NCBI GenBank assembly: GCA_014860225.1
Contig: JACZKE010000060.1
Coordinates: forward strand, 1-64,000
Origin: Desulfuromonadales bacterium
GTDB taxonomy: Bacteria; Desulfobacterota; Desulfuromonadia; Desulfuromonadales; BM103
DNA length: 64,000 nt
Reading direction: 5' to 3'
The notes under the pieces were generated by a model. The model was given only the letters and a program-made list of their open reading frames with translations, had not been told where the DNA came from and did not search any database. A program made the position numbers and the translations under genes. Positions 1 through 64,000 of this stretch are shown piece after piece (position 1 is the stretch's first letter; each line of letters opens with the position of its first letter).

Positions 1-1
1 A

Positions 2-214
2 ACCCTCTCGGGTGAACGCAAGGACGAGTCGGGCAACCAGAGAACCTGGCATCGTCGTGAGCGCGGCCATGGCAAGTTCATGCGTACCGTAGACCTGCCC
101 TGCGAAGTTGATGCTGCCAAGGTTGTCGCCAAATTCAGCAATGGTGTGCTCCTGGTGACACTGCCCATTCAGGAAAAGGCCAAACCAAAGAAAATTACTG
201 TCAAGGCTCGCTAG
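2..214 (+). CDS. Hsp20 small heat-shock protein, 3' end only
   Basis: Open at the left window edge; frame 2 reads through to TAG at 212-214 and gives about 70 residues. The C-terminal half of an alpha-crystallin domain is visible: FMRTVDLPCEVDAAKV, then FSNGVLLVTLP, which matches the Hsp20 pattern of an F-x-R-x-hydrophobic-P strand followed by the NGVL core strand. It ends in a short Lys-rich tail. Hsp20 proteins are ATP-independent cytosolic holdases that bind unfolding proteins. A second Hsp20 gene follows 13 bases later, so the two are probably co-transcribed tandem paralogues. The N-terminus and the true start lie outside the window. Confidence 0.9.
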   Translation, partial: TLSGERKDESGNQRTWHRRERGHGKFMRTVDLPCEVDAAKVVAKFSNGVLLVTLPIQEKAKPKKITVKAR

Positions 215-227
215 AGGAGGTGACACC

Positions 228-617
228 ATGGGACAGAAAGATATCTCAGTAAAGGGCGGCCGTAACATCAAAGGTCAGGAACAGACGCGTGATCTTTTCA
301 TCCGGCCCGCCGTTGACATCTTTGAAACCGATCAGGGCTTAACGTTGTTGGCTGATTTGCCGGGAGTCGCCAAAGAAGACTTGCAAATCAATATAGACCG
401 AGGTCTCCTGACCGTTCAGGGCAACGGCAGATCGCATCTTGGCGGAGAACCCATATCGCGTGAATTCATACACGGCAATTTTTACCGCCAATTTCAGCTT
501 CCAGATACAATTGATTCGGAAAAAATTGTAGCAGAAATGAACAATGGGGTTCTGACCCTTCAACTGCCCAAGTCCGAAGCCGCCAAGCCCAGGCATATCG
601 AAATCACTGCCACATAA
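228..617 (+). CDS. Hsp20/alpha-crystallin family chaperone
   Basis: 129 residues, complete. The alpha-crystallin domain spans about residues 25-125: RPAVDIFETDQGLTLLADLPGV, then YRQFQLPDTIDSEKIVAEM and NNGVLTLQLPK are the diagnostic strands. Start is ATG 228 with AGGAGG at 215-220, 7 bases upstream. It follows another Hsp20 gene by 13 bases, so the two are likely one operon of tandem paralogues that may form mixed oligomers, as paired Hsp20s often do. Predicted role is a cytosolic ATP-independent holdase under heat or oxidative stress. A stem-loop at 666-697 probably ends the transcript. No heat-shock promoter is visible because the upstream region is outside the window. Confidence 0.93.
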   Translation: MGQKDISVKGGRNIKGQEQTRDLFIRPAVDIFETDQGLTLLADLPGVAKEDLQINIDRGLLTVQGNGRSHLGGEPISREFIHGNFYRQFQLPDTIDSEKIVAEMNNGVLTLQLPKSEAAKPRHIEITAT

Positions 618-665
618 AAAACGTATGTGGATGCAAAAAAAGTGTGGCCAGCCCAGTCACGTGCG

Positions 666-697
666 CAAGGTGCGATACATAGAAGTATCACACCTTG
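666..697. terminator. Bidirectional stem-loop between hsp20 and larA
   Basis: CAAGGTG and CACCTTG arms, extended by GATAC/GTATC with one mismatch, form a 13-bp stem around a short loop. The 3' flank is T-rich (TGTTTATTT) on the plus strand. It lies between the convergent hsp20 and larA stop codons and could serve both. Confidence 0.6.
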
Positions 698-727
698 TGT
701 TTATTTACAGCGGGCCGAATTCTCCTT

Positions 728-2002
728 TTAATCGACCTTGAGTATCAGCAACGGGCCATCCGGAACGATCGCCCAGCGGGCATCCTGGCCGAATCTTTCA
801 AGCAGTTCGGCGATAGCCACACTGATTTCTCCAACCGGCTTGAAATGAAACCGCTTCAGTGTGTCGGCATCGATTCCCTGGGTGTGTACCCAGATTTCAT
901 TCTTCAACATAACCTGGTAAGTCTCCTGGGCACACCATTGGTCAGGGAGAAAAAACTCCTTCTTCATCAGCTTTTCAATAAAAGCCTGTGGTGTGGTGGC
1001 ATGCTCGAAAACTGCCCGGTACTCTTCACTGCCAAACCCTTCCAGACACTCGGTGGCGATCAGAATCACACCGCCTTCGCGGGTTGCTCCTGCCACACCC
1101 GAGATCCCCTTGGCGGTCTGATACAGGTTGCAGTCGAGCGGAGCTCCGGCATTGGTCGTCACCACAAAATCGAGAGGTTCGTTCAGAGATTTGACACAAT
1201 GACGGGATAGGAATTCGACTCCTCTCAGATGCGCTTTGACCGGGTGACCTGCAAAAACTCCGGTGATTTTTTTGCTGGTGTCGAGAGTCACGTTGACGAT
1301 GAAATCTGCCCCGGCCTGTTCCATGATGGCCAGACCGGCTTCGTGGAAGGGATTCCCTTCCAGGACGCCGTAACGGGTCTGCGGATGGGCCACCATCTCG
1401 GGTCCATGCATGAATTCCAGTGTTTTTACCGACGAGATTCCCGGCAGAATTGATTTGCGGCCACCGGAGAATCCCGCCCACATATGTGGTTCGATGAAGC
1501 CGGTCAGGATTTTCAGGTCAGCCGCCAGGTAATGCTTGTTGACCAGAGCCGGCACCCCATCACCGATATGTCCGACCAGAAGCATGTCCTCATGATTTTT
1601 CGAAAAGTGGTTGATAATGCGATAGGAGGAGGCGATCTTTTTGCCGACCAGGCGTTCCAGCTCCTGTCCTTCGTTGGGACGATGGATGCCGGTGGCTATC
1701 AGGATGGTGATTTTTGCAGAGGGGATGCCCGCTTCTTCCAGGTGTTGGATGATAATCGGCAACAGCAGGGCATTCGGCACCGGCCTTGTGATATCACTGA
1801 TGACAATAACTGCATCGGTTTTGCCCCGAGCTAATTCTTTGAGTGGCTCGGACTCAATCGGCCGGGATAAAGACTGTTGGACAGCATTCTCCGGCACCTC
1901 CAGAACCTCGGCCTCTTGCGGATAAAGGACACCGACAAAATTAGATGTTTCAGGAAACTCCAGGTTCAGCCCCTCTTCACCATACTTGAGATGGATGTGC
2001 AT
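728..2002 (-). CDS. larA: LarA-family nickel-dependent racemase
   Basis: 424 residues from the ATG at 2000-2002, chosen because GGGGAGGAG lies 5-7 bases upstream; a 12-residue-longer reading lacks a ribosome site. The family interconverts 2-hydroxy acids, classically D- and L-lactate, in the cytosol using a nickel-pincer nucleotide bound to a lysine. Visible hallmarks are SDITRP near residue 80, ATGIHRP (catalytic His), EPHMWAGFSGGRKSILPG (His plus the Lys that carries the pincer) and a further His in MHGPEMVAHP. The cofactor genes larB, larC and larE are not in this window and must be elsewhere for activity. Many LarA homologues act on hydroxy acids other than lactate, so the substrate is uncertain. 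It stands alone, convergent with the hsp20 pair. Confidence 0.85.
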   Translation of the reverse strand: MHIHLKYGEEGLNLEFPETSNFVGVLYPQEAEVLEVPENAVQQSLSRPIESEPLKELARGKTDAVIVISDITRPVPNALLLPIIIQHLEEAGIPSAKITILIATGIHRPNEGQELERLVGKKIASSYRIINHFSKNHEDMLLVGHIGDGVPALVNKHYLAADLKILTGFIEPHMWAGFSGGRKSILPGISSVKTLEFMHGPEMVAHPQTRYGVLEGNPFHEAGLAIMEQAGADFIVNVTLDTSKKITGVFAGHPVKAHLRGVEFLSRHCVKSLNEPLDFVVTTNAGAPLDCNLYQTAKGISGVAGATREGGVILIATECLEGFGSEEYRAVFEHATTPQAFIEKLMKKEFFLPDQWCAQETYQVMLKNEIWVHTQGIDADTLKRFHFKPVGEISVAIAELLERFGQDARWAIVPDGPLLILKVD

Positions 2003-2162
2003 GATCTCCTCCCCGTTTGTGTGTCCGACAGTCTCCAAAAGTATACAGGAAACTTTTTGACTCTTTTGGTGATTGGTGTTTTTAATTGGTTACGCTTTTG
2101 TGGTATAGTGTAACTACCTCAAACGCAAAAGAGGTCTCTCAAATGTAAAGGAGGAAGATGTT

Positions 2163-2222
2163 ATGCCAGTCTCCGATCCGCCGGGTCATTTAGGGAAGTC
2201 TCATCAATCTGAAAGACGATAA
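2163..2222 (+). CDS. Possible 19-aa leader or small protein
   Basis: ATG at 2163 follows AAAGGAGG (2147-2154) at 8 bases, an excellent ribosome site, and encodes MPVSDPPGHLGKSHQSERR. A possible -10 (TATAGT, 2104-2109) lies 54 bases upstream, and a strong hairpin at 2298-2327 could end a transcript of about 220 bases. An earlier ATG at 2158 in another frame gives only 11 codons. I do not recognise the peptide. It may be a small protein, a leader peptide, or a chance ORF inside a small RNA; the ribosome site is the only real support. Confidence 0.3.
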   Translation: MPVSDPPGHLGKSHQSERR

Positions 2223-2297
2223 TAATCTGGATCACAGCAGCCGGGTGATCCGTACAGATTCCCACGACGGGAATCGCAAAGTAAATAAATGATCGCA

Positions 2298-2327
2298 AGG
2301 CACCCCGGGAATCTCCGGGGTGCCTTG
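2298..2327. terminator. Strong GC-rich hairpin downstream of pirin gene
   Basis: AAGGCACCCCGG and CCGGGGTGCCTT form a perfect 12-bp stem with a 6-base loop. It is suited to ending the minus-strand pirin transcript, whose stop codon is about 70 bases away, or a small plus-strand transcript from about 2115. No long U-tract follows on either strand, so intrinsic termination is likely but not certain. Confidence 0.55.
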
Positions 2328-2398
2328 ATGTTTCTGGGAATGGTTGCACTCAACATTTTTATCGGCCCGGAGTCTCAGGAAAAGGCGGCCTCACTCGT

Positions 2399-3310
2399 TC
2401 ACGGCAATGGGATAAACTCCGTATCTCCGGGAACTCCGGGGAAACAGCCCTCCCGCCAGTTCTCTTTCGCTTGTTCAATCAACTCTTTGCGGCTGGCCAC
2501 CAGGTTCCACCAGACAGTCCGCTTGCCGAGAGGCCTCCCGCCAATCATAACCAATCTGGAATCCTCTTGCGCGACAAATTCTATCTCCATGGAACGGTCA
2601 AAAACCACCATGGTATGCAGCGGCAATAAAGTGCCTTTAGTCTTGAGAGCCCCCGCGACCAGATAAACCGCACGTTCCTCAATGTGATCGGGGAGAGTGA
2701 CGCTACCGCCAGCTTTGATGTTGATTTCGGCATAAAAGGTTGGTGACCAGGTTTTGACTGGCGAGCAGAGGCCGAATGCCTCGCCGACCATCACCCGGAT
2801 TGACCTGCTGCCGTCACGCACCTCAGGCAGTTCTTTCGCATCATAGTGAAAGAATGCCGGGTCGGTTTCCTCGTCGTCGGCCGGAAGTGCCACCCAGAGT
2901 TGCAATGCGTGCAGGTTGTGTCCTGCCGAACGAATTTCCGGCGGTGTACGTTCGGAATGAACAATACCCCGGCCGGCGGTCATCCAGTTGATTTCGTCAG
3001 GTCGTATAGGCACAACATTACCGAGACTGTCACGGTGAAGAATCTCGCCTTCAAAAAGGTAGGTGATCGTGGCCAGGCCGATATGCGGGTGCGGTCGTAC
3101 GTCAATCCCCTGACCGGGTGCGAAACGGGCCGGGCCGAGATGATCGAAGAAGACAAAAGGACCGACCGATTTGAGCTCGGCGGCGGGCAGCAGGCGGCGC
3201 ACCGAAAATCCGCCCAGGTCTTTTTCTTTCGGTACAAGCAGATAGAGGATCGGAGGACTTGGTCCCTGCTTGCATCTGCAGGTGTCTGTTTGATTGAGAA
3301 GATCGCTCAT
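2399..3310 (-). CDS. Pirin family protein
   Basis: 303 residues, two cupin halves. The N-terminal cupin carries the metal-binding signature RPHPHIGLATITYLFEGE (about residues 92-109), with further pirin hallmarks HRDSLG, MTAGRGIVHSE and LQLWVALP. The C-terminal pirin_C domain holds SPTFYAEINIKAGG and EERAVYLVAG. Start is the ATG at 3308-3310, behind GGAGGAA. Pirins are cytosolic metal-binding cupins; some have quercetinase activity, others act as redox-sensitive regulators, and the sequence alone does not decide. The gene lies 64 bases downstream of a minus-strand tautomerase gene and may share its transcript. Confidence 0.9.
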   Translation of the reverse strand: MSDLLNQTDTCRCKQGPSPPILYLLVPKEKDLGGFSVRRLLPAAELKSVGPFVFFDHLGPARFAPGQGIDVRPHPHIGLATITYLFEGEILHRDSLGNVVPIRPDEINWMTAGRGIVHSERTPPEIRSAGHNLHALQLWVALPADDEETDPAFFHYDAKELPEVRDGSRSIRVMVGEAFGLCSPVKTWSPTFYAEINIKAGGSVTLPDHIEERAVYLVAGALKTKGTLLPLHTMVVFDRSMEIEFVAQEDSRLVMIGGRPLGKRTVWWNLVASRKELIEQAKENWREGCFPGVPGDTEFIPLP

Positions 3311-3374
3311 GAAGATTCCTCCGCAGTTGTTTATATCAGAAGCTGTTGCTTAAAGGGCGGTGAACGCTTTAAGT

Positions 3375-3584
3375 TTACTGTCCACGACTGCGGCGTTCAG
3401 TGATGGTCTCACCACCGACACCGTAATTATCAGTATCGATTTCATCAATGACGACGACAGTGGTCTTCGGCCCGCGGTTGATGACAGCGACCAGCAGGTC
3501 GGTCACGCCTTTGATGAGCGCTGCTTTCTGCTCCGCGGTGAGTGCTTCCTGTTCACGGGTAATCTTGATGTTGACGTAGGGCAT
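3375..3584 (-). CDS. 4-oxalocrotonate tautomerase family protein
   Basis: 69 residues, typical of the single-domain tautomerase superfamily. After Met removal the catalytic Pro-1 is exposed (MPYVNIKITRE), and the strand VTDLLVAVINRGPKTTVVVIDEID fits the second beta-alpha unit. The ATG at 3582-3584 has GGAGAG 5-10 bases upstream. These small hexameric enzymes shift keto-enol equilibria of 2-oxo acids by using the N-terminal proline as a general base. The substrate here is unknown. The gene is immediately upstream of, and on the same strand as, the pirin gene; the pair may form a small operon. No aromatic meta-cleavage pathway is nearby. Confidence 0.88.
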   Translation of the reverse strand: MPYVNIKITREQEALTAEQKAALIKGVTDLLVAVINRGPKTTVVVIDEIDTDNYGVGGETITERRSRGQ

Positions 3585-3624
3585 CAGGTCTCTCCTTAAT
3601 AATGGGTATTTCGTCAGAAACAGG

Positions 3625-3672
3625 GCCGTTTCTGGACGAAAACTGTACTTGTGTTGTCCGTAGTTTCCGGAT
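3625..3672 (+). repeat. Dispersed repeat family C, copy 1
   Basis: About 48 bases closely matching 52748-52795 in the same orientation; the shared core is CCGTTTCNGGACGAAAACT, then TGTGTTGTCCG. It lies in the spacer before the P-loop kinase gene. Copy 2 can fold into a perfect 8-bp stem, which is partly decayed here. Confidence 0.6.
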
Positions 3673-3889
3673 GGGTACTATGCTGCCATGCTCTATGTAG
3701 TAGAATAACGACTTGTCTCTGAACTGCAAGAGAGAATAGCTCGGATATACATACATCTCATCCGCCGTCTTGTTTTTTTCTTGGGAACATGCTCCGGTTG
3801 GGATTGATGCGGAAAGGGGATTCAAGTACACTCACTCTGCAATCAAGAGTGAGAGCCGTCAATTCGATCTACAAACAACCTGGCCTTAG

Positions 3890-3912
3890 AGTCTGTCGAC
3901 AGGCTCCCTGGA
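3890..3912. repeat. Short remnant of the family A (MITE-like) terminal repeat
   Basis: The perfect 10-bp palindrome CTGTCGACAG sits in AGAGTCTGTCGACAGGCTCC and resembles two family A terminal repeats joined with the middle lost. It ends next to the ribosome site of the downstream kinase gene, so it may lie in that leader RNA. Confidence 0.4.
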
Positions 3913-3920
3913 GTAAATAT

Positions 3921-4574
3921 ATGATTCTTGGCATTGCCGGCAAAGCCGCTACAGGAAAAACCACGGCAGCGCATCATCTGGCGCCTCTGCTTGATAAAGA
4001 GTGCAAAATTGTACCGATGGCAATGGTGCTGCGCGATGAGGTTGAAGCCTTTTTACGTGCCATTGGCGCCGATGAATCGGTGCCGCTGGTCTATGGCTGT
4101 CAAGATGATAAAGTCCGGGTCTTTTACGTTGACGAGCAGCTGGCCATGACGCACTGTCCAAAGTGGCCTCATTTTGTTTCGGAGCACCAGGAGATTCAGG
4201 ATCGACCGGGACAAACAGCTGTCACGGTACGGCGTATCCTGCAATGGTGGGGGACAGAATATCGCAGGGCCGAGGATCCTGATTACTGGACCAAGGCATG
4301 GGGGCGCAAGATCGAGCAGCTCGACCTGAAACATATGCATGTTCTGATCGATGATGTGCGTTTCATGAATGAGCTGCATGTGATCAAGGAACACGGCGGT
4401 TTGATTGTCAAGATCGAACGTCCCGGTTTTGACGGAGCGAACAATCACGCCAGTGAAACCTCTCTGGATGTATACCATGACTGGGACTGGGTTTTGTTAA
4501 ATGACGGTACGCTCGATGAGTTCGAGGCAAAAGTCGAACAGCTCGCTACTCAGCTGGTGGCAACTGCCGGGTAA
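3921..4574 (+). CDS. P-loop kinase resembling deoxynucleoside monophosphate kinases
   Basis: 217 residues from ATG 3921, chosen because GGAG (3910-3913) lies 7 bases upstream and the protein then opens directly into the P-loop GIAGKAATGKTT (residues 4-15). An in-frame upstream extension to 3789 runs through repeat DNA and looks non-coding. Further features are MAMVLRDEVEAFL, a WWGTEYRR segment in the middle, and VLIDDVRFMNELHVIKEHGG, a likely Walker-B-like strand; this arrangement matches dNMP kinases known from phages and some bacteria. A role in nucleotide salvage is plausible. No other phage genes are nearby. It could also be a related small-molecule kinase. Confidence 0.65.
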   Translation: MILGIAGKAATGKTTAAHHLAPLLDKECKIVPMAMVLRDEVEAFLRAIGADESVPLVYGCQDDKVRVFYVDEQLAMTHCPKWPHFVSEHQEIQDRPGQTAVTVRRILQWWGTEYRRAEDPDYWTKAWGRKIEQLDLKHMHVLIDDVRFMNELHVIKEHGGLIVKIERPGFDGANNHASETSLDVYHDWDWVLLNDGTLDEFEAKVEQLATQLVATAG

Positions 4575-4636
4575 TGTGACTGCCGATAATCTTGTCAGAA
4601 CAGGGGTCGGGCCAGAGCTTGACCTCTTTTTTTAGC

Positions 4637-4792
4637 GGTTCTATAACCCAAAATAAGGTTTAACGCGGAGACGCAGAGGTCGCTGAGTAAAACATTTTGA
4701 GGGAAAAATGACTGACACCTTGGTCACTCTTCTCAGCGTCTCCGCGTCTCTGCGTTAATTATTGGACTGACCTTTGTTTGGATTATAGGTCC
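4637..4792. repeat. Dispersed inverted-repeat element, family B, copy 1
   Basis: About 156 bases whose two ends are inverted copies of each other: CTATAACCC... at the left, ...GGATTATAG at the right, and AACGC/GCGTTAATT arms inside. Internal tandem-like units of the type ACGCGGAGACGCAGAG occur on both arms. A second copy lies at 57386-57545 and a decayed half-copy at about 49752-49830. It fills the spacer before the EamA gene. Confidence 0.75.
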
Positions 4793-4827
4793 GTTTTTTA
4801 GTGCATAAATCTGAGCCGGGACAAGCA

Positions 4828-5715
4828 ATGCTCACCTATCTCAAGCTATTGGCCACCATGGCCTTCTGGGGCGGCACCTTCGTCGCCGGGCGTATGCTTG
4901 CCGGGGTGGTGCCACCTTTCCATGCAGCATTTCTGCGTTTCGCCATTGCCGGGGGAATCCTGCTGCTGGTGCTGATGCGCGTCGAAAGGCGCCTGCCTCG
5001 TCTTGACCGTTACCAGCTGGGTTCGGTGATCTTGTTGGGCTTGACTGGCGTTCTTGGATACAACGTGGCTTTCTTCTCCGGCTTGCAGACGGTTTCTGCC
5101 GGAAAGGCGGGGTTGATTATCGCCCTCAATCCCGTCGGGATAGCCCTGCTCTCAGCCCTGTTCGGTGGTGAACCGTTGCGCCTGGTCCGAACCATTGGTG
5201 TCGTGGTTTCGGTCGCCGGAGCGATCCTGGTCATCAGCAACGGTCACCTCTCGCTGCTGGCCGGCGACGTCGGTGTCGGCGAACTGACACTGCTGGCTTG
5301 TGTCCTCTGCTGGGCTCTCTACTCAGTGATCGGACGACGTGCCATGCGCGGTATGTCACCCTTGACGGCCGTGACCTACTCGGCCATTGCCGGGACCCTG
5401 TTCCTCGCCCCGGTGGCTCTGGCCCAGGGAGTGATGGCCAAAATTCCTGATTACGGTCCTGAAGCCTGGGCGAGCCTCCTCTATCTTGCGGTCCTCGGCA
5501 CGGTTGTCGGCTTCCTCTGGTACTACCAGTCGATCCATGAAATTGGTGCGGTCCGGTCCGGGGTCTTCATCAACTTTGTGCCGCTGTTCGCCATGCTGTT
5601 CGGCCTGCTGATTCTTGACGAACCAGTGTCCCTGACCTTGCTGCAGGGCGGCGCGCTGGTGATCGCCGGTGCCTGGATCACCAACAACAAAGGTTTTTGC
5701 AGAAAGCCTGCATAG
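4828..5715 (+). CDS. EamA/DMT-family transporter
   Basis: 295 residues from ATG 4828; a GTG at 4801 would add nine polar residues and has no better ribosome site. Ten hydrophobic segments in two EamA repeats are apparent: the first from LKLLATMAFWGGTFVAGR to about residue 140, the second from GELTLLACVLCWALYSVIGRR to the end, each opening with the typical W-G/W-A-xxx-GR pattern. DMT proteins of this kind export metabolites or amino acids across the inner membrane; the substrate cannot be told from sequence. It is convergent with the radical SAM gene at 5756 and stands alone behind repeat B. Confidence 0.88.
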   Translation: MLTYLKLLATMAFWGGTFVAGRMLAGVVPPFHAAFLRFAIAGGILLLVLMRVERRLPRLDRYQLGSVILLGLTGVLGYNVAFFSGLQTVSAGKAGLIIALNPVGIALLSALFGGEPLRLVRTIGVVVSVAGAILVISNGHLSLLAGDVGVGELTLLACVLCWALYSVIGRRAMRGMSPLTAVTYSAIAGTLFLAPVALAQGVMAKIPDYGPEAWASLLYLAVLGTVVGFLWYYQSIHEIGAVRSGVFINFVPLFAMLFGLLILDEPVSLTLLQGGALVIAGAWITNNKGFCRKPA

Positions 5716-5755
5716 CCGAGTTTCCTGACCAAATCCGCCTGTGATCCGGCTTAAA

Positions 5756-7090
5756 TTATCGCAAACATTGAAAGATACCCATGCACCACAGGCAGCTGCC
5801 GCAGGGTTCATTCTTGACGTGACAGTCCTGTTCAAACTCATCCGTTTGAATGTAATTGCAGGGTGCCAGGCTGCAGCTGGCACAATAGGGGTACTCATAA
5901 GAGATGACATTGCTCCGGAAACTTCGGAACTCCTGTGAGTTCCAAATTTCCAGAATGCTTTGCTCGGCCAGGCTGCCGAAAGGTTTCGGGACAACTTTCT
6001 GTTGCCAGCCACTGGCAAAGCAGTGGTAGTGATGCCAGAGGAAATAACAGGGGTGAATGCTGCCGTCCCAGGAGACAAAGGCACTGCCTTCCTCGACAAA
6101 ATCGCACTGCCGCTTTTCTTTGAGCATCAATTCAGGGAGCTTGAGGTCAAAATCAAGCTCTTTGGCAAGTTGTTCCGCTTCGGCAAAAACTGCCGTGACT
6201 CGATTCAGCCACTGCAGGTCGAGAGAGAATAATTTTTTCAGGTCCAGAGAAATTCCTTTTTGTCCGGCGTCATCTTTCATCGCATTGACTAAGTCGACGA
6301 CACGCCGTTCATCAGAATTCTTGGAATATTTCCATATCGTTTCCGGGTAAATTGAGAGGTCAAGGCCGACGGCCGCGGCTTTATCCTGCCAGTGTTGAAA
6401 AAGCTCTACGGCTTCTTTCGAACAGGTTTTATAGGTTACCTCAGCGGCATGCTTGGCATCGTAGGGCAGAGCGTGCGTGATGAGTGCAAAGGATGCTCCT
6501 CGCTCTGCAGCCCATTTCAGTGACGGCAGCAATTCCTCTAAATTGCTGCGCATCAGTACAAACTCGACGCCCGCTTGAAACTCCGGCTGTCCCAGGATTG
6601 CTTTCGCTTTTGTGATGGCCGAAAAGGCTTTTTCAATGGCAATGATTTCGCCGCCCTCCCTGATTTTTTTGAAGGTGTCCGGAGCAATGGCATCCATTGA
6701 AAGACAGATTTTGCCAAGTCCTGCATCGAGAAGCGATAAGGCCCGCTGTTCGTTCAGAAGCAGACCGTTGGATTGGAATCCGATCCAGCCGGTCGATGGC
6801 ATCAGCGGTTTGGCCCTCTTGATAAACCGTTCCAGTCCGGGGTGCAGTAATGGTTCGCCGACACCATTGAGGATGAGTGCTTCGAGTGTTGGCAGGGCTG
6901 GGTCCAGTGAATTGAATATCTCGTCAGACAGATCGCCTTCAGCAATATGGCAGTCATCTGACTGCTTGACGCACATAAAACAGCTCAGGTTGCAACGCGT
7001 GGTTGTCTCTACGAAGAGCTTGGATGGATATAGCCGCAATGCAGTTGGTACAGGTTCGGACGTTGCTGTTGTTGTCTTTGTTGGTGACAT
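5756..7090 (-). CDS. Radical SAM/SPASM protein, putative metalloenzyme maturase
   Basis: 444 residues. The radical SAM motif CNLSCFMC (C-x3-C-x2-C) sits near residue 34, and NGVGEPLLHP is the GGEP-equivalent. The C-terminal third is a cysteine-rich SPASM-type region: WDGSIHPCYF, then CASCSLAPCNYIQ, and a final NEPCGSCLWCMGIFQC, enough for auxiliary Fe-S clusters. Such proteins usually modify a peptide or protein partner. From memory it resembles a Geobacter-type SPASM family annotated as a putative metalloenzyme maturase; I could not verify this. It is the last gene of a minus-strand run, 150 bases after a FIST_C-like protein that is the obvious candidate substrate. The run starts at a sigma-54 promoter near 11190, so it is probably alcohol-regulated. 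Confidence 0.8.
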   Translation of the reverse strand: MSPTKTTTATSEPVPTALRLYPSKLFVETTTRCNLSCFMCVKQSDDCHIAEGDLSDEIFNSLDPALPTLEALILNGVGEPLLHPGLERFIKRAKPLMPSTGWIGFQSNGLLLNEQRALSLLDAGLGKICLSMDAIAPDTFKKIREGGEIIAIEKAFSAITKAKAILGQPEFQAGVEFVLMRSNLEELLPSLKWAAERGASFALITHALPYDAKHAAEVTYKTCSKEAVELFQHWQDKAAAVGLDLSIYPETIWKYSKNSDERRVVDLVNAMKDDAGQKGISLDLKKLFSLDLQWLNRVTAVFAEAEQLAKELDFDLKLPELMLKEKRQCDFVEEGSAFVSWDGSIHPCYFLWHHYHCFASGWQQKVVPKPFGSLAEQSILEIWNSQEFRSFRSNVISYEYPYCASCSLAPCNYIQTDEFEQDCHVKNEPCGSCLWCMGIFQCLR

Positions 7091-7240
7091 CTTGTTCTTG
7101 TCTCGGCTACATTTCGACTTGGAGGATGTTTTCCGCTAACAATCTGATTGATGTTTAAATTCGAGGGTAACTGGTGGCTTTAGGTCGTTTATTAGAAGCA
7201 AAAGGGTTGATATCTCATATACCCTGACATTGTTTTGCCT

Positions 7241-8236
7241 TTATTGGTTATGAATAATTCGCAAATAAACAACGGTCTGGTTATGAATGTGGTAAGCAAT
7301 CTCTCCAAAGGTTGCCGGCCCGCAGAGACCGCTCCCGGAATATCTGTCGAGCCCTGAATAAACATAATTAAGAATGCAGTTGCAGGAAAAAATCATCTCG
7401 ACACCCAGATCCAATGACAGCTTCTTGGAAAATTTTTCCGTGTAATTATCAATGGGTCTGGCATGCCTGTATTCCTCGTTTTTAAACACTGGAGCATAAA
7501 AACGGACCTCGCCATCAGCGCCAAAATTTCTATGGAAACTGGTGTTAATCAAGGTGCCGTTAATATTTGAAACCAGAGGGAGCCTCAGGTCCAGTTTGTT
7601 TTCAAGGATATATTTGGCGAAGTCTACCTTCACACCATTTATATAAGCCTCCTTCGTATTGAAACCCGATTCGGGGAATGTGATTCTGTCTCCGGAGCCC
7701 TGTCCGAAAATGTTTAGCATGCCAACTTCCGCTGATTTTTTGTTGTACAGTTCGACATGCATCACGACGGCACCTTCTTGATGCTGACTGGGAATCATGC
7801 CGTTATATATCCTGGGTTTATGGGTTTCTCTCTCATCCAGGTGCGTCCCTGATATCCATCCGATCAGGGGGCGCATTGCGAAATCTTTGAACGAAAAGGC
7901 CTCCATTGAAAACACAAAGTGGCATTTTGATCCCGCAGGCATGATGATAAAGCTGAAACCATTTTCAGGGCTGTCCAGGTAGACATTCTTTATAGTGTTT
8001 TCGTCATATGTTTTAATGCTTATATTGGAAGCCACCGTATCCAGATCGGTGACAAAGATTTTTTTGTCAGTGCATATCCCGCCAAAGTCGGTCATGAAAT
8101 AGGGTATCGTCCCTCCTATCCAACGCCCGGCGGGAAGTTTGTCCATGAGTCTGGCGTCCCCGGCAATTAACAGGGTTTGGCCTTTTAATATCCTTTCTCT
8201 TATTTCTTCAAGGTCATGGAGACAGTCAAAAATCAT
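7241..8236 (-). CDS. FIST_C-like protein of unknown function (DUF6976-like)
   Basis: 331 residues, no signal peptide. The N-terminal part has LLIAGDARLMDKLPAGRWIGGTIPYFM, and the C-terminal part ends with FSCNCILNYV, then PATFGEIAYHIHNQTVVYL. The latter two segments resemble the end of FIST_C sensor domains, which typically contain a Cys-x-Cys/LRG strand and finish with a GEI...HNQT motif. The protein is probably what is catalogued as DUF6976; that label is from memory. The start codon directly follows the stop of the 83-aa gene (TGA then ATG), indicating translational coupling. Its neighbour is a SPASM radical SAM protein, so it may be the target of that enzyme. The cysteines near residues 291-293 are candidate metal or modification sites. 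The function is unknown. Confidence 0.65.
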   Translation of the reverse strand: MIFDCLHDLEEIRERILKGQTLLIAGDARLMDKLPAGRWIGGTIPYFMTDFGGICTDKKIFVTDLDTVASNISIKTYDENTIKNVYLDSPENGFSFIIMPAGSKCHFVFSMEAFSFKDFAMRPLIGWISGTHLDERETHKPRIYNGMIPSQHQEGAVVMHVELYNKKSAEVGMLNIFGQGSGDRITFPESGFNTKEAYINGVKVDFAKYILENKLDLRLPLVSNINGTLINTSFHRNFGADGEVRFYAPVFKNEEYRHARPIDNYTEKFSKKLSLDLGVEMIFSCNCILNYVYSGLDRYSGSGLCGPATFGEIAYHIHNQTVVYLRIIHNQ

Positions 8237-8488
8237 TCAATTCACCATGTTGCTGATTTTGTAAATGTCTTTTTTGACAGATGGTAACTCTGAGTTGCGG
8301 ACGAACAGTTCTCTTAGTTGCGAGGCAAGCCTGTGAAGATTCGCCTTGCTGGGTTCACAGAGGTAAAGATGCCGAATGCGTGCGGTTAAAATATTCGCTG
8401 CCAAAAACTCAAAGCTTATTGTGCTTTCGCCACTGATGATTTCTTTCCAGATGCGGTTGCCGGCGTCAGGGATCACTGTTCCTAACAT
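8237..8488 (-). CDS. Conserved-looking 83-aa hypothetical protein
   Basis: 83 residues, mostly helical in appearance, with one cysteine (LYLCEPSK) and no membrane segment or signal peptide. The start ATG at 8486-8488 follows GAGGATATTGAGTC. Its stop codon abuts the start of the FIST_C-like gene, so the two are made together and probably work together. The only family I could propose would be a guess. Its position between the AmiS-like membrane protein and the FIST_C-like protein marks it as a small partner of that system. Confidence 0.6.
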   Translation of the reverse strand: MLGTVIPDAGNRIWKEIISGESTISFEFLAANILTARIRHLYLCEPSKANLHRLASQLRELFVRNSELPSVKKDIYKISNMVN

Positions 8489-8566
8489 GACTCAATATCC
8501 TCATTATGCGGCAAAGCAGGTCTGAGGAAAAGCGATTCCCCCAGACCTGCAATATTCAATGCGTTA

Positions 8567-9097
8567 TTAAAAAGGAAGTTTCCCGAATCCCATGAGCCCG
8601 ATAGCAGGGACGTAGAGACAGGTGAAACTCAAGACAAGAAACATCCAGGCTGCAACCTTCGCATTTATCTTGCCGTAAGTCACGCCAACAACCGTTAAGC
8701 AGATAACGACAAACGTCAGGTTCATGAATGCCAGGTAGGGGGTCACACCGATGATTGTCGTGCCATCGGCTTTCAGGCCACCGCCGGTATAAAAGAGATA
8801 GGCATACATAGCGCAGACAATCGCAACGACCAGAGCGCCGTTGCCGACGGTACGCATATCTTCCAGTCCCGTCCAGAGAGCATGAGCCGTTTGCAGATAA
8901 AGAACGCCAAACACGAACAGCAGGCCGGCGGTAAACGGGTCGGCGAAAATGGCCGCCTGAAGAATCGCGCCAATTACAACCAGGATACCGACAACGCCGG
9001 TGACAAAGCCGGTACTTTTGGCCTCGCCCTTACCCAAAAAAAACATGCCGACCGGAACCCACATCATGCAAATCAATAATAGCAATGCTAAAGTCAT
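8567..9097 (-). CDS. AmiS/UreI-like integral membrane protein
   Basis: 176 residues with six hydrophobic segments and very short loops. The size and the patterns FVFGVLYLQTAHALWTGLEDMRTVGNGAL and GVTPYLAFMNLTFVVIC resemble AmiS/UreI channels, which pass urea or short-chain amides through the inner membrane; the family normally has 6-7 helices and 170-200 residues. AAGGAGAAATCAA precedes the ATG. No amidase or urease genes occur in the window, so an amide role is not supported by context. In this operon the channel might serve another small uncharged molecule such as an alcohol or aldehyde; that is inference. Family assignment is moderate. Confidence 0.55.
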   Translation of the reverse strand: MTLALLLLICMMWVPVGMFFLGKGEAKSTGFVTGVVGILVVIGAILQAAIFADPFTAGLLFVFGVLYLQTAHALWTGLEDMRTVGNGALVVAIVCAMYAYLFYTGGGLKADGTTIIGVTPYLAFMNLTFVVICLTVVGVTYGKINAKVAAWMFLVLSFTCLYVPAIGLMGFGKLPF

Positions 9098-9170
9098 TTG
9101 ATTTCTCCTTACATCTTTAGATATCCGCAGAGGACGCTTTCTTCTCCACGCATAAGTTTATGATTCTGGT

Positions 9171-9446
9171 TTATGATTCTGCGGTCGTTGGATCAATAAC
9201 CTTGTGGACCGCGCTGATGCTGTTGGCCGGGAATCCTCCCTGCAAGGCGTGGTCTCGTACCATCTTCTCATTTGGAGCGATGTAGATGCAGTAAATCTTG
9301 TCGTCGGTGACATAGCTCTGCACCCATTGAATCTTTGGCCCCATCTCTTCCAGAACACTGCAGGATTTCCGGGAAATCCCTGTCAGTTCTTCCGCACCGA
9401 GAGCCCCGGCTCCCGGAAGATCTCTTTCAATCATATATTTAGGCAT
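9171..9446 (-). CDS. DUF4242 / nickel-binding-like ferredoxin-fold protein
   Basis: 91 residues: MPKYMIERDLPGAGALGAEEL, SCSVLEEMGPKIQWVQSYV, DKIYCIYIAPNEKMVRDHA and GFPANSISAVHKVIDP. This layout matches the DUF4242 family, small ferredoxin-like proteins of which one Streptomyces member binds nickel. The start ATG follows AGGAGCTGGGACT. It lies between the small lipoprotein and the AmiS-like gene in the sigma-54-controlled minus-strand run. A metal-handling role would suit the neighbouring putative metalloenzyme maturase, but nothing in the sequence proves metal binding. Confidence 0.7.
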   Translation of the reverse strand: MPKYMIERDLPGAGALGAEELTGISRKSCSVLEEMGPKIQWVQSYVTDDKIYCIYIAPNEKMVRDHALQGGFPANSISAVHKVIDPTTAES

Positions 9447-9470
9447 AGTCCCAGCTCCTGGCTCACGTTT

Positions 9471-9614
9471 TTAAGGTTGATAGATATAATCCAGTCCCTC
9501 ATATCCGCAGGCCGGGCACTTGATAGGTTTTGCTTGCTTCTCTTTCATGCCGGCACAGGCGGTCAGCGACAAAACCAGGATCATCATAAATATTAATGAA
9601 GTCAGTTTTTTCAT
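9471..9614 (-). CDS. 47-aa lipoprotein with a CPAC zinc-ribbon-like motif
   Basis: This short gene is easily missed. It reads MKKLTSLIFMMILVLSLTAC, a textbook lipoprotein signal with lipobox LTAC (Cys-20), followed by about 27 residues containing IKCPACGYEGLDYIYQP. An AAAGGGA ribosome site precedes the ATG (9612-9614). After lipidation only about 28 residues remain, carrying one C-x2-C motif, so it may bind a metal or Fe-S cluster as a dimer, or hold a partner at the membrane. It is 100 bases downstream of the porin and 24 bases before the DUF4242 gene on the same strand, so it is part of the same predicted operon. No function is known to me. Confidence 0.75.
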   Translation of the reverse strand: MKKLTSLIFMMILVLSLTACAGMKEKQAKPIKCPACGYEGLDYIYQP

Positions 9615-9714
9615 CTTAATATTCCCTTTCGTTTAAGAGATCGTTGTCATTTGGCCTCTATCCTCGATTGAATTCAGGAGCCTCGCCAAGGCTTCCTGGA
9701 GACAAGCCTGGTGC

Positions 9715-10893
9715 TTAGAAGCTTATTACCCCACCCAGCGCAATGGTCTTGGTTTCCTCTTCGAGATCACCGATCGAGATTTCATTGACGTTGTACTCGG
9801 CAACCAGTTTGACATGATCATTGAGAGTATAGAAAAGGGCGCCTGTCGCTGTTTTATTCTCCCATTCGTCGGGGTTGGTCTCGAGCTCGTTGCGACCATA
9901 GGAGGCCACCACCCTGGCTGGGCCATAAGTGTAGGAGGCCTGCAGGAGATAGCCGTTGCTGTCGACTTCATCGCCATCTGCTTCAAGCAGCGGCAGCCCA
10001 AGAGTGTTGTCAACGCCAGGGCCGAGCAGCAGGCCAACGCCTGACGCGTCGAAGCCGGAGGCTGTCAGGCTCAGGCCGATATATTTCGCCTGGATGCCGT
10101 AAGAGACACCCTTGGAGTCAACCTCAGCGTCCGTATCACCGGCGTCTTCGGAAGTCTGCTGTAAGAAACCGGCCCAGGCGGTTACCGAACCCTTTTCAAA
10201 AGTGTACAGGTAGGTCAGCTCTCCCTGGAACTGCGGCGCACTTTCCTCGGGGACCACCGCAGAGTCAAAATTATCCGCGGTGTGGGCGGGGTCAACAATG
10301 CCGATGGCAAGCCGGAAGCCGGCCAGGACCGGAGAGCGGTAGGTGATCTGAGCGTTGGGGAACGGGTAGATGTAGCCGGTGCCGATGTTGCCGAAGGACA
10401 CGCCGGTGCCGTCGATCAGCCCGAGGGTGTCGCTGACGTTACCGTAGCCCATCAGGATCTCGTCGAGAAAGATGTTGGAGCGGGAGAACAGGCCGAAGTC
10501 CTTGCCGATCAGTACCTGGCCCCAGTCACCATCAATCGTGCCGTAGAACTGGCGCACGTCGATGCCGGTCTCAGTGACATTCTCATCGCTGTCGTTGATC
10601 GTGACCCAGAACGACGAGCGGCCGCCAACCGTCATGTTGTCGAGTTTTTTACTGAAGTTGAAACCGATGTAGTTGGGCAGAAAACCCATCTTCACCCGGG
10701 ATTGATCGCGGTCAACTCCGGAAATCTCGTTGTCGCTGCTGCTGTAGACATAAAAGGTGTTGAAGAACGCGTCCGTGGTAAACGTTGCCCCATTTTGATC
10801 GTAAAGGGTAAATGCGGCTTGCGCCGTACCGACCGCAAACATTGATAAAACCAGCAATGGTGCAGCAATCTTCAAAAGTACTTTCCTCGTCAT
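9715..10893 (-). CDS. Gram-negative outer-membrane porin
   Basis: 392 residues with a Sec signal peptide (MTRKVLLKIAAPLLVLSMF... cleaved after AQA, about residue 26) and a C-terminal phenylalanine (GGVISF), the outer-membrane insertion signature. Alternating amphipathic strands throughout suggest a 16-strand barrel of the general porin class (IGFNFSKKLDNMTVGGRSS, QFYGTIDGDWGQVLIGKDFG and so on). AAGGAGG precedes the start. It is the first gene of the minus-strand run and lies about 290 bases downstream of a consensus sigma-54 promoter (11183-11198). Inducible uptake of the substrate that turns on the regulon, such as alcohols, is the simplest explanation. Confidence 0.88.
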   Translation of the reverse strand: MTRKVLLKIAAPLLVLSMFAVGTAQAAFTLYDQNGATFTTDAFFNTFYVYSSSDNEISGVDRDQSRVKMGFLPNYIGFNFSKKLDNMTVGGRSSFWVTINDSDENVTETGIDVRQFYGTIDGDWGQVLIGKDFGLFSRSNIFLDEILMGYGNVSDTLGLIDGTGVSFGNIGTGYIYPFPNAQITYRSPVLAGFRLAIGIVDPAHTADNFDSAVVPEESAPQFQGELTYLYTFEKGSVTAWAGFLQQTSEDAGDTDAEVDSKGVSYGIQAKYIGLSLTASGFDASGVGLLLGPGVDNTLGLPLLEADGDEVDSNGYLLQASYTYGPARVVASYGRNELETNPDEWENKTATGALFYTLNDHVKLVAEYNVNEISIGDLEEETKTIALGGVISF

Positions 10894-11182
10894 TGGTGTG
10901 CCTCCTTAAAGTTTGTGTGGACAATTGTGCCCAATACCTGTCGGGTGTTTTCTGTACAGGACGTCCTTGTTCCGGACTGGGAACCGATTCAAATAGGGAG
11001 ATGTGCAGTCCTTCGTCCATCCAGTGTAAGTGGAACTAACCGGTTTGTGACGGGTTCGATTGAGCCGGTTGCCGTACGACTCTATTTCACCCGGGGGAGA
11101 ATTCATCTACCGGTTAAACCATGCTTGATTCCACTACAGGACCAAGTCCCGCGGGTTCCCGTGTCCCGATGTTGTCGGCTAG

Positions 11183-11198
11183 TGCAACCACAGTGCCA
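11183..11198 (-). promoter_or_regulatory. Sigma-54 promoter of the porin-to-SPASM operon
   Basis: On the minus strand it reads TGGCACTGTGGTTGCA, an exact match to TGGCAC-N5-TTGCA with GG-GC spacing of 12. It points to the porin gene; the leader would be about 280 bases. A GTAGAGAA motif lies about 75 bases upstream at 11273-11280. Confidence 0.8.
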
Positions 11199-11272
11199 AT
11201 GCCATAAAACGCCGTTTATCGTGCTTTTTGATGCATTTTATGATGACGCCATGCTCTAAATTTCTGATTATT

Positions 11273-11280
11273 GTAGAGAA
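11273..11280 (+). promoter_or_regulatory. GTAGAGAA motif, candidate enhancer site 1
   Basis: TTGTAGAGAATT lies between the divergent porin and ADH1 promoters, about 75 bases upstream of the minus-strand sigma-54 promoter. The same octamer recurs at 11480, 17201 and 26161, and reversed at 11625. Confidence 0.45.
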
Positions 11281-11479
11281 TTAGGATATCGCCGGGGTTA
11301 CGCATGGGGAAAGGGATGCATGCCTCGACCGCACAGCTGGGAGGAGGATCTGCTGTGTTTTTCTTTGCGAAAGAAACGCAAGATCAGAGAGTTGGCTATT
11401 TTTACCAAGAATCCGGCGGGGGGTGTTTTGGCCAATCCCTACTGGATTATGTCAGGTATTTAAGGTTATTATAAGAAAT

Positions 11480-11491
11480 GTAGAGAATCTC
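11480..11491 (+). promoter_or_regulatory. GTAGAGAATCTC dyad, candidate enhancer site 2
   Basis: GTAGAGAATCTC forms an AGAGA-A-TCTCT dyad 80 bases upstream of the ADH1 sigma-54 promoter, a normal distance for an NtrC-type activator. The identical 12-mer occurs reversed at 11621-11632. Confidence 0.5.
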
Positions 11492-11571
11492 TGCGATGTG
11501 GAAAAAAATCCCGCTCCAGGCAGAATGACAAAACAGGTCGGTTGATTAAAAAATAACGATGTTTGACATTG

Positions 11572-11587
11572 TGGTACGGGATTTGCT
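11572..11587 (+). promoter_or_regulatory. Sigma-54 promoter of ADH1-kinase-regulator-moaA
   Basis: TGGTACGGGATTTGCT fits TGG-YA-C-N5-TTGCW with GG-GC spacing of 12. The ADH1 start codon is 93 bases downstream. Dyads flank it at 11480-11491 and 11621-11632; the latter is downstream of the start point and could be repressive or autoregulatory. Confidence 0.75.
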
Positions 11588-11620
11588 GGAGGTTTAATGT
11601 ATTGATTGTGCAGGGATTTT

Positions 11621-11632
11621 GAGATTCTCTAC
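11621..11632 (-). promoter_or_regulatory. GTAGAGAATCTC dyad, candidate site 3 (inverted)
   Basis: GAGATTCTCTAC is the exact reverse complement of the 11480-11491 site. It lies about 34 bases after the -12 element, inside the predicted 5' leader of ADH1. Confidence 0.45.
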
Positions 11633-11680
11633 GGTCTTGAAGCGAAAATTCCCCCTGATGCGTATCGATGGAGAATGTAA

Positions 11681-12838
11681 ATGTCAATTGGTTCTCAACT
11701 CCACTGCAAGTTTGAAGTCCCCGAGATTATCTTTGGCCGAGGTCTGCTCAGTCAGGTGGGCTCATGTGCGCGCCGACTTGGCGGCAAGAAAGTTTTTCTG
11801 GTCAGTGATCAGGGGCTTTTTAACGCCGGCTGGGTGGACCGAGTCATGAAAAGCCTGCTTGATGCCGACCTGTCCTTCGTTTTTTATGATCAGGTCACGT
11901 CCAACCCCAAAGATTTCGAGATCGAGCAGGGTGCAAAAGAGTATATCGCCAACGGTGCTGATGTGATTGTCGGCCTGGGGGGCGGCAGCGCTATGGACGC
12001 CGCCAAAGGGATTGCCATCCTGGTCTCCAATGGCGGAAATATCTGCGCATATGCAGGGAATGATAAAATTCACCGTCCCCTGCCGCCGCTGGTGCTTTGC
12101 CCCACAACCTGTGGGACGGGGTCCGATGTGTCTCAGTTTGTGGTTGTCAATAACACTCAGGAAAGATGTAAGCTGACCATAATGAGCCGCTGTGTTGCAC
12201 CGGATATCAGCCTCACTGATCCCGATACCCTGCTTACCTTACCCGACGAATATGTCGGTACAACTGCTATGGATGCACTGACTCACGCCGTCGAGGCTTT
12301 TTTCTCCGTGGCATCTTCAACCCTGACCGATGTAAATGCCTTGCGGGCACTGAGGCTGCTTTCAAACAGTCTCGCCGATGCGGTACAGGAGCGGCGTCCA
12401 GAGGATATGGAAACGCTGGCGCGGGCAAGCTTGCATGCAGGCATGGCCTTCTCCAATTCTCTGCTCGGTATAGGACATGCATTGTCTCATCCCATCGGCG
12501 GTCTCTACGATGCCAATCATGGCAGCGTGAATGCTGCCCTGTTGCCAGAGGTGCTGCTGTACGATTTTCCCGTAGTGACCGATAAAATAGCGGAAATGGC
12601 CAGGGCTATGGGGTTCCAGGCAGTGAACGACCTCGGTGGAGCGAAGGAAATGGCCTATGAAACAATCATGGAAATGCTTGAAGTCGCCGGCGCCCCCAAT
12701 TCATTGCGCGAACTCGGAGTGCGCAAGGAAGATCTCCCCCTGCTTGCGCAAAGGGCGATAAAGGATATTTGTGTTATGACCTCACCTCGTGAAACCGATG
12801 AAGAGGATCTGCTGGCTTTATTGCAGAGGGCGTTCTGA
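11681..12838 (+). CDS. Iron-containing (group III) alcohol dehydrogenase, ADH1
   Basis: 385 residues, the usual length. Cytosolic NAD(P)-linked oxidation of a primary alcohol to its aldehyde is expected. Visible hallmarks are the dinucleotide loop GGGSAMDAAK (about residues 99-108), PTTCGTGSDVS, the first metal ligand in TAMDALTHAVEA (Asp and His), and the second and third in GIGHALSHPIGGLYDANHG. The start ATG is behind GGAGAATGTAA. The stop overlaps the next ATG (TGATG), so it is translated together with the histidine kinase. It has its own sigma-54 promoter and is probably activated by the regulator two genes downstream. Members of this superfamily include nicotinoproteins that keep NAD tightly bound, so a mycofactocin link is possible but unproven. 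Confidence 0.88.
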   Translation: MSIGSQLHCKFEVPEIIFGRGLLSQVGSCARRLGGKKVFLVSDQGLFNAGWVDRVMKSLLDADLSFVFYDQVTSNPKDFEIEQGAKEYIANGADVIVGLGGGSAMDAAKGIAILVSNGGNICAYAGNDKIHRPLPPLVLCPTTCGTGSDVSQFVVVNNTQERCKLTIMSRCVAPDISLTDPDTLLTLPDEYVGTTAMDALTHAVEAFFSVASSTLTDVNALRALRLLSNSLADAVQERRPEDMETLARASLHAGMAFSNSLLGIGHALSHPIGGLYDANHGSVNAALLPEVLLYDFPVVTDKIAEMARAMGFQAVNDLGGAKEMAYETIMEMLEVAGAPNSLRELGVRKEDLPLLAQRAIKDICVMTSPRETDEEDLLALLQRAF

Positions 12839-14049
12839 TGAAACAAATCAAAGCCAGAATCGTCGATGAAAAGTCTCTGGATCTCCTGCTCGGGATTGAG
12901 AGTTCAAAAATCGGTTTTTATGGCGAAGTCAAGCAGAAGATACAGGAGCTTGAATCTGCAAATCTTGGACTCAGGACCAAGAAGGCAGAACTTCAGGCGG
13001 TGTTCGATTCAATCAGTGACGGGATCGTTATCTACGATAGCTCTGGTACGGTTCAGCAACGCAATCATGTTGTGCCCCGCCTTTTTCCCACGGAAACGCT
13101 GCTTGGCAAGGGCTGCAAGGCTCTTTTTCATCCAGACCGGACGACGGATCTCGAGGGGTGCCCGGTTGGTAAGGCGCTTATGGGAGAGAGCTTTCATACG
13201 TCATTTTCAATTACCAGAGGCGAAGGTGAAAACTATTTTTTCGATGTTTCTGCAACGCCTCTTGAGGGCCCTTCGGGAAACAGGCGGGCGTTGCTGTTCA
13301 TCCGTGACGTCACGGAACGGCGAAATCATGAACTGCGCCTGCTCCAGGCTGAAAAAATGTCAAGCATCGGCCTGCTGGCAGCCGGTGTCGCTCACGAAAT
13401 TAATAACCCGATGACTTCTGTCGCTGGTTATGCAGAAGCCCTGCAGAGGCGTCTCAAGGAGATGCCCGGATTGGCTGAAGACCCGAGGCTGAATGATTTC
13501 CCCAAGTATCTGGAAGTCATTGTCAGGGAGGTTTACCGTTGTAAGACGATTATCGACAGCCTGCTCAGTTTCAGCCGCAAGTCAGAAGGGAGTTATGGAA
13601 GAGTCAATATCAATACGATTATCAACGAGGTGCTGCAGCTGGTGCGCCACCAGGGTCGTGATAAAAAGATAGTCCTTGAAGAGAACTTTCTGTTGCCGTT
13701 GCCAGAGGTCTATGGTGATGCCAGTGCTTTGCGTCAGGTGTTTCTGAATCTGATATTGAACGCTTTTCAAGCTATTGATGATGAAGGCGTGGTCAGTGTC
13801 GAAACCAACGCCAATGAGACTCATGTCATCGCCAGGGTTGTTGATAGTGGGTCAGGAATTGCCCCTGAAGCTTTGGAGCAAATATGGAACCCGTTTTATA
13901 CAACCAAAAAGGTTGGCAGGAACCAGGGCCTAGGACTTGCTATCTCTTACGACATTGTAAAGAAGCATGAAGGGACAATCATGGTGAATAGCAAGCTTGG
14001 AGAGGGAACTGTGTTTAACGTGAGGTTACCCATATGTCAGGAAAAATGA
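12838..14049 (+). CDS. PAS-domain sensor histidine kinase (NtrB-type), HK1
   Basis: 403 residues, no membrane segments, so a cytosolic sensor. A short coiled segment (residues 20-48) precedes a PAS domain (about 48-165, FDSISDGIVIYDSSGTVQQ). HisKA follows, with the phospho-acceptor His-186 in GVAHEINNP, and the HATPase domain has NLILNAFQA (N box), VVDSGSGIA (G1) and NQGLGLAIS (G2). It overlaps the ADH1 stop and the downstream regulator start, so all three are one unit. It presumably phosphorylates the adjacent sigma-54 activator in response to an alcohol- or redox-related signal. A longer paralogue lies at 23356. Confidence 0.93.
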   Translation: MKQIKARIVDEKSLDLLLGIESSKIGFYGEVKQKIQELESANLGLRTKKAELQAVFDSISDGIVIYDSSGTVQQRNHVVPRLFPTETLLGKGCKALFHPDRTTDLEGCPVGKALMGESFHTSFSITRGEGENYFFDVSATPLEGPSGNRRALLFIRDVTERRNHELRLLQAEKMSSIGLLAAGVAHEINNPMTSVAGYAEALQRRLKEMPGLAEDPRLNDFPKYLEVIVREVYRCKTIIDSLLSFSRKSEGSYGRVNINTIINEVLQLVRHQGRDKKIVLEENFLLPLPEVYGDASALRQVFLNLILNAFQAIDDEGVVSVETNANETHVIARVVDSGSGIAPEALEQIWNPFYTTKKVGRNQGLGLAISYDIVKKHEGTIMVNSKLGEGTVFNVRLPICQEK

Positions 14050-15404
14050 TGGAAAAAAAAGCAAAAGTTCTGATTGTAGAAGATGAGAAGCCATTGCGAG
14101 AGCTACTCGAAAGCGAGCTTACTCGTAGTGGTTACAGCGTGCAGGTTGCTTCTGATGGTATAGAGGGCCTGGCGAGATATTCGGAAGAATGTTTCAGCGT
14201 TGTGTTGCTGGACGTAAAAATGCCCGAAATGGGTGGGGTTGAGACACTGGAACAGATGCAAAATCATTCTAATATCCCTGAAATTATTATGTTTACTGGT
14301 CACGGGGATATTGAAACAGCAGTCAAGTGCATCAAGTTGGGAGCCTATGATTATCTCACCAAGCCAGTCAAGCTGGATGAGCTGGAGATGATTATTGATA
14401 AGGCTCATGATAAAAACCGGTTGAGGCGGGAAAACATTAATCTGAAACATGAATTGAGCAGGCTGGAAAATCATAAAGTCGTTGGCAAAAGTCCTGAAAT
14501 CCTCAAGGTGCTGGACATGGTTCAGAGGTGGGGGGCAACCGATGAACATGTGCTTATTTATGGTGAAAGCGGTACTGGAAAAGAATTAATTGCGAGGGCG
14601 GTTCACGATGCCAGCGCTCGCGTCAACAAGCCCTTTGTCACAATCAACTGCGGGCGGCTTGACGCGAATACTGCAGAGAGTGAACTCTTCGGGCATATGC
14701 AGGGAGCTTTCACCAGCGCAAACAAGGCACGGGCCGGCCTGTTTGAGCTCGCCGACAATGGCACCCTCTTCATGGATGAAATTTCAGAAATGCCCCTCGA
14801 TGTTCAGGTCAAGTTGCTGCGCGTACTGGAGACGGGGACTTTCCGGCGTTTAGGAGGCAGCAGGGACATCGAGGTTGATGTTCGTTTTGTGTTCGCATCC
14901 AATAAAAAGCTTCAGAATTGCGTTGATCAGGGTGGGTTCCGGGAGGACTTTTATTATCGCATTAATCTGCTGCCGATCAATCTCCCACCTCTGCGTGAGC
15001 GACGGGAAGATATCCTGCCTCTGGTGATGTATTTTCTGCAGGAGAATAAAAGTCTTGGACAGAACTGGGACGTGAGTGAAAGAGCGATGGCGGCACTTTA
15101 CGCATACGATTGGCCAGGGAATGTGCGTGAATTGAAAAACACTGTACGCCGGGCTTGTATCCTTGCAACCGAGCCGGTCATAACGGTTGATCTGTTGCCT
15201 TTTTCCGCGCCTCTGGTGCCTTTGGCAATTAAAGATCACATTAACGCCGATGCTATGCCAACGCCGCTCTGGGTGATGGAGCGTGAGCATATTGGCAAGG
15301 TTCTGGCAAAGGTACATGGTAACAAAAGCCGGGCGGCCAAAATCCTGGAAATTGATCGAAAGACCCTTTACACCAAGCTGGAAAGATACGAGCTGGATTC
15401 CTGA
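14034..15404 (+). CDS. Sigma-54-dependent NtrC-family response regulator
   Basis: 456 residues: receiver domain (residues 10-125, phospho-acceptor Asp-60 in LLDVKMPE), AAA+ domain (about 145-380; Walker A GESGTGKE, Walker B GTLFMDEI) and a Fis-type helix-turn-helix at the end (NKSRAAKILEIDRKTLYTKL). The sigma-54-contacting loop reads GAFTSA (residues 224-229) rather than the canonical GAFTGA, an uncommon substitution worth testing. The gene overlaps the kinase by 16 bases. It is the only sigma-54 activator in the window, while six sigma-54 promoters surround it, so it is the natural candidate to control them through the GTAGAGAA-type sites. Confidence 0.95.
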   Translation: MSGKMMEKKAKVLIVEDEKPLRELLESELTRSGYSVQVASDGIEGLARYSEECFSVVLLDVKMPEMGGVETLEQMQNHSNIPEIIMFTGHGDIETAVKCIKLGAYDYLTKPVKLDELEMIIDKAHDKNRLRRENINLKHELSRLENHKVVGKSPEILKVLDMVQRWGATDEHVLIYGESGTGKELIARAVHDASARVNKPFVTINCGRLDANTAESELFGHMQGAFTSANKARAGLFELADNGTLFMDEISEMPLDVQVKLLRVLETGTFRRLGGSRDIEVDVRFVFASNKKLQNCVDQGGFREDFYYRINLLPINLPPLRERREDILPLVMYFLQENKSLGQNWDVSERAMAALYAYDWPGNVRELKNTVRRACILATEPVITVDLLPFSAPLVPLAIKDHINADAMPTPLWVMEREHIGKVLAKVHGNKSRAAKILEIDRKTLYTKLERYELDS

Positions 15405-15412
15405 GGCTCTAA

Positions 15413-16402
15413 TTGGACGAAACCGTGAAACTTATTGATAACCAGGGTAGAAGAATTAATTATCTGAGGCTTTCTGTCACAGATCTCTGCAATATGCGCT
15501 GCTGCTACTGCATGCCGGAGTCCGGAGTTGCCAAGATCGGCCATCGTGACGTGCTTAGCTATGAACAGATGCTGACACTTGCCCGGCATGCCGTTGCTAT
15601 GGGGATAGAAAAGGTCCGCATCACCGGTGGTGAGCCACTGGTGCGTAAAGGCATTGTGGGATTTCTCGGGGAACTGGCAAGAATTCCCGGGCTGCATCAG
15701 TTGGTGCTGACGACCAATGGTCTGCTTCTCGAGCAAATGGCCACCGATCTGCGACGTGCCGGTGTACAGCGGTTGAATATCAGTCTGGATTCTCTGCAGC
15801 CGGAAGTTTTCTCCCGGATTACCCGACGGGGAGACCTGAAACAAGTCCTGTCTGGTATCGCTGCCGCTGAAAAAGCTGGCTTTCCGATAAAGATCAACAT
15901 GGTTGTGATGCGTGGTGTTAACGATTCAGAGCTTGCCGATTTTGCTGCATTAAGCCTCGAGAAGTCGTATGCCGTACGCTTTATCGAGTATATGCCGGTC
16001 ATTAAGGATGACAACTGGCAGTCACTGGTTCTCTCTGGAGAAGAGATACTGAACAGCCTGGCCAGGCACTACTCGTTCACACAGGTTGTCAGCGGGGGGC
16101 TGAGCGGTCCTGCCCGGGAGTTCAAGATTGCGGGTGCCTGCGGCACGATCGGAGTCATTACACCGCTTACCGGCCACTTCTGCCAAGATTGCAACCGGGT
16201 TCGGATATCGGCTTCGGGAAAGGTCAGAAGCTGCCTGTTCTCTGATGAAGAGTTTGATCTGAAGCCCGTGCTGGCGACCGGAGACCTGGCCTCAATCCAG
16301 GCCGTTTTGCGCAACCTGGTCATGTCAAAGCCGGCAAGCCATGGGATGACGCAAACGTCATCCTCACATGCTCCTTTCGCCATGTCGCAAATCGGTGGCT
16401 AG
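15413..16402 (+). CDS. moaA: GTP 3',8-cyclase MoaA
   Basis: 329 residues. MoaA is a cytosolic radical SAM enzyme that starts molybdopterin synthesis by converting GTP to 3',8-cyclo-H2GTP. The N-terminal cluster motif is CNMRCCYC (C-x3-C-x2-C), then TGGEPL; the second cluster ligands are in GHFCQDCNRVR and RSCLF, and the C-terminal GG tail (MSQIGG) is present. TTG at 15413 is taken as start because GAGG lies 8 bases upstream; GTG 15425 is an alternative. It follows the response regulator by 8 bases, so pterin synthesis is tied to the alcohol regulon. That makes sense because AOR needs a tungsten-pterin cofactor. Confidence 0.93.
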   Translation: MDETVKLIDNQGRRINYLRLSVTDLCNMRCCYCMPESGVAKIGHRDVLSYEQMLTLARHAVAMGIEKVRITGGEPLVRKGIVGFLGELARIPGLHQLVLTTNGLLLEQMATDLRRAGVQRLNISLDSLQPEVFSRITRRGDLKQVLSGIAAAEKAGFPIKINMVVMRGVNDSELADFAALSLEKSYAVRFIEYMPVIKDDNWQSLVLSGEEILNSLARHYSFTQVVSGGLSGPAREFKIAGACGTIGVITPLTGHFCQDCNRVRISASGKVRSCLFSDEEFDLKPVLATGDLASIQAVLRNLVMSKPASHGMTQTSSSHAPFAMSQIGG

Positions 16403-16514
16403 GAGTTTGTCTGACTGCCTGGGAGCGACTGACTATACAGAACCCGGGACTCAGCACGATCTGAGTTGCATTTTGGTGCCAAGTTTTAAACGAACCCTAT
16501 GATGGAGATAAGAT

Positions 16515-16946
16515 ATGCCTGCCAATGTTGTTGCAGTGAATATCAGTGAGTGCAAAGGTGAGAGAAAAACCTCGGTATCCTCTGTCCAGTTCATGGAAGA
16601 CCATGGGATTGTCGATGATGCCCACGCTGGACGTTGGCATCGTCAGGTCAGTCTGCTCGCCAAGGAGAGTATCGACAAGATGCGCAATCTCGGGCTGGAT
16701 GTAGATTCTGGAGATTTTGCTGAAAATATTACGACGCAGGGCGTTGATCTGGTCGCACTGCCCATTGGCACCCACGTTGCAATTGGCGAGGCGCTCGTAG
16801 AGGTGACCCAGATAGGCAAAGAGTGTCATAACCGTTGTGCAATTTATCACCAGGCTGGCGACTGTGTTATGCCGAAAGAGGGGATCTTTGCCAGGGTTTT
16901 AAGGGGTGGAGTTGTTCAGACCGGTGATGATGTGAGGGTTTTGTGA
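16515..16946 (+). CDS. MOSC-domain protein
   Basis: 143 residues, a stand-alone MOSC domain as found next to Mo/W cofactor genes. The conserved segment with cysteine and acidic residues is GKECHNRCAIYHQAGDCVMPKEGIF, and VDDAHAGRWHRQVSLLA is the N-terminal hallmark. MOSC domains handle sulfur for, or bind, the molybdopterin cofactor. ATG 16515 has GGAG 10 bases upstream. It is 112 bases after moaA and overlaps by one base with a small RHH gene, so cofactor supply and a small regulator may be co-expressed. Confidence 0.88.
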   Translation: MPANVVAVNISECKGERKTSVSSVQFMEDHGIVDDAHAGRWHRQVSLLAKESIDKMRNLGLDVDSGDFAENITTQGVDLVALPIGTHVAIGEALVEVTQIGKECHNRCAIYHQAGDCVMPKEGIFARVLRGGVVQTGDDVRVL

Positions 16947-17110
16947 TGAGCCGTAATGCCAGCGAGCCCAAGAAGTTTGTTCTTTCCGTTCGTGTTAATG
17001 AAATAGAGAGAAAGCAATTACAAGAGGCCTCTGAGAAAACCGGCCGGGATGTTTCAACGCTTTTGCGCCTGAGTCTTAATACGGTAATAAAAGATTTGCA
17101 GTCAAATTAA
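16946..17110 (+). CDS. 54-aa ribbon-helix-helix-like protein
   Basis: A short gene starting on the last base of the MOSC stop codon (TGATG overlap). The protein has a basic, polar N-terminus, a beta-strand KKFVLSVRVN, then two helices (EIERKQLQEASEKTG and DVSTLLRLSLNTVIKDL). This is the strand-helix-helix layout of CopG/Arc-type DNA-binding proteins or antitoxin-like regulators. No toxin gene follows. Being coupled to moaA and MOSC, it could regulate cofactor genes. The coding call rests on the coupled start and the fold-like pattern. Confidence 0.6.
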   Translation: MSRNASEPKKFVLSVRVNEIERKQLQEASEKTGRDVSTLLRLSLNTVIKDLQSN

Positions 17111-17756
17111 GCGGATTGCGCAACACCTCGGGCACCTTCTCCGCATTCTCATGCAGTCATCCTGTCCCGGTGCGTCAAATCTGTGGGAAAATTACACGCT
17201 GTAGAGAAAATCAACAGTTGGCTTTGCTTGAAAATTCATAGCGTTACATCTGCTTTGTCCATATTTGTCACAAAAAAAACTTTTCTGCTTAATCGCTTCG
17301 CACCGGTGGCACTGTAGCGGGCACACTATGTTAACCGGGACGTAAGCGAATCCATGATTGTAGCCTCGGTGCTCACTAAAGACCAGGTTATGGAGGAAGA
17401 CGAGAAAGAGCCTGGCCTTATAGAAACCGGAGGCCTTGCTCCTCTCCTTGCCCCGGCGTCTCTGGTACCGTTAAGTTCTTCTTTTGCCGCTCATCAATTC
17501 CTTGTTATGCGCAACCCGGATATCCGGATTTTATTTTATTTTTATCTTTTCTGGGATCATTCGTTATCAATTCAGATCTGTACAGGGTAACAGTCGGGGG
17601 GAAATTCCCCAGTGTGGATAATATCCATAGCCATGGCAGACGCATTCAGTACATTTCTCCGGTTTTTTGTTTCATATTTCCCCGCCCTGTCTCCCCGCCC
17701 TGTTTGCTGAAATCATAAACCCTTCCATAGCTGCATTCTAAACCGGTGTTTGTAAT
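17111..17756. other. Long non-coding regulatory spacer before ADH2
   Basis: About 650 bases with no convincing gene. It holds a GTAGAGAA motif at 17201-17208, a GGGGAAATTCCCC near-palindrome at 17598-17610 and a perfect TGGATA-A-TATCCA dyad at 17615-17627. The last two are 130-160 bases upstream of the ADH2 sigma-54 promoter, the usual distance for activator sites. A 78-codon ORF at 17354-17590 lacks a good ribosome site and looks spurious. Confidence 0.5.
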
Positions 17757-17772
17757 TGGCACTCGACTTGCT
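17757..17772 (+). promoter_or_regulatory. Sigma-54 promoter of ADH2
   Basis: TGGCACTCGACTTGCT matches the -24/-12 consensus exactly, with GG-GC spacing of 12. The ADH2 start is 226 bases downstream, giving a long leader of about 210 bases. Confidence 0.8.
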
Positions 17773-17997
17773 ATTAACATCGATCAGGGAGATTGGATTC
17801 ACCTGTAACATATGGAAAACAAGAAGATAATGAGTTGCCAAAAATTAAACATGGTTATCGGGAGGTGATCGAAGAGCAGTAAACGAAGTCAGGTTTCCCA
17901 GGTCGTTGATTGTTTCTGGAGTCAATATCCAATCGGTTCTTTGATGATAACAATGGCATTGAAGAGTCAAAACCACAACAAACAAGGAGGAAGTAAA

Positions 17998-19203
17998 ATG
18001 TCACACAACAAAGATGTCAAGCGGACCCTCAAGAATGAAAGACTGGAATACCCGATCAAAATGATGCATGCTTATCCTTCCGTCAATGTCGGATGGGGCG
18101 CTCACACCATGGTTGGCAATGACGCCAAGGCGCTGGGCATGACCAACGCTCTGATCGTCACCACCGGCCTGCGCGGCACAGGTATCGTCGAAACAATCCA
18201 GGGTGTGCTGAAGGCCGCCGGGGTCGATTCCGATGTCTTCTCCGGAGTAACGCCGAACCCCAAAGACCACGAAGTTATGGCCGGCGCCAAGGTTCTGGCT
18301 TCAGGTAAATTCGACGGACTGATCAGCCTTGGCGGTGGTAGCTCGCACGATGCCTGCAAGGCGATCAAGCTGGTCCACAGCCATGACGGTCAGGATGTCA
18401 GAACCTTTGAAGGTGCCTTCAAGGCAACCAAAGCCAACACGGTTCCTCAGCTGGCCATCAACACGACTTCTGGTACCGGTTCGGAAGTTTCCTGCTTCTC
18501 GATCATCAATCACACCGACAAAAAGTACAAGATGGCCCTTTTTGATCCCAACTGCACGCCGAGCAAATCGGTCAATGACCCCCTGATTCATCAGTGCATG
18601 CCTGGCGACCTGGCTGGTTACACCGGCATGGATGCCCTGGCTCATGGCGTTGAAGCAATCAGTTCCCGGCTCGGTGTTGTCTCCGCGTATGGTCCTGGCC
18701 TGAGCGCAATATCTTTGATCTTTGGCAACCTGCGTCAATCGGCAATGAACAGAAACAACGACAAGGCGATTGAAGCGATGGTCTGGGCTGAAATGGCAGC
18801 TGCCTACAGCTTCAACAGTGCCGGCCTCGGCCTGATTCACAGTATGGCTCACGCTCTGGGCGGTATGTACGATGCTCCTCATGGTCTGTGTAACGCTATC
18901 GGTCTTGGTCCGGTCATGAAGTTCAACCTGCCGGCATGCCCTGAGCGCTTCAAGATGATGGCGCAAGCTGCCGGTATTGATGTAAACGGAATGTCCGATA
19001 TGAAAGCCGGCGAAGCATTTATCCAGGCTTGTCTGGATCTGAAAGCAGATCTGGGCATAACCAAGACCTTCAGTGATCTCGGTCTCCTGGAAAAAGACAT
19101 CGAAGGTCTGTCACGCTTCTCGGTCAACGATATCTGTACCGAAGGCAACCCGACAGACACCGGTCTGCAAGACATGATCGGAATTTTCAAGGAGTGCATG
19201 TAG
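17998..19203 (+). CDS. Iron-containing alcohol dehydrogenase, methanol-dehydrogenase-like, ADH2
   Basis: 401 residues from ATG 17998, which has AAGGAGGAAGTAAA directly upstream. Hallmarks are GGGSSHDACK (about residues 110-119), NTTSGTGSEVS, TGMDALAHGVEA and GLIHSMAHALGGMYDAPHG with the metal-binding histidines. The GGGSSHD loop and overall pattern resemble Bacillus methanolicus-type methanol dehydrogenases, whose NAD is tightly bound. Such nicotinoproteins need an external electron acceptor, and this enzyme is a good candidate partner for the mycofactocin made 8 kb downstream (inference). An extra polar N-terminal segment of about 20 residues precedes the usual start of the fold. It is probably monocistronic, with a strong terminator following, and sigma-54-controlled. 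Confidence 0.9.
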   Translation: MSHNKDVKRTLKNERLEYPIKMMHAYPSVNVGWGAHTMVGNDAKALGMTNALIVTTGLRGTGIVETIQGVLKAAGVDSDVFSGVTPNPKDHEVMAGAKVLASGKFDGLISLGGGSSHDACKAIKLVHSHDGQDVRTFEGAFKATKANTVPQLAINTTSGTGSEVSCFSIINHTDKKYKMALFDPNCTPSKSVNDPLIHQCMPGDLAGYTGMDALAHGVEAISSRLGVVSAYGPGLSAISLIFGNLRQSAMNRNNDKAIEAMVWAEMAAAYSFNSAGLGLIHSMAHALGGMYDAPHGLCNAIGLGPVMKFNLPACPERFKMMAQAAGIDVNGMSDMKAGEAFIQACLDLKADLGITKTFSDLGLLEKDIEGLSRFSVNDICTEGNPTDTGLQDMIGIFKECM

Positions 19204-19241
19204 TTGAGTAAAGAGTAGTCGTTGAATTACCAGGACGTATG

Positions 19242-19290
19242 ATGCTGCTGACCCCGCAATGGAGCGATCCGGCGCGGGGATCAGCAGCCT
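19242..19290 (+). terminator. Rho-independent terminator after ADH2
   Basis: GCTGCTGA-CCCCGC pairs with GCGGGGA-TCAGCAGC, a stem of about 14 bp with one bulge, followed by CTCTTTAG. It ends the ADH2 message and separates it from the MoxR gene. Confidence 0.7.
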
Positions 19291-19351
19291 CTTTAGCTGA
19301 TGTTCATCCTTGCGTCAGGCCAGTCAATTCATCATCAATGTGAGGCCAAGT

Positions 19352-20257
19352 ATGATTACCCAACAAGCGGTTTCCGATTTTCTCAACGCCGGCGGCTACA
19401 TCGCCGATGAAGCCATCGCTACCGCCGTTTTTCTGGCCATCCGCATGGAGAAGCCGATTCTGATAGAAGGCCCCCCGGGCGTAGGCAAGACCGGCTTGGC
19501 CAAGGCACTTTCCGCGGCCCTCGATTTCCCGCTGGTGAGACTGCAATGCTATGAAGGAATCGACGAAGGCAAGGCACTCTATGACTGGGAGTATGGAAAA
19601 CAGCTACTCTATACCCAATTACTGCGCACCCAGCTTGATAATTACATATCTGTCTCGGCTGATCTGCGCGAAGCCGTTGATCGGCTTTCTGCTGAAGAAA
19701 GCCTGTTCTTTTCAAAAAACTTTCTGGTGCAGCGGCCGATTCTGCGCAGTTTCCTCTCGGAAAAACGTTCGCTGCTGCTGATCGATGAGATCGACCGCTC
19801 CGACGACGAATTCGAAGCACTGCTCCTTGAGTGTCTGAGCGATTTCCAGATCTCGATCCCCGAACTTGGGGTGATCGAGGCCAAGCGCAAGCCGCTGGTG
19901 ATCCTGACCAGTAATGGTACGCGTATGATCTCCGACGCATTACGTCGGCGTTGTTTGTACCTCTATATCGGTTATCCGGAATTGGAGCGGGAAGTGGCAA
20001 TCGTTCGCGTCAGATTCCCTGAGCTCTGCGAGGACCTCGCAAGGCAGATGGTGGAATTCCTGCGTAAGGCCCGCGAACTGAATCTGCGTAAACCACCAAG
20101 TATTTCCGAGACCCTCGATTGGGCACATGTTCTTACCATCCTCAAGGCAACCGAGCTTACGCCTGAGGTGGTTGCCAGTACTGTCGGTGTGATTTCCAAA
20201 CACCAGACCGACCTGCAGAAGGTCACGGAGCTGGCTGAACAGGAACTGGCTTCGTAA
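19352..20257 (+). CDS. MoxR/CoxD-type AAA+ ATPase
   Basis: 301 residues from ATG 19352; an upstream start at 19310 is in frame but lacks a ribosome site. Walker A GPPGVGKT is near residue 40 and Walker B LLLIDEID near 140; LTSNGTRMISDALRRRCLYLYI is the sensor-1/arginine-finger region typical of MoxR proteins. The stop overlaps the start of the VWA gene by one base. MoxR/VWA pairs act as chaperones that insert or activate metal centres; in carbon monoxide dehydrogenase clusters the pair is CoxD/CoxE. Here a Mo-hydroxylase lies at 57-61 kb and Fe-ADHs lie on both sides, so the client could be either. Confidence 0.88.
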   Translation: MITQQAVSDFLNAGGYIADEAIATAVFLAIRMEKPILIEGPPGVGKTGLAKALSAALDFPLVRLQCYEGIDEGKALYDWEYGKQLLYTQLLRTQLDNYISVSADLREAVDRLSAEESLFFSKNFLVQRPILRSFLSEKRSLLLIDEIDRSDDEFEALLLECLSDFQISIPELGVIEAKRKPLVILTSNGTRMISDALRRRCLYLYIGYPELEREVAIVRVRFPELCEDLARQMVEFLRKARELNLRKPPSISETLDWAHVLTILKATELTPEVVASTVGVISKHQTDLQKVTELAEQELAS

Positions 20258-21672
20258 TGGAACGCATCATCACCCGTTTTGTCGCCGCACTGCGAGAGAG
20301 CGGGATTCGCATATCGCCTGGCGAAACTCTGGACGCGGTTCAGGCGCTGGCGCTGGCAAAAATGGAAGGGCGCAAGGCCTCGCGGTTGCTCCTGCGCTTG
20401 ACTCTGATAAAAAATGTCAATGACATCCCAACCTTCAATGAGGTTTTTAATTGCTTTTTCAATCGATTCCAGTGCGTCGAACCGGACGCGGATCTCCCCG
20501 CGCTTATGGATGCCGCGATCAATGACATGGACGGTGAATTTACTTATCTGAACGAGCACCGAGATGACGACCATGAAGAACCCGGTCCCCTTATCAAGCT
20601 CGACAGCGAGATTAGTCCGGAAGATCTGGCCGAGCTGAAAAGTCTCGCAGAGATTGACCCGGACGATTCGGACGGCACGGAAATCGTTATGCAGATGAAG
20701 GGCTATCGCGGCAAAGCGAAAAAGCCACCCCGGCCGACCAGGCGTTATACGCAGAATCCTCTCACCATAGAACTCAACAAGAGCAACAGTTATGGTCACC
20801 GTGTCACATTTACCCCTGAAGAACAGGCTGCCATGCAGGATGTCGTATCAAAGATGATGCTGCGCCTGCGTAAAGATATGCGGCGCATGAAGACCAACCA
20901 AAATCGCGGCAAATTGCACGTCATGAAGACGATTCAAAAAAATTACCGCCATGATATGGTGCCTTTTCAGGTGATATTGCGTCGCAAACGCCGGGAGAAA
21001 CCGCGCCTGGTGGTCCTTTGCGACGTCAGCTTTTCCGTAAGCCATGCTTCGCGTTTCATGCTGCTGTTGCTGCATACCCTGCATAATCAGCTGCTTGACG
21101 TGCGCAGTTTCATTTACAACCGGGATCTGGCTGAAATTACAGAAATGCTGGCCAATATGCCAGTCAACGACCTGATGGAAACCATCGATCACGGAGATAT
21201 TGTCGATCTCGATGAAAACAGCAGTTTTGGCCAGGTTTTTTTGAAATTTAAAAAAGATTATCTTGAAAATCTGCGAGGCCGACCGGCCTTTATCATTCTC
21301 GGCGACGCACGCAACAACTACGATGAGGCCAACGACTGGGTGCTTGACGAAATCCGTGAGAAAGCCCGTTACATGCTCTGGCTGACACCCGAAGATCGTG
21401 AAACCTGGAGTCGCGGCGACTGCTTGATGGACATCTACGGATCCTATTGTGACAAGGTGGAAGTTGTGAAGACGGTCGACGATCTGAGTCTGGTCGTCGA
21501 AGACCTGCTGCGCGATATCTATGCCGACCAAGCCCATCCGATCGACAGAAAACTGCTGCGTGAAGCCAAGGCAGCCGAAGCAAAAAGCTATGATTCCAGC
21601 GACTATTACCGTCGTGGTACAAACAACGACAGCGAGCCGGTATTCGACCCTGAAGGGCGAAAACACTGGTAA
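20257..21672 (+). CDS. CoxE-like VWA-domain protein
   Basis: 471 residues. The acidic N-terminal half (DPDDSDGTEI, EHRDDDHEEPG) is followed by a basic linker and a C-terminal VWA domain. Its MIDAS motif is DVSFS (near residue 255), and RPAFIILGDARNNY continues the fold. It overlaps the MoxR-type ATPase gene, and the two form a chaperone pair as in CoxDE. The tail is rich in Lys, Asp and Ser. The predicted site is the cytosol or inner membrane face. The client protein is unknown; maturation of the Pao-like molybdenum enzyme at 57.6-61.7 kb or of an Fe-ADH are the two obvious options. Confidence 0.85.
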   Translation: MERIITRFVAALRESGIRISPGETLDAVQALALAKMEGRKASRLLLRLTLIKNVNDIPTFNEVFNCFFNRFQCVEPDADLPALMDAAINDMDGEFTYLNEHRDDDHEEPGPLIKLDSEISPEDLAELKSLAEIDPDDSDGTEIVMQMKGYRGKAKKPPRPTRRYTQNPLTIELNKSNSYGHRVTFTPEEQAAMQDVVSKMMLRLRKDMRRMKTNQNRGKLHVMKTIQKNYRHDMVPFQVILRRKRREKPRLVVLCDVSFSVSHASRFMLLLLHTLHNQLLDVRSFIYNRDLAEITEMLANMPVNDLMETIDHGDIVDLDENSSFGQVFLKFKKDYLENLRGRPAFIILGDARNNYDEANDWVLDEIREKARYMLWLTPEDRETWSRGDCLMDIYGSYCDKVEVVKTVDDLSLVVEDLLRDIYADQAHPIDRKLLREAKAAEAKSYDSSDYYRRGTNNDSEPVFDPEGRKHW

Positions 21673-21841
21673 TTTCAATAAATAGTAACTTCAGCACATA
21701 AGCGAGTGCATGTGGTCTGCAGCCATTGCTTGCGTCCAACGTTGTCACTTAACTTCCCGCAAACAACAGCTGCAGCCCACATGCTGTGCCGTTGAATAAG
21801 GAAACTGAATAGTTACAATTTTAAAGGGAAAAGGAAACAAC

Positions 21842-22087
21842 ATGAGTTGCGACAGTAAAGATCACTCAAAACATATGTGTGCCCTTGTCGCACAGGGGCT
21901 GGACGACTGCATCAAGGCCCTTTCGGATAAACCGATCGTCGAATGCAAGCATTGTGGAGCCATGGCGAACAGCATCGAAAACATCTGTGCTGCTCATTTA
22001 GGGGATACTGCACCCAATATCGAAGGAGGTCACGGTTTCGTCAGTCTCGACGAGGTCGGCAAACCGCATGCCGGCTATAAAAAATAA
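21842..22087 (+). CDS. 81-aa hypothetical protein with CxxC motif
   Basis: ATG 21842 follows AAGGGAAAAGGAAACAAC. The protein is small and soluble: MSCDSKDHSKHMCALVAQG, then PIVECKHCGAMANS (C-x2-C) and NICAAHLGDT, with a His/Gly-rich end (GGHGFVSLDEVGKPHAGYKK). Five cysteines and five histidines suggest metal binding. I do not recognise a family. It sits between the CoxE-like gene and the glycerol-dehydrogenase-like gene, separated from the latter by a family A repeat. A redox or metal-carrier role is a guess. Confidence 0.65.
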   Translation: MSCDSKDHSKHMCALVAQGLDDCIKALSDKPIVECKHCGAMANSIENICAAHLGDTAPNIEGGHGFVSLDEVGKPHAGYKK

Positions 22088-22118
22088 TGGTGGCCAAATC
22101 AATCAGGACAATGATATG

Positions 22119-22187
22119 GCCAGGGTCCGTCGGGCTATCCATGAACCGGCTGCAAATTTAGCCCGTATAGTCCAACAGGCTCCTGGC
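22119..22187. repeat. Family A repeat, short form
   Basis: GCCAGG...CTAT and ATAG...CCTGGC arms are inverted around GGCTGCAAATTTAGCCC. It is the same terminal sequence as the elements at 25306 and 34940, but the middle of about 100 bases is missing. It lies between the 81-aa gene and the glycerol dehydrogenase-like gene. Confidence 0.65.
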
Positions 22188-22216
22188 CGTTGTTGATCTT
22201 GCCAAAGGAGCGAGAC

Positions 22217-23329
22217 ATGAGTCGCATTTTGCTTGCACCCAGCCGCTATATCCAGGGCGCAGGAGCCATCGCTGAAATCGGTTTACATGCATCCAGCCTT
22301 GGTGACAGTGCCTTTGCCATCGGCGGGAAAACCGCCCTGTCGATCTGTGGCGTGGCAATCGAGGCAAGCCTGCTCGAAAAAGGTCTCAGCTATCGTCAGG
22401 AACAGTTCCGTGGTGTCTCTTCGCGCCAAGAGATCGACCGTCTCGCTGATTTAGCCACTTCACAGGGGGCGAACATCATCTTTGCCCTGGGGGGCGGCGC
22501 CTCAATCGATGCGGCCAAAGCTGTGTCCCACCAGATGAACCTGCCGGTTATTGTCGTTCCCACCACGGTTGCAACCGACGCGCCCGGCTCCGCCCTGTCG
22601 GTTGTCTACAGCGAGGATGGCGTATTCGAGAGCTATCTTTACCTGCGCCGGAACCCCGACTGCGTGCTGGTGGATACCGCCATTATTGCCGATTCGCCGG
22701 TCAAATTCCTGGTGGCCGGTATGGGCGACGCCGTTGCTGGTTTCTGGGAAGGGGACACCTGCGCGCGCAGCGGTAAGTTCAATGCGTTTTCCGGGGGACA
22801 AACGCCCACTCTGACAGTGCGGGCACTCGCACGGCTCTGCTATGAAACCTTGCTTGAATCAGGCTACCAGGCGAAGCTTGCCGTGGAGCGCAAGATGGTG
22901 ACCCCGGCGGTGGAGGCGATTGTTGAAGCCAACACCCTGATCAGCGGTCTCTGCTCCGAAAATGCCGGACATGCCGGTGCTCATGCCATTCACAACGGCT
23001 TGACAACCCTGCCGGCAACCCGTGAAAAGCTTCATGGCGAAAAAGTTGCTTTCGGTCTGCTCGCCCAGTTGGTCATGGAGGGGCGCCCTGCCAGAGACAT
23101 CGAGGAGGTCCAGCACTTCTGCTGCACGGTAGGGTTGCCGGTCTGCCTGGCAGATCTAAATCTTTCCAGTCCCACCGCTGCTGAAATCAGGCAGGTTGCT
23201 GAAGCCGCGGTCGTCGAAGGGGAAACCATCCACGCCACCTGGTTCGCGGTGACCTCTACCATGGTCGAAGCGGCTATCTGGACGGCTGATGCCCTCGGAG
23301 CAGCATACAAAAAGCGGCATGCGTGTTAG
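22217..23329 (+). CDS. gldA: Glycerol dehydrogenase-like Fe/Zn alcohol dehydrogenase
   Basis: 370 residues from ATG 22217, behind AAAGGAGCGAGAC. The GldA layout is clear: GGGASIDAAK, then PTTVATDAPGSALSVVY, GMGDAVAGFWE (metal Asp), GHAGAHAIHNGL (metal His) and LHGEKVAFG (metal His). It would oxidise glycerol or a related vicinal diol at C2 with NAD+ in the cytosol. No dihydroxyacetone kinase is nearby, so the physiological substrate may be another polyol. No sigma-54 promoter is visible ahead of it, unlike ADH1 and ADH2. The kinase gene that follows begins within 30 bases, so the two probably share a transcript. Confidence 0.88.
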   Translation: MSRILLAPSRYIQGAGAIAEIGLHASSLGDSAFAIGGKTALSICGVAIEASLLEKGLSYRQEQFRGVSSRQEIDRLADLATSQGANIIFALGGGASIDAAKAVSHQMNLPVIVVPTTVATDAPGSALSVVYSEDGVFESYLYLRRNPDCVLVDTAIIADSPVKFLVAGMGDAVAGFWEGDTCARSGKFNAFSGGQTPTLTVRALARLCYETLLESGYQAKLAVERKMVTPAVEAIVEANTLISGLCSENAGHAGAHAIHNGLTTLPATREKLHGEKVAFGLLAQLVMEGRPARDIEEVQHFCCTVGLPVCLADLNLSSPTAAEIRQVAEAAVVEGETIHATWFAVTSTMVEAAIWTADALGAAYKKRHAC

Positions 23330-23355
23330 CGCCCTGTGCTGTCGCGGGTGAAGTT

Positions 23356-25299
23356 ATGCGTATGGCCAAAGGTAGGAAAGAGGATGATGCTGTGAAGACT
23401 CAGCCCAAAAAACCGGTTGTACAGATCGCGCTGGAGTCGCAGGTCGAAGAGTTGAACCGGTCCATCGAAAAACTCGAGGCCTCAAGGAACAACTATGCCT
23501 TCCTCTATGACTTCGCCCCGGTTGGCTATTTTACCTTCGACCGTGATGGGTGCATCTGCGCGGTCAACCAGACCGGGGCAGCTCTGTTGGGAGTCGAGTG
23601 TGACGACCTGATCGGTCAACCCTTCGAACACTACATCGCCTACGATGATTGCTTCGTCTTCGCTGGTTTTATCCGTAAGGTTTTTGCCAGTCCGAGGAAG
23701 GAGACCTGTCGTCTGCAGCTGGTCAAGGGAGACCCTCAACCACTGTATGTCAGGATCGAGGCTCTGGTCGCCGAATCGGGACAGGAGTGTCTCGCCGTAC
23801 TTGTCGACATCAGTGAGAAGAAACGTTCGGAGCAGGCGCTTTCGGAGAGTGAATACAACCTGGCAAAAGCCCAGGAGATGACCCATGTCGGCTCGTGGAG
23901 TTTCGATCCGAAGACCGAGGAGGTGCGGGCATCGGCTGAACTGCTGCAGATTCTGCGCCTGCGCCCCGAAGAAACCACCCATGAAGCCTTCGCCAGCGTG
24001 GTCCACCCGGAGGACCATGACAACGTCATGGCACATCTGCGGCTGGGCATTGACCATGGCAAGAGCTATGAGATCGAACACCGGCTGCTGTTTGACGATG
24101 GCACTCTGCGCTGGGTTTATTCGACTATTGAACCTTCAATCAACAGCGCCGGCCAGGTTGTCAAACTCTATGGCACAACCCAGGACATCACCCAGCGCAA
24201 ACAGGCCGAGGTAGAATTGTGCAACAAAACCAATGAGTTGCAAGCCATATTTGATTCTATCGGCGACGGAATCGTTGTCTATGATCATTCCGGTTCAATT
24301 CAGCACCATAATTTGATCAGCCCGCAGCTGTTCCCTACAGAGACTTTGCAGGGGAAGACCTGTCGAGATGTTTTTCATAGCAGCGTCCCCTCCCTGCCGC
24401 TGGTATGCCCGGTCGAAAGGGCATTAAAGGGAGAGCGGGTAGATACCTCGCTGATCGTTGAAAGTGAAGGGCAGGAAAACCGCCATCTGGATATTACCGC
24501 CACTCCAATCAAGGATGGCCATGGAGAAAAAAACCGGGTACTGGTTTTTTTCAGGGATGTCACGGAGAAACGACTCCAGGAGCTGCACCTGATTCAGACT
24601 GAAAAAATGTCGAGCGTTGGCGTGCTTGCCACTGGCATCGCCCATGAAATCAACAATCCGCTCACCTCGGTGGCCGGCTTTGCCGAAGCACTGCAGCGAC
24701 GTTTCCGCGACCAGCCGGCATTGAAAGAGGATGCCCGGCTCAAGGATTTTCCACATTATCTGGAGGTGATCGTCAGAGAGTCTTATCGTTGCAAGGGGAT
24801 CATTGATCCACTGCTCAGCTTCGGTCGCAAATCGAACGGCATAGCAGTCAAGGTTGACATCAATATGGCTCTCGGCGAAGTTCTCGAGTTGCTCAGGTAC
24901 CAACCCGGTTATCAGCAGGTCCGGGTTGTCAGTAACCTGAAGCCGGATCTGCCCCGGGTGCTTGGCGATCCTTCCGGGTTACGTCAGGTCTTCATGAATC
25001 TGCTGGTCAACGCCTACCAGGCGTTTGATGGCCCTGGGTTTGTGGAGATAACCACTGAAACAACAGATAACGCCATGGTCGCTGTCACAATCCGTGATAA
25101 CGGTCGGGGCATGGCGAAGAATATTCGCGAACGAATCTGGGAGCCGTTTTTTACCACCAAAGAAGTGGGTAAAGGCGTTGGACTTGGTTTGGCCCTGACC
25201 TACAATACAGTCAAGCGCTGTGGAGGAGAAATCCGGCTGGAAAGCCAGGTGGGTGAAGGGTCAAAGTTTACGGTGCTGTTGCCGGTCTGGCAGGGGTAA
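23356..25299 (+). CDS. Multi-PAS sensor histidine kinase, HK2 (orphan)
   Basis: 647 residues from ATG 23356; the frame is open from GTG 23323. Three PAS-type domains are readable: about 45-160 ([15 protein letters not shown]), 165-285 (with a PAC end [14 protein letters not shown]) and 290-405 ([18 protein letters not shown]). HisKA follows with His-430 (GIAHEINNP), then HATPase_c ([21 protein letters not shown]). The last PAS domain plus the kinase core closely match HK1 at 12838, so this is a paralogue with two extra sensing domains. No regulator gene follows; it may phosphorylate the same sigma-54 activator. It is cytosolic. Confidence 0.92.
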
Positions 25300-25305
25300 C
25301 GGAAC

Positions 25306-25471
25306 TAGGAGGCTGTCCGAGAATAAAAGCCCGGCTGCAAACCCAGCTGTTTGGCCCATATTTCAGCTCCTTTTTGCCCCATAGCTACGGCTATGAGGCT
25401 GCAAACGAGCTAAAATCTGTTCTCAAACTTCTGGATTTTCGCTTCGGCCCTTATTCTCGGACAGCCTCCTA
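25306..25471. mobile_element. MITE-like element, family A, full copy 1
   Basis: 166 bases with perfect 21-bp terminal inverted repeats (25306-25326 and 25451-25471) that begin and end with TA. The interior is also self-complementary: AGCTC/GAGCT arms and an ATAGC-TAC-GGCTAT hairpin. It encodes nothing. It is about 85% identical by eye to the copy at 34940-35106. The TA flanks suggest mobilisation by an IS630/Tc1-type transposase supplied elsewhere. It lies between convergent genes and may also terminate both. Confidence 0.75.
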
Positions 25472-25484
25472 AGCATTGTATGCC

Positions 25485-25976
25485 TTATGAGTGACCGGTT
25501 TCCGCAAAAAATCTTACTACTATCTCGGTATGCATAGGAAAGCCCAGCTCAATGGGCTCTTCTATCAGCACAACCTCCTGGGTCTCCTTTGAGCTGAAAG
25601 GTTTCAGATTGTCCGGGGATTGTTTTGCTGCCAGGCCGAAGACCACAAGAGTGTCATCCAGGCCGTTCTGGACATCATACAGACCTATCTCTTCGGCCTC
25701 AATGGCGATGCCGGTTTCTTCGAGCAATTCTCGCCTTCCACCCTCCTGCCAGGTTTCGCCCACATCGATATATCCCCCGGGCAACGTGAGGGTTCCTTTC
25801 TGAGGCTCGATGTTTCTGCGGATAACAACAAGACCTGCAGCAATCGGCAGCAGTACCACGACGACCGGAAGCGGGTTGCGGTAGGATCTGTTGCCACACT
25901 TGCGACACGTTCTCGGCCAGGGGTCTGTGGTGAACCTGCACCCGCAAAATGAACAGTGGAAATTTTTTGACAGCAT
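25485..25976 (-). CDS. NUDIX hydrolase with N-terminal zinc ribbon
   Basis: 163 residues from the ATG at 25974-25976 (GGAGC upstream). The N-terminal zinc ribbon CSFCGCRF...CRKCG is joined to a NUDIX domain with the full Nudix box GGYIDVGETWQEGGRRELLEETGI, spanning about residues 70-93. Such proteins hydrolyse nucleoside diphosphate derivatives such as NADH or ADP-ribose; the zinc ribbon recalls the NudC subgroup, although this protein is shorter. It is cytosolic and monocistronic. It is convergent with the HK2 gene across a MITE-like element and divergent from the mycofactocin locus. Confidence 0.88.
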   Translation of the reverse strand: MLSKNFHCSFCGCRFTTDPWPRTCRKCGNRSYRNPLPVVVVLLPIAAGLVVIRRNIEPQKGTLTLPGGYIDVGETWQEGGRRELLEETGIAIEAEEIGLYDVQNGLDDTLVVFGLAAKQSPDNLKPFSSKETQEVVLIEEPIELGFPMHTEIVVRFFAETGHS

Positions 25977-26140
25977 GAAAGCTCCATCGATTTTGTCTTG
26001 AATCGTGCCCTGGAGAGCGACGCCAGGCTGTCCTGATATCAATTTTACCTCGAATGGGGATGGAGAATATGGTTTTTTTACGGTTTTTATTCCTTAATAG
26101 ATTAGTTGGCACCAAAAAACAGAACGTAGGTTGATTTATT

Positions 26141-26170
26141 TTGTAGACAAAATTCTCAATGTAGAGAAAT
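26141..26170 (+). promoter_or_regulatory. GTAGAGAA-type enhancer region of the mycofactocin operon
   Basis: TTGTAGACAAAATTCTC is followed at once by GTAGAGAAA (26161-26169); TTCTC and GAGAA form a small dyad. It is about 140 bases upstream of the sigma-54 promoter, a typical activator distance, and shares its core with the sites at 11273, 11480 and 17201. Confidence 0.5.
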
Positions 26171-26304
26171 GCCACACTCGGCTTGTCTTCTGGTCTTGCC
26201 AGCCGATTGCTGGTTGTCCGATATCTCCACACTTTCGTTGACTGCTCTTTGTCAGCAGTTACCCCGGACCCTCTAGTTTACTGCCGCAAAATAATGTTTT
26301 GTTC

Positions 26305-26320
26305 TGGCATCACCGTTGCA
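26305..26320 (+). promoter_or_regulatory. Sigma-54 promoter of the mycofactocin operon
   Basis: TGGCATCACCGTTGCA matches TGGCAY-N5-TTGCA with GG-GC spacing of 12. The mftA start is 66 bases downstream. A GTAGAGAA-type site lies about 140 bases upstream. Confidence 0.8.
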
Positions 26321-26385
26321 ATGTTGTGATGTTAACGATGCGCAACTTCCGATTCGCGCAAAACCAAATTTCAAAGGAGCAAGAC

Positions 26386-26505
26386 ATGGAAAAGAAATTC
26401 GAAGCAGAAAAACAAGAGCAGGAAAGCTGTAACGAAGAGCCTCAGGTGCTGGAAGAGATCCAGGTCGAGGAACTGGCGATCGACGGCATCTGCGGGGTCT
26501 ACTAA
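26386..26505 (+). CDS. mftA: Mycofactocin precursor peptide MftA
   Basis: 39 residues, acidic and rich in Glu, ending in IDGICGVY. The family C-terminus is IDGMCGVY in Mycobacterium, so this is a near-exact match with Met replaced by Ile. MftC oxidatively decarboxylates the last Tyr and links it to the preceding Val; later enzymes free and modify this dipeptide to give the redox cofactor mycofactocin. ATG 26386 follows AAAGGAGCAAGAC, an ideal ribosome site; longer upstream readings to 26299 run through the sigma-54 promoter and are wrong. The upstream acidic stretch should be the leader bound by MftB. Confidence 0.95.
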   Translation: MEKKFEAEKQEQESCNEEPQVLEEIQVEELAIDGICGVY

Positions 26506-26506
26506 G

Positions 26507-26755
26507 ATGGCTGCGGCGGGCATCAAGCTGCATCCCGCCTGCCGCGTGCGGCGGGAAAGGTTCGGCCTCCTGTTTTACGATTCGCGGGGGCCGCGCCTTC
26601 TCTTCGCCGAAACCGGCAGTCTGCTTGCCCCGGACTATTTTGAGTCGGTGCGGAGCAGGCAAGATCTTCCGGAGGGATTATCCGCGCAGCAAAAAAAGGT
26701 GCTGCAGAACTTTATTACCAAGCTGCTGGAAAGGGGGTTTCTCCGTGAGCAATAA
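26507..26755 (+). CDS. mftB: Mycofactocin chaperone MftB (RiPP recognition element)
   Basis: 82 residues, a PqqD-like winged-helix RRE. The family patterns are visible: LHPACRVRRERFGLLFYDSRGPRLLFAETG, then LSAQQKKVLQNFITKLLERGFL. MftB binds the MftA leader and presents it to MftC. The start lies one base after the mftA stop and the end overlaps the mftC start by 11 bases, so translation of the three genes is tightly coupled. Confidence 0.93.
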   Translation: MAAAGIKLHPACRVRRERFGLLFYDSRGPRLLFAETGSLLAPDYFESVRSRQDLPEGLSAQQKKVLQNFITKLLERGFLREQ

Positions 26756-27788
26756 ATTTGTCGAACAGGGGCTGCGCTCTCCGGTAAACCTGACCTGGGA
26801 AGTGACCCTGGCCTGTAATCTGCGTTGCCGTCACTGCCTGTCTTCCTCGGCAGAGCCGGCAGCAAATGAACTCAACACGGCCGAAGCCCTTGCCCTGGTT
26901 GAACAGCTGCATCAGGAGGGTGTTTTTCAGATTAATTTCGGTGGCGGCGAGCCCTTCATGCGCCCTGATTTTTTGCAGATCCTCGATGCCTGCCACGCCA
27001 GGGGTATCATGACCTGCATCTCGACCAACGGCACGCTGATTACCCCGGAGCTCGTCGAACAGCTCTCGCGCACCCGCCTGGTGGCCATTCAGGTCAGTCT
27101 GGACGGCGCAGAAAAAAGTACCTGTGAGGCGATTCGCGGCAAGGGCACCTTTGAGGATGCAATCAAGGCTCTTGAACTGCTGACCCTTTCACCGATTCCG
27201 ACCAGCATCAATACCGTGTTGACCAAAGAGAATGCCGACGAAATCCAGGCGATGCAGCAACTCGCCGAGCAGCTTGGCGTCACTTTGCGAATCAGTCGCT
27301 TCCGGCCGTCAGGGCGGGGCGCAGACAATTGGGAAGAGCTGCGGCCGTCACCATCACAGCTGCTGGCATTTTCGGCTTGGTTGGCCGAAAACAATAATGT
27401 TCGCACCGGAGACAGCTTTTTCTCGCTGACCTCCCAGGAGCGACAGGGGCTGGGGCTGAACCTTTGCGGTGCCGCCAAGTTGACCTGTTGTGTCAGTCCG
27501 ACCGGGATGGTTTATCCCTGTGCCTTTTTGCAGAGTGATCGCTTTGAAGCCGGGGACCTGCGGCAGAACAGTTTTAAGGAAATCTGGGACAACTCGGAGA
27601 TCTTCGAGTCGTTCCGTGGGCTGCGCATTCATTCCTGCGAGGACTGTCAACGTTTTGACCAGTGCCACGGCGGATGCCCGGCGGTCGCCTATCATCTTAA
27701 AGACGATATCCAGGGTGGCGATCCGGAGTGTCTCGAGCGTTGTGTGACCTCGATCGCGGATGACAGAAAAAAATCCAACGCGGCCTGA
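26745..27788 (+). CDS. mftC: Mycofactocin radical SAM maturase MftC
   Basis: 347 residues from GTG 26745, behind AAGGGGG; starting further upstream would overlap all of mftB. The radical SAM motif is CNLRCRHC (about residues 22-29), then GGGEPF. The C-terminal SPASM domain holds CCVSPTGMVYPCAF and CEDCQRFDQCHGGCPA, giving ligands for two auxiliary Fe-S clusters. MftC decarboxylates and then cyclises the C-terminal Val-Tyr of MftA. Length and motif order match the family. It lies directly behind mftA and mftB, and a 9-bp hairpin follows it. Confidence 0.95.
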   Translation: MSNKFVEQGLRSPVNLTWEVTLACNLRCRHCLSSSAEPAANELNTAEALALVEQLHQEGVFQINFGGGEPFMRPDFLQILDACHARGIMTCISTNGTLITPELVEQLSRTRLVAIQVSLDGAEKSTCEAIRGKGTFEDAIKALELLTLSPIPTSINTVLTKENADEIQAMQQLAEQLGVTLRISRFRPSGRGADNWEELRPSPSQLLAFSAWLAENNNVRTGDSFFSLTSQERQGLGLNLCGAAKLTCCVSPTGMVYPCAFLQSDRFEAGDLRQNSFKEIWDNSEIFESFRGLRIHSCEDCQRFDQCHGGCPAVAYHLKDDIQGGDPECLERCVTSIADDRKKSNAA

Positions 27789-27794
27789 TCTGCA

Positions 27795-27817
27795 GGGACG
27801 ATCCTGGTGATCGTCCC
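27795..27817 (+). promoter_or_regulatory. Intercistronic hairpin after mftC
   Basis: GGGACGATC and GATCGTCCC form a perfect 9-bp stem with a 5-base loop, 7 bases after the mftC stop. No U-tract follows. It may protect the mftABC message or lower expression of the downstream electron-transfer genes. Confidence 0.5.
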
Positions 27818-27862
27818 ATGCATTACAATAATGATTTCGCGTTATTGACGGAGACCTGAACC

Positions 27863-29824
27863 ATGATGTTCCAAAACCTTTTCTCACCTCAGAAGCTCGG
27901 CAAGGTAGAAGTTAAAAACCGTATCTCTTTTCAGCCGCATTTGACCAACTTTGCTGAAAATTGCCTGCCGAGTGAACGGCACATGTACTACTGGGGTGAA
28001 CGGGCCAAGGGCGGTGCCGGGTTGATCACTACCGAGGAGATGAGTGTCCATCCCACCGATACAGCCTATGAGAAGCTTGTTGAGGCATTTCACCCGGAGG
28101 TTATCCCCGGCTTTCGCAAGATTACCGATTACGTTCATCAATATGACACCAAGATGTTCTGTCAGCTTAATCACAATGGCCAGCAATGCGACGGCAGCAT
28201 CTCGCGTTTACCGGTCTGGGCGCCGAGCCCGGTGCCCGACATCCTTTTTCGCGAAACTCCTAAAGCGATGGAGATTGAGGATATTGAAGAGGTCTGCCGT
28301 TTCTTCGCGATCAGCGCAGAACATGTGCGTCAAGGAGGTTTTGACGGTGTAGAACTGCAGTTCGGCCATTCGAGCCTGGCGCGCCAGTTCCTCTCGCCGT
28401 TGACCAATTACCGCCAGGATGAGTTCGGCGGCAGCCTGGAGAACCGCATGCGCGCGCCGCTGATGTTTATCAAAGCGGTGCGCAGGGCGGTCGGTGATGA
28501 TTTCACTCTCGGCATCCGTATGTGCGCCGACGAAATGATTCCCGGTGGGCTTGATCTGGCCCAGGTCCAGGAGATCTGTGTGCTCTTCGAGGCCAGTGGT
28601 CTGATCGACTTCGTCGACTTGTCGATCGCCACCTTTTACAACCTCTACCTAGTCGAAGGTTCCATGCACACGCCGCTCGGCTATACCATTCCCCTGGCTG
28701 CCGGGATCCGTGAAAAGATCGAGCTGCCGGTATTCTGTACCGGGCGGATCAATGATCCGGTGATGGCCGAGAAGGTGCTCGCTGCCGGTCAGGCCGACAT
28801 GATCGGCATGTGTCGGGCCCTGATCTGTGATCCCTTTCTGCCGAAGAAGGCAGAAGAGGGCAGGCTGGAAGATATCCGCTCCTGCATTGCCTGTAACCAG
28901 GGCTGCATTGGCCGCATGGGGGTCAACCGGACCCTCGGCTGCGTGCAGAATCCGGCGGTCGGCCTGGAAAAGCAATGGGGCGAGGGCACCCTCAGGCCGG
29001 CGCCGGTCAAGAAAAAAGTCATGGTTGTCGGTGGCGGACCCGGCGGCATGTGGGCGGCCAAGATGGCCGGCCGTCGCGGCCACGACGTCACCTTGTACGA
29101 TCGCAACGAAGCCCTGGGCGGCCAGGTGCTGACCGCCATGAAGGGGGCCGGACGCGACGAGTTCGGCGTGATCATCCGCAATGAAAAAGAACAGGTTGAC
29201 AAGGCCGGGGTCAAGGTGGAACTGGAGACTGAGGTGACCGCAGAGCAGCTGCTGAAAGCAGGAGCTGACACGATCATCGTCGCCACCGGCAGCAAACCCA
29301 AAGCCCACCCGGTGGGTGGCGCAGACGGAGCCGGAGTCTACAACGTTTGGCAGGTGCTGGATGGCCAGGCTGAGCTGGGTGAAAAGATCTGCCTGATCGA
29401 CTACGACGGCCATCACCGCGCTACGGCAACCGCCGAATTCCTCGCCGATCAGGGAAAAAATGTGCACATTATCTGCTCCAGCCTGTTTATCGGCGCGGAG
29501 CTCGGGCCTACCCAGGACTTGTACCTGACCCGTCAGCGGCTGTTGGGTAAAGGTGTTACCTTCACTCCTGATATAGCCGTTATGGAAGTTTCCGGCGACA
29601 TTGGTGAGAAGTCGGTGAAGGGCTTCAACGTCTATTCCAACGCCTGGGACGAATGGGGCCCGTACGATAATCTGGTGTTGGCCATGGGACAGGAAGTTGA
29701 CGAAGACCTCTACTTTGCGCTCAAGGGCAAAGTCAAAGAGCTTTACCGGATTGGCGATTGTGTGGCTCCCCGCAAGGTCGACATGGCCATATGGGAAGGC
29801 CACAAGGTGGGGAGGGAAGTCTGA
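27863..29824 (+). CDS. Mycofactocin-associated FadH/OYE-family flavin oxidoreductase
   Basis: 653 residues, the layout of 2,4-dienoyl-CoA reductase. An FMN-binding TIM barrel of the old-yellow-enzyme type spans residues 1-340 (VKNRISFQPHLT, FDGVELQFGHSSLARQFLSP, DEFGGSLENR). Four cluster cysteines lie in CIACNQGC and the following GCVQNP. An FAD/NAD-binding half follows (VVGGGPGGMWAAKMAG near residue 395). Members linked to mycofactocin loci are a recognised subgroup of unknown substrate. With mftD absent, this flavoenzyme may process the MftA-derived dipeptide or reoxidise mycofactocinol and pass electrons to the ETF that follows; both are inference. GGAG precedes the start; the stop overlaps the next ATG. 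Confidence 0.88.
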   Translation: MMFQNLFSPQKLGKVEVKNRISFQPHLTNFAENCLPSERHMYYWGERAKGGAGLITTEEMSVHPTDTAYEKLVEAFHPEVIPGFRKITDYVHQYDTKMFCQLNHNGQQCDGSISRLPVWAPSPVPDILFRETPKAMEIEDIEEVCRFFAISAEHVRQGGFDGVELQFGHSSLARQFLSPLTNYRQDEFGGSLENRMRAPLMFIKAVRRAVGDDFTLGIRMCADEMIPGGLDLAQVQEICVLFEASGLIDFVDLSIATFYNLYLVEGSMHTPLGYTIPLAAGIREKIELPVFCTGRINDPVMAEKVLAAGQADMIGMCRALICDPFLPKKAEEGRLEDIRSCIACNQGCIGRMGVNRTLGCVQNPAVGLEKQWGEGTLRPAPVKKKVMVVGGGPGGMWAAKMAGRRGHDVTLYDRNEALGGQVLTAMKGAGRDEFGVIIRNEKEQVDKAGVKVELETEVTAEQLLKAGADTIIVATGSKPKAHPVGGADGAGVYNVWQVLDGQAELGEKICLIDYDGHHRATATAEFLADQGKNVHIICSSLFIGAELGPTQDLYLTRQRLLGKGVTFTPDIAVMEVSGDIGEKSVKGFNVYSNAWDEWGPYDNLVLAMGQEVDEDLYFALKGKVKELYRIGDCVAPRKVDMAIWEGHKVGREV

Positions 29825-30852
29825 TGGTTGCAAAATACCTTCAGCATGAGAATCCCCCGCCGGAAATCCTGGTGTTTGTGGATTTGCCTGACGGCGAGTT
29901 GGACGAAACCGGTAAAGGCATCCTGTCGGAAGCCTCCAGGCTGGCGAACACCCTGGGCTGCAGCTGGGCAGCCCTCTGCTTCGACGCTGCAACGGACCAG
30001 GCAATCGAAGGCTTCTCCCCTTACGGGACCGCGCGGGTCACTCTGATCGAAGCTCCTGACGGTATCTGTGACTCCCTTGAGGCCCAGGGGAACCTCATCG
30101 CGCTGGCCGCCAGTAAGCTTGAAGCCAGGCTGCTTTTGCTCCCGCATAACGATCTGGGCGGGGCTTTGGCCCCGATACTGGCATCAGCATGGAAGAGCGC
30201 ACTGTTCACCGAGGCGATCGCCTACAGCGGAGATAATGACACGCTGAAACTGACCAGGTCGATCCTGGGTGCTCAGGTTGCAGAGTCGAAAATCTGGAAC
30301 AGCAGGAATCCGCTGGTTCTTACGATAAATCCGCGTGTTTTGAGTGCTGTGGTGATGCCTTCCATGCGCCACACGAAGGTTCAGATCGAACGCTGGCAGC
30401 CGTCAGTGCCGACTGCCGCAGGCTTGACCAGGATCATCCAACGGATTCCACCGGATCCGCAAACAGTCGATGTCTCTGAAGCCGAGGTGATTATCAGCGC
30501 CGGGCTTGGCTGTAACGAGAAAACCTTCGCTCAGGTTGAGGAGTTGACCCGACTGCTCAATGCCTCGCTTGGTGTGACTCGTCCGGTTTACGATCTCGGC
30601 TTTGCCGGCTTCGAGCGGATGGTCGGCCAGACGGGCAAGACTGTCGCTCCCCGGCTCTACCTGGCCCTGGGAATCTCCGGATCGATGCATCACCTTGGCG
30701 GGATTAAGGATTCCAGGCAGATTGTATCGGTTAACATCGACCCGAAGGTGCCGATTTTCCCCAATTCAGATGAAGGATTTGTCGCAGACCTGCGTGACGT
30801 GCTGCCTCTCCTGATTGAACGTGTTAAAGCAGCGACAGGAGGTGCCGCATGA
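29824..30852 (+). CDS. etfA: Electron transfer flavoprotein alpha subunit (FixB-like)
   Basis: 342 residues from ATG 29824, which overlaps the OYE stop by one base. The C-terminal FAD domain is standard: ALGISGSMHHLGGIKDSR, then VSVNIDPKVPIFPNSDEGFVADL. The N-terminal domain is more divergent. With EtfB at 32458 it forms a heterodimer that carries electrons from a dehydrogenase to the membrane protein FixC. Its place inside the mycofactocin locus, separated from etfB by fixC and fixX, marks it as a dedicated ETF. It overlaps fixC by four bases. Confidence 0.88.
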   Translation: MVAKYLQHENPPPEILVFVDLPDGELDETGKGILSEASRLANTLGCSWAALCFDAATDQAIEGFSPYGTARVTLIEAPDGICDSLEAQGNLIALAASKLEARLLLLPHNDLGGALAPILASAWKSALFTEAIAYSGDNDTLKLTRSILGAQVAESKIWNSRNPLVLTINPRVLSAVVMPSMRHTKVQIERWQPSVPTAAGLTRIIQRIPPDPQTVDVSEAEVIISAGLGCNEKTFAQVEELTRLLNASLGVTRPVYDLGFAGFERMVGQTGKTVAPRLYLALGISGSMHHLGGIKDSRQIVSVNIDPKVPIFPNSDEGFVADLRDVLPLLIERVKAATGGAA

Positions 30853-32147
30853 AACGCACATATGACGCGATAGTCGTCGGTGCCGGTCCGGCCGGTTCGT
30901 CGGCGGCCCTGACCATGGCTCGGTCCGGTCTCAATGTAGCCCTGCTCGAACGGGGGTCCTTCCCGGGTGAGAAGAATATGTTCGGCGGCGTCCTCCATCG
31001 CATGACGGCTCTCGAAGAGGTCTTCCCCGACTTCTGGAACCAGGCCCCGTTGGAGCGTCACGTCGTCCAGAAAAACCTGTCCTTCATCACCGAGGGGTCG
31101 TGCTTCAACGTGAGCTTCGATAGCGAAGAAGCGGATCGCCCCCCCTACAATGGCTACACCATTTTTCGCCCCAGATTCGATCACTGGCTGGCAGGGGAGG
31201 CGGTTAAGGCCGGAGCGACACTGCTGACGCGCTCGACTGTCGATGATGTGATCATCGAAAACGGCAAGGTTGCTGGAGTGACCTTGTTGCGTGATGAGGC
31301 ACAACTGCGCGCCCCGGTGGTGATCGCTGCGGACGGCGTGCTCTCCTTTACCGCTAAAAAGGCAGGTCTGCGGTCTGCTGAATTCAGTCCGTCCAACCAG
31401 GGAGTCTGCATCAAAGCGTTGATTGATATGACCAAAGAGGTCATCGACGACCGCTTCGGTCTGGTGCTTAATCAGGGAGCCTCCAAGGAGATCGTTGGTT
31501 GCACGTCCGGCGTGCGTGGCGGCAGCTTCCTCTATACCAATTATGATTCCCTCTCGCTCGGCATGGTCCTGGAATTAGCCAGTTTGAATGAAAAGGGCAA
31601 AACTCCCTACGATCTGCTCAACGCGTTCATGCAGCAACCGCAAATGGCCAAACTCCTTAAAGGGGGGCGACTGCTCGAATACTCTGCGCATCTGGTTCCC
31701 AAGGGTGGCTATGACATGAAGCCCGAGCTCGTCGGCGATGGCATCATGGTTGCCGGCGACGCTGCGGCATTCTGCATCGTCACCGGACTCAATCTGGAGG
31801 GGATCAACCTGGCCGCGCAATCCGGAGTGCTGGCCGGCAAGGCGGCGATCGAGGCTCACCGGCAACGCGACTTCAGCAAATCGAGCCTGACGGTTTATCG
31901 GAAAATGCTGGAGGAGAGCTTTGTTCTCAAGGATCTCAAGCTTTACAAGCGTGCGCCGCAGATGCTGCACAACGACCGTATTTACAGTCAGTATCCTGAG
32001 CTTGTCTGCAGCATGATGGATGAGATCTACCGCATCGACGGCAAGCCGAAAGACACCATGACCAGAATGCTGCTGAGCAAGGTTAAAAAAACGGTCGGCT
32101 TGAAAAATCTGATGGCCGATGTCTATTCCGGATGGAGAGCCTTATGA
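30849..32147 (+). CDS. fixC: FixC-like ETF:quinone oxidoreductase
   Basis: 432 residues. The N-terminal FAD motif VVGAGPAGSSAALTMARSG lies near residue 7, NMFGGVL follows, and the second FAD segment is GIMVAGDAAAFCIV near 300. FixC-type proteins take electrons from ETF and give them to quinone at the inner membrane, working with the ferredoxin-like FixX. Starts and stops overlap the neighbours on both sides by four bases (ATGA). In this locus it would connect mycofactocin or the OYE enzyme to the quinone pool. Confidence 0.9.
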   Translation: MKRTYDAIVVGAGPAGSSAALTMARSGLNVALLERGSFPGEKNMFGGVLHRMTALEEVFPDFWNQAPLERHVVQKNLSFITEGSCFNVSFDSEEADRPPYNGYTIFRPRFDHWLAGEAVKAGATLLTRSTVDDVIIENGKVAGVTLLRDEAQLRAPVVIAADGVLSFTAKKAGLRSAEFSPSNQGVCIKALIDMTKEVIDDRFGLVLNQGASKEIVGCTSGVRGGSFLYTNYDSLSLGMVLELASLNEKGKTPYDLLNAFMQQPQMAKLLKGGRLLEYSAHLVPKGGYDMKPELVGDGIMVAGDAAAFCIVTGLNLEGINLAAQSGVLAGKAAIEAHRQRDFSKSSLTVYRKMLEESFVLKDLKLYKRAPQMLHNDRIYSQYPELVCSMMDEIYRIDGKPKDTMTRMLLSKVKKTVGLKNLMADVYSGWRAL

Positions 32148-32428
32148 ACATCAATCTTGATGAAATCTTCGATTACACGAGCTTTAATGTCGATCGTGAC
32201 CCGCATATCATCCTTGATGAAAACCTCTGCAAAGTGTGCGACCAGAGATACTGTGTCAATGCCTGCCCGGCGCGTTGTTATGCCTGGTCGGAAGAAGAAC
32301 AGAAGATGACCTTTGTCCATGATGGCTGTCTTGAGTGTGGAACCTGCTATGTGGTGTGCGAAAAGAAGGCCTTCACCCGTTGGCGGTACCCGCGCGGCGG
32401 TTTCGGTGTGTCTTACCGAATGACTTGA
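32144..32428 (+). CDS. fixX: FixX-like ferredoxin
   Basis: 94 residues from ATG 32144, which overlaps the fixC stop and has GGAGAG upstream; an ATG at 32132 is four residues longer and less likely. The cysteines CKVCDQRYCVNAC and CLECGTCYVVC give the ligand set of a FixX-type ferredoxin. It ends in the usual basic tail (RYPRGGFGVSYR). It acts as the Fe-S subunit that completes FixC. It is followed after 29 bases by etfB. Confidence 0.92.
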   Translation: MNINLDEIFDYTSFNVDRDPHIILDENLCKVCDQRYCVNACPARCYAWSEEEQKMTFVHDGCLECGTCYVVCEKKAFTRWRYPRGGFGVSYRMT

Positions 32429-32457
32429 GTCGGCAACAGGCAACAGGAGAAGACATC

Positions 32458-33354
32458 ATGACGAAAACAGCTATGCAGATGCTGGTGCTGCTCAGAGAAA
32501 CCTGCGATCCCAAGCCACCGGCAAGGCTGACCGCCGACGGCTACGGGGTGCGTGAACGCGGCCTGCGCCGTATCGCCAATCCGGCCGACCTGTGTGCGCT
32601 CGAGATGGCGATGCAGCTGGCCGACAGCAATAACGGCACTGTGACGGTGTTTGCCATCGGCCCCGACCGGCTCGATGACCATCTGCGCCTGGGGCTTGCC
32701 ATGGGGGCCGGTCGCGCGCTGCGTGTCTGGAACCCGGCTTTCCAGGGAGGCGATGCAGTCTCAGAAGCACGACTCGTGGAACAGATTGTCAATATCCTTG
32801 AACCAGACCTGTTCTTTACCGGCAGCCGGCTGCTCGACCGTGGTGGAGATCCTGCGCCCGCGCTGGCGTCAGCCAATCTCGGCAGGCCATATGTCACCTC
32901 TGCCCTGGCGATTGCATGCAGCGATGGTGAGGTCGAGGTGCTGCGCAAAAGCGATCGGGGTGCCCGACAACGGGTCCGTGCAATGATGCCCTGCACGCTG
33001 CTGTTTGAAGCTGATAGCTGCGAGCCCCGTTATCCGGATCAAGATGCACTGATCAGGTCGCTTGATATAACAATTGAAGTTTGGGATAGGCCTGAACTTG
33101 GTCTGTGCCTGTCTGTCCTGGGTGCACCCGGAGCGCTTCTTGGTAAAGATAAGTGCAGTTTCCCCCGGGTGAACCCGAAACGCATTGTGACCCCGGATGC
33201 AAATTTACCAGCTTTTGAAAGAATCCTGGCTCTGTTGTCCGGTGGTATTAAACCACGGCAAGGTAACGTCCATGCCGTCTCCACGGCGCAGACAGTTGAC
33301 ATGCTGTACGATATTTTTGAAGCTGAAGGACTGATCGGTGGAGGCGGGGCATGA
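32458..33354 (+). CDS. etfB: Electron transfer flavoprotein beta subunit (FixA-like)
   Basis: 298 residues from ATG 32458, behind CAGGAGAAGACATC; the frame is open upstream from 32335 but that part overlaps fixX. EtfB hallmarks are NPADLCALEMAMQL, then LGLAMGAGRALRVW and the nucleotide-binding stretch TGSRLLDRGGDPAPALASANLGRPYVT. The carboxy-terminal part is longer than in housekeeping EtfB and unusual in sequence. It pairs with the EtfA at 29824. It overlaps mftF by four bases (ATGA), which ties the electron-transfer genes to mycofactocin glycosylation in one transcript. Confidence 0.88.
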   Translation: MTKTAMQMLVLLRETCDPKPPARLTADGYGVRERGLRRIANPADLCALEMAMQLADSNNGTVTVFAIGPDRLDDHLRLGLAMGAGRALRVWNPAFQGGDAVSEARLVEQIVNILEPDLFFTGSRLLDRGGDPAPALASANLGRPYVTSALAIACSDGEVEVLRKSDRGARQRVRAMMPCTLLFEADSCEPRYPDQDALIRSLDITIEVWDRPELGLCLSVLGAPGALLGKDKCSFPRVNPKRIVTPDANLPAFERILALLSGGIKPRQGNVHAVSTAQTVDMLYDIFEAEGLIGGGGA

Positions 33355-34784
33355 TTTACCGGTTGGTAAAGGGGGTCACTGCTCAGGAAACCGCTGATGG
33401 TGGGTTCCTGGTCGCATCGCGGCCGTTGCGTATGCTGCGTTTGAACCCGTCCTTGTTGAAACTGGTGCGACGCATGGGGCGGGATTGGCTGACTCCTGCA
33501 TCAACCGCCGAAATGAACGTGTTGGAAACCCTGGCTAAGAGAGGATTTGTCGAAAGACAGTGGCAGAGCCTCAGCCTTTCCGGGAACCTGCCTACGATCA
33601 GCGTTATTATTCCGGTGAAAGATCGCGCTGATGATCTGCGTAACTGCCTGACCTCTCTGCAAGAACTTGAATATCCACAACACAAGCTTGAAGTCGTGGT
33701 TGTCGATGATGGCAGCAGCGACGATACCCCCCGTGTTGCTGAGGAGCTTGGCGCTGTTCTGGTCGAATCAGGTCAGGTTGCAGGCGGCCCGGCTTTGGCT
33801 CGCAATAAAGGCGCTGCGGTTGCCAGTGGCGAGATTCTGGCCTTTATCGATTCGGACTGTACTGCATCACAGCAGTGGCTGATGGAACTCCTGCCGGTTT
33901 TTGCCGATGCGGATGTTGCGGCCGTCGGTGGCCTGGTGGATGGCATGTACACCGAATCCGCCCTGGATCGCTATGAAGCCGTCATGTCGAGCTTGAACCT
34001 GGGGCGCAGGGAAATGTCCGGAGGGCAGGGGGGTGATACCTTCTACCTCCCCAGTTGTAACCTTCTGATGCGCAAGGAGGCGTTTACCTCTGCCGGAGGA
34101 TTTCGTTCCGAACTGCACGTAGGTGAGGATGTTGATCTGACCTGGCGGTTACGCGATGCCGGCTGGAAAATTGTATATCTGCCCAGAGGGACGGTTTTTC
34201 ATGCCCATCGCAGCAAACTCTGGCCTTTTATGAAGCGGCGTTTCGAATATGGTACATCGGAGGGGATGCTTCAGCAGCTTCATCCGGTCCGGGGCAAAAA
34301 AATGATTGTGCCACCGATGTTGGCAGCCATTTTGTTCCTTTTAGCTTCAGCGCTAATCTGCCAATCATTGCTGCCCCTAGCGGTGGCAGCCGTCCTGCTG
34401 CTGGGTGATACGGCTTTTGTCACCACGAAAATGCGCAGGCAGAAGTTGCCGATCTCGTTTGTTATGGTTCTTCTGGCGCGCGCGCGCTCAGTCGGAAGTC
34501 TCGGCTACTATCTTGGTTATCATCTGTTGCGATACTACCTTGTCCCCCAACTTCTGGCCGCTATCATTTATCCACCGCTCGGTCTGCTGACTCTGGTTAT
34601 GCTCCTCGGGGCAGGAGGGGTCGATTACCGGGTACGCAAGGCCAGGCTTACGCCCATCGGGTTTTTCCTTTACTACTTTCTTGAACAACTTTCCTACGGC
34701 AGTGGTGTCTTCTGGGGATGTGTACAAACGAAGAGCTTTACCAGTTACAGGCTTGACGTAAACGGTATTTCGCAAAACATCTGA
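33351..34784 (+). CDS. mftF: Mycofactocin glycosyltransferase MftF
   Basis: 477 residues, the family length. The N-terminal 80 residues look like a PqqD-type winged helix (VKGVTAQETADGGFLVASR, LLKLVRRM), followed by a GT2 domain: ISVIIPVKDRADDL, VVDDGSSDD, FIDSDCTAS, and VGEDVDLTWRLRDAGW near the catalytic base. Several membrane segments follow (residues 320-430). MftF attaches beta-1,4-linked glucose units to the mycofactocin core. Its presence confirms the locus as mycofactocin and not another RiPP. It is the last gene of the run; a 155-base spacer and a MITE-like element follow. Confidence 0.92.
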   Translation: MIYRLVKGVTAQETADGGFLVASRPLRMLRLNPSLLKLVRRMGRDWLTPASTAEMNVLETLAKRGFVERQWQSLSLSGNLPTISVIIPVKDRADDLRNCLTSLQELEYPQHKLEVVVVDDGSSDDTPRVAEELGAVLVESGQVAGGPALARNKGAAVASGEILAFIDSDCTASQQWLMELLPVFADADVAAVGGLVDGMYTESALDRYEAVMSSLNLGRREMSGGQGGDTFYLPSCNLLMRKEAFTSAGGFRSELHVGEDVDLTWRLRDAGWKIVYLPRGTVFHAHRSKLWPFMKRRFEYGTSEGMLQQLHPVRGKKMIVPPMLAAILFLLASALICQSLLPLAVAAVLLLGDTAFVTTKMRRQKLPISFVMVLLARARSVGSLGYYLGYHLLRYYLVPQLLAAIIYPPLGLLTLVMLLGAGGVDYRVRKARLTPIGFFLYYFLEQLSYGSGVFWGCVQTKSFTSYRLDVNGISQNI

Positions 34785-34939
34785 TTATAAAGGATCATGG
34801 ATGACTGAAAACTCGTGCAATGCAGGTGGCTGCTGAAAGTCGTCGTAGAGACCCTGAATCAACCGGACAGACTTGAAACCTTTTCAGAGAGCATGCCTGC
34901 CCCCCGAAAGTTTCCTGCAGAGATAACAAGACACAACAC

Positions 34940-35106
34940 TAGCAGTCTGTCGGACTATCCATGAGCGGGCTGCAAATCCGGCTGTTTGGCCCATATTTCA
35001 GCTCCTTTTTGGTCCATAGCTACGGCTATGAACCTGCAAATGAGCTAAAATCTGTTCTCAAACATCCAAATTTTCGCTTCGACCCGTATAGTCCGACAGA
35101 CTGCTA
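34940..35106. mobile_element. MITE-like element, family A, full copy 2
   Basis: 167 bases bounded by TA within CTAG on each side. The terminal inverted repeats are perfect over 20 bases (34939-34958 and 35088-35107). The interior matches the copy at 25306-25471 closely and has the same nested stems. It lies between mftF and nhaD. CTAG is the preferred target of IS630-type transposases. Confidence 0.78.
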
Positions 35107-35221
35107 GATAAAAACACGTCGATAATCCTTCACAGGGCGATCCGGAGACTAGCGCCCCTGTGATGAGCTCCTGGCCTTAATGTTCACTTCAAGCAACTAA
35201 AGCAGAGAGGACTTTTTTTCA

Positions 35222-36634
35222 ATGAAACAGATGTGCATATTTTTTATCTTATCCTTTGTGCCGACCTGTGCTTTGGCCGGAGGTGAAAACCTTACTGGTA
35301 TCAGCACCCTTGCTCAAAGCACATATGGCTACTTCGGTCTGTTTTTTTTTGCTGCTGCTTACCTCCTGGTTATGTTCGAAGATCAATTGCACCTGCGGAA
35401 AAGCAAGCCGGTATTGCTGGCCGCTGGGCTGATCTGGATATTGGTGGCCCTGGCTTATGCCGCCAATGGAGATATTCGTACTCCGCATGAGGCGATAAGT
35501 CATAATCTTCTGGAATATGCCGAGCTTTTCCTTTTCCTTCTTGCCGCGATGACCTATGTCAACGCCCTTTCAGAGCGGCATGTCTTCAGGGCGCTTCGCT
35601 CCTGGTTGATTACTAGCGGGTTTTCTCTGCGCAGCATCTTCTGGCTTACCGGAATGTTTGCTTTTGTGATTTCTCCTCTTGCCGACAACCTGACCACCGC
35701 ACTGCTTATGGGTGCCGTCGTGACCTCGGTTGGAGCGTCTAATCAACGTTTTGTAGTCATTGCCTGCATCAATATCGTGATAGCTGCCAACGCCGGGGGC
35801 GCGTTCTCACCTTTTGGAGATATCACCACCCTGATGGTCTGGCAGAAGGGCAAGCTCGATTTTTTCGAGTTCTTCCAGCTTTTTATCCCTGCCCTGGTGA
35901 ACTGGCTGGTACCTGCTGTGATTATGATGACTTTCATCGGTAAGGAAAAACCCGAGGTCCTGGACATGAGCTTCACCATGAAAAAAGGCGCCCGGCGCAT
36001 CATGGGACTGTTTTTTCTGACAATCATCACAGCGGTAACTTTTCATAACTTCCTCCACCTGCCGCCAGCAGTCGGTATGATGTTCGGGCTGGGTTACTTG
36101 TCTTTTTTCGGCTACTACCTGAAGCGCAAGGAAAACCGTGTTCTTGGTACCGACAATCCCCTTGACATCACCCGTGGAAACCAGGAACCTTTTGATCTGT
36201 TCCAGAGAATCGCCCGGGCCGAGTGGGACACCTTGCTCTTCTTTTATGGCGTCATCCTCTGTGTCGGTGGCCTGGGCCAGTTCGGCTACCTGGCGATTGT
36301 GTCCGAGTTCATGTACACCGACCTTGGAGCCACATGGGCCAACGTCCTGGTAGGATTACTCTCGGCCCTCGTCGACAATATTCCCGTTATGTTCGCTGTA
36401 CTGACCATGGATCCCCACATGTCTCACGGTCAATGGCTGCTGGTCACCATGACCGCGGGTGTCGGTGGCAGCCTCCTGTCGATCGGCTCTGCTGCCGGGG
36501 TTGCATTGATGGGCCAGGCTAGAGGGACCTACACCTTTGGGCGCCACCTGGCGTTTGCACCAATCATCGCTCTCGGATACGCTGCCAGTGTCGTGGCGCA
36601 CCTGTTTATTAACAGTCGTTTCTTCTTGCATTAG
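35222..36634 (+). CDS. nhaD: NhaD-type Na+/H+ antiporter
   Basis: 470 residues with a probable cleaved signal (MKQMCIFFILSFVPTCALAGG) and about 12 membrane segments. NhaD hallmarks are SPLADNLTTALLMGAVV and NAGGAFSPFGDITTLMVW, with acidic and polar residues inside helices, and ALVDNIPVMFAVLTMD in the second half. It exchanges Na+ or Li+ for protons across the inner membrane. It is behind GAGAGGAC at the ribosome site and probably monocistronic. A marine or alkaline lifestyle would suit it but is not proven by one gene. Confidence 0.92.
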   Translation: MKQMCIFFILSFVPTCALAGGENLTGISTLAQSTYGYFGLFFFAAAYLLVMFEDQLHLRKSKPVLLAAGLIWILVALAYAANGDIRTPHEAISHNLLEYAELFLFLLAAMTYVNALSERHVFRALRSWLITSGFSLRSIFWLTGMFAFVISPLADNLTTALLMGAVVTSVGASNQRFVVIACINIVIAANAGGAFSPFGDITTLMVWQKGKLDFFEFFQLFIPALVNWLVPAVIMMTFIGKEKPEVLDMSFTMKKGARRIMGLFFLTIITAVTFHNFLHLPPAVGMMFGLGYLSFFGYYLKRKENRVLGTDNPLDITRGNQEPFDLFQRIARAEWDTLLFFYGVILCVGGLGQFGYLAIVSEFMYTDLGATWANVLVGLLSALVDNIPVMFAVLTMDPHMSHGQWLLVTMTAGVGGSLLSIGSAAGVALMGQARGTYTFGRHLAFAPIIALGYAASVVAHLFINSRFFLH

Positions 36635-36801
36635 ACTATCCGTGAGTGCGCATGATTCCGTTCGTGCCGCTCGCATTTCAACGTCTCTTCAAGTTATAGT
36701 TACGGTCATTGCGTCTGAAACGCGTAAGTTTCCGTCAGGAGTTTCCGGATGGACTCGAGATATAGATAGGGCTTCAAGTGGCTAAGCTTCTAGAGGTGTC
36801 T

Positions 36802-37941
36802 ATGGTGGATCAAGGTCGCAGAGCAGTAAAGCTTCTTGTAAATGGTTTCCGTTATCGTTTTCTGAAACTTACGGGAAATGCGTCTCGGCTGCAGGCAATC
36901 AGTCTCGAGGTTACCCACCGATGTATCTGCCGGTGTTGCATGTGCAATATCTGGCGCATTCCAAAAAAGATTCCGGACCTCGACCTGTCTGTCTGGACCG
37001 ACCTGCTCTCTTCTCCGCAGCTCAAGGACTTGCGGGAGCTCGACATCACCGGCGGCGAGCCGTTCCTGCGCGATGACCTGACGGAGTTGCTGTCCTGGAT
37101 ATGTCGGGTTCAGCCTGACCTGTTCCCCAAACTGCGGACTGTGGCCATCACCACGAACGGCATACTGACGGATAAAATATTACAGTGCGTGGAAGACGTC
37201 ATTGGTCCCATGCAGGCACGGGGGATCGACCTGGTGCTGGCGTGCGGCATGGATGCTGTCGGAGCACTGCATGACCAGATTCGCAACTTCAAGGGAGCGT
37301 GGCAACGACTCAACAGCACCCTCGCCGGTCTGTGCGCGTTGAGAACGAGCCATGCCAACCTGGTGCTGGGTATCAAAACCACCATTGTTCCGATGAATGT
37401 CAACGAATTGCATCGTATCGCCCTGTTTGCGCGCGAGCATGCCCTCTTCACCATCGTCTCGCCCTGCATCATCACGACAAACCGTTTCGCCAACCTTGGC
37501 CTGGCGGATGATCTGAAATTTGATACAGCCGCTCTGCAGGCCATGAAGCGCTTTTATCAAGGTCCGGAATTTGCCTGGAGTGGCCATCGGCAGGCCATGT
37601 TGCGCTATCTTGAGACAGGCCATATGAAAAAGCCCTGCTCCGCTGGCTTCAACACGGTTTTTGTCCGCCATACCGGTGAAGTTTTCCCATGCCCGGTCAT
37701 TCCGGTCAAGCTGGGCAACATCTGCCACGAGAAACTGGGAACGCTTTTGGCGAGCGCCGGATCGGCACGGTTCCGCAGGCATATCGGTACTTTTACAGAG
37801 TGCCGCACCTGCACCGAGCCAGGTCTTGAGCGCATTGCCTGGCCCTTCGAGGGTTTCAGCTGCCTGCGTCGCATGAGCGGGCTGGGGACGAGAGACTTCG
37901 ATCGCCTGGCCCGACATATGGGGCTCGACAAGTACCTGTGA
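36802..37941 (+). CDS. Radical SAM/SPASM-type protein of unknown role
   Basis: 379 residues from ATG 36802 (AGAGGTGTCT upstream; GTG 36778 is an alternative). The cluster motif CICRCCMC fits C-x3-C-x2-C, and LDITGGEPFLRDDL follows. The C-terminal part has MKKPCSAGFNTVFVRHTGEVFPCPV and ECRTCTEPG, a shortened SPASM-like region. It precedes an EamA transporter and a TehB-like methyltransferase in the same orientation, with gaps of 34 and 18 bases, suggesting an operon that makes and exports a small modified metabolite. No precursor peptide is evident. The function is not known. Confidence 0.8.
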   Translation: MVDQGRRAVKLLVNGFRYRFLKLTGNASRLQAISLEVTHRCICRCCMCNIWRIPKKIPDLDLSVWTDLLSSPQLKDLRELDITGGEPFLRDDLTELLSWICRVQPDLFPKLRTVAITTNGILTDKILQCVEDVIGPMQARGIDLVLACGMDAVGALHDQIRNFKGAWQRLNSTLAGLCALRTSHANLVLGIKTTIVPMNVNELHRIALFAREHALFTIVSPCIITTNRFANLGLADDLKFDTAALQAMKRFYQGPEFAWSGHRQAMLRYLETGHMKKPCSAGFNTVFVRHTGEVFPCPVIPVKLGNICHEKLGTLLASAGSARFRRHIGTFTECRTCTEPGLERIAWPFEGFSCLRRMSGLGTRDFDRLARHMGLDKYL

Positions 37942-37975
37942 GAGCCGCTGGCAAAAAGCCAGGCAGGGAAGGCAC

Positions 37976-38836
37976 ATGAGCAGTTGGTATGATTACAGTG
38001 TCATTGCGCTGCTCCTTCTGGGGAGCCAGCGATTTCTCTACAAAGTCGCCGCAGAGAGAGGCTGCAGCTCCAGCCTGACAACGGCAGTCTTCATGGGCAC
38101 GGTCACCCTGTTGAGTGGCGCGGTGTTCCTGGGATCGGGATCATCCGCACAGAACCTGTCTGCCCTGATCGGACTGTCGCTGGTCAACAGCATCTCCTTT
38201 GCGATCGCCACCATCGCTCACATGGAAGCTTTGCGGCATCTGCCCGCAGCGGTCACCTTTCCACTCACCCGACTGAGCCTGGTTGTCGTGGTCGTCGTCT
38301 CGGTCGGTTTTTTTGGCGAACAGCTGAGCTCCTTGCAATGGTTCGGAGTGCTCCTGGGCTTTGCCGTGGTCGCCGTTCTGGCCATGGACATGAAAAACGA
38401 GGCGCGACCGCAAGGCGACAGGCGTACCGGTTTCCTGTTTGTAACCACCTGCATTCTGTGCGGAGCGATCGCCGCCATCACTAGCAAACTCGCAGCTGTC
38501 TCCACCAGTACGGCCGGGTTTATGACCCTGTCCTATCTGCTGGGGACATGCTTTTCACTGGCGATCGCGAAAAAGTGGGGCTACGATAGACACCCGGGGC
38601 GCAAGGGCGAAGCCTTCGGCATCGGTGTTTTGATGGGGGTGCTGAATTATTTCGGTTTCTCTGCCTTTCTGACCGCATTGCAGCGCGGACCGCTGTCAGC
38701 GATCGCTCTGATAACCGGGATGCACTTCGTCATAGCCATCATCCTCTCGGTATTTCTCTACCGGGAAAAAATGACTTTCCCCCGGGGGCTCGGCATCGGA
38801 TTGACGTTGCTTGCGGTATTTTTTCTCAAACAATAA
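37976..38836 (+). CDS. EamA/DMT-family transporter
   Basis: 286 residues, ten predicted membrane segments in two EamA repeats (LLLLGSQRFLYKVAAERG opening the first; FLFVTTCILCGAIAAITSKLAA the second). The ending LYREKMTFPRGLGIGLTLLAVFFLKQ is typical of the family. It is not closely similar to the EamA protein at 4828. Export of a small metabolite across the inner membrane is expected. Spacing of 34 bases to the radical SAM gene and 18 to the methyltransferase gene suggests co-transcription. Confidence 0.87.
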   Translation: MSSWYDYSVIALLLLGSQRFLYKVAAERGCSSSLTTAVFMGTVTLLSGAVFLGSGSSAQNLSALIGLSLVNSISFAIATIAHMEALRHLPAAVTFPLTRLSLVVVVVVSVGFFGEQLSSLQWFGVLLGFAVVAVLAMDMKNEARPQGDRRTGFLFVTTCILCGAIAAITSKLAAVSTSTAGFMTLSYLLGTCFSLAIAKKWGYDRHPGRKGEAFGIGVLMGVLNYFGFSAFLTALQRGPLSAIALITGMHFVIAIILSVFLYREKMTFPRGLGIGLTLLAVFFLKQ

Positions 38837-38854
38837 CGGCGCAGAACAAGTGCT

Positions 38855-39427
38855 ATGAACGACACCCGGAGTAAATGGAACAACCGCTGGCGAGAGAAAG
38901 CTGCCACTGCAGATCTGCAGGCCGATCCCTGGCTGCAGCGTATATTCCCTTTGCTGCCGAAAGGGCGGGCTCTTGATGTCGCCTCAGGCGCAGGGCGTAA
39001 TGCCCTGTTCCTTGCTGAGCGGCAATATGCGGTCACGGCAGTCGACATCTCGGATGAAGCACTCGAACAACTGCGTCTCGAGGCGGCCGCTCGTCATCTT
39101 TCAATAGAAACCCGACAGATTGATCTGGAGACAAATCCTCTCCTTCCCGAGGGTCCCTTTGACCTGGCGCTTGATTTCTTTTACCTGCACCGACCGCTTT
39201 TGCCACTCCTGCGAGAAACCGTGCGGCCCGGTGGGGTCGTGGTTCTGCGCACCTTCAGCAGTGCCGGAGCATTTAGCGGTGGTCCGGACAATCCGGATAT
39301 CGTCCTGCGCCCCGGAGAACTGCTGCAGATGTTTGGTGGCTGGGATGTTCTTCTCCATGAAGAGGGGCTTGAGCCATCACGTAAAGGCGGTTCAGTGGCC
39401 GGAATTGTGGCCCGAAAAAACCTGTGA
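38855..39427 (+). CDS. Class I SAM-dependent methyltransferase (TehB-like)
   Basis: 190 residues. SAM-binding motif I is ALDVASGAGRNALFLAERQY (near residue 39) and motif II is VDISDEALEQL, followed by LDFFYLHRPLLPLL and VRPGGVVVLRTFS. The pattern resembles tellurite-resistance TehB-type and related small cytosolic methyltransferases. The substrate is unknown. It is probably the last gene of the radical SAM-EamA-methyltransferase run and may methylate the product of that pathway. Confidence 0.88.
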   Translation: MNDTRSKWNNRWREKAATADLQADPWLQRIFPLLPKGRALDVASGAGRNALFLAERQYAVTAVDISDEALEQLRLEAAARHLSIETRQIDLETNPLLPEGPFDLALDFFYLHRPLLPLLRETVRPGGVVVLRTFSSAGAFSGGPDNPDIVLRPGELLQMFGGWDVLLHEEGLEPSRKGGSVAGIVARKNL

Positions 39428-39482
39428 TCGCATGTGGTTCAATTCTCAAGCGATGCAATGCTTTTCTGAAAGTCGAAGAATG

Positions 39483-39517
39483 AAAAAAGCGGTATACAGG
39501 CAACCAGCGTATACCGC
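39483..39517 (-). terminator. Terminator of the porin-tupA-mop operon
   Basis: GCGGTATAC and GTATACCGC form a perfect 9-bp stem; on the minus strand it is followed by TTTTTT. It lies 74 bases after the mop stop codon and marks the operon end. Confidence 0.75.
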
Positions 39518-39590
39518 ATCTCAGCATTAAAGATCGTTTTTTCAAAAAAACTTTATTGGATTATTCCGTCGCACTTTTATCTGTGCATTA

Positions 39591-39803
39591 TCAATGATCG
39601 ACTCCGATCATCACGTTGGAGGCTTTAATGATCGCATAGGCCGGTTCCCCTACAGCTAGACCGAGTGCTTTAACAGCGTCATTTGTGACGATGGAGGTTA
39701 CCCGGTCCCCTCCTGATAATTCGATGATGACTTCCGCATTGACTGAGCCAATGATAATTTCCTTGACTGTCCCTTTCAGTGTGTTACGGGCACTGAGTTT
39801 CAT
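39591..39803 (-). CDS. Molbindin / Mop-type TOBE protein
   Basis: 70 residues, a single Mop domain: MKLSARNTLKGTVKEIIIGSVNAEVIIEL, then SIVTNDAVKALGLAVGEPAYAIIKASNVMIGV. The hallmarks SARN, GSVNAEV and KASNVMIG are intact. Such proteins form hexamers that bind molybdate or tungstate in the cytosol and buffer the supply. It is the last gene of the porin-tupA-mop run on the minus strand, 107 bases after tupA. Because of that context, tungstate is the more likely ligand. A remnant family A repeat lies in the gap. Confidence 0.93.
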   Translation of the reverse strand: MKLSARNTLKGTVKEIIIGSVNAEVIIELSGGDRVTSIVTNDAVKALGLAVGEPAYAIIKASNVMIGVDH

Positions 39804-39845
39804 AGTCAGCTCCTTTGCAGTTATTTGTCTGTTCTGCTTCTCATA

Positions 39846-39867
39846 CTAGCAGTCATTTGTCGGATAG
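39846..39867. repeat. Remnant family A terminal repeat
   Basis: CTAGCAGTC-ATT-TGTCGGA-TAG matches the terminal repeat of the 34940 element with small changes. There is only one end and no interior. It lies in the tupA-mop gap. Confidence 0.4.
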
Positions 39868-39910
39868 CAACTCGTGGAATTTTAACGAATTCTTAACAAT
39901 CGACCTGTCG

Positions 39911-40705
39911 TCAGTTGGCAACGTAGAAGAGCTGTTCACCATTGACCTTGAAGTCGGTGATCAGATGACGCCCCTGCTCTGAGACGAGATAGTCCATGAA
40001 CTTCTTGGCCAGATCTGCCTTGACATGCGGATGTCTGGCCGGGTTGACCATAATCACCCCGTAGGGATTGAACAGCCCGGCGTCACCCTCAACCGCGATC
40101 TTCAGATCGGTTTTGGTCTTGTAAGCGAGGTAAGTGCCGCGATCACTGAGCGTATAACCTACGCGCTCGGTCGCCATGGTAATGACCTCGCCCATACCGC
40201 GGCCGGCTTCCAGGTACCAGTCGCCGGCCGGCGTTATACCGGCGGCTTTCCAGAGCTGCTTCTCCCGGGTGTGAGTGCCGGATTCGTCGCCACGGGAGAC
40301 GAAAGTCGCTTTGGCCGCTGCGATCTTGCCCATGGCCGCCGCGATATCCCTCATCCCTGTGATACCGGCCGGATCCGACTCGGGTCCGAGAAGCACGAAA
40401 TCGTTGTACATGACGTCGCGGCGATCGATGCCGAAGCCGTCAGCGACGAATTTATCCTCCAGGCTGCGGGCGTGGACCAGCACGACGTCGACATCGCCGG
40501 TCTCGCCCAGTTTGATCGCCTTGCCGGTGCCGACAGCGATGACGTCGACCTTGCAGTCGTTGGCCTCTTCAAAAGGCGGCAGGATAGCAGTCAACAGGCC
40601 GGAGTTTTCGGTGGAGGTGGTAGTCGCCAGGCGCAGATGTTCAACAGCGAAGGCCGGTGAAGCAAGCAACAGCAGGATAAATAGGGTTAATAGGCGCTGG
40701 ATCAT
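39911..40705 (-). CDS. tupA: Tungstate ABC transporter substrate-binding protein TupA
   Basis: 264 residues with a Sec signal peptide (MIQRLLTLFILLLLASPAFA). The mature start LRLATTTSTENSGLL contains the TTTS motif that distinguishes TupA-type tungstate binders from ModA. RGDESGTH and GRGMGEVITMA are further family marks. It captures tungstate in the periplasm for the TupBC permease and ATPase. No tupB or tupC is in the window, so the rest of the transporter must be encoded elsewhere. It lies 54 bases after a porin gene and before the molbindin gene, in an operon that probably begins at the sigma-54 promoter at 42350. Confidence 0.93.
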   Translation of the reverse strand: MIQRLLTLFILLLLASPAFAVEHLRLATTTSTENSGLLTAILPPFEEANDCKVDVIAVGTGKAIKLGETGDVDVVLVHARSLEDKFVADGFGIDRRDVMYNDFVLLGPESDPAGITGMRDIAAAMGKIAAAKATFVSRGDESGTHTREKQLWKAAGITPAGDWYLEAGRGMGEVITMATERVGYTLSDRGTYLAYKTKTDLKIAVEGDAGLFNPYGVIMVNPARHPHVKADLAKKFMDYLVSEQGRHLITDFKVNGEQLFYVAN

Positions 40706-40759
40706 GAGTGTTCTCCCTGAATTATGGGCACCGACGTCAACGCCGGGCCGGAATAGAGG

Positions 40760-42010
40760 TTAAAAGTAAAACTGCGCCTGCAACCGGAAGATGGTGTCAT
40801 CCTTATTGGTCGCAAGGTCGTCCGAAACCAGTGTGATATCGGACTGCAGTTTGAGGTTGTGTTTCGCGAAGTAGTAATTTGCTCCGAACTGGGTTTCATT
40901 CTTGTCAAACCTGGCCGAGGCATTGGCATCGGTCGATTCTACGGCCGAATAGCGCACACCCAGTTCCAGCTTCTCGGGGAGCACCTGGTAGCTGGCCTGC
41001 AGATAGTAACCGTCGGCATCCCAGTCTGAACCAAGATCCGGATCGGCGTTGAGCGTATAATATTCGCCGGCGAAGGTTGCTCCCATCCAGGTGGCGTTAA
41101 GATTGGCGGTCATCAGCAGCCAGGCCAGTTCATTACCGTAGGCTGCAGAGAAGGCCGCTGCGTTCAGGCTGTCCAGACCCAACGCCACATCCATCACGTC
41201 GTTGTCTCTGTCGAAGCCGGATCCGACATCGGCCGAGCCGACCTTTTGCCAGGCGAAGGAGCCGCCGATGTTCACCAGCAGCTTGTCGCTCGGCCAACCG
41301 GCCTCGTCCATCTTGTAGGTACCGAGGGGATTGAAGTCGATGCGCCCTGTAAACATGTGGTTGTCATCTGCGTTGCTGGTATTCGGGCCGTTGCCGTTGA
41401 ACAGGCCGAGACGATAATCGACCAGCTTGTCGGCAAAGCTGCCGGCGGCCTGGATCCCCTGATCGCGGCCAAGATTGAAGGTATCGTTGGCCAGCGAACG
41501 CTCCGGGAAAAGCTGTCTGCCCGCGCCGGTCAGCTCTTGGCGGGCCTGTGCAGGTTTGAACTGGCCGACCTGAACGATCAGCGGCGTACCAAACTTGTAG
41601 TTGATTAAGACATCCTCGGTACGGAAGCCGCTGGAGACATCTCCCTGGAATTTGTAGCCGAAATTTTTGCTGTACAGATTTCCCTGCATCACCAGCTTGA
41701 AGCGGCGGATGTCGAAATCACTCTTGGCGTCCTTGGTCGAGTCGTCAAAGTCGGTGTACCGGTAGACCAGCTGGCCCCAACCTCCGAGGTTGAAGCTCGA
41801 GTTGCCGTCAGCGCTGGTCGCGGTCAGTCCCTTGCCAGGAGTGTAAGCGATCACGCTGCCTTTGTTTGCTTCGGCGTAATCTTCGGCGGTGATGACCCCT
41901 TTGTCCTTGAGGATCTCTTCCAGAGTCCGTGCCTGGACGTTCTCTGCGGCCAGTAAACCTACAGCCATTAGGCCACATAGAGTTAGCCCTATTACAGGTC
42001 CTATCTTCAT
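40760..42010 (-). CDS. OprO/OprP-like anion-selective porin
   Basis: 416 residues with a signal peptide (cleavage near VQA, residue 27), a short helical lead-in (LEEILKDKGVITAEDYAE) and a barrel ending in YF. The family of phosphate-selective porins O/P is indicated by the FDIRRFKLVMQGNLYSKNFGYKFQGD and VQVGQFKPAQARQEL patterns. Being in one operon with tupA and molbindin, it may admit tungstate or related oxyanions through the outer membrane, a dedicated uptake path (inference). The ribosome site AAGGAG lies about 9 bases before the start. A sigma-54 promoter lies about 340 bases upstream. Confidence 0.87.
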   Translation of the reverse strand: MKIGPVIGLTLCGLMAVGLLAAENVQARTLEEILKDKGVITAEDYAEANKGSVIAYTPGKGLTATSADGNSSFNLGGWGQLVYRYTDFDDSTKDAKSDFDIRRFKLVMQGNLYSKNFGYKFQGDVSSGFRTEDVLINYKFGTPLIVQVGQFKPAQARQELTGAGRQLFPERSLANDTFNLGRDQGIQAAGSFADKLVDYRLGLFNGNGPNTSNADDNHMFTGRIDFNPLGTYKMDEAGWPSDKLLVNIGGSFAWQKVGSADVGSGFDRDNDVMDVALGLDSLNAAAFSAAYGNELAWLLMTANLNATWMGATFAGEYYTLNADPDLGSDWDADGYYLQASYQVLPEKLELGVRYSAVESTDANASARFDKNETQFGANYYFAKHNLKLQSDITLVSDDLATNKDDTIFRLQAQFYF

Positions 42011-42349
42011 CTGCTCTTTCTCCTTATCTCATTTTGGAATGAATTGTTTGCCCCGGCCGATCCGGAGCAAAATAAACCCTTATGCTTGCCTAATGCCTTG
42101 ATCTCATCGTCAACATTGTCTGAGTCATGGCTTCACAGGGAGATGATAAAAGGCAGCTAAGCTAACCCTGACCAGCATCAGGCAAGTATTGCTAAGAAGC
42201 TCTTGCTCGCATTGATTGCCATCCGTCCCCGGCAATTCCGTCTTATCCTGACTCGAGACAGGAAAAACTTATAGCACACAAAAAAATCACAATATAACCA
42301 AAAATAACCAATAACAACTAAAAACAACCAAATATAACTTTGCGGCACA

Positions 42350-42365
42350 TGCAACCTGAGTGCCA
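42350..42365 (-). promoter_or_regulatory. Sigma-54 promoter of the porin-tupA-mop operon
   Basis: On the minus strand it reads TGGCACTCAGGTTGCA, an exact consensus match with GG-GC spacing of 12, pointing to the porin gene. I do not see a clear GTAGAGAA site near it. Confidence 0.75.
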
Positions 42366-42400
42366 ATAAATTTTGGGAATACGTGAGGAAAAGTGCCCAT

Positions 42401-42560
42401 GAGTCTGTCGAAGTATCCATGAGCAAACTGCAAACCTGGCTGCTTGTTGTTTTCTCGACGCCTTTTTGGTCCATTTCTAAGGATAAGGACCTTGAAACTA
42501 TTTAAGACCTGTCCTCGAATATCTAAATTTTCGCATCAGCCTGCATAGTCCGACATACTC
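42401..42560. mobile_element. MITE-like element, family A, decayed copy
   Basis: 160 bases with the same order of blocks as the copies at 25306 and 34940, but many changes. The end repeats GAGTCTGTCGAAGTAT and ATAGTCCGACATACTC are no longer perfect inverses. It lies just upstream of the tupA-operon promoter, so its insertion may have moved upstream regulatory sites. Confidence 0.65.
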
Positions 42561-43165
42561 TTGGGTATGGGACCTGGTGCGGTTGAGCTTAGACTTCGAC
42601 CGAATTGATCAAGCTGAAACCGTAGATAATCGCTACGATGTGGAATTTTTGGACAATTTTGTTGAGCGTCTATAAATATAATTTACTGAAAACAGTTCTT
42701 AACTAAATAGCGTGATATTTTGAAGTCAGGATGAAGTGAGAGGGCTGTCACAAAAAAATCAGTTTTCAACATGCAGATTGGTAAGGGGGATGCCTTATTA
42801 AAGACGAAGGCGGCAGCTTGGCAGCTTGACTTCCCGGGAAAGAGCATTTTGCCACTTTGGCTCAAGTCATAACCCGGGGAGCTCTAAGCCAGCATACCAA
42901 ACCGGCTAATTTACAAGGATTATGGGCTTTACCGCTGTATTCATGGTCTTCACCTCTTTTACTGTTTGCAGAGGATAAATTTTCAAGAGTGTAGAAGAAA
43001 TGCCCATTCCTTTTGCAGCACGCTTGCCACCGTCTGTTTCTTCGGTTCCAAAATTCCCCATAAGATCAGTTCAGGGCCCCAATAAAAAGCATTTTGATGG
43101 CATTGTTACCTATGAAACAGATAATATTTTAGGGACTTATAAAATTAAACCAGTGTTATGAAATA
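42561..43165. other. Gene-free spacer upstream of AOR
   Basis: About 600 bases without a convincing gene. A 60-codon minus-strand ORF at 42683-42865 has no ribosome site and no recognisable family. The CGTAG...CTACG inverted pair at 42621-42637 and GTGTAGAAGAAA at 42989-43000 are the only motifs noticed. The latter is a poor relative of GTAGAGAA, about 170 bases upstream of the AOR promoter. Confidence 0.4.
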
Positions 43166-43181
43166 TGGCATTTGCATTGCA
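43166..43181 (+). promoter_or_regulatory. Sigma-54 promoter of the AOR gene
   Basis: TGGCATTTGCATTGCA matches TGGCAY-N5-TTGCA with GG-GC spacing of 12. The AOR start lies 278 bases downstream, so the leader is long (about 265 bases). Confidence 0.7.
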
Positions 43182-43458
43182 TCTAGAATCGAACAGGTTG
43201 GGCTTCTGGAGCTTTACTGCCCATAAAGCAGTGTCACAACCGACAAGGAATGGAATGCCGTGCTTTTGCTTAACGCAATACTAGAGATTGCGGGGTTGTA
43301 GCGTCATCTCTGAAAGTTGAAAGCTTCCGGTCCTGTTACCTGTTAAGGGGTCGTTCTTAAAGCACAGGGTCTATGGTATAGTTGGAAACGCCTATGTATC
43401 CCGAATGGAAAAGAGCGTCTTCACTTACGTACATAACTTCTAAAAAAGGAGAATGGGA

Positions 43459-45198
43459 ATGGACAAGATTTTAAGAATCAACATGGGTGCTGCCGGTGGT
43501 CCACAGCAGAGTACTGAAACAGCTGGTGAGTTTTCTGTTCTTGGCGGTAGAGCAACGACTTCGATGATCGTCGGTAAAGAGGTCCCCCCTGATTGTCATC
43601 CGTTGGGCGCTGAGAACAAATTGGTTATCGCCCCAGGGATGCTCAGCGGGACTGCTGCTGCCATATCAGGTCGCATCTCGGTCGGCTGCAAAAGCCCACT
43701 GACTGGTGGGATCAAGGAATCGAATGCTGGTGGTCAGGCGGCCCAGGTGCTCGCTCGTCTTGGCTATGCTGCGATCGTCATTGAGGGTCAGCCTGAAGGG
43801 GATGACCTCTATAAAATTCATATCAATAAGGACCGGGTTGAAATCAGTGTCGACAATAGCAATAAACTGCTCGACAATTATCCGTTGATCGATAAATTGC
43901 GTAAAGAGTACGGCGACAAGGTTGCTTATATGTCGATCGGTACTGCCGGTGAGCGCTTGATGGCTTCAGCTTCCATCGCTTGTACCGATCCGGAACTGCG
44001 CCCGACCCGCCACTGTGGCCGCGGTGGTGTCGGCGCGGTCATGGGATCCAAGAAGGTCAAGGTTATCATCCTTGATGATGCCGGTTGCAAGAACCGCGCG
44101 CCAAAAGATGCTGAAAGATTCAAGACGGCTAATCGCGCCTTTGTCGAAGGGATCAGAAAGCACCCGGTCTCGGGTGAAGGTCTGCCAGCCTACGGCACCA
44201 ACGTCTTGACCAACGTCCTGAATGAAGCGGGTGGCTATCCGACCCGTAATTTCAAAACAGGTCAATTTGAAGGGGCGACCAAGATCAGCGGCGAGTCCCA
44301 GGCTGAGCTTGAAATCGCACGCGGTGGAAAAGCAACCCACGGTTGCCACCGTGGTTGCGTCATTCAGTGTTCCGGTATCTACAATGATAAAGAAGGTAAC
44401 TACCTGACCAAACAACCTGAGTACGAGACAGTTTGGTCTCACGGTGGTCATTGTGGCATCAGCGATCTGGATACGATTGCGACTCTCGACTATTGGGATG
44501 ATAACGTTGGCGTCGATACCATTGAGATGGGTGTTGCTATTGGTGTTGCTATGGACGCCGGAGTGATTGAATTTGGCGACGACGCAGGTGCAATCAGTCT
44601 GCTGCGTGATGAAGTTGCCAAGGGCACCGCACTCGGACGTATTCTCGGCGGTGGGGCAGGGATGGTCGGCAAGGCCTTTGGGGTTACGCGTGTGCCAGTG
44701 GTCAAGAATCAGGCCCTGCCTGCCTATGATCCACGTACCGTCCAGGGGATCGGCGTGACCTACGCGACCAGCACCATGGGTGCTGACCATACGGCAGGTT
44801 ATGCTGTCGCCACCAATATTCTTAAAGTCGGTGGCGATGTGGATCCATTGAAACCGGAAGGCCAGGTTGAGCTGTCTCGTAACCTGCAGATTGCAACCAC
44901 TGCAATCGATTCGACCGGACTTTGCTTGTTTATCGCCTTTCCGATTCTTGACCAACCGGAAACCTTCCAGTCGCTGCTCGACCTGCTGGGTGGATTCTAC
45001 GGTATCGAAATGACCGGCGATGATGTCGTTGCTCTGGGTAAAAAGGTCCTGACGCTGGAGCGTGAGTTCAATAAGGCTGCCGGATTCGGTCCTGCGGATG
45101 ATCGTCTGCCGAGCTTCTTCAAGAATGAAAAGTTGCCACCACACAACCTCACCTTCGGTGTAACCGATGAGGAATTGGATCAGGTTTACAACTGGTAG
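43459..45198 (+). CDS. aor: Tungsten-type aldehyde:ferredoxin oxidoreductase (AOR)
   Basis: 579 residues from ATG 43459, preferred over 43453 because AGGAG (43447-43451) is then 7 bases away. AOR oxidises aldehydes to acids with ferredoxin, or the reverse, using a W-bis-pterin and one 4Fe-4S cluster. Family marks are TRHCGRGGVGAVMGSKKVKV, the cluster cysteines in GCHRGCVIQC, DTIEMGVAIGVAMDAG, and the distal cysteine in DSTGLCLFIAF. It is slightly shorter than the 605-residue archaeal enzymes. It is followed by a strong terminator and then by MoaD-, E1- and radical SAM-type genes that probably serve its cofactor. Predicted to be cytosolic and sigma-54-regulated together with alcohol oxidation. 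Confidence 0.93.
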   Translation: MDKILRINMGAAGGPQQSTETAGEFSVLGGRATTSMIVGKEVPPDCHPLGAENKLVIAPGMLSGTAAAISGRISVGCKSPLTGGIKESNAGGQAAQVLARLGYAAIVIEGQPEGDDLYKIHINKDRVEISVDNSNKLLDNYPLIDKLRKEYGDKVAYMSIGTAGERLMASASIACTDPELRPTRHCGRGGVGAVMGSKKVKVIILDDAGCKNRAPKDAERFKTANRAFVEGIRKHPVSGEGLPAYGTNVLTNVLNEAGGYPTRNFKTGQFEGATKISGESQAELEIARGGKATHGCHRGCVIQCSGIYNDKEGNYLTKQPEYETVWSHGGHCGISDLDTIATLDYWDDNVGVDTIEMGVAIGVAMDAGVIEFGDDAGAISLLRDEVAKGTALGRILGGGAGMVGKAFGVTRVPVVKNQALPAYDPRTVQGIGVTYATSTMGADHTAGYAVATNILKVGGDVDPLKPEGQVELSRNLQIATTAIDSTGLCLFIAFPILDQPETFQSLLDLLGGFYGIEMTGDDVVALGKKVLTLEREFNKAAGFGPADDRLPSFFKNEKLPPHNLTFGVTDEELDQVYNW

Positions 45199-45214
45199 TA
45201 ATCGCAACTATGCC

Positions 45215-45250
45215 GGGGGAGGCCTGATTCAGGTCTCCCCTTTTTTTTTT
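45215..45250 (+). terminator. Strong Rho-independent terminator after AOR
   Basis: GGGGAGGCCTGA pairs with TCAGGTCTCCCC (one G-T pair), followed by ten or more T residues. It should stop most AOR transcripts, leaving the accessory genes at lower level or with a separate promoter. Confidence 0.88.
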
Positions 45251-45300
45251 GAAGCAGCAGACAACGACGATATCTCTTGATAAATTTGGAACTGGTTTTT

Positions 45301-45906
45301 ATGGTTGAGAAACGATCAATAAAGTTGATTCTCCCCTTGGAACAGCTGTCTGCTTTCTTCTTGTTGCTTCAAAAAGGAGTCTGGCTGCGAGTTCAGACCG
45401 GCTGCAGTGTCGCAAGTTTGCTGACAGAACAGTTTGGTATCGCAGAGAATTATATTGTCGAGCGGATTACGACGCTGTTTTTGGATTTTAAGCCGATCGA
45501 CGATCTAGAAACAGCATATGTGACTGATGGCTCTACATTGGCCCTCTCTTCGGCCATGCCGGGTTTGGTCGGCACTACGATGCGCCGTGGAAGCCACCTC
45601 GCAGCCATGCGAGGAGATATCTCGTGCCCGAACCGGCAACAGGCCGTAAGTGTTATGGGTCGGATCAAAATAAAGCTGTTCAATCTGGTGATGAACGAAC
45701 TTGGCGAAACGTTTCTGGCCCATGGTGTCTTCCTGACAAATGGCGAGTTGGATAATGTGTTGAGCGAAATGGATGATAGCTTCTGGCAAAGTGTCGACAC
45801 CGCCTTTGTCGGCGACCTGCAGATCGATTCGGCCAGTTTGGTTAACCAGATCCGTTGTGCTGACCCAGGTGACGAGATCCTTCTCAAGGTCGAATTTAAG
45901 AGATGA
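45301..45906 (+). CDS. AOR-cluster hypothetical protein
   Basis: 201 residues from ATG 45301; a TTG start at 45277 would add eight residues. No signal peptide or membrane segment is seen. Distinct stretches are IKLILPLEQLSAFFLLLQKGVWLRV, TGCSVASLL, LSSAMPGLVGTTMRRGSHLAAMRGDIS and FLTNGELDNVLSE. I do not recognise a family with certainty. Its position between AOR and MoaD/ThiS-like, E1-like and radical SAM genes makes it a probable accessory factor for AOR or its cofactor. It follows the AOR terminator, so expression may depend on read-through. Confidence 0.65.
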   Translation: MVEKRSIKLILPLEQLSAFFLLLQKGVWLRVQTGCSVASLLTEQFGIAENYIVERITTLFLDFKPIDDLETAYVTDGSTLALSSAMPGLVGTTMRRGSHLAAMRGDISCPNRQQAVSVMGRIKIKLFNLVMNELGETFLAHGVFLTNGELDNVLSEMDDSFWQSVDTAFVGDLQIDSASLVNQIRCADPGDEILLKVEFKR

Positions 45907-45936
45907 GCCCAGGAACAGTATAATGGTCGTCGTGTC

Positions 45937-45980
45937 TCCAGAAGTCTATCGGACTATCCATGAGCCGACAGACTCCTGGA
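45937..45980. repeat. Family A repeat, minimal form
   Basis: TCCAGAAGTCT-ATCGG and CCGACAGACTCCTGGA arms face each other around ACTATCCATGAG. Both ends of the MITE-like element are present with no interior. It lies 24 bases before the MoaD/ThiS-like gene. Confidence 0.55.
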
Positions 45981-46003
45981 AGTAGAGGTCAGGGAGAAGT
46001 AAA

Positions 46004-46228
46004 ATGAAAGTAACCGTCAAACTATTCGCTTCGTTTCAGACGGGGCGCTTCAAGCAGGAGTTGAGAGAGTATCCTGATCAAACCCTCATAGGCACTGTTG
46101 TAAAGGAACTGAATATCCCTGAACGGGATGTCGGAATCCTGCTTCTCAATGCTGTCCATGCGGACCTGAAAAAACCGCTGTCAGACGGCGACATATTGGC
46201 AATCTTTCCGTTGGTTGGTGGTGGTTAA
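46004..46228 (+). CDS. MoaD/ThiS-like ubiquitin-fold sulfur carrier
   Basis: 74 residues with the beta-grasp pattern MKVTVKLFASFQTGRF, LNIPERDVGILLLNAVHAD, LSDGDILAIFPLVGGG and the C-terminal Gly-Gly needed for adenylation and thiocarboxylate formation. The E1-like gene that would activate it begins two bases after its stop. In the AOR cluster it probably supplies sulfur for the tungsten pterin, a second MoaD besides any housekeeping copy. The ribosome site GGGAGAAGTAAA is clear. Confidence 0.92.
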   Translation: MKVTVKLFASFQTGRFKQELREYPDQTLIGTVVKELNIPERDVGILLLNAVHADLKKPLSDGDILAIFPLVGGG

Positions 46229-46229
46229 G

Positions 46230-47048
46230 ATGGATGCCTTGCAGACATTTATCAAAGAGGATGCTTTCGGTGACCTGGTTTCCTGGAAACGGCAGCAGCA
46301 GGCCGCGGAAAAATTCCAGCTGACTGTCGCCGAAGTGGAAAGCGTGATCCTGCAGGCCAACCTGCTGCCAGCCCGCTATCAGCGCAATCAACAGATGATT
46401 TCAACCATGCAGCAGCTGCAGTTATTTCAGAGCAGGGTGGCGGTTGTCGGTTGCGGTGGACTTGGCGGCTATGTCCTTGAGGAGCTGGCGCGTCTTGGCG
46501 TCGGCAGGATTGTCGCCATCGATCCGGATATTTTTGAAGAGCATAATCTGAACCGGCAACTGCTCTCATCAATCGAATTGCTCGGCACATCAAAGGCTCT
46601 GGCTGCAGTACAGAGGATTGCAGAAATCAACCCGGCCGTCAGGGTGAACCCGATAGTGGCCGCCTTCGATAAGGAGAACGGCCGGGAGATGCTGGGTTCG
46701 GTAGACTTGGTGATTGATGCGGTAGACAATATACCGACGCGTCTCAATCTCGCAGAGATCTGCAGCCAATTGAATATCCCCTTGATACACGGCGCTATTG
46801 CGGGTTGGTTCGGTCAGGTTGCCACCATTTATCCCGGAGATAAATTATTGCAGAAGCTTTATGGTAACTGGACCGGTGGCAAGGGGATTGAAGCCGAACT
46901 TGGGAATCCATCCTTTACACCGGCAGTGGCGGCCAGTCTGCAGGTTGCGGAGGCCTGTAAGCTGCTGTTGGGGCAAGGCCGCCCGCTGCGTAACAGGATG
47001 TTGTCGATCAACCTGCTGGATATGCAGTTTGAAGACGTTCCCCTGTAA
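46230..47048 (+). CDS. E1-like (ThiF/MoeB/HesA family) adenylyltransferase
   Basis: 272 residues from ATG 46230, two bases after the MoaD/ThiS-like stop. An extra N-terminal helical segment of about 65 residues comes before the Rossmann motif VVGCGGLGGYVLEELARLGV. Then come DPDIFEEHNLNRQLL with the adenylation Arg and Asn, and DAVDNIPTRLNL (the conserved Asp). The paired C-x2-C zinc ligands of classical MoeB are not visible, so it is an atypical, HesA-like member. It should activate the C-terminal Gly of the neighbouring carrier. Confidence 0.9.
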   Translation: MDALQTFIKEDAFGDLVSWKRQQQAAEKFQLTVAEVESVILQANLLPARYQRNQQMISTMQQLQLFQSRVAVVGCGGLGGYVLEELARLGVGRIVAIDPDIFEEHNLNRQLLSSIELLGTSKALAAVQRIAEINPAVRVNPIVAAFDKENGREMLGSVDLVIDAVDNIPTRLNLAEICSQLNIPLIHGAIAGWFGQVATIYPGDKLLQKLYGNWTGGKGIEAELGNPSFTPAVAASLQVAEACKLLLGQGRPLRNRMLSINLLDMQFEDVPL

Positions 47049-47091
47049 AGTCATGCTCTCAATTAATGCACTTCCTGGTTAATGATAGCTT

Positions 47092-48183
47092 ATGCATATA
47101 GCCGAAATTATAAAAGGAAAAGGACTTTTTCCTCCAAAGCGACTGACTGTTGCAATCACGACAAACTGCAATCTCCGTTGTGAGCACTGTTGGGTTGAGT
47201 GTGAAGGAGTAGAAGTCCTGAGTATCAATGCACCAGCTGCCGGTATAAAGCGACTGATCAAGGAGTTTGTGGATATCGGCGGTGAGGAAATCTGCCTGAC
47301 TGGCGGTGAACCGCTCATGCACCCCGACCTCCTGCAGATACTGTCCTTCTGTCAGAGCATTAACCTGAAGAGCATTCACTTGCAGACGAATGCAACCTTG
47401 CTGACTCCTGAAGTCATGCAATCGATGTTCACGGTCGGCACACAGAAACTCCATTTCCAGGTCAGTCTCGACGGGGGAAGTCCGGCAACTCACGATCTGG
47501 TGAGAGGGCAGGGTAGCTTTAAAAAGGCTGTTTCAGGCATTGCTCAATTGGTTGCTCATGGTTATGGGAATAAAACGACCATCGGGTTTACAGAGATGCA
47601 GCATAATTTGCATGAAGTCCCCGTGTTGTTGAAGCTTGCGGCGGAAGCCGGTGTCGCCTCAGTCGTTGGCTGGAGCCTTGTCCAGCATGGCAAAGCGAAG
47701 TGCACAGAGAGTGTTGCTCCCCCGCTGCCGGAACAATACGTTCAGATGCTGGAACGTTATCACTCGGATCGGGAATTCAGAGACCTCTATGACCAGTACG
47801 GACGTTTTGCGGCGATTGAATGGTTCAAGGGGCGCGATCAACCAGGCACCCATACCTGCAGGTTTATAGAAAAGCCTTATGTCTCTGTATCTGGAACATT
47901 TTATCCATGTACATTGCTCCAGCATGATGGTTACGCCGCATTCGATTTATTTAATCGATCTCTAGTCGAAGCCATTAAAGGAGCGATTGAGAATTGGGTA
48001 AAGTTGCAAGCAAAGACCAAAAAGCGCAGCAAAGAGCTGGAATGTTTCAAGGGCTGTGCTGGCGCACAACATTGTGCCGGTGGTTGCTTTGCCAGGGCAT
48101 CCGTGATTGATGGCTCGGAAAGATGCGTTGAAGACAGGTGCCATTTAAGACGAGCCGTTTATGAATGGCATCCTCCAGATTAA
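47092..48183 (+). CDS. AOR-associated radical SAM/SPASM maturase
   Basis: 363 residues. Radical SAM motif CNLRCEHC is near residue 26, followed by CLTGGEPLMHPDLL. The SPASM end has SVSGTFYPCTLLQHDG, then CFKGCAGAQHCAGGCFARASVI and later CVEDRC, giving auxiliary cluster ligands. Proteins of this architecture beside AOR genes form a recognised subfamily of presumed tungsten-cofactor oxidoreductase maturases; the reaction is unknown. It follows the E1-like gene by 43 bases, so cofactor assembly genes form one cluster. The closest functional idea is a modification of AOR itself or of its pterin. Confidence 0.88.
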   Translation: MHIAEIIKGKGLFPPKRLTVAITTNCNLRCEHCWVECEGVEVLSINAPAAGIKRLIKEFVDIGGEEICLTGGEPLMHPDLLQILSFCQSINLKSIHLQTNATLLTPEVMQSMFTVGTQKLHFQVSLDGGSPATHDLVRGQGSFKKAVSGIAQLVAHGYGNKTTIGFTEMQHNLHEVPVLLKLAAEAGVASVVGWSLVQHGKAKCTESVAPPLPEQYVQMLERYHSDREFRDLYDQYGRFAAIEWFKGRDQPGTHTCRFIEKPYVSVSGTFYPCTLLQHDGYAAFDLFNRSLVEAIKGAIENWVKLQAKTKKRSKELECFKGCAGAQHCAGGCFARASVIDGSERCVEDRCHLRRAVYEWHPPD

Positions 48184-48312
48184 CCTGTCGAATCTTTCTG
48201 CCTTTTTTTCCAGAAATAGGCATTCCGGCTCTGCTGGCCATCGTTTACCTGGAATCTTTCGGACCATTATGAATGCAGTCATGGGCAAAAATGAAAGGAA
48301 GGGTGAGACGAA

Positions 48313-49731
48313 ATGATGGATAGAAATCAATTGTACATGAATGGAGAATGGGTTTCTTCCGCAGGCAGCGGCACTATTGAAGTTGTAAACCCGTACACAG
48401 AAGCAACTATTGCCAGAATTCCTGCAGGCTCTCCTGATGATGTTGAACGTGCCGTCAGATCAGCAAGGTGCGCGTTTTCCGGGTGGGCGAACACGTCTGT
48501 CGAGAAGAGAGTCCATTTACTGGAAAAAGTGCATCAGGGGCTTGTGGCACGCCAGGACGAAATTGCTGAATTGATCACTGCAGAGGTTGGGACGCCTTTG
48601 AAAATCTCTAAAAGGATCCAGGCATTTCTGCCCGTGGCAAATCTTGAAAGTTGCTGTACATTGGCAATGTCCTATCCTTTTGAAAGGATCCTCGCGAATT
48701 CGACAATCTATAAAGAACCGGTCGGTGTCGTCGCTTGCATCACCCCGTGGAATTATCCTTTACATCAGGTCGTTGCTAAAATTGCGCCGGCCTTGCTGAT
48801 GGGCTGTACCGTGGTTCTAAAGCCAAGCGAAGTTGCGCCGTTGACGGCATTCCTGCTGGCAGAGATCATGGATGAAGCGGGTTTGCCGCCCGGCGTTTTT
48901 AATCTGGTGACCGGAGACGGGCCTGACGTCGGTGAAGCACTGGTGCGGCAGGATGAGGTTGATATGGTCTCCTTTACGGGTTCCGTCGATGCCGGCAAGA
49001 GAGTCGCTGCGGTGTCCTCCGAATCCGTAAAACGCGTCGCTCTGGAGCTGGGTGGCAAGTCTGCGAGCGTGATCCTTGACGATGCCGATCTGGCAAAAGC
49101 CGTAAAAGGCACAATCAACGCATGCTTTCTGAATTCCGGACAAACCTGTAATGCCCTGACGCGAATGCTGGTTCCAGAAAGTCTCTATGATGAGGTCGTA
49201 AACCTGTCTATCGAAATCTGTAAGTCATTTAAATTGGGAGATCCTCGTGAGGCTGACACCAGGCTTGGACCGCTCGTCAGTGAAAGCCAGAGGTCGCGTG
49301 TTCGCCAGTACATTGAAACCGGTATGAAAGAGGGTGCCGATTTGTTGTGTGGAGGGCCAGAGGCCCCGACTGAACTTGCTCACGGCTATTTTGTGCAGCC
49401 CACTGTTCTGGGTAAAGTGACCTCGGCGATGACGGTCGCCCAGAGTGAAATCTTCGGCCCGGTTCTCTCTATTCTGACCTATCGAACAGAAAATGAAGCA
49501 ATCAGGATTGCCAATGACAGCAGATACGGCCTGGGTGGCGCGGTCTGGTCCGGCAATAAAGAACGAGCCATGAAGATTGCTAAAGAAATGAGGACGGGAC
49601 AGGTTGACGTTAACGGTGCAGCTTTTAACTTGCTGGCCCCTTTCGGCGGCTTCAAACAATCAGGGTATGGCCGTGAATTAGGTGAATTTGGCTTTGAGGA
49701 GTTCGTGGAAGTCAAATCTGTGCAATCTTGA
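48313..49731 (+). CDS. NAD(P)-dependent aldehyde dehydrogenase
   Basis: 472 residues (a second ATG, 48316, is equally possible). The ALDH superfamily fold is clear: TPWNYPLHQVVAKIAPALLMGCTVVLKPSE, then FTGSVDAGKRV, catalytic Glu in ALELGGKSA, nucleophile Cys in NSGQTCNAL, and EIFGPVLSI. It oxidises an aldehyde to the acid in the cytosol with NAD(P)+ and thus runs parallel to AOR, with NADH rather than ferredoxin as product. It is 129 bases after the radical SAM gene, with AAGGAAGGGTGAGACGAA before the start. Which aldehyde is used cannot be told. Confidence 0.93.
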   Translation: MMDRNQLYMNGEWVSSAGSGTIEVVNPYTEATIARIPAGSPDDVERAVRSARCAFSGWANTSVEKRVHLLEKVHQGLVARQDEIAELITAEVGTPLKISKRIQAFLPVANLESCCTLAMSYPFERILANSTIYKEPVGVVACITPWNYPLHQVVAKIAPALLMGCTVVLKPSEVAPLTAFLLAEIMDEAGLPPGVFNLVTGDGPDVGEALVRQDEVDMVSFTGSVDAGKRVAAVSSESVKRVALELGGKSASVILDDADLAKAVKGTINACFLNSGQTCNALTRMLVPESLYDEVVNLSIEICKSFKLGDPREADTRLGPLVSESQRSRVRQYIETGMKEGADLLCGGPEAPTELAHGYFVQPTVLGKVTSAMTVAQSEIFGPVLSILTYRTENEAIRIANDSRYGLGGAVWSGNKERAMKIAKEMRTGQVDVNGAAFNLLAPFGGFKQSGYGRELGEFGFEEFVEVKSVQS

Positions 49732-49751
49732 TGCACTCATAAAAAACGGAT

Positions 49752-49830
49752 ATATAACCAAAACAACGGCTACGGATAATTAACGTAAAGACACTAAGAC
49801 AAAGAAAGACGCACAGAAAACCTTTCTCAC
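49752..49830. repeat. Decayed half of family B repeat
   Basis: TATATAACCAAAACAAC... then TTAACGTAAAGACACTAAGACAAAGAAAGACGCACAG recalls the left arm of the elements at 4637 and 57386. The right arm is not recognisable. It lies between the convergent ALDH and cfa genes. Confidence 0.4.
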
Positions 49831-49871
49831 GATAACGTTAGTACGAAACCAAAACGCTCTGTCTCAAAGGA

Positions 49872-51194
49872 TTAATGATAACTGCCCTGACACGATTGAT
49901 ACCAGTCGTCGCGCGTCAGCGGCAACCTGCTGGCTTGTCGTCCTGACTTGACCAGCAGACTCTGGTAGAGCCCGAGCCGGCCGGTTTCGAAGCCAAAGGC
50001 TGAGCCGGCCATGTAGATCCTCCAGATTCGATAGGTTTCGGGACTGGTCAACTCAATGGCCCTGTCACGATTGGCCTCCAGACGTTTGACCCATAGACGT
50101 AGAGTCATTGCGTAATGCTCGCGCAAGCCTTCAACATCGCGGACTTCGAAACCGGTCTCTTCGGCGATACGCAGCGAGGTGCTGATCGGCATCAACTCGC
50201 CATCGGGGAAAACGTATTTGTCAATGAAGGAGGGACCGCCTTTAGGTGCATTGGACATTGATTCCGTGATGCCGTGATTGAGGAAGGCTCCTCCTGGTTT
50301 GAGCTGACGGTAAGCCTTTTGGAAATAACTCGGTAGTTTTTTTTCACCGACATGTTCGTACATACCAACGCTGACTATCTTGTCGAACTGCTGCCCGGCC
50401 GGGATATCTCGATAATCACAAATCTCGGCTCGGCAACGATCTGCCAGACCTGCCTCCTTGATACGCGCATTGGCCAGATCTGCCTGGGGTTGGCTGAGAG
50501 TGACCCCGAGTGCCTCAACACCGTATCTCTCTGCAGCATGCATGATCAGACCACCCCATCCACAGCCAATATCGAGCAGCTTTTCCCCCGGTTTGAGGCG
50601 CAGTTTTCGGCAGAGGTAATCAAGCTTGTGGTACTGGGCCTGATCGAGGCTATCGCTCGGACTGTGAAAATAGGCACAGGAGTAAACCATACGCTGGTCA
50701 AGCCAGAGGCCGTAGAAATCGTTGGAGACATTATAGTGGTACTGGACAGCCTGGGCATCCCGCAGTTTCGAATGCGCCCGGCCCTTCAGGTTGAGGGAAC
50801 CGCGCTCTCTTCCTGTCTGGCGTTTGCCGGGCAGGCCCAGAAATTTCCGGGCGAGGCCAAGTTTTTCCGATATTCGCCATTGCCTGCCGATCAGGTGCTC
50901 AGCCAACTCGAAACTGGCCTCAAGATCTCCAAGGATATCAAATTCATCAGTAATATAGGCTTCTCCAAGTGAAAGTTCGCTCGGGTTCCATAACAAGCGC
51001 TGCAGAGCCGTCGGATGTTTGAGGTCGAGAGTGAATCGCGGAGGTTCCTTGCTGTGCCGCCACTCGGCGCCATTCCAGAGGCGGATGGCAAACGGTTTGA
51101 TGGACGTCGTAGAAAAAAGCTCATTGAAGAATTCGAGGATCTTCAGAACAGCAAAATCCCGGCCCGACGATTGCTCGGCCAATTGTCCGGACAT
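49872..51194 (-). CDS. cfa: Cyclopropane-fatty-acyl-phospholipid synthase
   Basis: 440 residues, in the usual range. SAM-binding motif I is LLDIGCGWGGLIMHAAERYG (near residue 210), and further family marks are YHYNVSNDFYGLWLDQRMVYSCAYF and SVGMYEHVG. The enzyme methylates cis double bonds of membrane phospholipid acyl chains at the inner membrane surface and helps against solvent and acid stress. AAGGGAGGTTGCCTT lies upstream of the ATG at 51192-51194. It stands alone. Membrane hardening would suit growth on alcohols, but regulation is not shown by the sequence. Confidence 0.93.
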   Translation of the reverse strand: MSGQLAEQSSGRDFAVLKILEFFNELFSTTSIKPFAIRLWNGAEWRHSKEPPRFTLDLKHPTALQRLLWNPSELSLGEAYITDEFDILGDLEASFELAEHLIGRQWRISEKLGLARKFLGLPGKRQTGRERGSLNLKGRAHSKLRDAQAVQYHYNVSNDFYGLWLDQRMVYSCAYFHSPSDSLDQAQYHKLDYLCRKLRLKPGEKLLDIGCGWGGLIMHAAERYGVEALGVTLSQPQADLANARIKEAGLADRCRAEICDYRDIPAGQQFDKIVSVGMYEHVGEKKLPSYFQKAYRQLKPGGAFLNHGITESMSNAPKGGPSFIDKYVFPDGELMPISTSLRIAEETGFEVRDVEGLREHYAMTLRLWVKRLEANRDRAIELTSPETYRIWRIYMAGSAFGFETGRLGLYQSLLVKSGRQASRLPLTRDDWYQSCQGSYH

Positions 51195-51432
51195 AAGGCA
51201 ACCTCCCTTGTAAAATTAGACTTAATAAACCAATAAAACAAAATTGGAAAATTGCAAGGCCAAGTCAGCAAAAGACTTTTTTGCCGGTTGCGATTCACAG
51301 CAATCCCCTTGATATCTGTCTCCAACTCTTGATCGCTGGTTGTAAATCATCAAGGGAGTGACTATATTGTCAGATAGTTTCAAGCCTACAAAAATCAGTG
51401 CAATCTATAATTCCGGAAAAGGAGCGCCCGCC

Positions 51433-52023
51433 ATGTTGAAACGCTTTACCCTGTTGCTGATGACAGCCCTTGTTGCTCTGCCCCTGCTCAGCGGCTGTGG
51501 CTACAACCAGATTCAAAAGAATGAAGAAGCGGTCTTTGCCGCCTGGGCGGATGTTGAAGCTACTTACCAGAGACGTGCCGATCTGATTCCCAACCTGGTC
51601 GAGACGGTCAAGGCCTACGCTGCGCATGAACAAGAGACCCTGCAGGCGGTTGTCGAGGCCCGCGCCAGTGTCGGTAATGCCCAGGTCAGCACAGGCGACC
51701 TTGCCGACCCTGCTGCCATGCAAAAATTCCAGGAAGCACAGGGAGCACTTTCCGGTGCCCTTTCCCGTCTGCTGGTCGTCGTTGAGCGGTATCCGGATCT
51801 GAAGGCAAACCAAAACTTCCTCGATCTTCAGCATCAACTTGAGGGAACTGAAAACCGTATCAACGTTGCCCGCCAGCGCTACAATCAAGCTGTACAGTCT
51901 TTCAACGCTTCGATCAGAACCTTTCCAAACAACCTGACGAACAAATTTCTGCTGCACCTTGAGCGCAAGGAACCCTTCAAGGCTGAAGCAGGTGCTGAAA
52001 ATGCGCCAAAGGTGAAGTTTTAA
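51433..52023 (+). CDS. lemA: LemA family protein
   Basis: 196 residues from ATG 51433 (AAAAGGAGCGCCCGCC upstream; longer readings to 51358 are unlikely). The N-terminus is a lipoprotein-like signal, [21 protein letters not shown]. The helical LemA core holds [30 protein letters not shown] and [18 protein letters not shown], all diagnostic. LemA proteins are membrane-anchored helical bundles of unclear function. They usually come with a TPM-domain protein, as here: two such genes follow, the first two bases later. The trio is a common bacterial module connected with envelope stress in some species. Confidence 0.93.
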
Positions 52024-52025
52024 CA

Positions 52026-52742
52026 ATGCCTGTGCGTCAGTTCATCCTGAACCTTCTGATCTTTCTTCTCCTGCCACTGAACGTTGTGGCTCTCGATGTG
52101 CCGAAACATAACGGTTATGTCAATGATCTCGCCGATGTGATTTCACCCGGAACAGAACTGAAAATCGAGCATTTTCTGCATGGCTTCGAGAACAGTGATT
52201 CGACTCAGTTGGTGGTATTGACTATCGAGTCCCTGGAGGGAGAAGTCCTTGAAGAATACAGTTTGCGTGTCGCAGAAAGCTGGAAAATCGGTCAGAAAGG
52301 TAAGGACAACGGAGCCCTGTTGTTGATCGCCAGGCAGGAGCAACAAATGCGCATCGAGGTCGGCTATGGTCTCGAAGGGCGCCTCACAGACCTGCTCGCC
52401 GGGCGCATCATCGACAATGAAATCAAGCCGCACTTTCAAACCGGAGATTTTGACGGCGGTGTGATCGCCGGGGTCACCGCCATGGCCGAGGCGGTACGTG
52501 GCGAATACCAGGGCAGCGGGGCTACGGGCCAAAACCAAAAACGCAACCCCTTGGGATTGCTGGCTCTGCTCCTCTTTCTCGGCCCCGGCTTAATGCTTCT
52601 TGGCGGAGGTGGTCGGAGCAGCCGACACCGGCGTGGCGGATTCTGGGTCGGCGGCCACGGTGGAGGTGGCGGATTTGGAGGCGGTGGCTTCAGTGGAGGC
52701 GGTGGTGGCTTTGGTGGTGGCGGGTCTTCCGGAGGTTGGTAA
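52026..52742 (+). CDS. TPM-domain membrane protein with Gly-rich tail
   Basis: 238 residues: a signal peptide (LNLLIFLLLPLNVVAL), a periplasmic TPM domain (about 24-160; YVNDLADVISPGTELKIEHFL, GQKGKDNGALLLIARQEQQMRIEVGYGLEG), one membrane span (LGLLALLLFLGPGLMLLGG) and a cytosolic tail of Gly, Ser and Phe repeats ending in GSSGGW. Exactly this layout accompanies LemA in many bacteria. Function is debated; phosphatase activity has been shown for a plant homologue. The gene starts two bases after the lemA stop. Confidence 0.92.
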   Translation: MPVRQFILNLLIFLLLPLNVVALDVPKHNGYVNDLADVISPGTELKIEHFLHGFENSDSTQLVVLTIESLEGEVLEEYSLRVAESWKIGQKGKDNGALLLIARQEQQMRIEVGYGLEGRLTDLLAGRIIDNEIKPHFQTGDFDGGVIAGVTAMAEAVRGEYQGSGATGQNQKRNPLGLLALLLFLGPGLMLLGGGGRSSRHRRGGFWVGGHGGGGGFGGGGFSGGGGGFGGGGSSGGW

Positions 52743-52747
52743 AGGAC

Positions 52748-52795
52748 CGTTTCCGGACGAAAACTTTACCTGTGTTGTCCGGAAATTCCAGATGC
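52748..52795 (+). repeat. Dispersed repeat family C, copy 2
   Basis: Matches 3625-3672 in the same orientation. TTCCGGAC and GTCCGGAA form a perfect 8-bp stem around 18 bases. It lies in the gap between the two TPM genes and may act in processing or termination. Confidence 0.6.
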
Positions 52796-52834
52796 AAGCC
52801 AATTAACTTCTGATGAGCAACATAAAGGTTGTGT

Positions 52835-53464
52835 ATGAAGGCAGCAAAAGACTTCTTCACGGAAGAAGAAATAATGCGCATCGAGTCGGCAGTACAGCAG
52901 GCCGAAAAATTGACCAGCGGCGAAGTTGTACCGATGGTGGTCGACGAGTCTTACGATTACCCGCGTGCAGAAATTCTCGGTGCCGGCTTGTTCTCCCTGG
53001 CTACCGCAGTGTCTCTTAGTTGGGCCTTTTTCGGCGAATCACTCTGGCATTTCCTGTGGCTCTTTGCCCTCTGTTACTTCCCCTTCAAACTACTGATCCG
53101 CAATGTTCCCTCGCTGCGGAGACGTCTTATCCACCCTGCTGAAATCAGCGAGGAGGTTGCGGAGAAGGCGGTTATTTCCTTTCTTGAACAGGGGCTTCAT
53201 CATACCCGCGACGAAACCGGCATTCTCATCCTCATCTCCCTCTTCGAACGCCGGGTCCATGTCCTGGCCGACCGCGGCATCAATGCTGTCGTTCCCGCCA
53301 ACCATTGGGACGGCATCGTGCATACCATCACCGAGGGCATCCACCGCGGCGAAACCTGCAATGCGCTCTGCCTGGCCATCGAGACTTGCGGCCGAATCCT
53401 CGAGGAGCATTTTCCGGCTAAAGATGATGATACTGATGAACTGTCCAATCTTATCCTTGGGTGA
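52835..53464 (+). CDS. TPM-domain protein with two membrane segments
   Basis: 209 residues from ATG 52835. An N-terminal part (FTEEEIMRIESAVQQAEKLTSGEVVPMV) is followed by two membrane helices (residues 50-90), and the second half has VRDETGILI-type TPM features: ETGILILISLFERRVHVLADRGINAVV and WDGIVHTITEGIHRGE. This is the short, cytosol-facing TPM variety that often accompanies LemA. It completes the LemA-TPM-TPM module. It is separated from the preceding gene by a repeat C element of about 50 bases. Function is unknown. Confidence 0.88.
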   Translation: MKAAKDFFTEEEIMRIESAVQQAEKLTSGEVVPMVVDESYDYPRAEILGAGLFSLATAVSLSWAFFGESLWHFLWLFALCYFPFKLLIRNVPSLRRRLIHPAEISEEVAEKAVISFLEQGLHHTRDETGILILISLFERRVHVLADRGINAVVPANHWDGIVHTITEGIHRGETCNALCLAIETCGRILEEHFPAKDDDTDELSNLILG

Positions 53465-53513
53465 TTTGACTGCTTGACAGATGCCGGAAACCTGATCGTT
53501 GCTCGGGAAAACA

Positions 53514-54311
53514 TCAGGGATCGTTGCCGACTGCGACCAGATGGCCGGGTTCCGGGCAATAACAATGCGGTGGCCGCGGAGCTTTGCGCCGATCCTGGTC
53601 AACTCCGACATCAAAGTCAACCACCACTGGCAAGTGGTCTGAATACTTTACCAACGGCACCTGGAAGCTACGCACGTAAATCTCTTTGCTGTGGAGGACA
53701 AAATCAAGACGCCGCCGCGGCTTTTTGCTTGGGTAAGTCGGCAAGCCATCGATGTTGGCATTCTGTAATCCTGTCGCCGCCAGAAACAAGTCGATTTCGC
53801 GATCGCCCCAGAGCATGTTGAAATCCCCCGCAACGACACAGGGCCTTGTGGTCCTCTTCACCAGGTCATACAGGGCGCTCAGTTGATGATGCCGGGTTCG
53901 GGCGCCTAGTGACAGGTGCGCCAGGTAAACTACCAGGTGTTCAAGCTCCAGTTCGATGACCAGCCGTTTCATGCCGCGCTCAAAAAAATGAAAGGTTTCG
54001 TTACGGATTCGATTACGCGCCAAAAATGCATTTCCCTGCTGTTTCAGCACCGGGACACGCCTCCAGATTGATTTCTCGCCGTACTTGATCGCATGCGAAT
54101 GATAGTGGCCAAGCGATTCTGCCAGCTGCTCGACCTGGTTTTGCCCGCCACTGCGATACGATCCCTGATCCACCTCGATCAGGCCGACCAGATCCGGCTC
54201 CAGCTCACGTATGAATTTAGTAATGCGCGCCAGGTTCTTGTGCGAAGTGCGTGCATAGTTATGCATCCACGGACCTGTCGCGTAACAGATATTGTAAAGT
54301 AAAAATCTCAC
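53514..54311 (-). CDS. Endonuclease/exonuclease/phosphatase family protein
   Basis: 265 residues from a GTG start at 54309-54311 (GAGAGG upstream). The EEP fold is clear: LLYNICYATG (Asn), DLVGLIEVDQGS (metal-binding Glu), VVYLAHLSLGAR (His), VVAGDFNMLWGD (Asp, Asn), and KYSDHLPVVVDF (catalytic Asp-His). It could cut DNA, RNA or a phosphodiester lipid; no family-specific motif settles it. No signal peptide is seen. The last 25 residues are basic and unconserved in look. It is convergent with the TPM gene and divergent from dinB. Confidence 0.88.
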   Translation of the reverse strand: MRFLLYNICYATGPWMHNYARTSHKNLARITKFIRELEPDLVGLIEVDQGSYRSGGQNQVEQLAESLGHYHSHAIKYGEKSIWRRVPVLKQQGNAFLARNRIRNETFHFFERGMKRLVIELELEHLVVYLAHLSLGARTRHHQLSALYDLVKRTTRPCVVAGDFNMLWGDREIDLFLAATGLQNANIDGLPTYPSKKPRRRLDFVLHSKEIYVRSFQVPLVKYSDHLPVVVDFDVGVDQDRRKAPRPPHCYCPEPGHLVAVGNDP

Positions 54312-54374
54312 AGAACCTCTCAGGTGGGTTTAAGCTTATCCATGACCCGACACTCTCATGAAACATTAAATCAC

Positions 54375-54386
54375 TATCACGTGATA
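54375..54386. promoter_or_regulatory. TATCACGTGATA palindrome upstream of dinB
   Basis: Perfect 12-base palindrome in the spacer between the EEP gene and dinB. Its TATCAC half is repeated at 54470-54475, in the larger imperfect dyad. Confidence 0.35.
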
Positions 54387-54468
54387 ACGCAAGAGCTGCC
54401 AGACAAGCTTGGGCGAACACTTTTCAGTTCATTGTGTGATCCCTGTCCAGACAGGTATACTGTCACCG

Positions 54469-54489
54469 GTTATCACGAAGTGACTACCA
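54469..54489. promoter_or_regulatory. Imperfect dyad overlapping the dinB promoter, candidate SOS operator
   Basis: GGTTATCAC and GTGACTACC are inverse in seven of nine positions around GAA. It lies 8 bases after a likely -10 (TATACT, 54456-54461; TTGTGT 18 bases before it) and just before the dinB start. GGT...ACC ends recall LexA sites of Geobacter relatives, but spacing is not identical. Confidence 0.35.
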
Positions 54490-54496
54490 GGCCAGA

Positions 54497-55606
54497 ATGG
54501 ACCTCTTATCGCCGACAGGTTATGCGGTGAAGCAGCGCAAGATTATCCATATTGATATGGACGCCTTTTATGCCGCGGTCGAGCAGCGCGACAACCCCTC
54601 GTTGCGCAGAAAACCGGTGATTGTCGGTGGTGAGCCCGGATCCAGAGGTGTGGTAGCGACCTGCTCCTACGAAGCGCGCCGGTATGGTGTTCACTCGGCG
54701 ATGTCTTCGGTGCGGGCTTACCGGCTTTGCCCGCAGGCAATCTTTGTGCGGCCGCGCTTCGAGGCTTACCGCGCCGTGTCGCTCCAGATTCGTGAATTAT
54801 TCCATGAATACACCGATCTGGTCGAACCACTCTCCCTCGACGAAGCTTACCTCGATGTGACCGACAACAAGAAAGGCATCGCATTCGCGACCAGGGTGGC
54901 GCGGGAAATTTTACAGGAGATCCGCAATCGTACCGGACTGACCGCTTCGGCCGGAGTGTCCTACAATAAGTTTCTCGCCAAAGTCGCTTCGGACGTGAAC
55001 AAACCGGCCGGATTAACCGTAGTCACTCCGGAACAGGCTGAGGATTTTATTGCCGAACTGCCGATCCGGCGCTTCCATGGTGTGGGGCGTGTCACCGAAA
55101 AACGTATGCTGGCACGGGGAATAGCAACGGGTGCCGATCTGCGCCGTTGTTCACAGGAGGAGCTGCAGAAATTATTTGGTAAATCGGGCTCTTACTTCTA
55201 CGATATTGCACGGGGGATTGATAATCGTGCGGTGATGCCGAACCGGGTCCGCAAGTCGATCGGTAAAGAGACGACTCTGGAAGAGGATTGTGCTGATAAA
55301 GGTGAAATGATGATTGTTCTCGGCAAGCTGTCCGAGCGGGTCGCTGCCCTTGTCCAGGCCAACGCCACCAGCGGGCTGACCCTGACTCTCAAGATCAGGT
55401 ATGATGACTTCCAGAGCGTCACCCGCAGTCATACTCAGATCGAGCCGATCAATGATGCTGAAACCATGATGCTCCTGGCCGAAACACTGCTCGACAAAAC
55501 CGAGGCCGGCCCGCGACCGGTTCGTCTGCTTGGTTTGATCGTGTCTAACCTGACCACGGACATCCCGCTCGAAGAATCCGCACAGATGGAATTGCCGTTT
55601 CCCTGA
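54497..55606 (+). CDS. dinB: DNA polymerase IV (Y-family)
   Basis: 369 residues. The Y-family core is complete: IIHIDMDAFYAAVEQRDNP (catalytic Asp), YEARRYGVHSAMSS, SLDEAYLDVTD (catalytic Asp-Glu), SAGVSYNKFLAKVASDVNKP, and RFHGVGRVTEKRM (thumb helix-hairpin). The little-finger domain follows from about residue 245. The C-terminus MELPFP is a typical clamp-binding end. It copies past DNA lesions in the SOS response. The start could also be GTG 54527, since the first ten residues are not conserved. A dyad directly upstream may be the repressor site. Confidence 0.95.
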   Translation: MDLLSPTGYAVKQRKIIHIDMDAFYAAVEQRDNPSLRRKPVIVGGEPGSRGVVATCSYEARRYGVHSAMSSVRAYRLCPQAIFVRPRFEAYRAVSLQIRELFHEYTDLVEPLSLDEAYLDVTDNKKGIAFATRVAREILQEIRNRTGLTASAGVSYNKFLAKVASDVNKPAGLTVVTPEQAEDFIAELPIRRFHGVGRVTEKRMLARGIATGADLRRCSQEELQKLFGKSGSYFYDIARGIDNRAVMPNRVRKSIGKETTLEEDCADKGEMMIVLGKLSERVAALVQANATSGLTLTLKIRYDDFQSVTRSHTQIEPINDAETMMLLAETLLDKTEAGPRPVRLLGLIVSNLTTDIPLEESAQMELPFP

Positions 55607-55677
55607 TCAAAAGTGGTCAACAGGTGTCTGGCATGCGGGTGAAGTGGGTACAGGGCGTGACCTCAAGCCACTGTAAG

Positions 55678-55812
55678 CTACTGCGAATCCTGACTTTGCT
55701 TCTTAGCCAAAAGCCGGCGCTTGCGCAGCCTGGCCCGGCCGCCGAAAAAAAGCCCGCATCCGGTTAGGACCCAGACGGTGATAGACAGGATGGTTTCGCT
55801 GGTTGTCAGCAT
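55678..55812 (-). CDS. 44-aa single-span membrane protein
   Basis: A short gene on the minus strand, MLTTSETILSITVWVLTGCG followed by LFFGG and a strongly basic tail (RARLRKRRLLAKK). AAGGAGTCTCAAT before the ATG is a near-perfect ribosome site. One membrane span (residues 7-26) with the positive end inside predicts N-out, C-in. I know no family. It lies between dinB and the XdhC-type gene, antisense to a long open frame that would extend XdhC, which itself is not credible as coding. Confidence 0.6.
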   Translation of the reverse strand: MLTTSETILSITVWVLTGCGLFFGGRARLRKRRLLAKKQSQDSQ

Positions 55813-56050
55813 ATTGAGACTCCTTCGATTACTTATTTTAATCATAGCAGCAGAGACAGTCCCATGCCTTGACGCTCATCAAGTTTTGCCGATCAATGCT
55901 TATGGAACACCTCATACTTCTGCCACACGTGTCATCGATAAAGATTTAAAAACATCCCTTGAGAATTTGAGCAACCCTGATTCACCGTCTATACTTTATG
56001 AAGTATATGCCATCCAGTGTTCGACATGGATCAAAAGCGACCGCGACAAT

Positions 56051-56842
56051 ATGGACGACATCAAACTTTACGAAGAAATGATCAGAATGAAAAAAGCCGG
56101 GCGGGCGGGTGTCCTGGTCACGGTTGTGGAGAGTCGCGGCTCGACCCCACGCAAGGCCGGAGCAAAGATGCTGGTCCGTGACGACAGATCAACCCTTGGT
56201 ACCGTCGGGGGCGGTGCAGTTGAACGGCGGGCATTGCAGGCTGCCAACGAGGTCTTCGCTACGGGTCGGGCGCGTTCGATCGTCTGCGAGCTTACGGAAG
56301 CCCACGGCATGACCTGTGGCGGCAGCCTGCAGCTTTTTCTCGAACCTCTGGCACGTATCCCCCGGCTGTTGATTGTCGGTAAGGGACATATCGGCCAGGC
56401 CTTGCAGGATCTCGGTACCCGCACCGGGTTTGCGGTAACCATGTTGGAACCTCCTGAAGATGAGCAGTCCTGTTGTGAGCTTCGCCAGGAACTGGACTGC
56501 CGGTTGAACGAACAAACGACTTACGTTGTGATCGCGTGCCCGACACATCCTCAGGATTTTCTCGCCGCCAGGATCGTGTTGGAGAATCAGCCCCATTTTG
56601 TCGGCATGGTCGGCAGTCGGCGCAAACGTACGAGCATGGAAACCTATCTGGCAGAGAACGGCTGTAGGGAAACCGCCATCGCCTCGGTGTGTACTCCGGT
56701 CGGACTCGACATCGCTGCCGAAACGCCGGCAGAAATCGCTCTCAGTATTCTGGCCCAGATAGTCCGGGATTATCGCCATTATGATCAACACATTGTCAGC
56801 AATAGTTCTGGCTGCAGGCCGATCCCGACGGATGGGTCGTAG
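56051..56842 (+). CDS. XdhC/CoxI-family molybdenum cofactor maturation protein
   Basis: 263 residues from ATG 56051; the frame is open back to 55721 but that stretch is antisense to a small gene and lacks conservation. The XdhC_CoxI domain is seen in KKAGRAGVLVTVVESRGSTPRKAGAKMLV and GTVGGGAVERRAL, then TCGGSLQLFLEPL. The Rossmann half has LIVGKGHIGQAL and HFVGMVGSRRKR. XdhC binds the Mo cofactor, helps to sulfurate it and hands it to xanthine-dehydrogenase-type enzymes. The overlapping MocA-like gene and the facing Pao-like operon provide the client. Confidence 0.9.
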   Translation: MDDIKLYEEMIRMKKAGRAGVLVTVVESRGSTPRKAGAKMLVRDDRSTLGTVGGGAVERRALQAANEVFATGRARSIVCELTEAHGMTCGGSLQLFLEPLARIPRLLIVGKGHIGQALQDLGTRTGFAVTMLEPPEDEQSCCELRQELDCRLNEQTTYVVIACPTHPQDFLAARIVLENQPHFVGMVGSRRKRTSMETYLAENGCRETAIASVCTPVGLDIAAETPAEIALSILAQIVRDYRHYDQHIVSNSSGCRPIPTDGS

Positions 56843-57395
56843 CAAGCCGCTCCTGCCTGTGGGCGGCAGAACGGTTCTGCAGCAGGTACTCACGGCGCTG
56901 GGAGCTGCCGAACTTGACAAAATTTTTGTGGTTCTGGGCCAGGGAGACCAATTGCTTGCAGACAGCCTTGACGGTTTCCCTGTTTCGATCATCTGGAACC
57001 TGGCACGTGAGAGCGAAATGTCCGATTCTCTGCGTGTGGCTCTGAAGGCTTTGCCGCCTGTTGATCATGGCGTCATGATCTGCCTTGGCGACCAGCCACT
57101 GATCGCTGCCACCACCTATCGCCGACTGGCCCTGGAACATCTCTCCCGACCTGACGCTATCATCCAACCACAGTTCGGAGGTCGCAGAGGACATCCGGTA
57201 CTCCTGCCGGCATCGATTCTCCGGGAGATCACCAATCGGTCTACTTTGCGCGATCTGCTTGCAGCGCAGGCCTCACGGGTGCTGCGTATTGAAGTTGATG
57301 ATCCTGGTATCCTGATGGATCTCGACACCCCTGCAGATTACCGGCGCACCCTCCATTTGTGGGCCTCGCGCAACCATAAAAAAACGGTCCTATAA
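56781..57395 (+). CDS. MocA/MobA-like molybdopterin nucleotidyltransferase
   Basis: 204 residues. Its start overlaps the XdhC gene by 62 bases. Motifs are SAIVLAAGRSRRMGRSKPLLPVGG (nucleotide binding) and VMICLGDQPLIAATTYRRL, with GRRGHPVLLP and LDTPADYRR towards the end, all typical of MocA, which joins CMP to molybdopterin to make MCD. That form is used by the xanthine-oxidase family, including Pao. Together with XdhC it supplies the facing operon. The last residues and the stop codon lie inside a family B repeat, so the C-terminus was probably altered by the insertion. Confidence 0.9.
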   Translation: MINTLSAIVLAAGRSRRMGRSKPLLPVGGRTVLQQVLTALGAAELDKIFVVLGQGDQLLADSLDGFPVSIIWNLARESEMSDSLRVALKALPPVDHGVMICLGDQPLIAATTYRRLALEHLSRPDAIIQPQFGGRRGHPVLLPASILREITNRSTLRDLLAAQASRVLRIEVDDPGILMDLDTPADYRRTLHLWASRNHKKTVL

Positions 57396-57545
57396 CCCAA
57401 AAGAAGGTTTAACGCAGAGACGCAAAGAACGCAGAGTAAATACCTCTTTTTGGGAATAAATGACTTGGCTTTAGTCCTTCTTCTCAGCAACTCTACCGTG
57501 TTTGCGTTAATTATTGGATTGACCTTTGTTCAGGCTATAAATCCG
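57386..57545. repeat. Dispersed inverted-repeat element, family B, copy 2
   Basis: 160 bases closely matching 4637-4792: TCCTATAACCC..., then AACGCAGAGACGCAAAGAACGCAGAG, and at the right GCGTTAATTATTGGATTGACCTTTGTT followed by CTATAAATCC. The ends are inverse copies. It supplies the stop codon of the MocA-like gene. Confidence 0.75.
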
Positions 57546-57580
57546 CAAAAAAAGTCGTCGATAAAACCGTCGACGACTTT
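57546..57580 (-). terminator. Terminator of the Pao-like operon
   Basis: AAAGTCGTCGA and TCGACGACTTT form a perfect 11-bp stem with an 8-base loop. Read on the minus strand it is followed by a T-run. It lies 31 bases past the stop of the FAD subunit. Confidence 0.85.
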
Positions 57581-57610
57581 GAACAACCGGGGATCTGACG
57601 CATCAAAAAG

Positions 57611-58591
57611 CTAATCAGCGATGAATTTCAGCAGCTCCTCTTTGATCAACCCCTTGAACATCGGCACCTTGTAGGCGTTGTGCTCAAGTGGCCGCGCATC
57701 GGCCATGGCTTCCATGGCGGCTAATCCGGCTGCTTCAGCATTCAGAGGCTTGCCCTGCAGGGCCTGCTCGGCCTTTTGACTGCGCCAGGGGATGGGGGCG
57801 GCACCGCTGAGAACTACCCGGGAATCCTTCACAGTGCCGTTATCCATAACCAGAGCGAGGGCAACGCCGGCTACGGCAAAATCCCAGGACTGGCGAGCGC
57901 GTATTTTGCGATAACTCGATTTCAGGCCCGCCGCAGGTTTCGGAAGCTTGATGGCGGTAATGATTTCACCCGCTTCGAGATATATTTCCCGGCGGGGATC
58001 ATCGTTCGGCGCAACATGCAGCTCGCTCAACGGCAGACTACGCTCTCCCTGCGGTCCGCTCACCTGCAGACTTGCATCCAGAGCGAGCAGAGCCGGAGCC
58101 GTGTCGGAAGGGTGGACGATGTAGCAGGCGCTGCCACCGAGAATGCAGTGAAACTGATTCTGCCCGTTGAAGGCAAAACACTCTTTGCCGCCTTTGCGCA
58201 GACAGTCGAATTCTCCACGGTAGTACCAGCAGCGAGGTTTCTGACAAAGGTTACCGCCGAGAGTGCCCTGCTCGCGCAGCTGAGGGCTGGCCACTTCAGC
58301 CGCTGCCTGGGACAACACAGGATAACGGGCTCCGATGTCGGCATCAGTCTCCAGGGTGCGGATGGTTGTCAGGGCTCCGATCAGCAGGCCGCCATCTGAC
58401 AACTTTCTGACTTCCTGAAGGCCTTTGAGGGCGCTGATACTGACCACTTTACCGGCCGGGAAAACGCCGTCGTGCAGACAGCCGAGCAGATCGGTACCGC
58501 CGGCGTGCAGATAAGCATCCTCAGCGGCCTTGAGCTCCTCGACGGCCTTTTTGAGGGTTTCGGGACGCGTGTAACTAAATCCTGGCAGCAT
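57611..58591 (-). CDS. FAD-binding subunit of a PaoABC-like aldehyde oxidoreductase
   Basis: 326 residues with the CutM/XdhB fold: HAGGTDLLGCLHDGVF (FAD pyrophosphate), then TIRTLETDADI and SPQLREQGTLGGNLCQ. A cysteine-rich loop follows (CQKPRCWYYRGEFDC, then KECFAF and FHCILGG), as in E. coli PaoB, where an extra 4Fe-4S cluster sits. The AGGAGG ribosome site overlaps the end of the Mo-subunit gene; spacing is four bases. It takes electrons from the 2Fe-2S subunit. It is the last gene of the operon and is followed by a terminator. Confidence 0.88.
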   Translation of the reverse strand: MLPGFSYTRPETLKKAVEELKAAEDAYLHAGGTDLLGCLHDGVFPAGKVVSISALKGLQEVRKLSDGGLLIGALTTIRTLETDADIGARYPVLSQAAAEVASPQLREQGTLGGNLCQKPRCWYYRGEFDCLRKGGKECFAFNGQNQFHCILGGSACYIVHPSDTAPALLALDASLQVSGPQGERSLPLSELHVAPNDDPRREIYLEAGEIITAIKLPKPAAGLKSSYRKIRARQSWDFAVAGVALALVMDNGTVKDSRVVLSGAAPIPWRSQKAEQALQGKPLNAEAAGLAAMEAMADARPLEHNAYKVPMFKGLIKEELLKFIAD

Positions 58592-58595
58592 GGAA

Positions 58596-60926
58596 TCAGT
58601 CCTCCTTGCGACGGCTGTTGGCTAAAGACGACATGACCTGCAGCGGATTGAGTGGAGTACTGGTGATGCGTACTCCGGTGGCATGACAGACTGCATTGGC
58701 AATGGCCGCGGCAGTCGGGATCGTGACCGGCTCGCCGAGACCCTTGGCACCGCTGTTGTTCGCTTCAGGATCAGGCAGGTCAATCGGCAGTGAGGTCATC
58801 TGCAGGGGCACATCGAGGGCTGTCGGCAGCTTGTAATCATGCCAGTTTTTGTTCACAAGCTTGCCGGTCTGGCCGGCATCGAACTGACGAAACTCTGTCA
58901 TGCCCATGCCGATTCCCATGGTGATGCCGCCAAATACCTGGTTGTCATAGGTCAGGCGGTTGATGACCCGGCCACTTTCATTGCTGCCGAGAAAGCGAAG
59001 CAGCCTGATTTCACCGGTGCGGGTATTGACTTCGACTTCGCAGAATTGGGCGGCGAAAGGGTTGACCGACTTGCCCTCCGGATTTGGTCCGCGATACCCA
59101 ATGCCGATCACGACACCGCGCTTGTTCAGTTGCTTAATGTCGGTGATTTTGACCTGTTTGCTGGAATCTCGTGTGGAGACTACAATTTCTCCATCAAAAC
59201 GGAGTGCGTCAACCGGTTCGTTGAGATCCTCTGCGGCCATTTTCAGCAACTGGCGTTTAACTTCGACAGTCGCGGAACGCACCGTCGGTGCTTCGGTCGG
59301 AACCGTCTTGCTGCCGCCGCTCGGTGTTGCGTACTGGGTGGTGCCGGTATCGGCATTCTCGATCTGAATTAATTCCGGCTTTATTCCCAATTCTTCAGCG
59401 ACGATCATGGCCATCACAGTTTTAGTGCCGGTGCCGATGTCCGAGGCGCCCATGTTCAGATTGACGCTGCCATCAGCGAAGAGCTTAACAATGACTGTAG
59501 ATGGCGGCCCGCCACCGCCGACGAACCAGACACAGCTGCCCATGCCGACGCCGCGCTTCAAGTGGCCGCCAGCCTGATTCATCCGGGAGGCTGCCTGACG
59601 GGCTTCGGCCCAGTTGAAGGCCTCGGCGCCCTGCCTGATGCATTCTTCGAGTCCGGTGGTGGTGTAGGGAATGCCGCCGCGGCCCTGGCTCACGCGGGGA
59701 ACATTGCGCAAACGCAGTTCCACCGGATCCATTCCAATGGCTTCTGCAAGCTCATCCATGATCTGTTCAAGAGCCCATGAACACTGCGGATGACCCGGCG
59801 CCCGAAAAGGCCTGGCCGGTCCGCCGTTGATAAAGATATCCGTGGTTTCACAACGCACGTTGGGACACGTGTAGAGATCCCGCACCAGCCAGTCGAGAAT
59901 CGACGTCCCGCCGGCCGGGTAGGCCCCACCGGTAGCGGTGGCTATAAACTCGAGTGCTGTCAGGGTGCCGTCCTGTTTGACACCGGCCTTGATTTTCATG
60001 TTGGCGGGCGGACGATTGCCGACACAGAGAAATGTTTCTTCCCGGGAGAGAAACAGTTTGACCGGTCGGGCGGTCTGCCGGGCCAGCAATGCGGCGATGA
60101 TTGTGTACTTGCCCGGTTGCAGTTTGCTGCCGAAGCCACCTCCGAGATAATGGCCGACAACCCGAACTCTGGACAGAGGTAAGCCGAGGGTTGCGGCCAC
60201 CTTCGACTGGACCGCATAAACGCCCTGCGATGACTCCCAGATGGTCAGACTGCCGCCATCCCAGTTGGCGACGCAGCCATGCAGCTCCATCGGTGTATGC
60301 AGCTCAGCTTCGGTGCGAAATTCGTGTTCCCGGATCACGCTGGCAGCGGCAAATCCGCTTGCGACGTCTCCTCTGCTGTAGCTGTCTTTTTTTACCTGGT
60401 TGCCGTCGGGATGAACTTTGGCTGCACCGCTCTTCAGGGCCTGCCGTTCATCAATCACGAAAGGCAGGACTTCGTAGTCGACCAGAATGGCATGCAGGGC
60501 ATCCCGGGCCTGCTGCGGCGTATCGGCGGCTACGGCAGCGACAGCCTCCCCTTCAAAGCGGCAATGGGGGTCAAACAGCGGGCCTTCGTGGCCCTTGGCC
60601 CATTGCCATTTGACTTTGGCTGCCGGATTGTCATTCGTCAGGACAGATCGAATGCCGGGCATTTTTTCTGCTACGGAGATGTCGACCTTCCTGATGCGGG
60701 CATTGGGATGGGGACAACGTAGAATGGCGCCGTACAGCATGCGCGGCAGGTTGATGTCGGCGGGGTAGACTGCTGTCCCGCTGACCCGTTCGTAGCCATC
60801 GACCCTTGGTATACGCTTGCCAATGATATTGGTTTTATCCCAGGGTTCCGGTTCTTTGCCGGCAGCTGGTGTCTCTGGTACCGGCAGGTCCTTGATGTAA
60901 TACAAATCCTTCTGATTGTCGGCCAT
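58596..60926 (-). CDS. Molybdopterin subunit of a PaoABC-like aldehyde oxidoreductase
   Basis: 776 residues from the ATG at 60924-60926, chosen because GGAGGAATCC lies directly upstream; the GTG five codons earlier is part of that site. The xanthine-oxidase-family fold is clear: VSGTAVYPADINLPRMLYGAILRCPHPNA, then GGGFGSK, FRAPGHPQ, GASDIGTGTKTV and the catalytic Glu in GAKGLGEPVTIP. It hydroxylates an aldehyde to the acid at a Mo centre. No own signal peptide exists; export would be with the Tat-bearing 2Fe-2S partner, as in the E. coli enzyme. Confidence 0.9.
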   Translation of the reverse strand: MADNQKDLYYIKDLPVPETPAAGKEPEPWDKTNIIGKRIPRVDGYERVSGTAVYPADINLPRMLYGAILRCPHPNARIRKVDISVAEKMPGIRSVLTNDNPAAKVKWQWAKGHEGPLFDPHCRFEGEAVAAVAADTPQQARDALHAILVDYEVLPFVIDERQALKSGAAKVHPDGNQVKKDSYSRGDVASGFAAASVIREHEFRTEAELHTPMELHGCVANWDGGSLTIWESSQGVYAVQSKVAATLGLPLSRVRVVGHYLGGGFGSKLQPGKYTIIAALLARQTARPVKLFLSREETFLCVGNRPPANMKIKAGVKQDGTLTALEFIATATGGAYPAGGTSILDWLVRDLYTCPNVRCETTDIFINGGPARPFRAPGHPQCSWALEQIMDELAEAIGMDPVELRLRNVPRVSQGRGGIPYTTTGLEECIRQGAEAFNWAEARQAASRMNQAGGHLKRGVGMGSCVWFVGGGGPPSTVIVKLFADGSVNLNMGASDIGTGTKTVMAMIVAEELGIKPELIQIENADTGTTQYATPSGGSKTVPTEAPTVRSATVEVKRQLLKMAAEDLNEPVDALRFDGEIVVSTRDSSKQVKITDIKQLNKRGVVIGIGYRGPNPEGKSVNPFAAQFCEVEVNTRTGEIRLLRFLGSNESGRVINRLTYDNQVFGGITMGIGMGMTEFRQFDAGQTGKLVNKNWHDYKLPTALDVPLQMTSLPIDLPDPEANNSGAKGLGEPVTIPTAAAIANAVCHATGVRITSTPLNPLQVMSSLANSRRKED

Positions 60927-61024
60927 GGATTCCTCCGGCACAGTTCAAGAAGATTTTTTTACTGGAGCTTCCTCCGGCGTAGCCCAGACGCTGAGCCGCC
61001 AAAATGGAACTTTTGCGAAGCTGC

Positions 61025-61654
61025 TCAATTGCGTTTCTTTGCCCCCGCAGAGTTGACGGCATTGATGATATGGGGGTAGGCGCCACAGCGACAGAGATTA
61101 CCGCTCATGCCTGTGGCTATTTGCTCCGACGTCGGATCCGGATTGATGCGCAACAGCCCTTCGGCAGCCATAATCTGTCCCGGCGTGCAGTAGCCGCACT
61201 GGTAGGCGTCCTCCTCGAGGAATGCCTGCTGGGTCTGGCCGAGTTGCTCGCCATTCATCAATCCTTCGATCGTCGTGATCTTGCGGCCCGTGGCTTCGAC
61301 GGCCAACGTCATGCAGGCGTAGCGGGGCCGACCATCGATCAACACTGTACAGGCCCCACATTCACCCCGTTCGCAGCCGACCTTGGTGCCAGAGAGGCCG
61401 AGTCGGTCGCGCAACACGAACAACAGGGACCAGCGGGGCTCCACCAGCAGCCTCTGCTGGCGACCGTTGATGTCGAGGGTGATTTTGGCCATATCTTCGG
61501 AAGTGATTTCACTGGCTGCGGCCTGGGCAACATTGACATTGATCCTGCCGGAGACCGCGACCAGCGCAGTGGTAGCGCCGGCAGTGGACAAAAATCCGCG
61601 ACGTGTCAATCCTTTGCCGCAGGAGCAGTCATGCTCACCTGTATTCTCGGGCAT
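61025..61654 (-). CDS. 2Fe-2S subunit of a PaoABC-like aldehyde oxidoreductase, Tat-exported
   Basis: 209 residues. A twin-arginine signal LTRRGFLSTAGATTALVAV (residues 16-34) ends near AQAA. The plant-type ferredoxin domain has GCERGECGACTVLIDG and RYACM; the second domain has CGYCTPGQIM and NLCRCGAYPHI. This is the small subunit order and motif set of the xanthine oxidase family. The Tat signal places the complex in the periplasm, where it would detoxify or oxidise aldehydes. AAAAGGAGAACTTC lies before the start. It is the first gene of the operon. Confidence 0.92.
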   Translation of the reverse strand: MPENTGEHDCSCGKGLTRRGFLSTAGATTALVAVSGRINVNVAQAAASEITSEDMAKITLDINGRQQRLLVEPRWSLLFVLRDRLGLSGTKVGCERGECGACTVLIDGRPRYACMTLAVEATGRKITTIEGLMNGEQLGQTQQAFLEEDAYQCGYCTPGQIMAAEGLLRINPDPTSEQIATGMSGNLCRCGAYPHIINAVNSAGAKKRN

Positions 61655-61988
61655 GAAGTTCTCCTTTTCAGAACGTTCATAAAGACTGTTAAATCAAAAA
61701 AACATTTATGATACATGGACTTACATTATGAAATATATTCTTTGTATGTCAAACAGGGTATTATCATCTGCTCCTGCCGAAAATAGTGACAAGCGACGTC
61801 AGGGTGCCACACGGTGAGGAGGCCTGCATTCAGGTGGATTCATCCGGATTGTCTCCGAATTCCCAAATCAGGTGTGCTATATATTCAACATTTACGCATA
61901 CGTGAATACTCACTCCGGTTCCGGGTTTAAGTTTTGTGTTTTACAGGGGGGCAACCTGTCTCCTCTCAACACCTTCAAGAGGTCAGGA

Positions 61989-62582
61989 ATGCTCACATTA
62001 TTCATCAATGTCTTCCTCAAAATATTCATGATCTTTACGCCGTTTTTCGTCATCTCGGCCTTCTTGTCTCTCACCAAAGATGAAGCGCCGGCCGAACGTC
62101 AAAGGATTGCGATAAAAGTGACATTGGCGGTTGGCCTGACCTGCTTTGCCTTATTTTTGTTTGGTACTTATATCTTCGCCCTGTTCGGCATCACTCTCGA
62201 TGCCTTCCGCATCGGCGCCGGGGCGGTCCTGTTCATCTCGGCGGTTGCAATGATCCAGGGCAAAGCGACCGTCTCCCCCATGGATTCAAAGGAAGACGTC
62301 GCTGTCGTGCCTCTGGCGATCCCGATCACCGTGGGGCCCGGCACGATCGGTGCTCTGCTGGTCATGGGGGCTGGCCTTAAAACCGTTCCTGAGAAAGTCA
62401 CAGCCTGTTTAGCACTTTTGTGCGCTGTTCTGGCAGTCGGTGGTCTGCTCTTCGCTGCTGGTCGTCTTGAAAGGTTCCTTGGCCAGCAGGGGTTGACGAT
62501 CCTCACCAAGTTGACCGGGCTGTTCGTATCCGCCATTGCCGCACAGATTTTTTTTACCGGTCTCAAGAACTTCCTTGCTTAA
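61989..62582 (+). CDS. MarC family integral membrane protein
   Basis: 197 residues from ATG 61989 (AAGAGGTCAGGA upstream), the family length; the frame is open back to 61872 but that adds no conserved part. Six membrane segments are visible, with the MarC/SNARE-like patterns FTPFFVISAFLSLT, VVPLAIPITVGPGTIGALLVMG and TKLTGLFVSAIAAQIFFTGL. The function of MarC proteins is unclear; they are not true multidrug pumps. It is followed by the pseudouridine synthase gene after 21 bases. Confidence 0.92.
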   Translation: MLTLFINVFLKIFMIFTPFFVISAFLSLTKDEAPAERQRIAIKVTLAVGLTCFALFLFGTYIFALFGITLDAFRIGAGAVLFISAVAMIQGKATVSPMDSKEDVAVVPLAIPITVGPGTIGALLVMGAGLKTVPEKVTACLALLCAVLAVGGLLFAAGRLERFLGQQGLTILTKLTGLFVSAIAAQIFFTGLKNFLA

Positions 62583-62603
62583 CCAGGGAAAGGCATAAGT
62601 CAA

Positions 62604-63311
62604 TTGCATCCTCAGCACAAAACAAGTCGGCCGACGAGAAAGCACGAGCCAAGAGGACTGACCCTCCTTCACGAGGACAAGGACCTCATCGTTGTGGAGA
62701 AACCTTCGGGATTACTGACCATTGGCACGGATCGGGACAAGTCGCGAACGGTCCATTATCTGCTCAATGATTACGTCCGCAAGGGCAATCCTAAATCGCG
62801 TAACCGGGTGTATGTGGTCCATCGCCTGGATCGGGACACGTCCGGTATCCTGATTTTTGCCAAAAGCGTTCAGTCCAAGCAGTTTTTGCAGGAGCATTGG
62901 GAGCAGACCGACAAGCATTACCTGGCCATCGTCCACGGTCGACTGGAGCCGAAAGAAGGAATGATCTCCAGCTATCTCGCCGAAAATACGGCACAGAAAG
63001 TCTACTCGACCCTGAACGCCGCCAAAGGGAAACTTTCCCATACGGAGTACAAAGTCTTGCAGGAGACCAAAGGTTTCAGTCTGGTGGACATTCACCTTCT
63101 TACTGGCCGGAAGCACCAGATCCGTGTACATTTTGCCGACAAGGGTCATCCTGTTGCGGGGGACACGAAATACGGAGATGGCGGCGCTGTTTCGAACCGG
63201 CTCGCCCTTCATAGCCGATCGATTTCATTCCTCCATCCCTTTAATGGCAGAAAAATGACCTTCGACACCGGGATGCCGGAGGATTTTGTCCGGTTGCTCG
63301 ATAAACTTTAG
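62604..63311 (+). CDS. RluA-family pseudouridine synthase
   Basis: 235 residues, taken from TTG 62604 since no in-frame ATG occurs before the catalytic domain; AGGCATAAG lies upstream. Motifs are LLHEDKDLIVVEKPSGLLTIGT, the catalytic Asp in VVHRLDRDTSGILIFAKS, and LLTGRKHQIRVHFADKGHPVAGDTKYG. It isomerises uridine in rRNA or tRNA. There is no S4 domain, so it belongs with the short stand-alone members. It probably shares a transcript with marC. Confidence 0.9.
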   Translation: MHPQHKTSRPTRKHEPRGLTLLHEDKDLIVVEKPSGLLTIGTDRDKSRTVHYLLNDYVRKGNPKSRNRVYVVHRLDRDTSGILIFAKSVQSKQFLQEHWEQTDKHYLAIVHGRLEPKEGMISSYLAENTAQKVYSTLNAAKGKLSHTEYKVLQETKGFSLVDIHLLTGRKHQIRVHFADKGHPVAGDTKYGDGGAVSNRLALHSRSISFLHPFNGRKMTFDTGMPEDFVRLLDKL

Positions 63312-63443
63312 TTCATCTCATTGACTGCATCCAGCAAGCATTCCTGGGCCCGGGGAAAATGCAGAAAATACCTTTATCTCCTTCACAACAGATCGGCAGT
63401 GTGTTAGTCAAAGGCAATAAATACTGTCAAAAAAGGAGAAGAT

Positions 63444-63875
63444 ATGTCGGAAAACGCAAACAACAAGACCGCCAAAGTACATTATACCGGGTCTCTGTCT
63501 GACGGGACGGTGTTTGACAGCTCACGTGAACGCGAACCCTTCGAATTCGTGCTCGGTGCCGATCAGGTGATTAACGGTTTCGACGTTGCGGTGGCCGCTA
63601 TGGCCGTCGGTGAAACCAAAACCGTGACTATCCCTGTCGAAGACGCCTATGGACCGCATCATGAAGAGTTGCTGCATGTAATCGAATACAGCCAGTTTGC
63701 CGAGGGTGTGATCCCCGAAGTCGGCATGCAATTGCAGTCAGACGGTGGCGAAGGTTATCCGCCGATGGTCGCGACCGTGACTGAGGTCACCGATGATACG
63801 GTGACCATCGACGCCAATCATCCGTTGGCCGGTGAGAATCTGACTTTCGAGATCGAACTGCTGGAACTGGTCTAG
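63444..63875 (+). CDS. FKBP-type peptidyl-prolyl isomerase (SlyD/SlpA-like)
   Basis: 143 residues: KVHYTGSLSDGTVFDSSREREPFEFVLGADQVINGFD is the FKBP start with the substrate pocket, then an inserted IF domain (AYGPHHEELLHVIEYSQF...), and TIDANHPLAGENLTFEIELLEL closes the fold. There is no His-rich tail, so it is closer to SlpA or the archaeal short FKBPs than to E. coli SlyD. It acts as a cytosolic folding helper. AAAAAAGGAGAAGAT is the ribosome site. A family A repeat begins within the stop codon. Confidence 0.92.
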   Translation: MSENANNKTAKVHYTGSLSDGTVFDSSREREPFEFVLGADQVINGFDVAVAAMAVGETKTVTIPVEDAYGPHHEELLHVIEYSQFAEGVIPEVGMQLQSDGGEGYPPMVATVTEVTDDTVTIDANHPLAGENLTFEIELLELV

Positions 63876-63937
63876 GAGACTGTCGGACTATACGGACCGA
63901 ATTTGCAGCCGATTCATGGATAGTCCGACAGCCTCCT
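63874..63937. repeat. Family A repeat, short form, overlapping the FKBP stop
   Basis: AGGAGACTGTCGGACTAT and ATAGTCCGACAGCCTCCT arms, 17 of 18 bases paired, surround 28 bases that contain TTTGCAGCC. It begins inside the TAG stop of the FKBP gene and can fold as a terminator-like stem. Confidence 0.65.
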
Positions 63938-64000
63938 GGCGCCACAACCAGGTGAAACGTTAAGGTTTTGTGACGACTATAAAAAGGTCGTGCCTGGTTT

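Follow-up and report, generated by a model that had tools for sequence, protein, structure and literature searches.

In a mycofactocin locus from a Desulfuromonadales bacterium, the mftD gene is missing and its slot, after mftC, holds five other genes: OYE2-etfA-fixC-fixX-etfB. We propose that this module is a non-orthologous replacement of MftD, in which OYE2 would deaminate AHDP and ETF-FixCX would pass the electrons to quinone. We put the probability of this reading at roughly 0.65. Our evidence is the content and order of the genes, the absence of MftD and MftE, the near-perfect exclusivity of OYE2 and MftD, and two separate exchanges between them on the MftC tree.

A mycofactocin locus without MftD or MftE

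The window (the whole stretch that we analysed, 64,000 nucleotides of contig JACZKE010000060.1 from assembly GCA_014860225.1) has the gene order mftA-mftB-mftC-OYE2-etfA-fixC-fixX-etfB-mftF at 26386-34784, according to NCBIfam profile calls:

26305..26319, + strand: sigma-54 type -24/-12 promoter element TGGCATCACCGTTGC, predicted by motif match
26386..26505, + strand: mftA, precursor peptide, 39 aa, C-terminal IDGICGVY; variant_MftA NF040489, 46.8 bits (cut-off 30), and TIGR03969, 43.8 bits (cut-off 25)
26507..26755, + strand: mftB, chaperone; TIGR03967, 60.3 bits (cut-off 33)
26748..27788, + strand: mftC, radical SAM maturase, GTG start; 343.5 bits (cut-off 265)
27863..29824, + strand: OYE2, FMN / 4Fe-4S / FAD-domain flavoenzyme, 653 aa; TIGR03997 (mycofactocin FadH/OYE oxidoreductase 2), 959.9 bits (curated cut-off 793); proposed AHDP dehydrogenase standing in for MftD
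29824..30852, + strand: etfA, electron transfer flavoprotein large subunit; mycofactocin-associated model NF038209, 144.9 bits (below the cut-off of 240)
30849..32147, + strand: fixC, ETF:quinone oxidoreductase type flavoprotein; best solved match 7koe_C, 276.9 bits
32144..32428, + strand: fixX, ferredoxin-like, 9 Cys; alternative start at 32132 possible
32458..33354, + strand: etfB, electron transfer flavoprotein small subunit; mycofactocin-associated model TIGR04503, 71.5 bits (below the cut-off of 200); best solved match 1o94_C
33351..34784, + strand: mftF, glycosyltransferase; TIGR03965, 384.6 bits (cut-off 280)

With mftA, mftC, and mftF alongside mftB, all above curated cut-offs, this is a mycofactocin cluster. 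EtfA and EtfB are a divergent branch of the mycofactocin ETF subunits, with their position in the operon unchanged. FixC and FixX are FixC/FixX-like and score below the cut-offs of the FixC and FixX models. An earlier note, made from the sequence alone, had named the same nine genes, and the profile calls bear it out (with EtfA, EtfB, FixC, and FixX below model cut-offs). The DNA also agrees with its description of one- or four-base overlaps and two short gaps between mftC and mftF. OYE2 and etfA overlap by 1 base; etfA/fixC, fixC/fixX, and etfB/mftF overlap by 4 bases each; and the gaps are 74 bases (mftC-OYE2) and 29 bases (fixX-etfB). Upstream, mftB and mftC overlap by 8 bases.

The predicted sigma-54 type element begins at 26305, which is 81 bases 5' of the mftA ATG. 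Across the bacterium's class, a strict sigma-54 motif lies within 350 bases upstream of mftA in 52 of 53 loci (no mftA start could be placed in the other 5 of the 58); block shuffles gave a mean of 0.12 and a largest value of 3. A looser scan over the whole window found 16 matches, no more than chance (12.6 expected).

Whole-genome searches of the source genome found one MftA, one MftC, and (at 1e-120) one OYE2; MftD (TIGR03966) and MftE (TIGR03964) had no match at 1e-10. The absence of MftD and MftE, which the earlier note had reported for the window, is thus genome-wide. It had also considered that they might be encoded elsewhere, or lie beside a second mftA. The search at 1e-10 rules this out: the genome has a single mftA, and neither gene was matched. 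MftE is above its cut-off in none of 277 genomes from the class. Creatininase-like proteins that score below this cut-off were matched in 161 of these 277 genomes. Their presence does not follow that of mycofactocin, since the 58 genomes with mftC account for 37 of them; the source genome has none at 1e-10. Among these creatininase-like candidates we found no substitute peptidase for MftE. In M. smegmatis, mycofactocin is abolished without MftD and only reduced without MftE (PMC7491314). A genome without MftD therefore needs a substitute.

Distribution of the module and MftD

Our sample of the class has 277 genomes, 58 of them with a true mftC. (There were 61 matches, and we dropped three as other radical SAM proteins, which score about 209 bits, below the cut-off of 265, and 136-140 bits to the MftC of the window.) The earlier note had proposed comparing locus content across relatives, and this comparison found OYE2 in 56 of the 58 genomes, counting rows cut by contig ends. 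Both genomes without OYE2 (G083 and G087) have mftD. More precisely, 55 genomes have OYE2 only, 2 have MftD only, 1 has both, and 0 have neither. OYE2 without MftD is the rule in this class, and OYE2 lies within the biosynthetic operon in nearly every locus.

OYE2 and MftD are mutually exclusive in 57 of the 58 class genomes, and the exception, G124, has the module and two copies of mftD. In actinobacteria (217 genomes sampled, 24 with mftC), exclusivity extends to 24 of 24: 19 have MftD only, and exactly the remaining 5 have OYE2 with the ETF set. Fisher tests, which ignore kinship, give p = 0.0018 for the class and 2.4e-5 for actinobacteria. We also opened 8 of 12 plasmid MftC records (two of the 8 are archaeal), and all show either MftD or the module, where the absence of mftD refers to the opened stretch. 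In the other four records, from Streptomyces plasmids, OYE2 is nearby by coordinates, and their mftD status is left out of the counts. (The survey covered the class, the actinobacterial sample, and the plasmid loci.) Presence and absence in the 58 class genomes, 24 actinobacterial genomes, and 8 plasmid loci strongly favor one option raised in the earlier note, that the OYE protein replaces MftD.

The two class genomes without OYE2 are natural cases of exchange. Each has mftABC-mftF and mftD, and its fetched locus lacks OYE2, etfA, fixC, fixX, and etfB. On the MftC tree, G087 pairs with the module-bearing G086 (100/99), and G083 and G087 need two changes, that is, two separate exchanges.

Some other loci speak for or against a replacement. 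In its favor, mftC, OYE2, and etfA-fixC-fixX-etfB are all present in G373 and G470 although spread over three contigs, and MftD was not found there. These two genomes, as well as NBC_00334 and NBC_00564, have an additional OYE1 beside mftC, which might perform the MftD step there. On the other side, besides G124, the OYE2 of G150 lacks residues 37-279. Anaeromyxobacter RBG_16_69_14 (G277) has mftABCF with neither the OYE2 module nor MftD. Finally, one of the genomes dropped from the mftC set (G065) still carries the module, near a contig end.

Proposed activity of the module, and alternatives

OYE2 can be aligned over its whole length with trimethylamine and histamine dehydrogenases. It has the full three-domain length of the trimethylamine dehydrogenase class and the cysteine motif for a 4Fe-4S cluster (CCCC in the window protein). 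Likewise, the ETF of trimethylamine dehydrogenase is the solved structure that EtfB matches best, which also favors the proposed role. Its predicted fold is that of OYE, dienoyl-CoA reductase, and amine dehydrogenase. In the structure prediction (mean pLDDT 65.4), these relatives come out level, with Z of 28.2-30.0; full-length structural rows in the VIA alignment differ by less than 2 Z and give no choice between them. Where trimethylamine dehydrogenase (1djn) has PHC, OYE2 has PHL, with leucine in place of the cysteine that we take to carry 6-S-cysteinyl FMN; presumably, not all active-site residues of trimethylamine dehydrogenase are kept in OYE2. The motif GxGxx[GA] in the second Rossmann segment is linked with NAD(P)H use. 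It is found in 0 of 72 mft OYE2 rows and in 7 of 14 covered paralogue rows; the other 7, including the three closest, lack it, as do four covered OYE1 rows.

We infer the substrate, chemistry, and electron path. MftB would bind MftA, and MftC would cyclise its Val-Tyr end, a step that is established for mycobacteria. As no MftE is encoded, some other peptidase would release AHDP. OYE2 would then take a hydride from the amine-bearing carbon of AHDP to give an imine, which would hydrolyse to the keto-amide pre-mycofactocin. Given the missing glycine-rich motif, OYE2 probably does not use NAD(P)H. Instead, family roles suggest that its iron-sulphur cluster would hand electrons to the dedicated ETF, from which they would reach quinone by way of FixC/FixX. 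MftF would then add sugars. A caveat is that an ETF chain of the respiratory kind seems an elaborate arrangement for one step of biosynthesis. Also, the candidate role of OYE2 comes from gene presence and absence, and aerobes carry the module too.

One quinone-linked chain could perhaps do both jobs, deaminating AHDP and reoxidising the reduced cofactor, and so replace MftD and MftG at once. We hold this idea tentatively and think it somewhat unlikely.

If the module were only an analog of MftG (a mycofactocinol dehydrogenase), then OYE2 would oxidise reduced mycofactocin, ETF-FixCX would deliver the electrons to quinone, and another enzyme would do the MftD step. An ETF with a FixC-type quinone reductase does suit a high-flux respiratory outlet, and the reported potentials are -255 mV for PMFT (PMC7491314) versus -74 mV for menaquinone (PMC10734219). 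No MftG (TIGR03970) above the cut-off was found in the 5 actinobacterial module genomes or in the 8 from the class that were tested, and in PMC11778925 the substitute for MftG in about 25% of genomes with MftC is an open question. But just 5 of the 19 actinobacterial MftD genomes have MftG above the cut-off. Because the other 14 lack it too, the finding that the module and MftG never occur together proves little (OYE2 versus MftG, p = 0.54, ignoring kinship). MftG is above the cut-off in 0 of 16 genomes tested, with no match at all in the source genome, and G083 and G087 have none above it either. In G087, which has neither the module nor MftG, the module is replaced by MftD. Furthermore, no module genome would then have an enzyme for the essential keto-amide step. 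We consider this alternative unlikely. The earlier note had assigned reoxidation to ETF-FixCX; with MftD so nearly excluded by the module, and MftG absent from so many MftD genomes, that role is not specifically supported. Nor is the module limited to anaerobes: Streptomyces and haloarchaeal plasmids carry it.

Alternatively, OYE2 might be a mycofactocin-coupled client, such as an ETF-fed ene-reductase, that neither makes nor recycles the cofactor. Enzymes of the OYE/FadH family often reduce C=C bonds. By score, the best solved match of OYE2 is 2-naphthoyl-CoA reductase, and its scores against this enzyme and dienoyl-CoA reductase exceed those against the amine dehydrogenases. However, neither the exclusion of MftD nor a steady place inside the biosynthetic operon is what one would expect of a client, and the numbers of client dehydrogenases vary between genomes (PMC3023750). 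This seems very unlikely to us.

It is more improbable still that EtfA-EtfB-FixC-FixX is an electron-bifurcating NADH complex like EtfABCX of Thermotoga, sharing the operon by chance: the four subunits are the same, FixC matches Thermotoga FixC best, and the Arg of RPxFGG, which is essential for bifurcation (PMC10734219), is kept in 64 of 73 EtfA rows, but the motifs given there for the bifurcating group are nearly absent (RPxFGG in 0 of 73 EtfA rows; among 64 EtfB rows, counted without one general ETF row, RxGV in 0 and GxxSPTxV in 2), and the top-scoring match of EtfB is the ETF in the entry for the trimethylamine dehydrogenase complex. (Judging by our alignments, the residue that PMC10734219 calls Arg140 of Thermotoga EtfB lies in the large subunit here and is kept, as that paper's subunit names are swapped relative to ours.)

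Relation to known systems

The locus shares mftA, mftB, mftC, mftF, and the MftA ending IDGxCGVY with the actinobacterial mftABCDEF(G) cluster. It differs in lacking mftD, mftE, and mftG, in having the module, and in the sigma-54 element before mftA. Among published systems, 17 mycofactocin-like clusters from Saccharopolyspora also have TIGR03997 without mftD (PMC11162802, 2024). They match six of the seven mycobacterial genes, more than the window does, and ETF and FixCX are not mentioned for them. The paper cites a report that S. erythraea makes methylated mycofactocin, which adds slightly to our confidence in the replacement. The Streptomyces plasmid clusters NBC_00334 and NBC_00564, as annotated, have the same OYE2-etfA-fixC-fixX-etfB order and no mftD in the opened stretch; unlike the window, they have OYE1 and mftE, and it is the window's ETF subunits that fall below NCBIfam cut-offs. 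The haloarchaeal clusters (Haloterrigena turkmenica pHTUR01 and Halolamina CBA1230) have the module, no mftD in the opened stretch, and AAA/VWA genes nearby, but their module is on the opposite strand after mftF, and mftE or a creatininase-family gene adjoins mftA. Outside mycofactocin, trimethylamine dehydrogenase, histamine dehydrogenase, and Pno share the FMN barrel, the 4Fe-4S motif, and the C-terminal domains with OYE2 end to end. The gene for Pno, an enzyme of nicotine degradation, lies in a cluster with etfAB and a gene for an ETF-ubiquinone oxidoreductase (PMC5500553). OYE2 differs in lacking the flavin-linking Cys of trimethylamine dehydrogenase and in its putative substrate, AHDP.

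NCBI models already name OYE2 and ETF as mycofactocin-associated. The exchange of MftD and the module across lineages, with its link to ETF, is in no paper that we found in the literature searched. The module points to a second, candidate way of making mycofactocin. Bacteria of this class are known mainly as anaerobes. The redox-active centre of mycofactocin is the product of MftD, in a step that has been called aerobic (PMC8406134), yet the class keeps the pathway without this enzyme. With a named candidate replacement, its own electron chain, and natural cases of exchange, this gap is directly testable. The annotation of clusters without mftD would change, including the 17 that were misfiled by a genome-mining rule (PMC11162802), and the module is a candidate answer for the quarter of mycofactocin genomes without MftG (PMC11778925). 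If the module does play both roles, then the making and recycling of a peptide-derived cofactor would be tied to respiration without oxygen.

The mycofactocin operon and its surroundings

The window (C6:1-64000 in a host genome of 3.94 Mb and 68 contigs) contains one compact mycofactocin operon of nine genes, at 26386-34784.

Genes of the operon, with their match to NCBIfam models
26386-26505, +, mftA (over the cut-off)
26507-26755, +, mftB (over the cut-off)
26748-27788, +, mftC (over the cut-off)
27863-29824, +, OYE2, the TIGR03997 flavoenzyme (over the cut-off)
29824-30852, +, etfA (mycofactocin-associated ETF model, below the cut-off)
30849-32147, +, fixC
32144-32428, +, fixX
32458-33354, +, etfB (mycofactocin-associated ETF model, below the cut-off)
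33351-34784, +, mftF (over the cut-off)

The tie of OYE2 and the ETF to mycofactocin is not new, as NCBI family names already carry it. In an open library, we found no paper on mycofactocin with "electron transfer flavoprotein" or with "oxidoreductase 2"; the excerpts returned for "old yellow enzyme" gave just a family name for some Pseudomonas reductases. The excerpts from this library also gave no description of the ETF-FixCX link or of an exchange with MftD across lineages. A search of the whole host genome found a single MftA, a single MftC, and no match to MftG, the mycofactocin dehydrogenase. The earlier note had reported that the window lacks mftD and mftE, and the whole-genome search confirms this, with zero matches to either at 1e-10.

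The window also contains the following features:

Features near the operon
11681-12838, iron-type alcohol dehydrogenase (below the NCBIfam equivalog cut-off)
17941-19203, iron-type alcohol dehydrogenase (below the NCBIfam equivalog cut-off)
26305-26319, sigma-54 type -24/-12 element, 81 bases before mftA
43453-45198, aldehyde ferredoxin oxidoreductase-like protein (below the NCBIfam equivalog cut-off)

Mycofactocin-linked iron-type alcohol dehydrogenases were reported in Geobacter uraniireducens in 2011 (PMC3023750, excerpt), and the mycofactocin pathway was tied to methanol use in Geobacter pickeringii (PMC4358379, excerpt). Of the 53 class loci (L032-L088) in which the mftA start was found, 52 have the strict promoter motif TGGC[AC]N6TTGC in the 350 bases before mftA (block shuffles: mean 0.12, largest 3), and the element also precedes mftA in both MftD-type loci (see below). 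For other genes, the counts of the motif are 8/41 for the aldehyde oxidoreductase, 3/7 for FeADH2-like, 0/7 for FeADH1-like, and 0/36 for NUDIX genes. The window has similar elements before the aldehyde oxidoreductase and before one alcohol dehydrogenase. The neighbor of mftA on the other strand is a NUDIX hydrolase gene (25485-26042, -), whose cluster is present in 29 of 72 loci compared. NUDIX proteins activate iron-type NAD alcohol dehydrogenases in Bacillus methanolicus. Also nearby are an AAA and VWA gene pair (19310-20257 and 20257-21672), which also adjoins the module on two haloarchaeal plasmids, and a further radical SAM/SPASM gene downstream (36778-37941), whose cluster adjoins mftF in several loci.

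Horizontal transfer probably brought the operon into this genome. MftC (at 1e-60) is missing from all 10 same-genus genomes and all 11 other same-family genomes (G002-G009, G020-G022), and in the MftC tree the window's protein lies within a 10-row group (100/99) that is mostly of another family.

Distribution of the module and MftD

Across the host's class, operons with the module (OYE2-etfA-fixC-fixX-etfB, between mftC and mftF) are the rule, not the exception. MftC was found at 1e-60 in 61 of 277 genomes; we left out three, judging them to be different radical SAM proteins, and kept 58 as true mftC. The fetched mftC locus contains OYE2, either complete or truncated at the end of a contig, in 55 of these 58 genomes, and in a 56th (G200) OYE2 is at the start of another contig. 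Open frames for OYE2, etfA, fixC, fixX, etfB, and mftF all follow mftC in 43 of the 58 loci (42 by open frames, plus L053, whose fixX came from tblastn). The remaining 15 are two MftD-type loci and 13 that run into a contig end. Over the models' cut-offs, MftE is in none of the 277 genomes, MftD is in three, and OYE2 is in 58, namely 53 with mftC and five others (G042, G065, G178, G210, and G236) whose OYE2 is close to the end of a contig; in four of these, a truncated mftC adjoins it. In G150, one of the 56, OYE2 (L066:11579-12910) lacks residues 37-279, through either an internal deletion or a misassembly, and fixX spans two frames.

The only mftC genomes in the class without OYE2, G083 and G087 (listed completeness 76% and 99%), also lack etfA, fixC, fixX, and etfB in their fetched loci, and mftF directly follows mftC. 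Both have MftD over the cut-off (666.9 and 649.9 bits). In G083, mftD is next to a NUDIX gene, on the other strand from the operon, and in G087 it is about 18 kb from the operon. By genus label, G083 groups with G077 and G079, and G087 groups with G086; these three relatives have the module. In the MftC tree (65 rows), G087 and G086 pair at 100/99, and the starred branches force two separate changes between MftD and the module.

The actinobacteria show the same pattern. We sampled 217 genomes evenly across the phylum to which the actinobacterium of locus L157 belongs, and 24 have MftC. MftD is over the cut-off in 19 of these and OYE2 in five, which are exactly those without MftD. (By Fisher's test of OYE2 against MftD, p = 2.4e-5 in the actinobacteria and 0.0018 in the class, but neither test accounts for kinship, and both therefore overstate the significance.) One MftD genome, G323, matches OYE more weakly, at 562 bits, which is under the OYE2 cut-off. 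The mycofactocin-type EtfA model is over its cut-off in three of 31 genomes searched, all among the five with OYE2. For the remaining two of the five, the etfA within the operon scores 127.5 bits (G282) and 126 bits (G468). G373 and G470 retain the parts of the module genome-wide though outside the operon, spread over three different contigs: one has mftC, mftA, and OYE1, another has OYE2, and the third has etfA-fixC-fixX-etfB plus a gene resembling mftF. The profile did not find mftB in either genome.

Twelve plasmid records have MftC, and we opened eight and rechecked them with profiles. In the opened stretch, four (two from Streptomyces, two from haloarchaea) carry the module but not mftD; the other four have mftD and no module. 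Similarly, four of five further genomes from named loci (G278-G281) have OYE2 over the cut-off and not MftD. G278 has two mftB-mftC copies (L149 and L150), only one of which has the module in its fetched stretch.

Among the mycofactocin loci, the module is generally present where MftD is absent. The earlier note proposed that the OYE protein may replace MftD, and the pattern in the class, the actinobacteria, and the plasmids favors this, but two genomes do not fit. Anaeromyxobacter sp. RBG_16_69_14 (G277, locus L151) has mftABCF, yet neither MftD nor OYE2 is over the cut-off genome-wide; it may solve the step in a third way, or its assembly may be incomplete. (Its mftABCF genes are followed, on the other strand, by a gene for a GlpC-like iron-sulphur protein.) G124 is the sole genome with both, with the module in its operon and two mftD copies on other contigs (loci L085, L093, and L094); its listed contamination is 7%.

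Proposed electron path

OYE2 combines an OYE barrel, a 4Fe-4S motif, and a C-terminal flavin/nucleotide part. Its full length can be aligned with trimethylamine and histamine dehydrogenases; against dienoyl-CoA reductase, the main stretch ends at residue 532 and a second stretch scores 6.9 bits. The motif GxGxx[GA] in the second Rossmann segment is present in none of 72 mycofactocin OYE2 rows, as compared to 7 of 14 covered paralogue rows, but it is also missing from the three closest paralogues, the four covered OYE1 rows, and the amine dehydrogenase sequences as printed in the alignment. We infer that OYE2 does not use NAD(P)H. Two observations count against the analogy to amine dehydrogenases: their flavin-linking cysteine is not retained in OYE2, and OYE2 scores higher against reductases. 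The second cysteine of the 4Fe-4S motif is an aspartate (CxxDx3C) in 23 of 74 OYE2 rows (for example L032:7101-9062, L074:2501-4462, and L153:5431-7398), which may be a ligand exchange that arose naturally in several branches; the window's protein has the cysteine.

Among solved structures, EtfB best matches the ETF of the trimethylamine dehydrogenase complex (79.9 bits; the next is 66.1), and FixC best matches Thermotoga FixC (276.9 bits). The group-2 bifurcation motifs described in an excerpt of PMC10734219 are missing from the module's ETF subunits, although the arginine that this paper found essential is retained in 64 of 73 EtfA rows. Judging from these motifs, a straight path is likelier than bifurcation: electrons would pass from OYE2 to the ETF, then to FixC/FixX, and then to quinone. 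A similar arrangement is known for Pno, an enzyme of nicotine degradation. This FMN/4Fe-4S relative liberates methylamine, and its gene is grouped with etfAB and a gene for ETF-ubiquinone oxidoreductase (PMC5500553, excerpt); Pno's electron path is also a prediction.

The step that the module may serve

MftD catalyzes the oxidative deamination of AHDP, and in M. smegmatis, loss of MftD abolishes mycofactocin while loss of MftE merely lowers it (PMC7491314, excerpts). So, a genome with mftABCF but not MftD needs another enzyme for deamination, and a missing MftE is easier to cover. An excerpt of PMC11162802 describes 17 Saccharopolyspora clusters with TIGR03997 and no mftD, terms the OYE protein of unknown function, and, citing a primary report, says that S. 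erythraea makes methylated mycofactocin. If that is correct, a strain that has TIGR03997 without mftD does produce the cofactor.

Alternatively, as the earlier note suggested, ETF-FixCX may reoxidise reduced mycofactocin, which is the role of MftG. MftG is over the cut-off in five genomes of the actinobacterial sample, all with MftD, and in none of the 16 genomes of a second set, which includes G083 and G087. Because 14 of the 19 MftD genomes, as well as G083 and G087, also lack MftG, the module need not be its stand-in. But none of the 13 module genomes tested (five actinobacterial and eight from the class) has MftG, so the module may have a dual role, doing the jobs of both MftD and MftG. 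What serves mycofactocin genomes without MftG is left open in an excerpt of PMC11778925.

The MftD step has been termed aerobic (PMC8406134, excerpt). Oxygen can explain the module only in part, if at all, because the module is also on Streptomyces and haloarchaeal plasmids and three genomes of the class have MftD. Still, a quinone-linked substitute for MftD would suit anaerobes such as the relatives of Geobacter.
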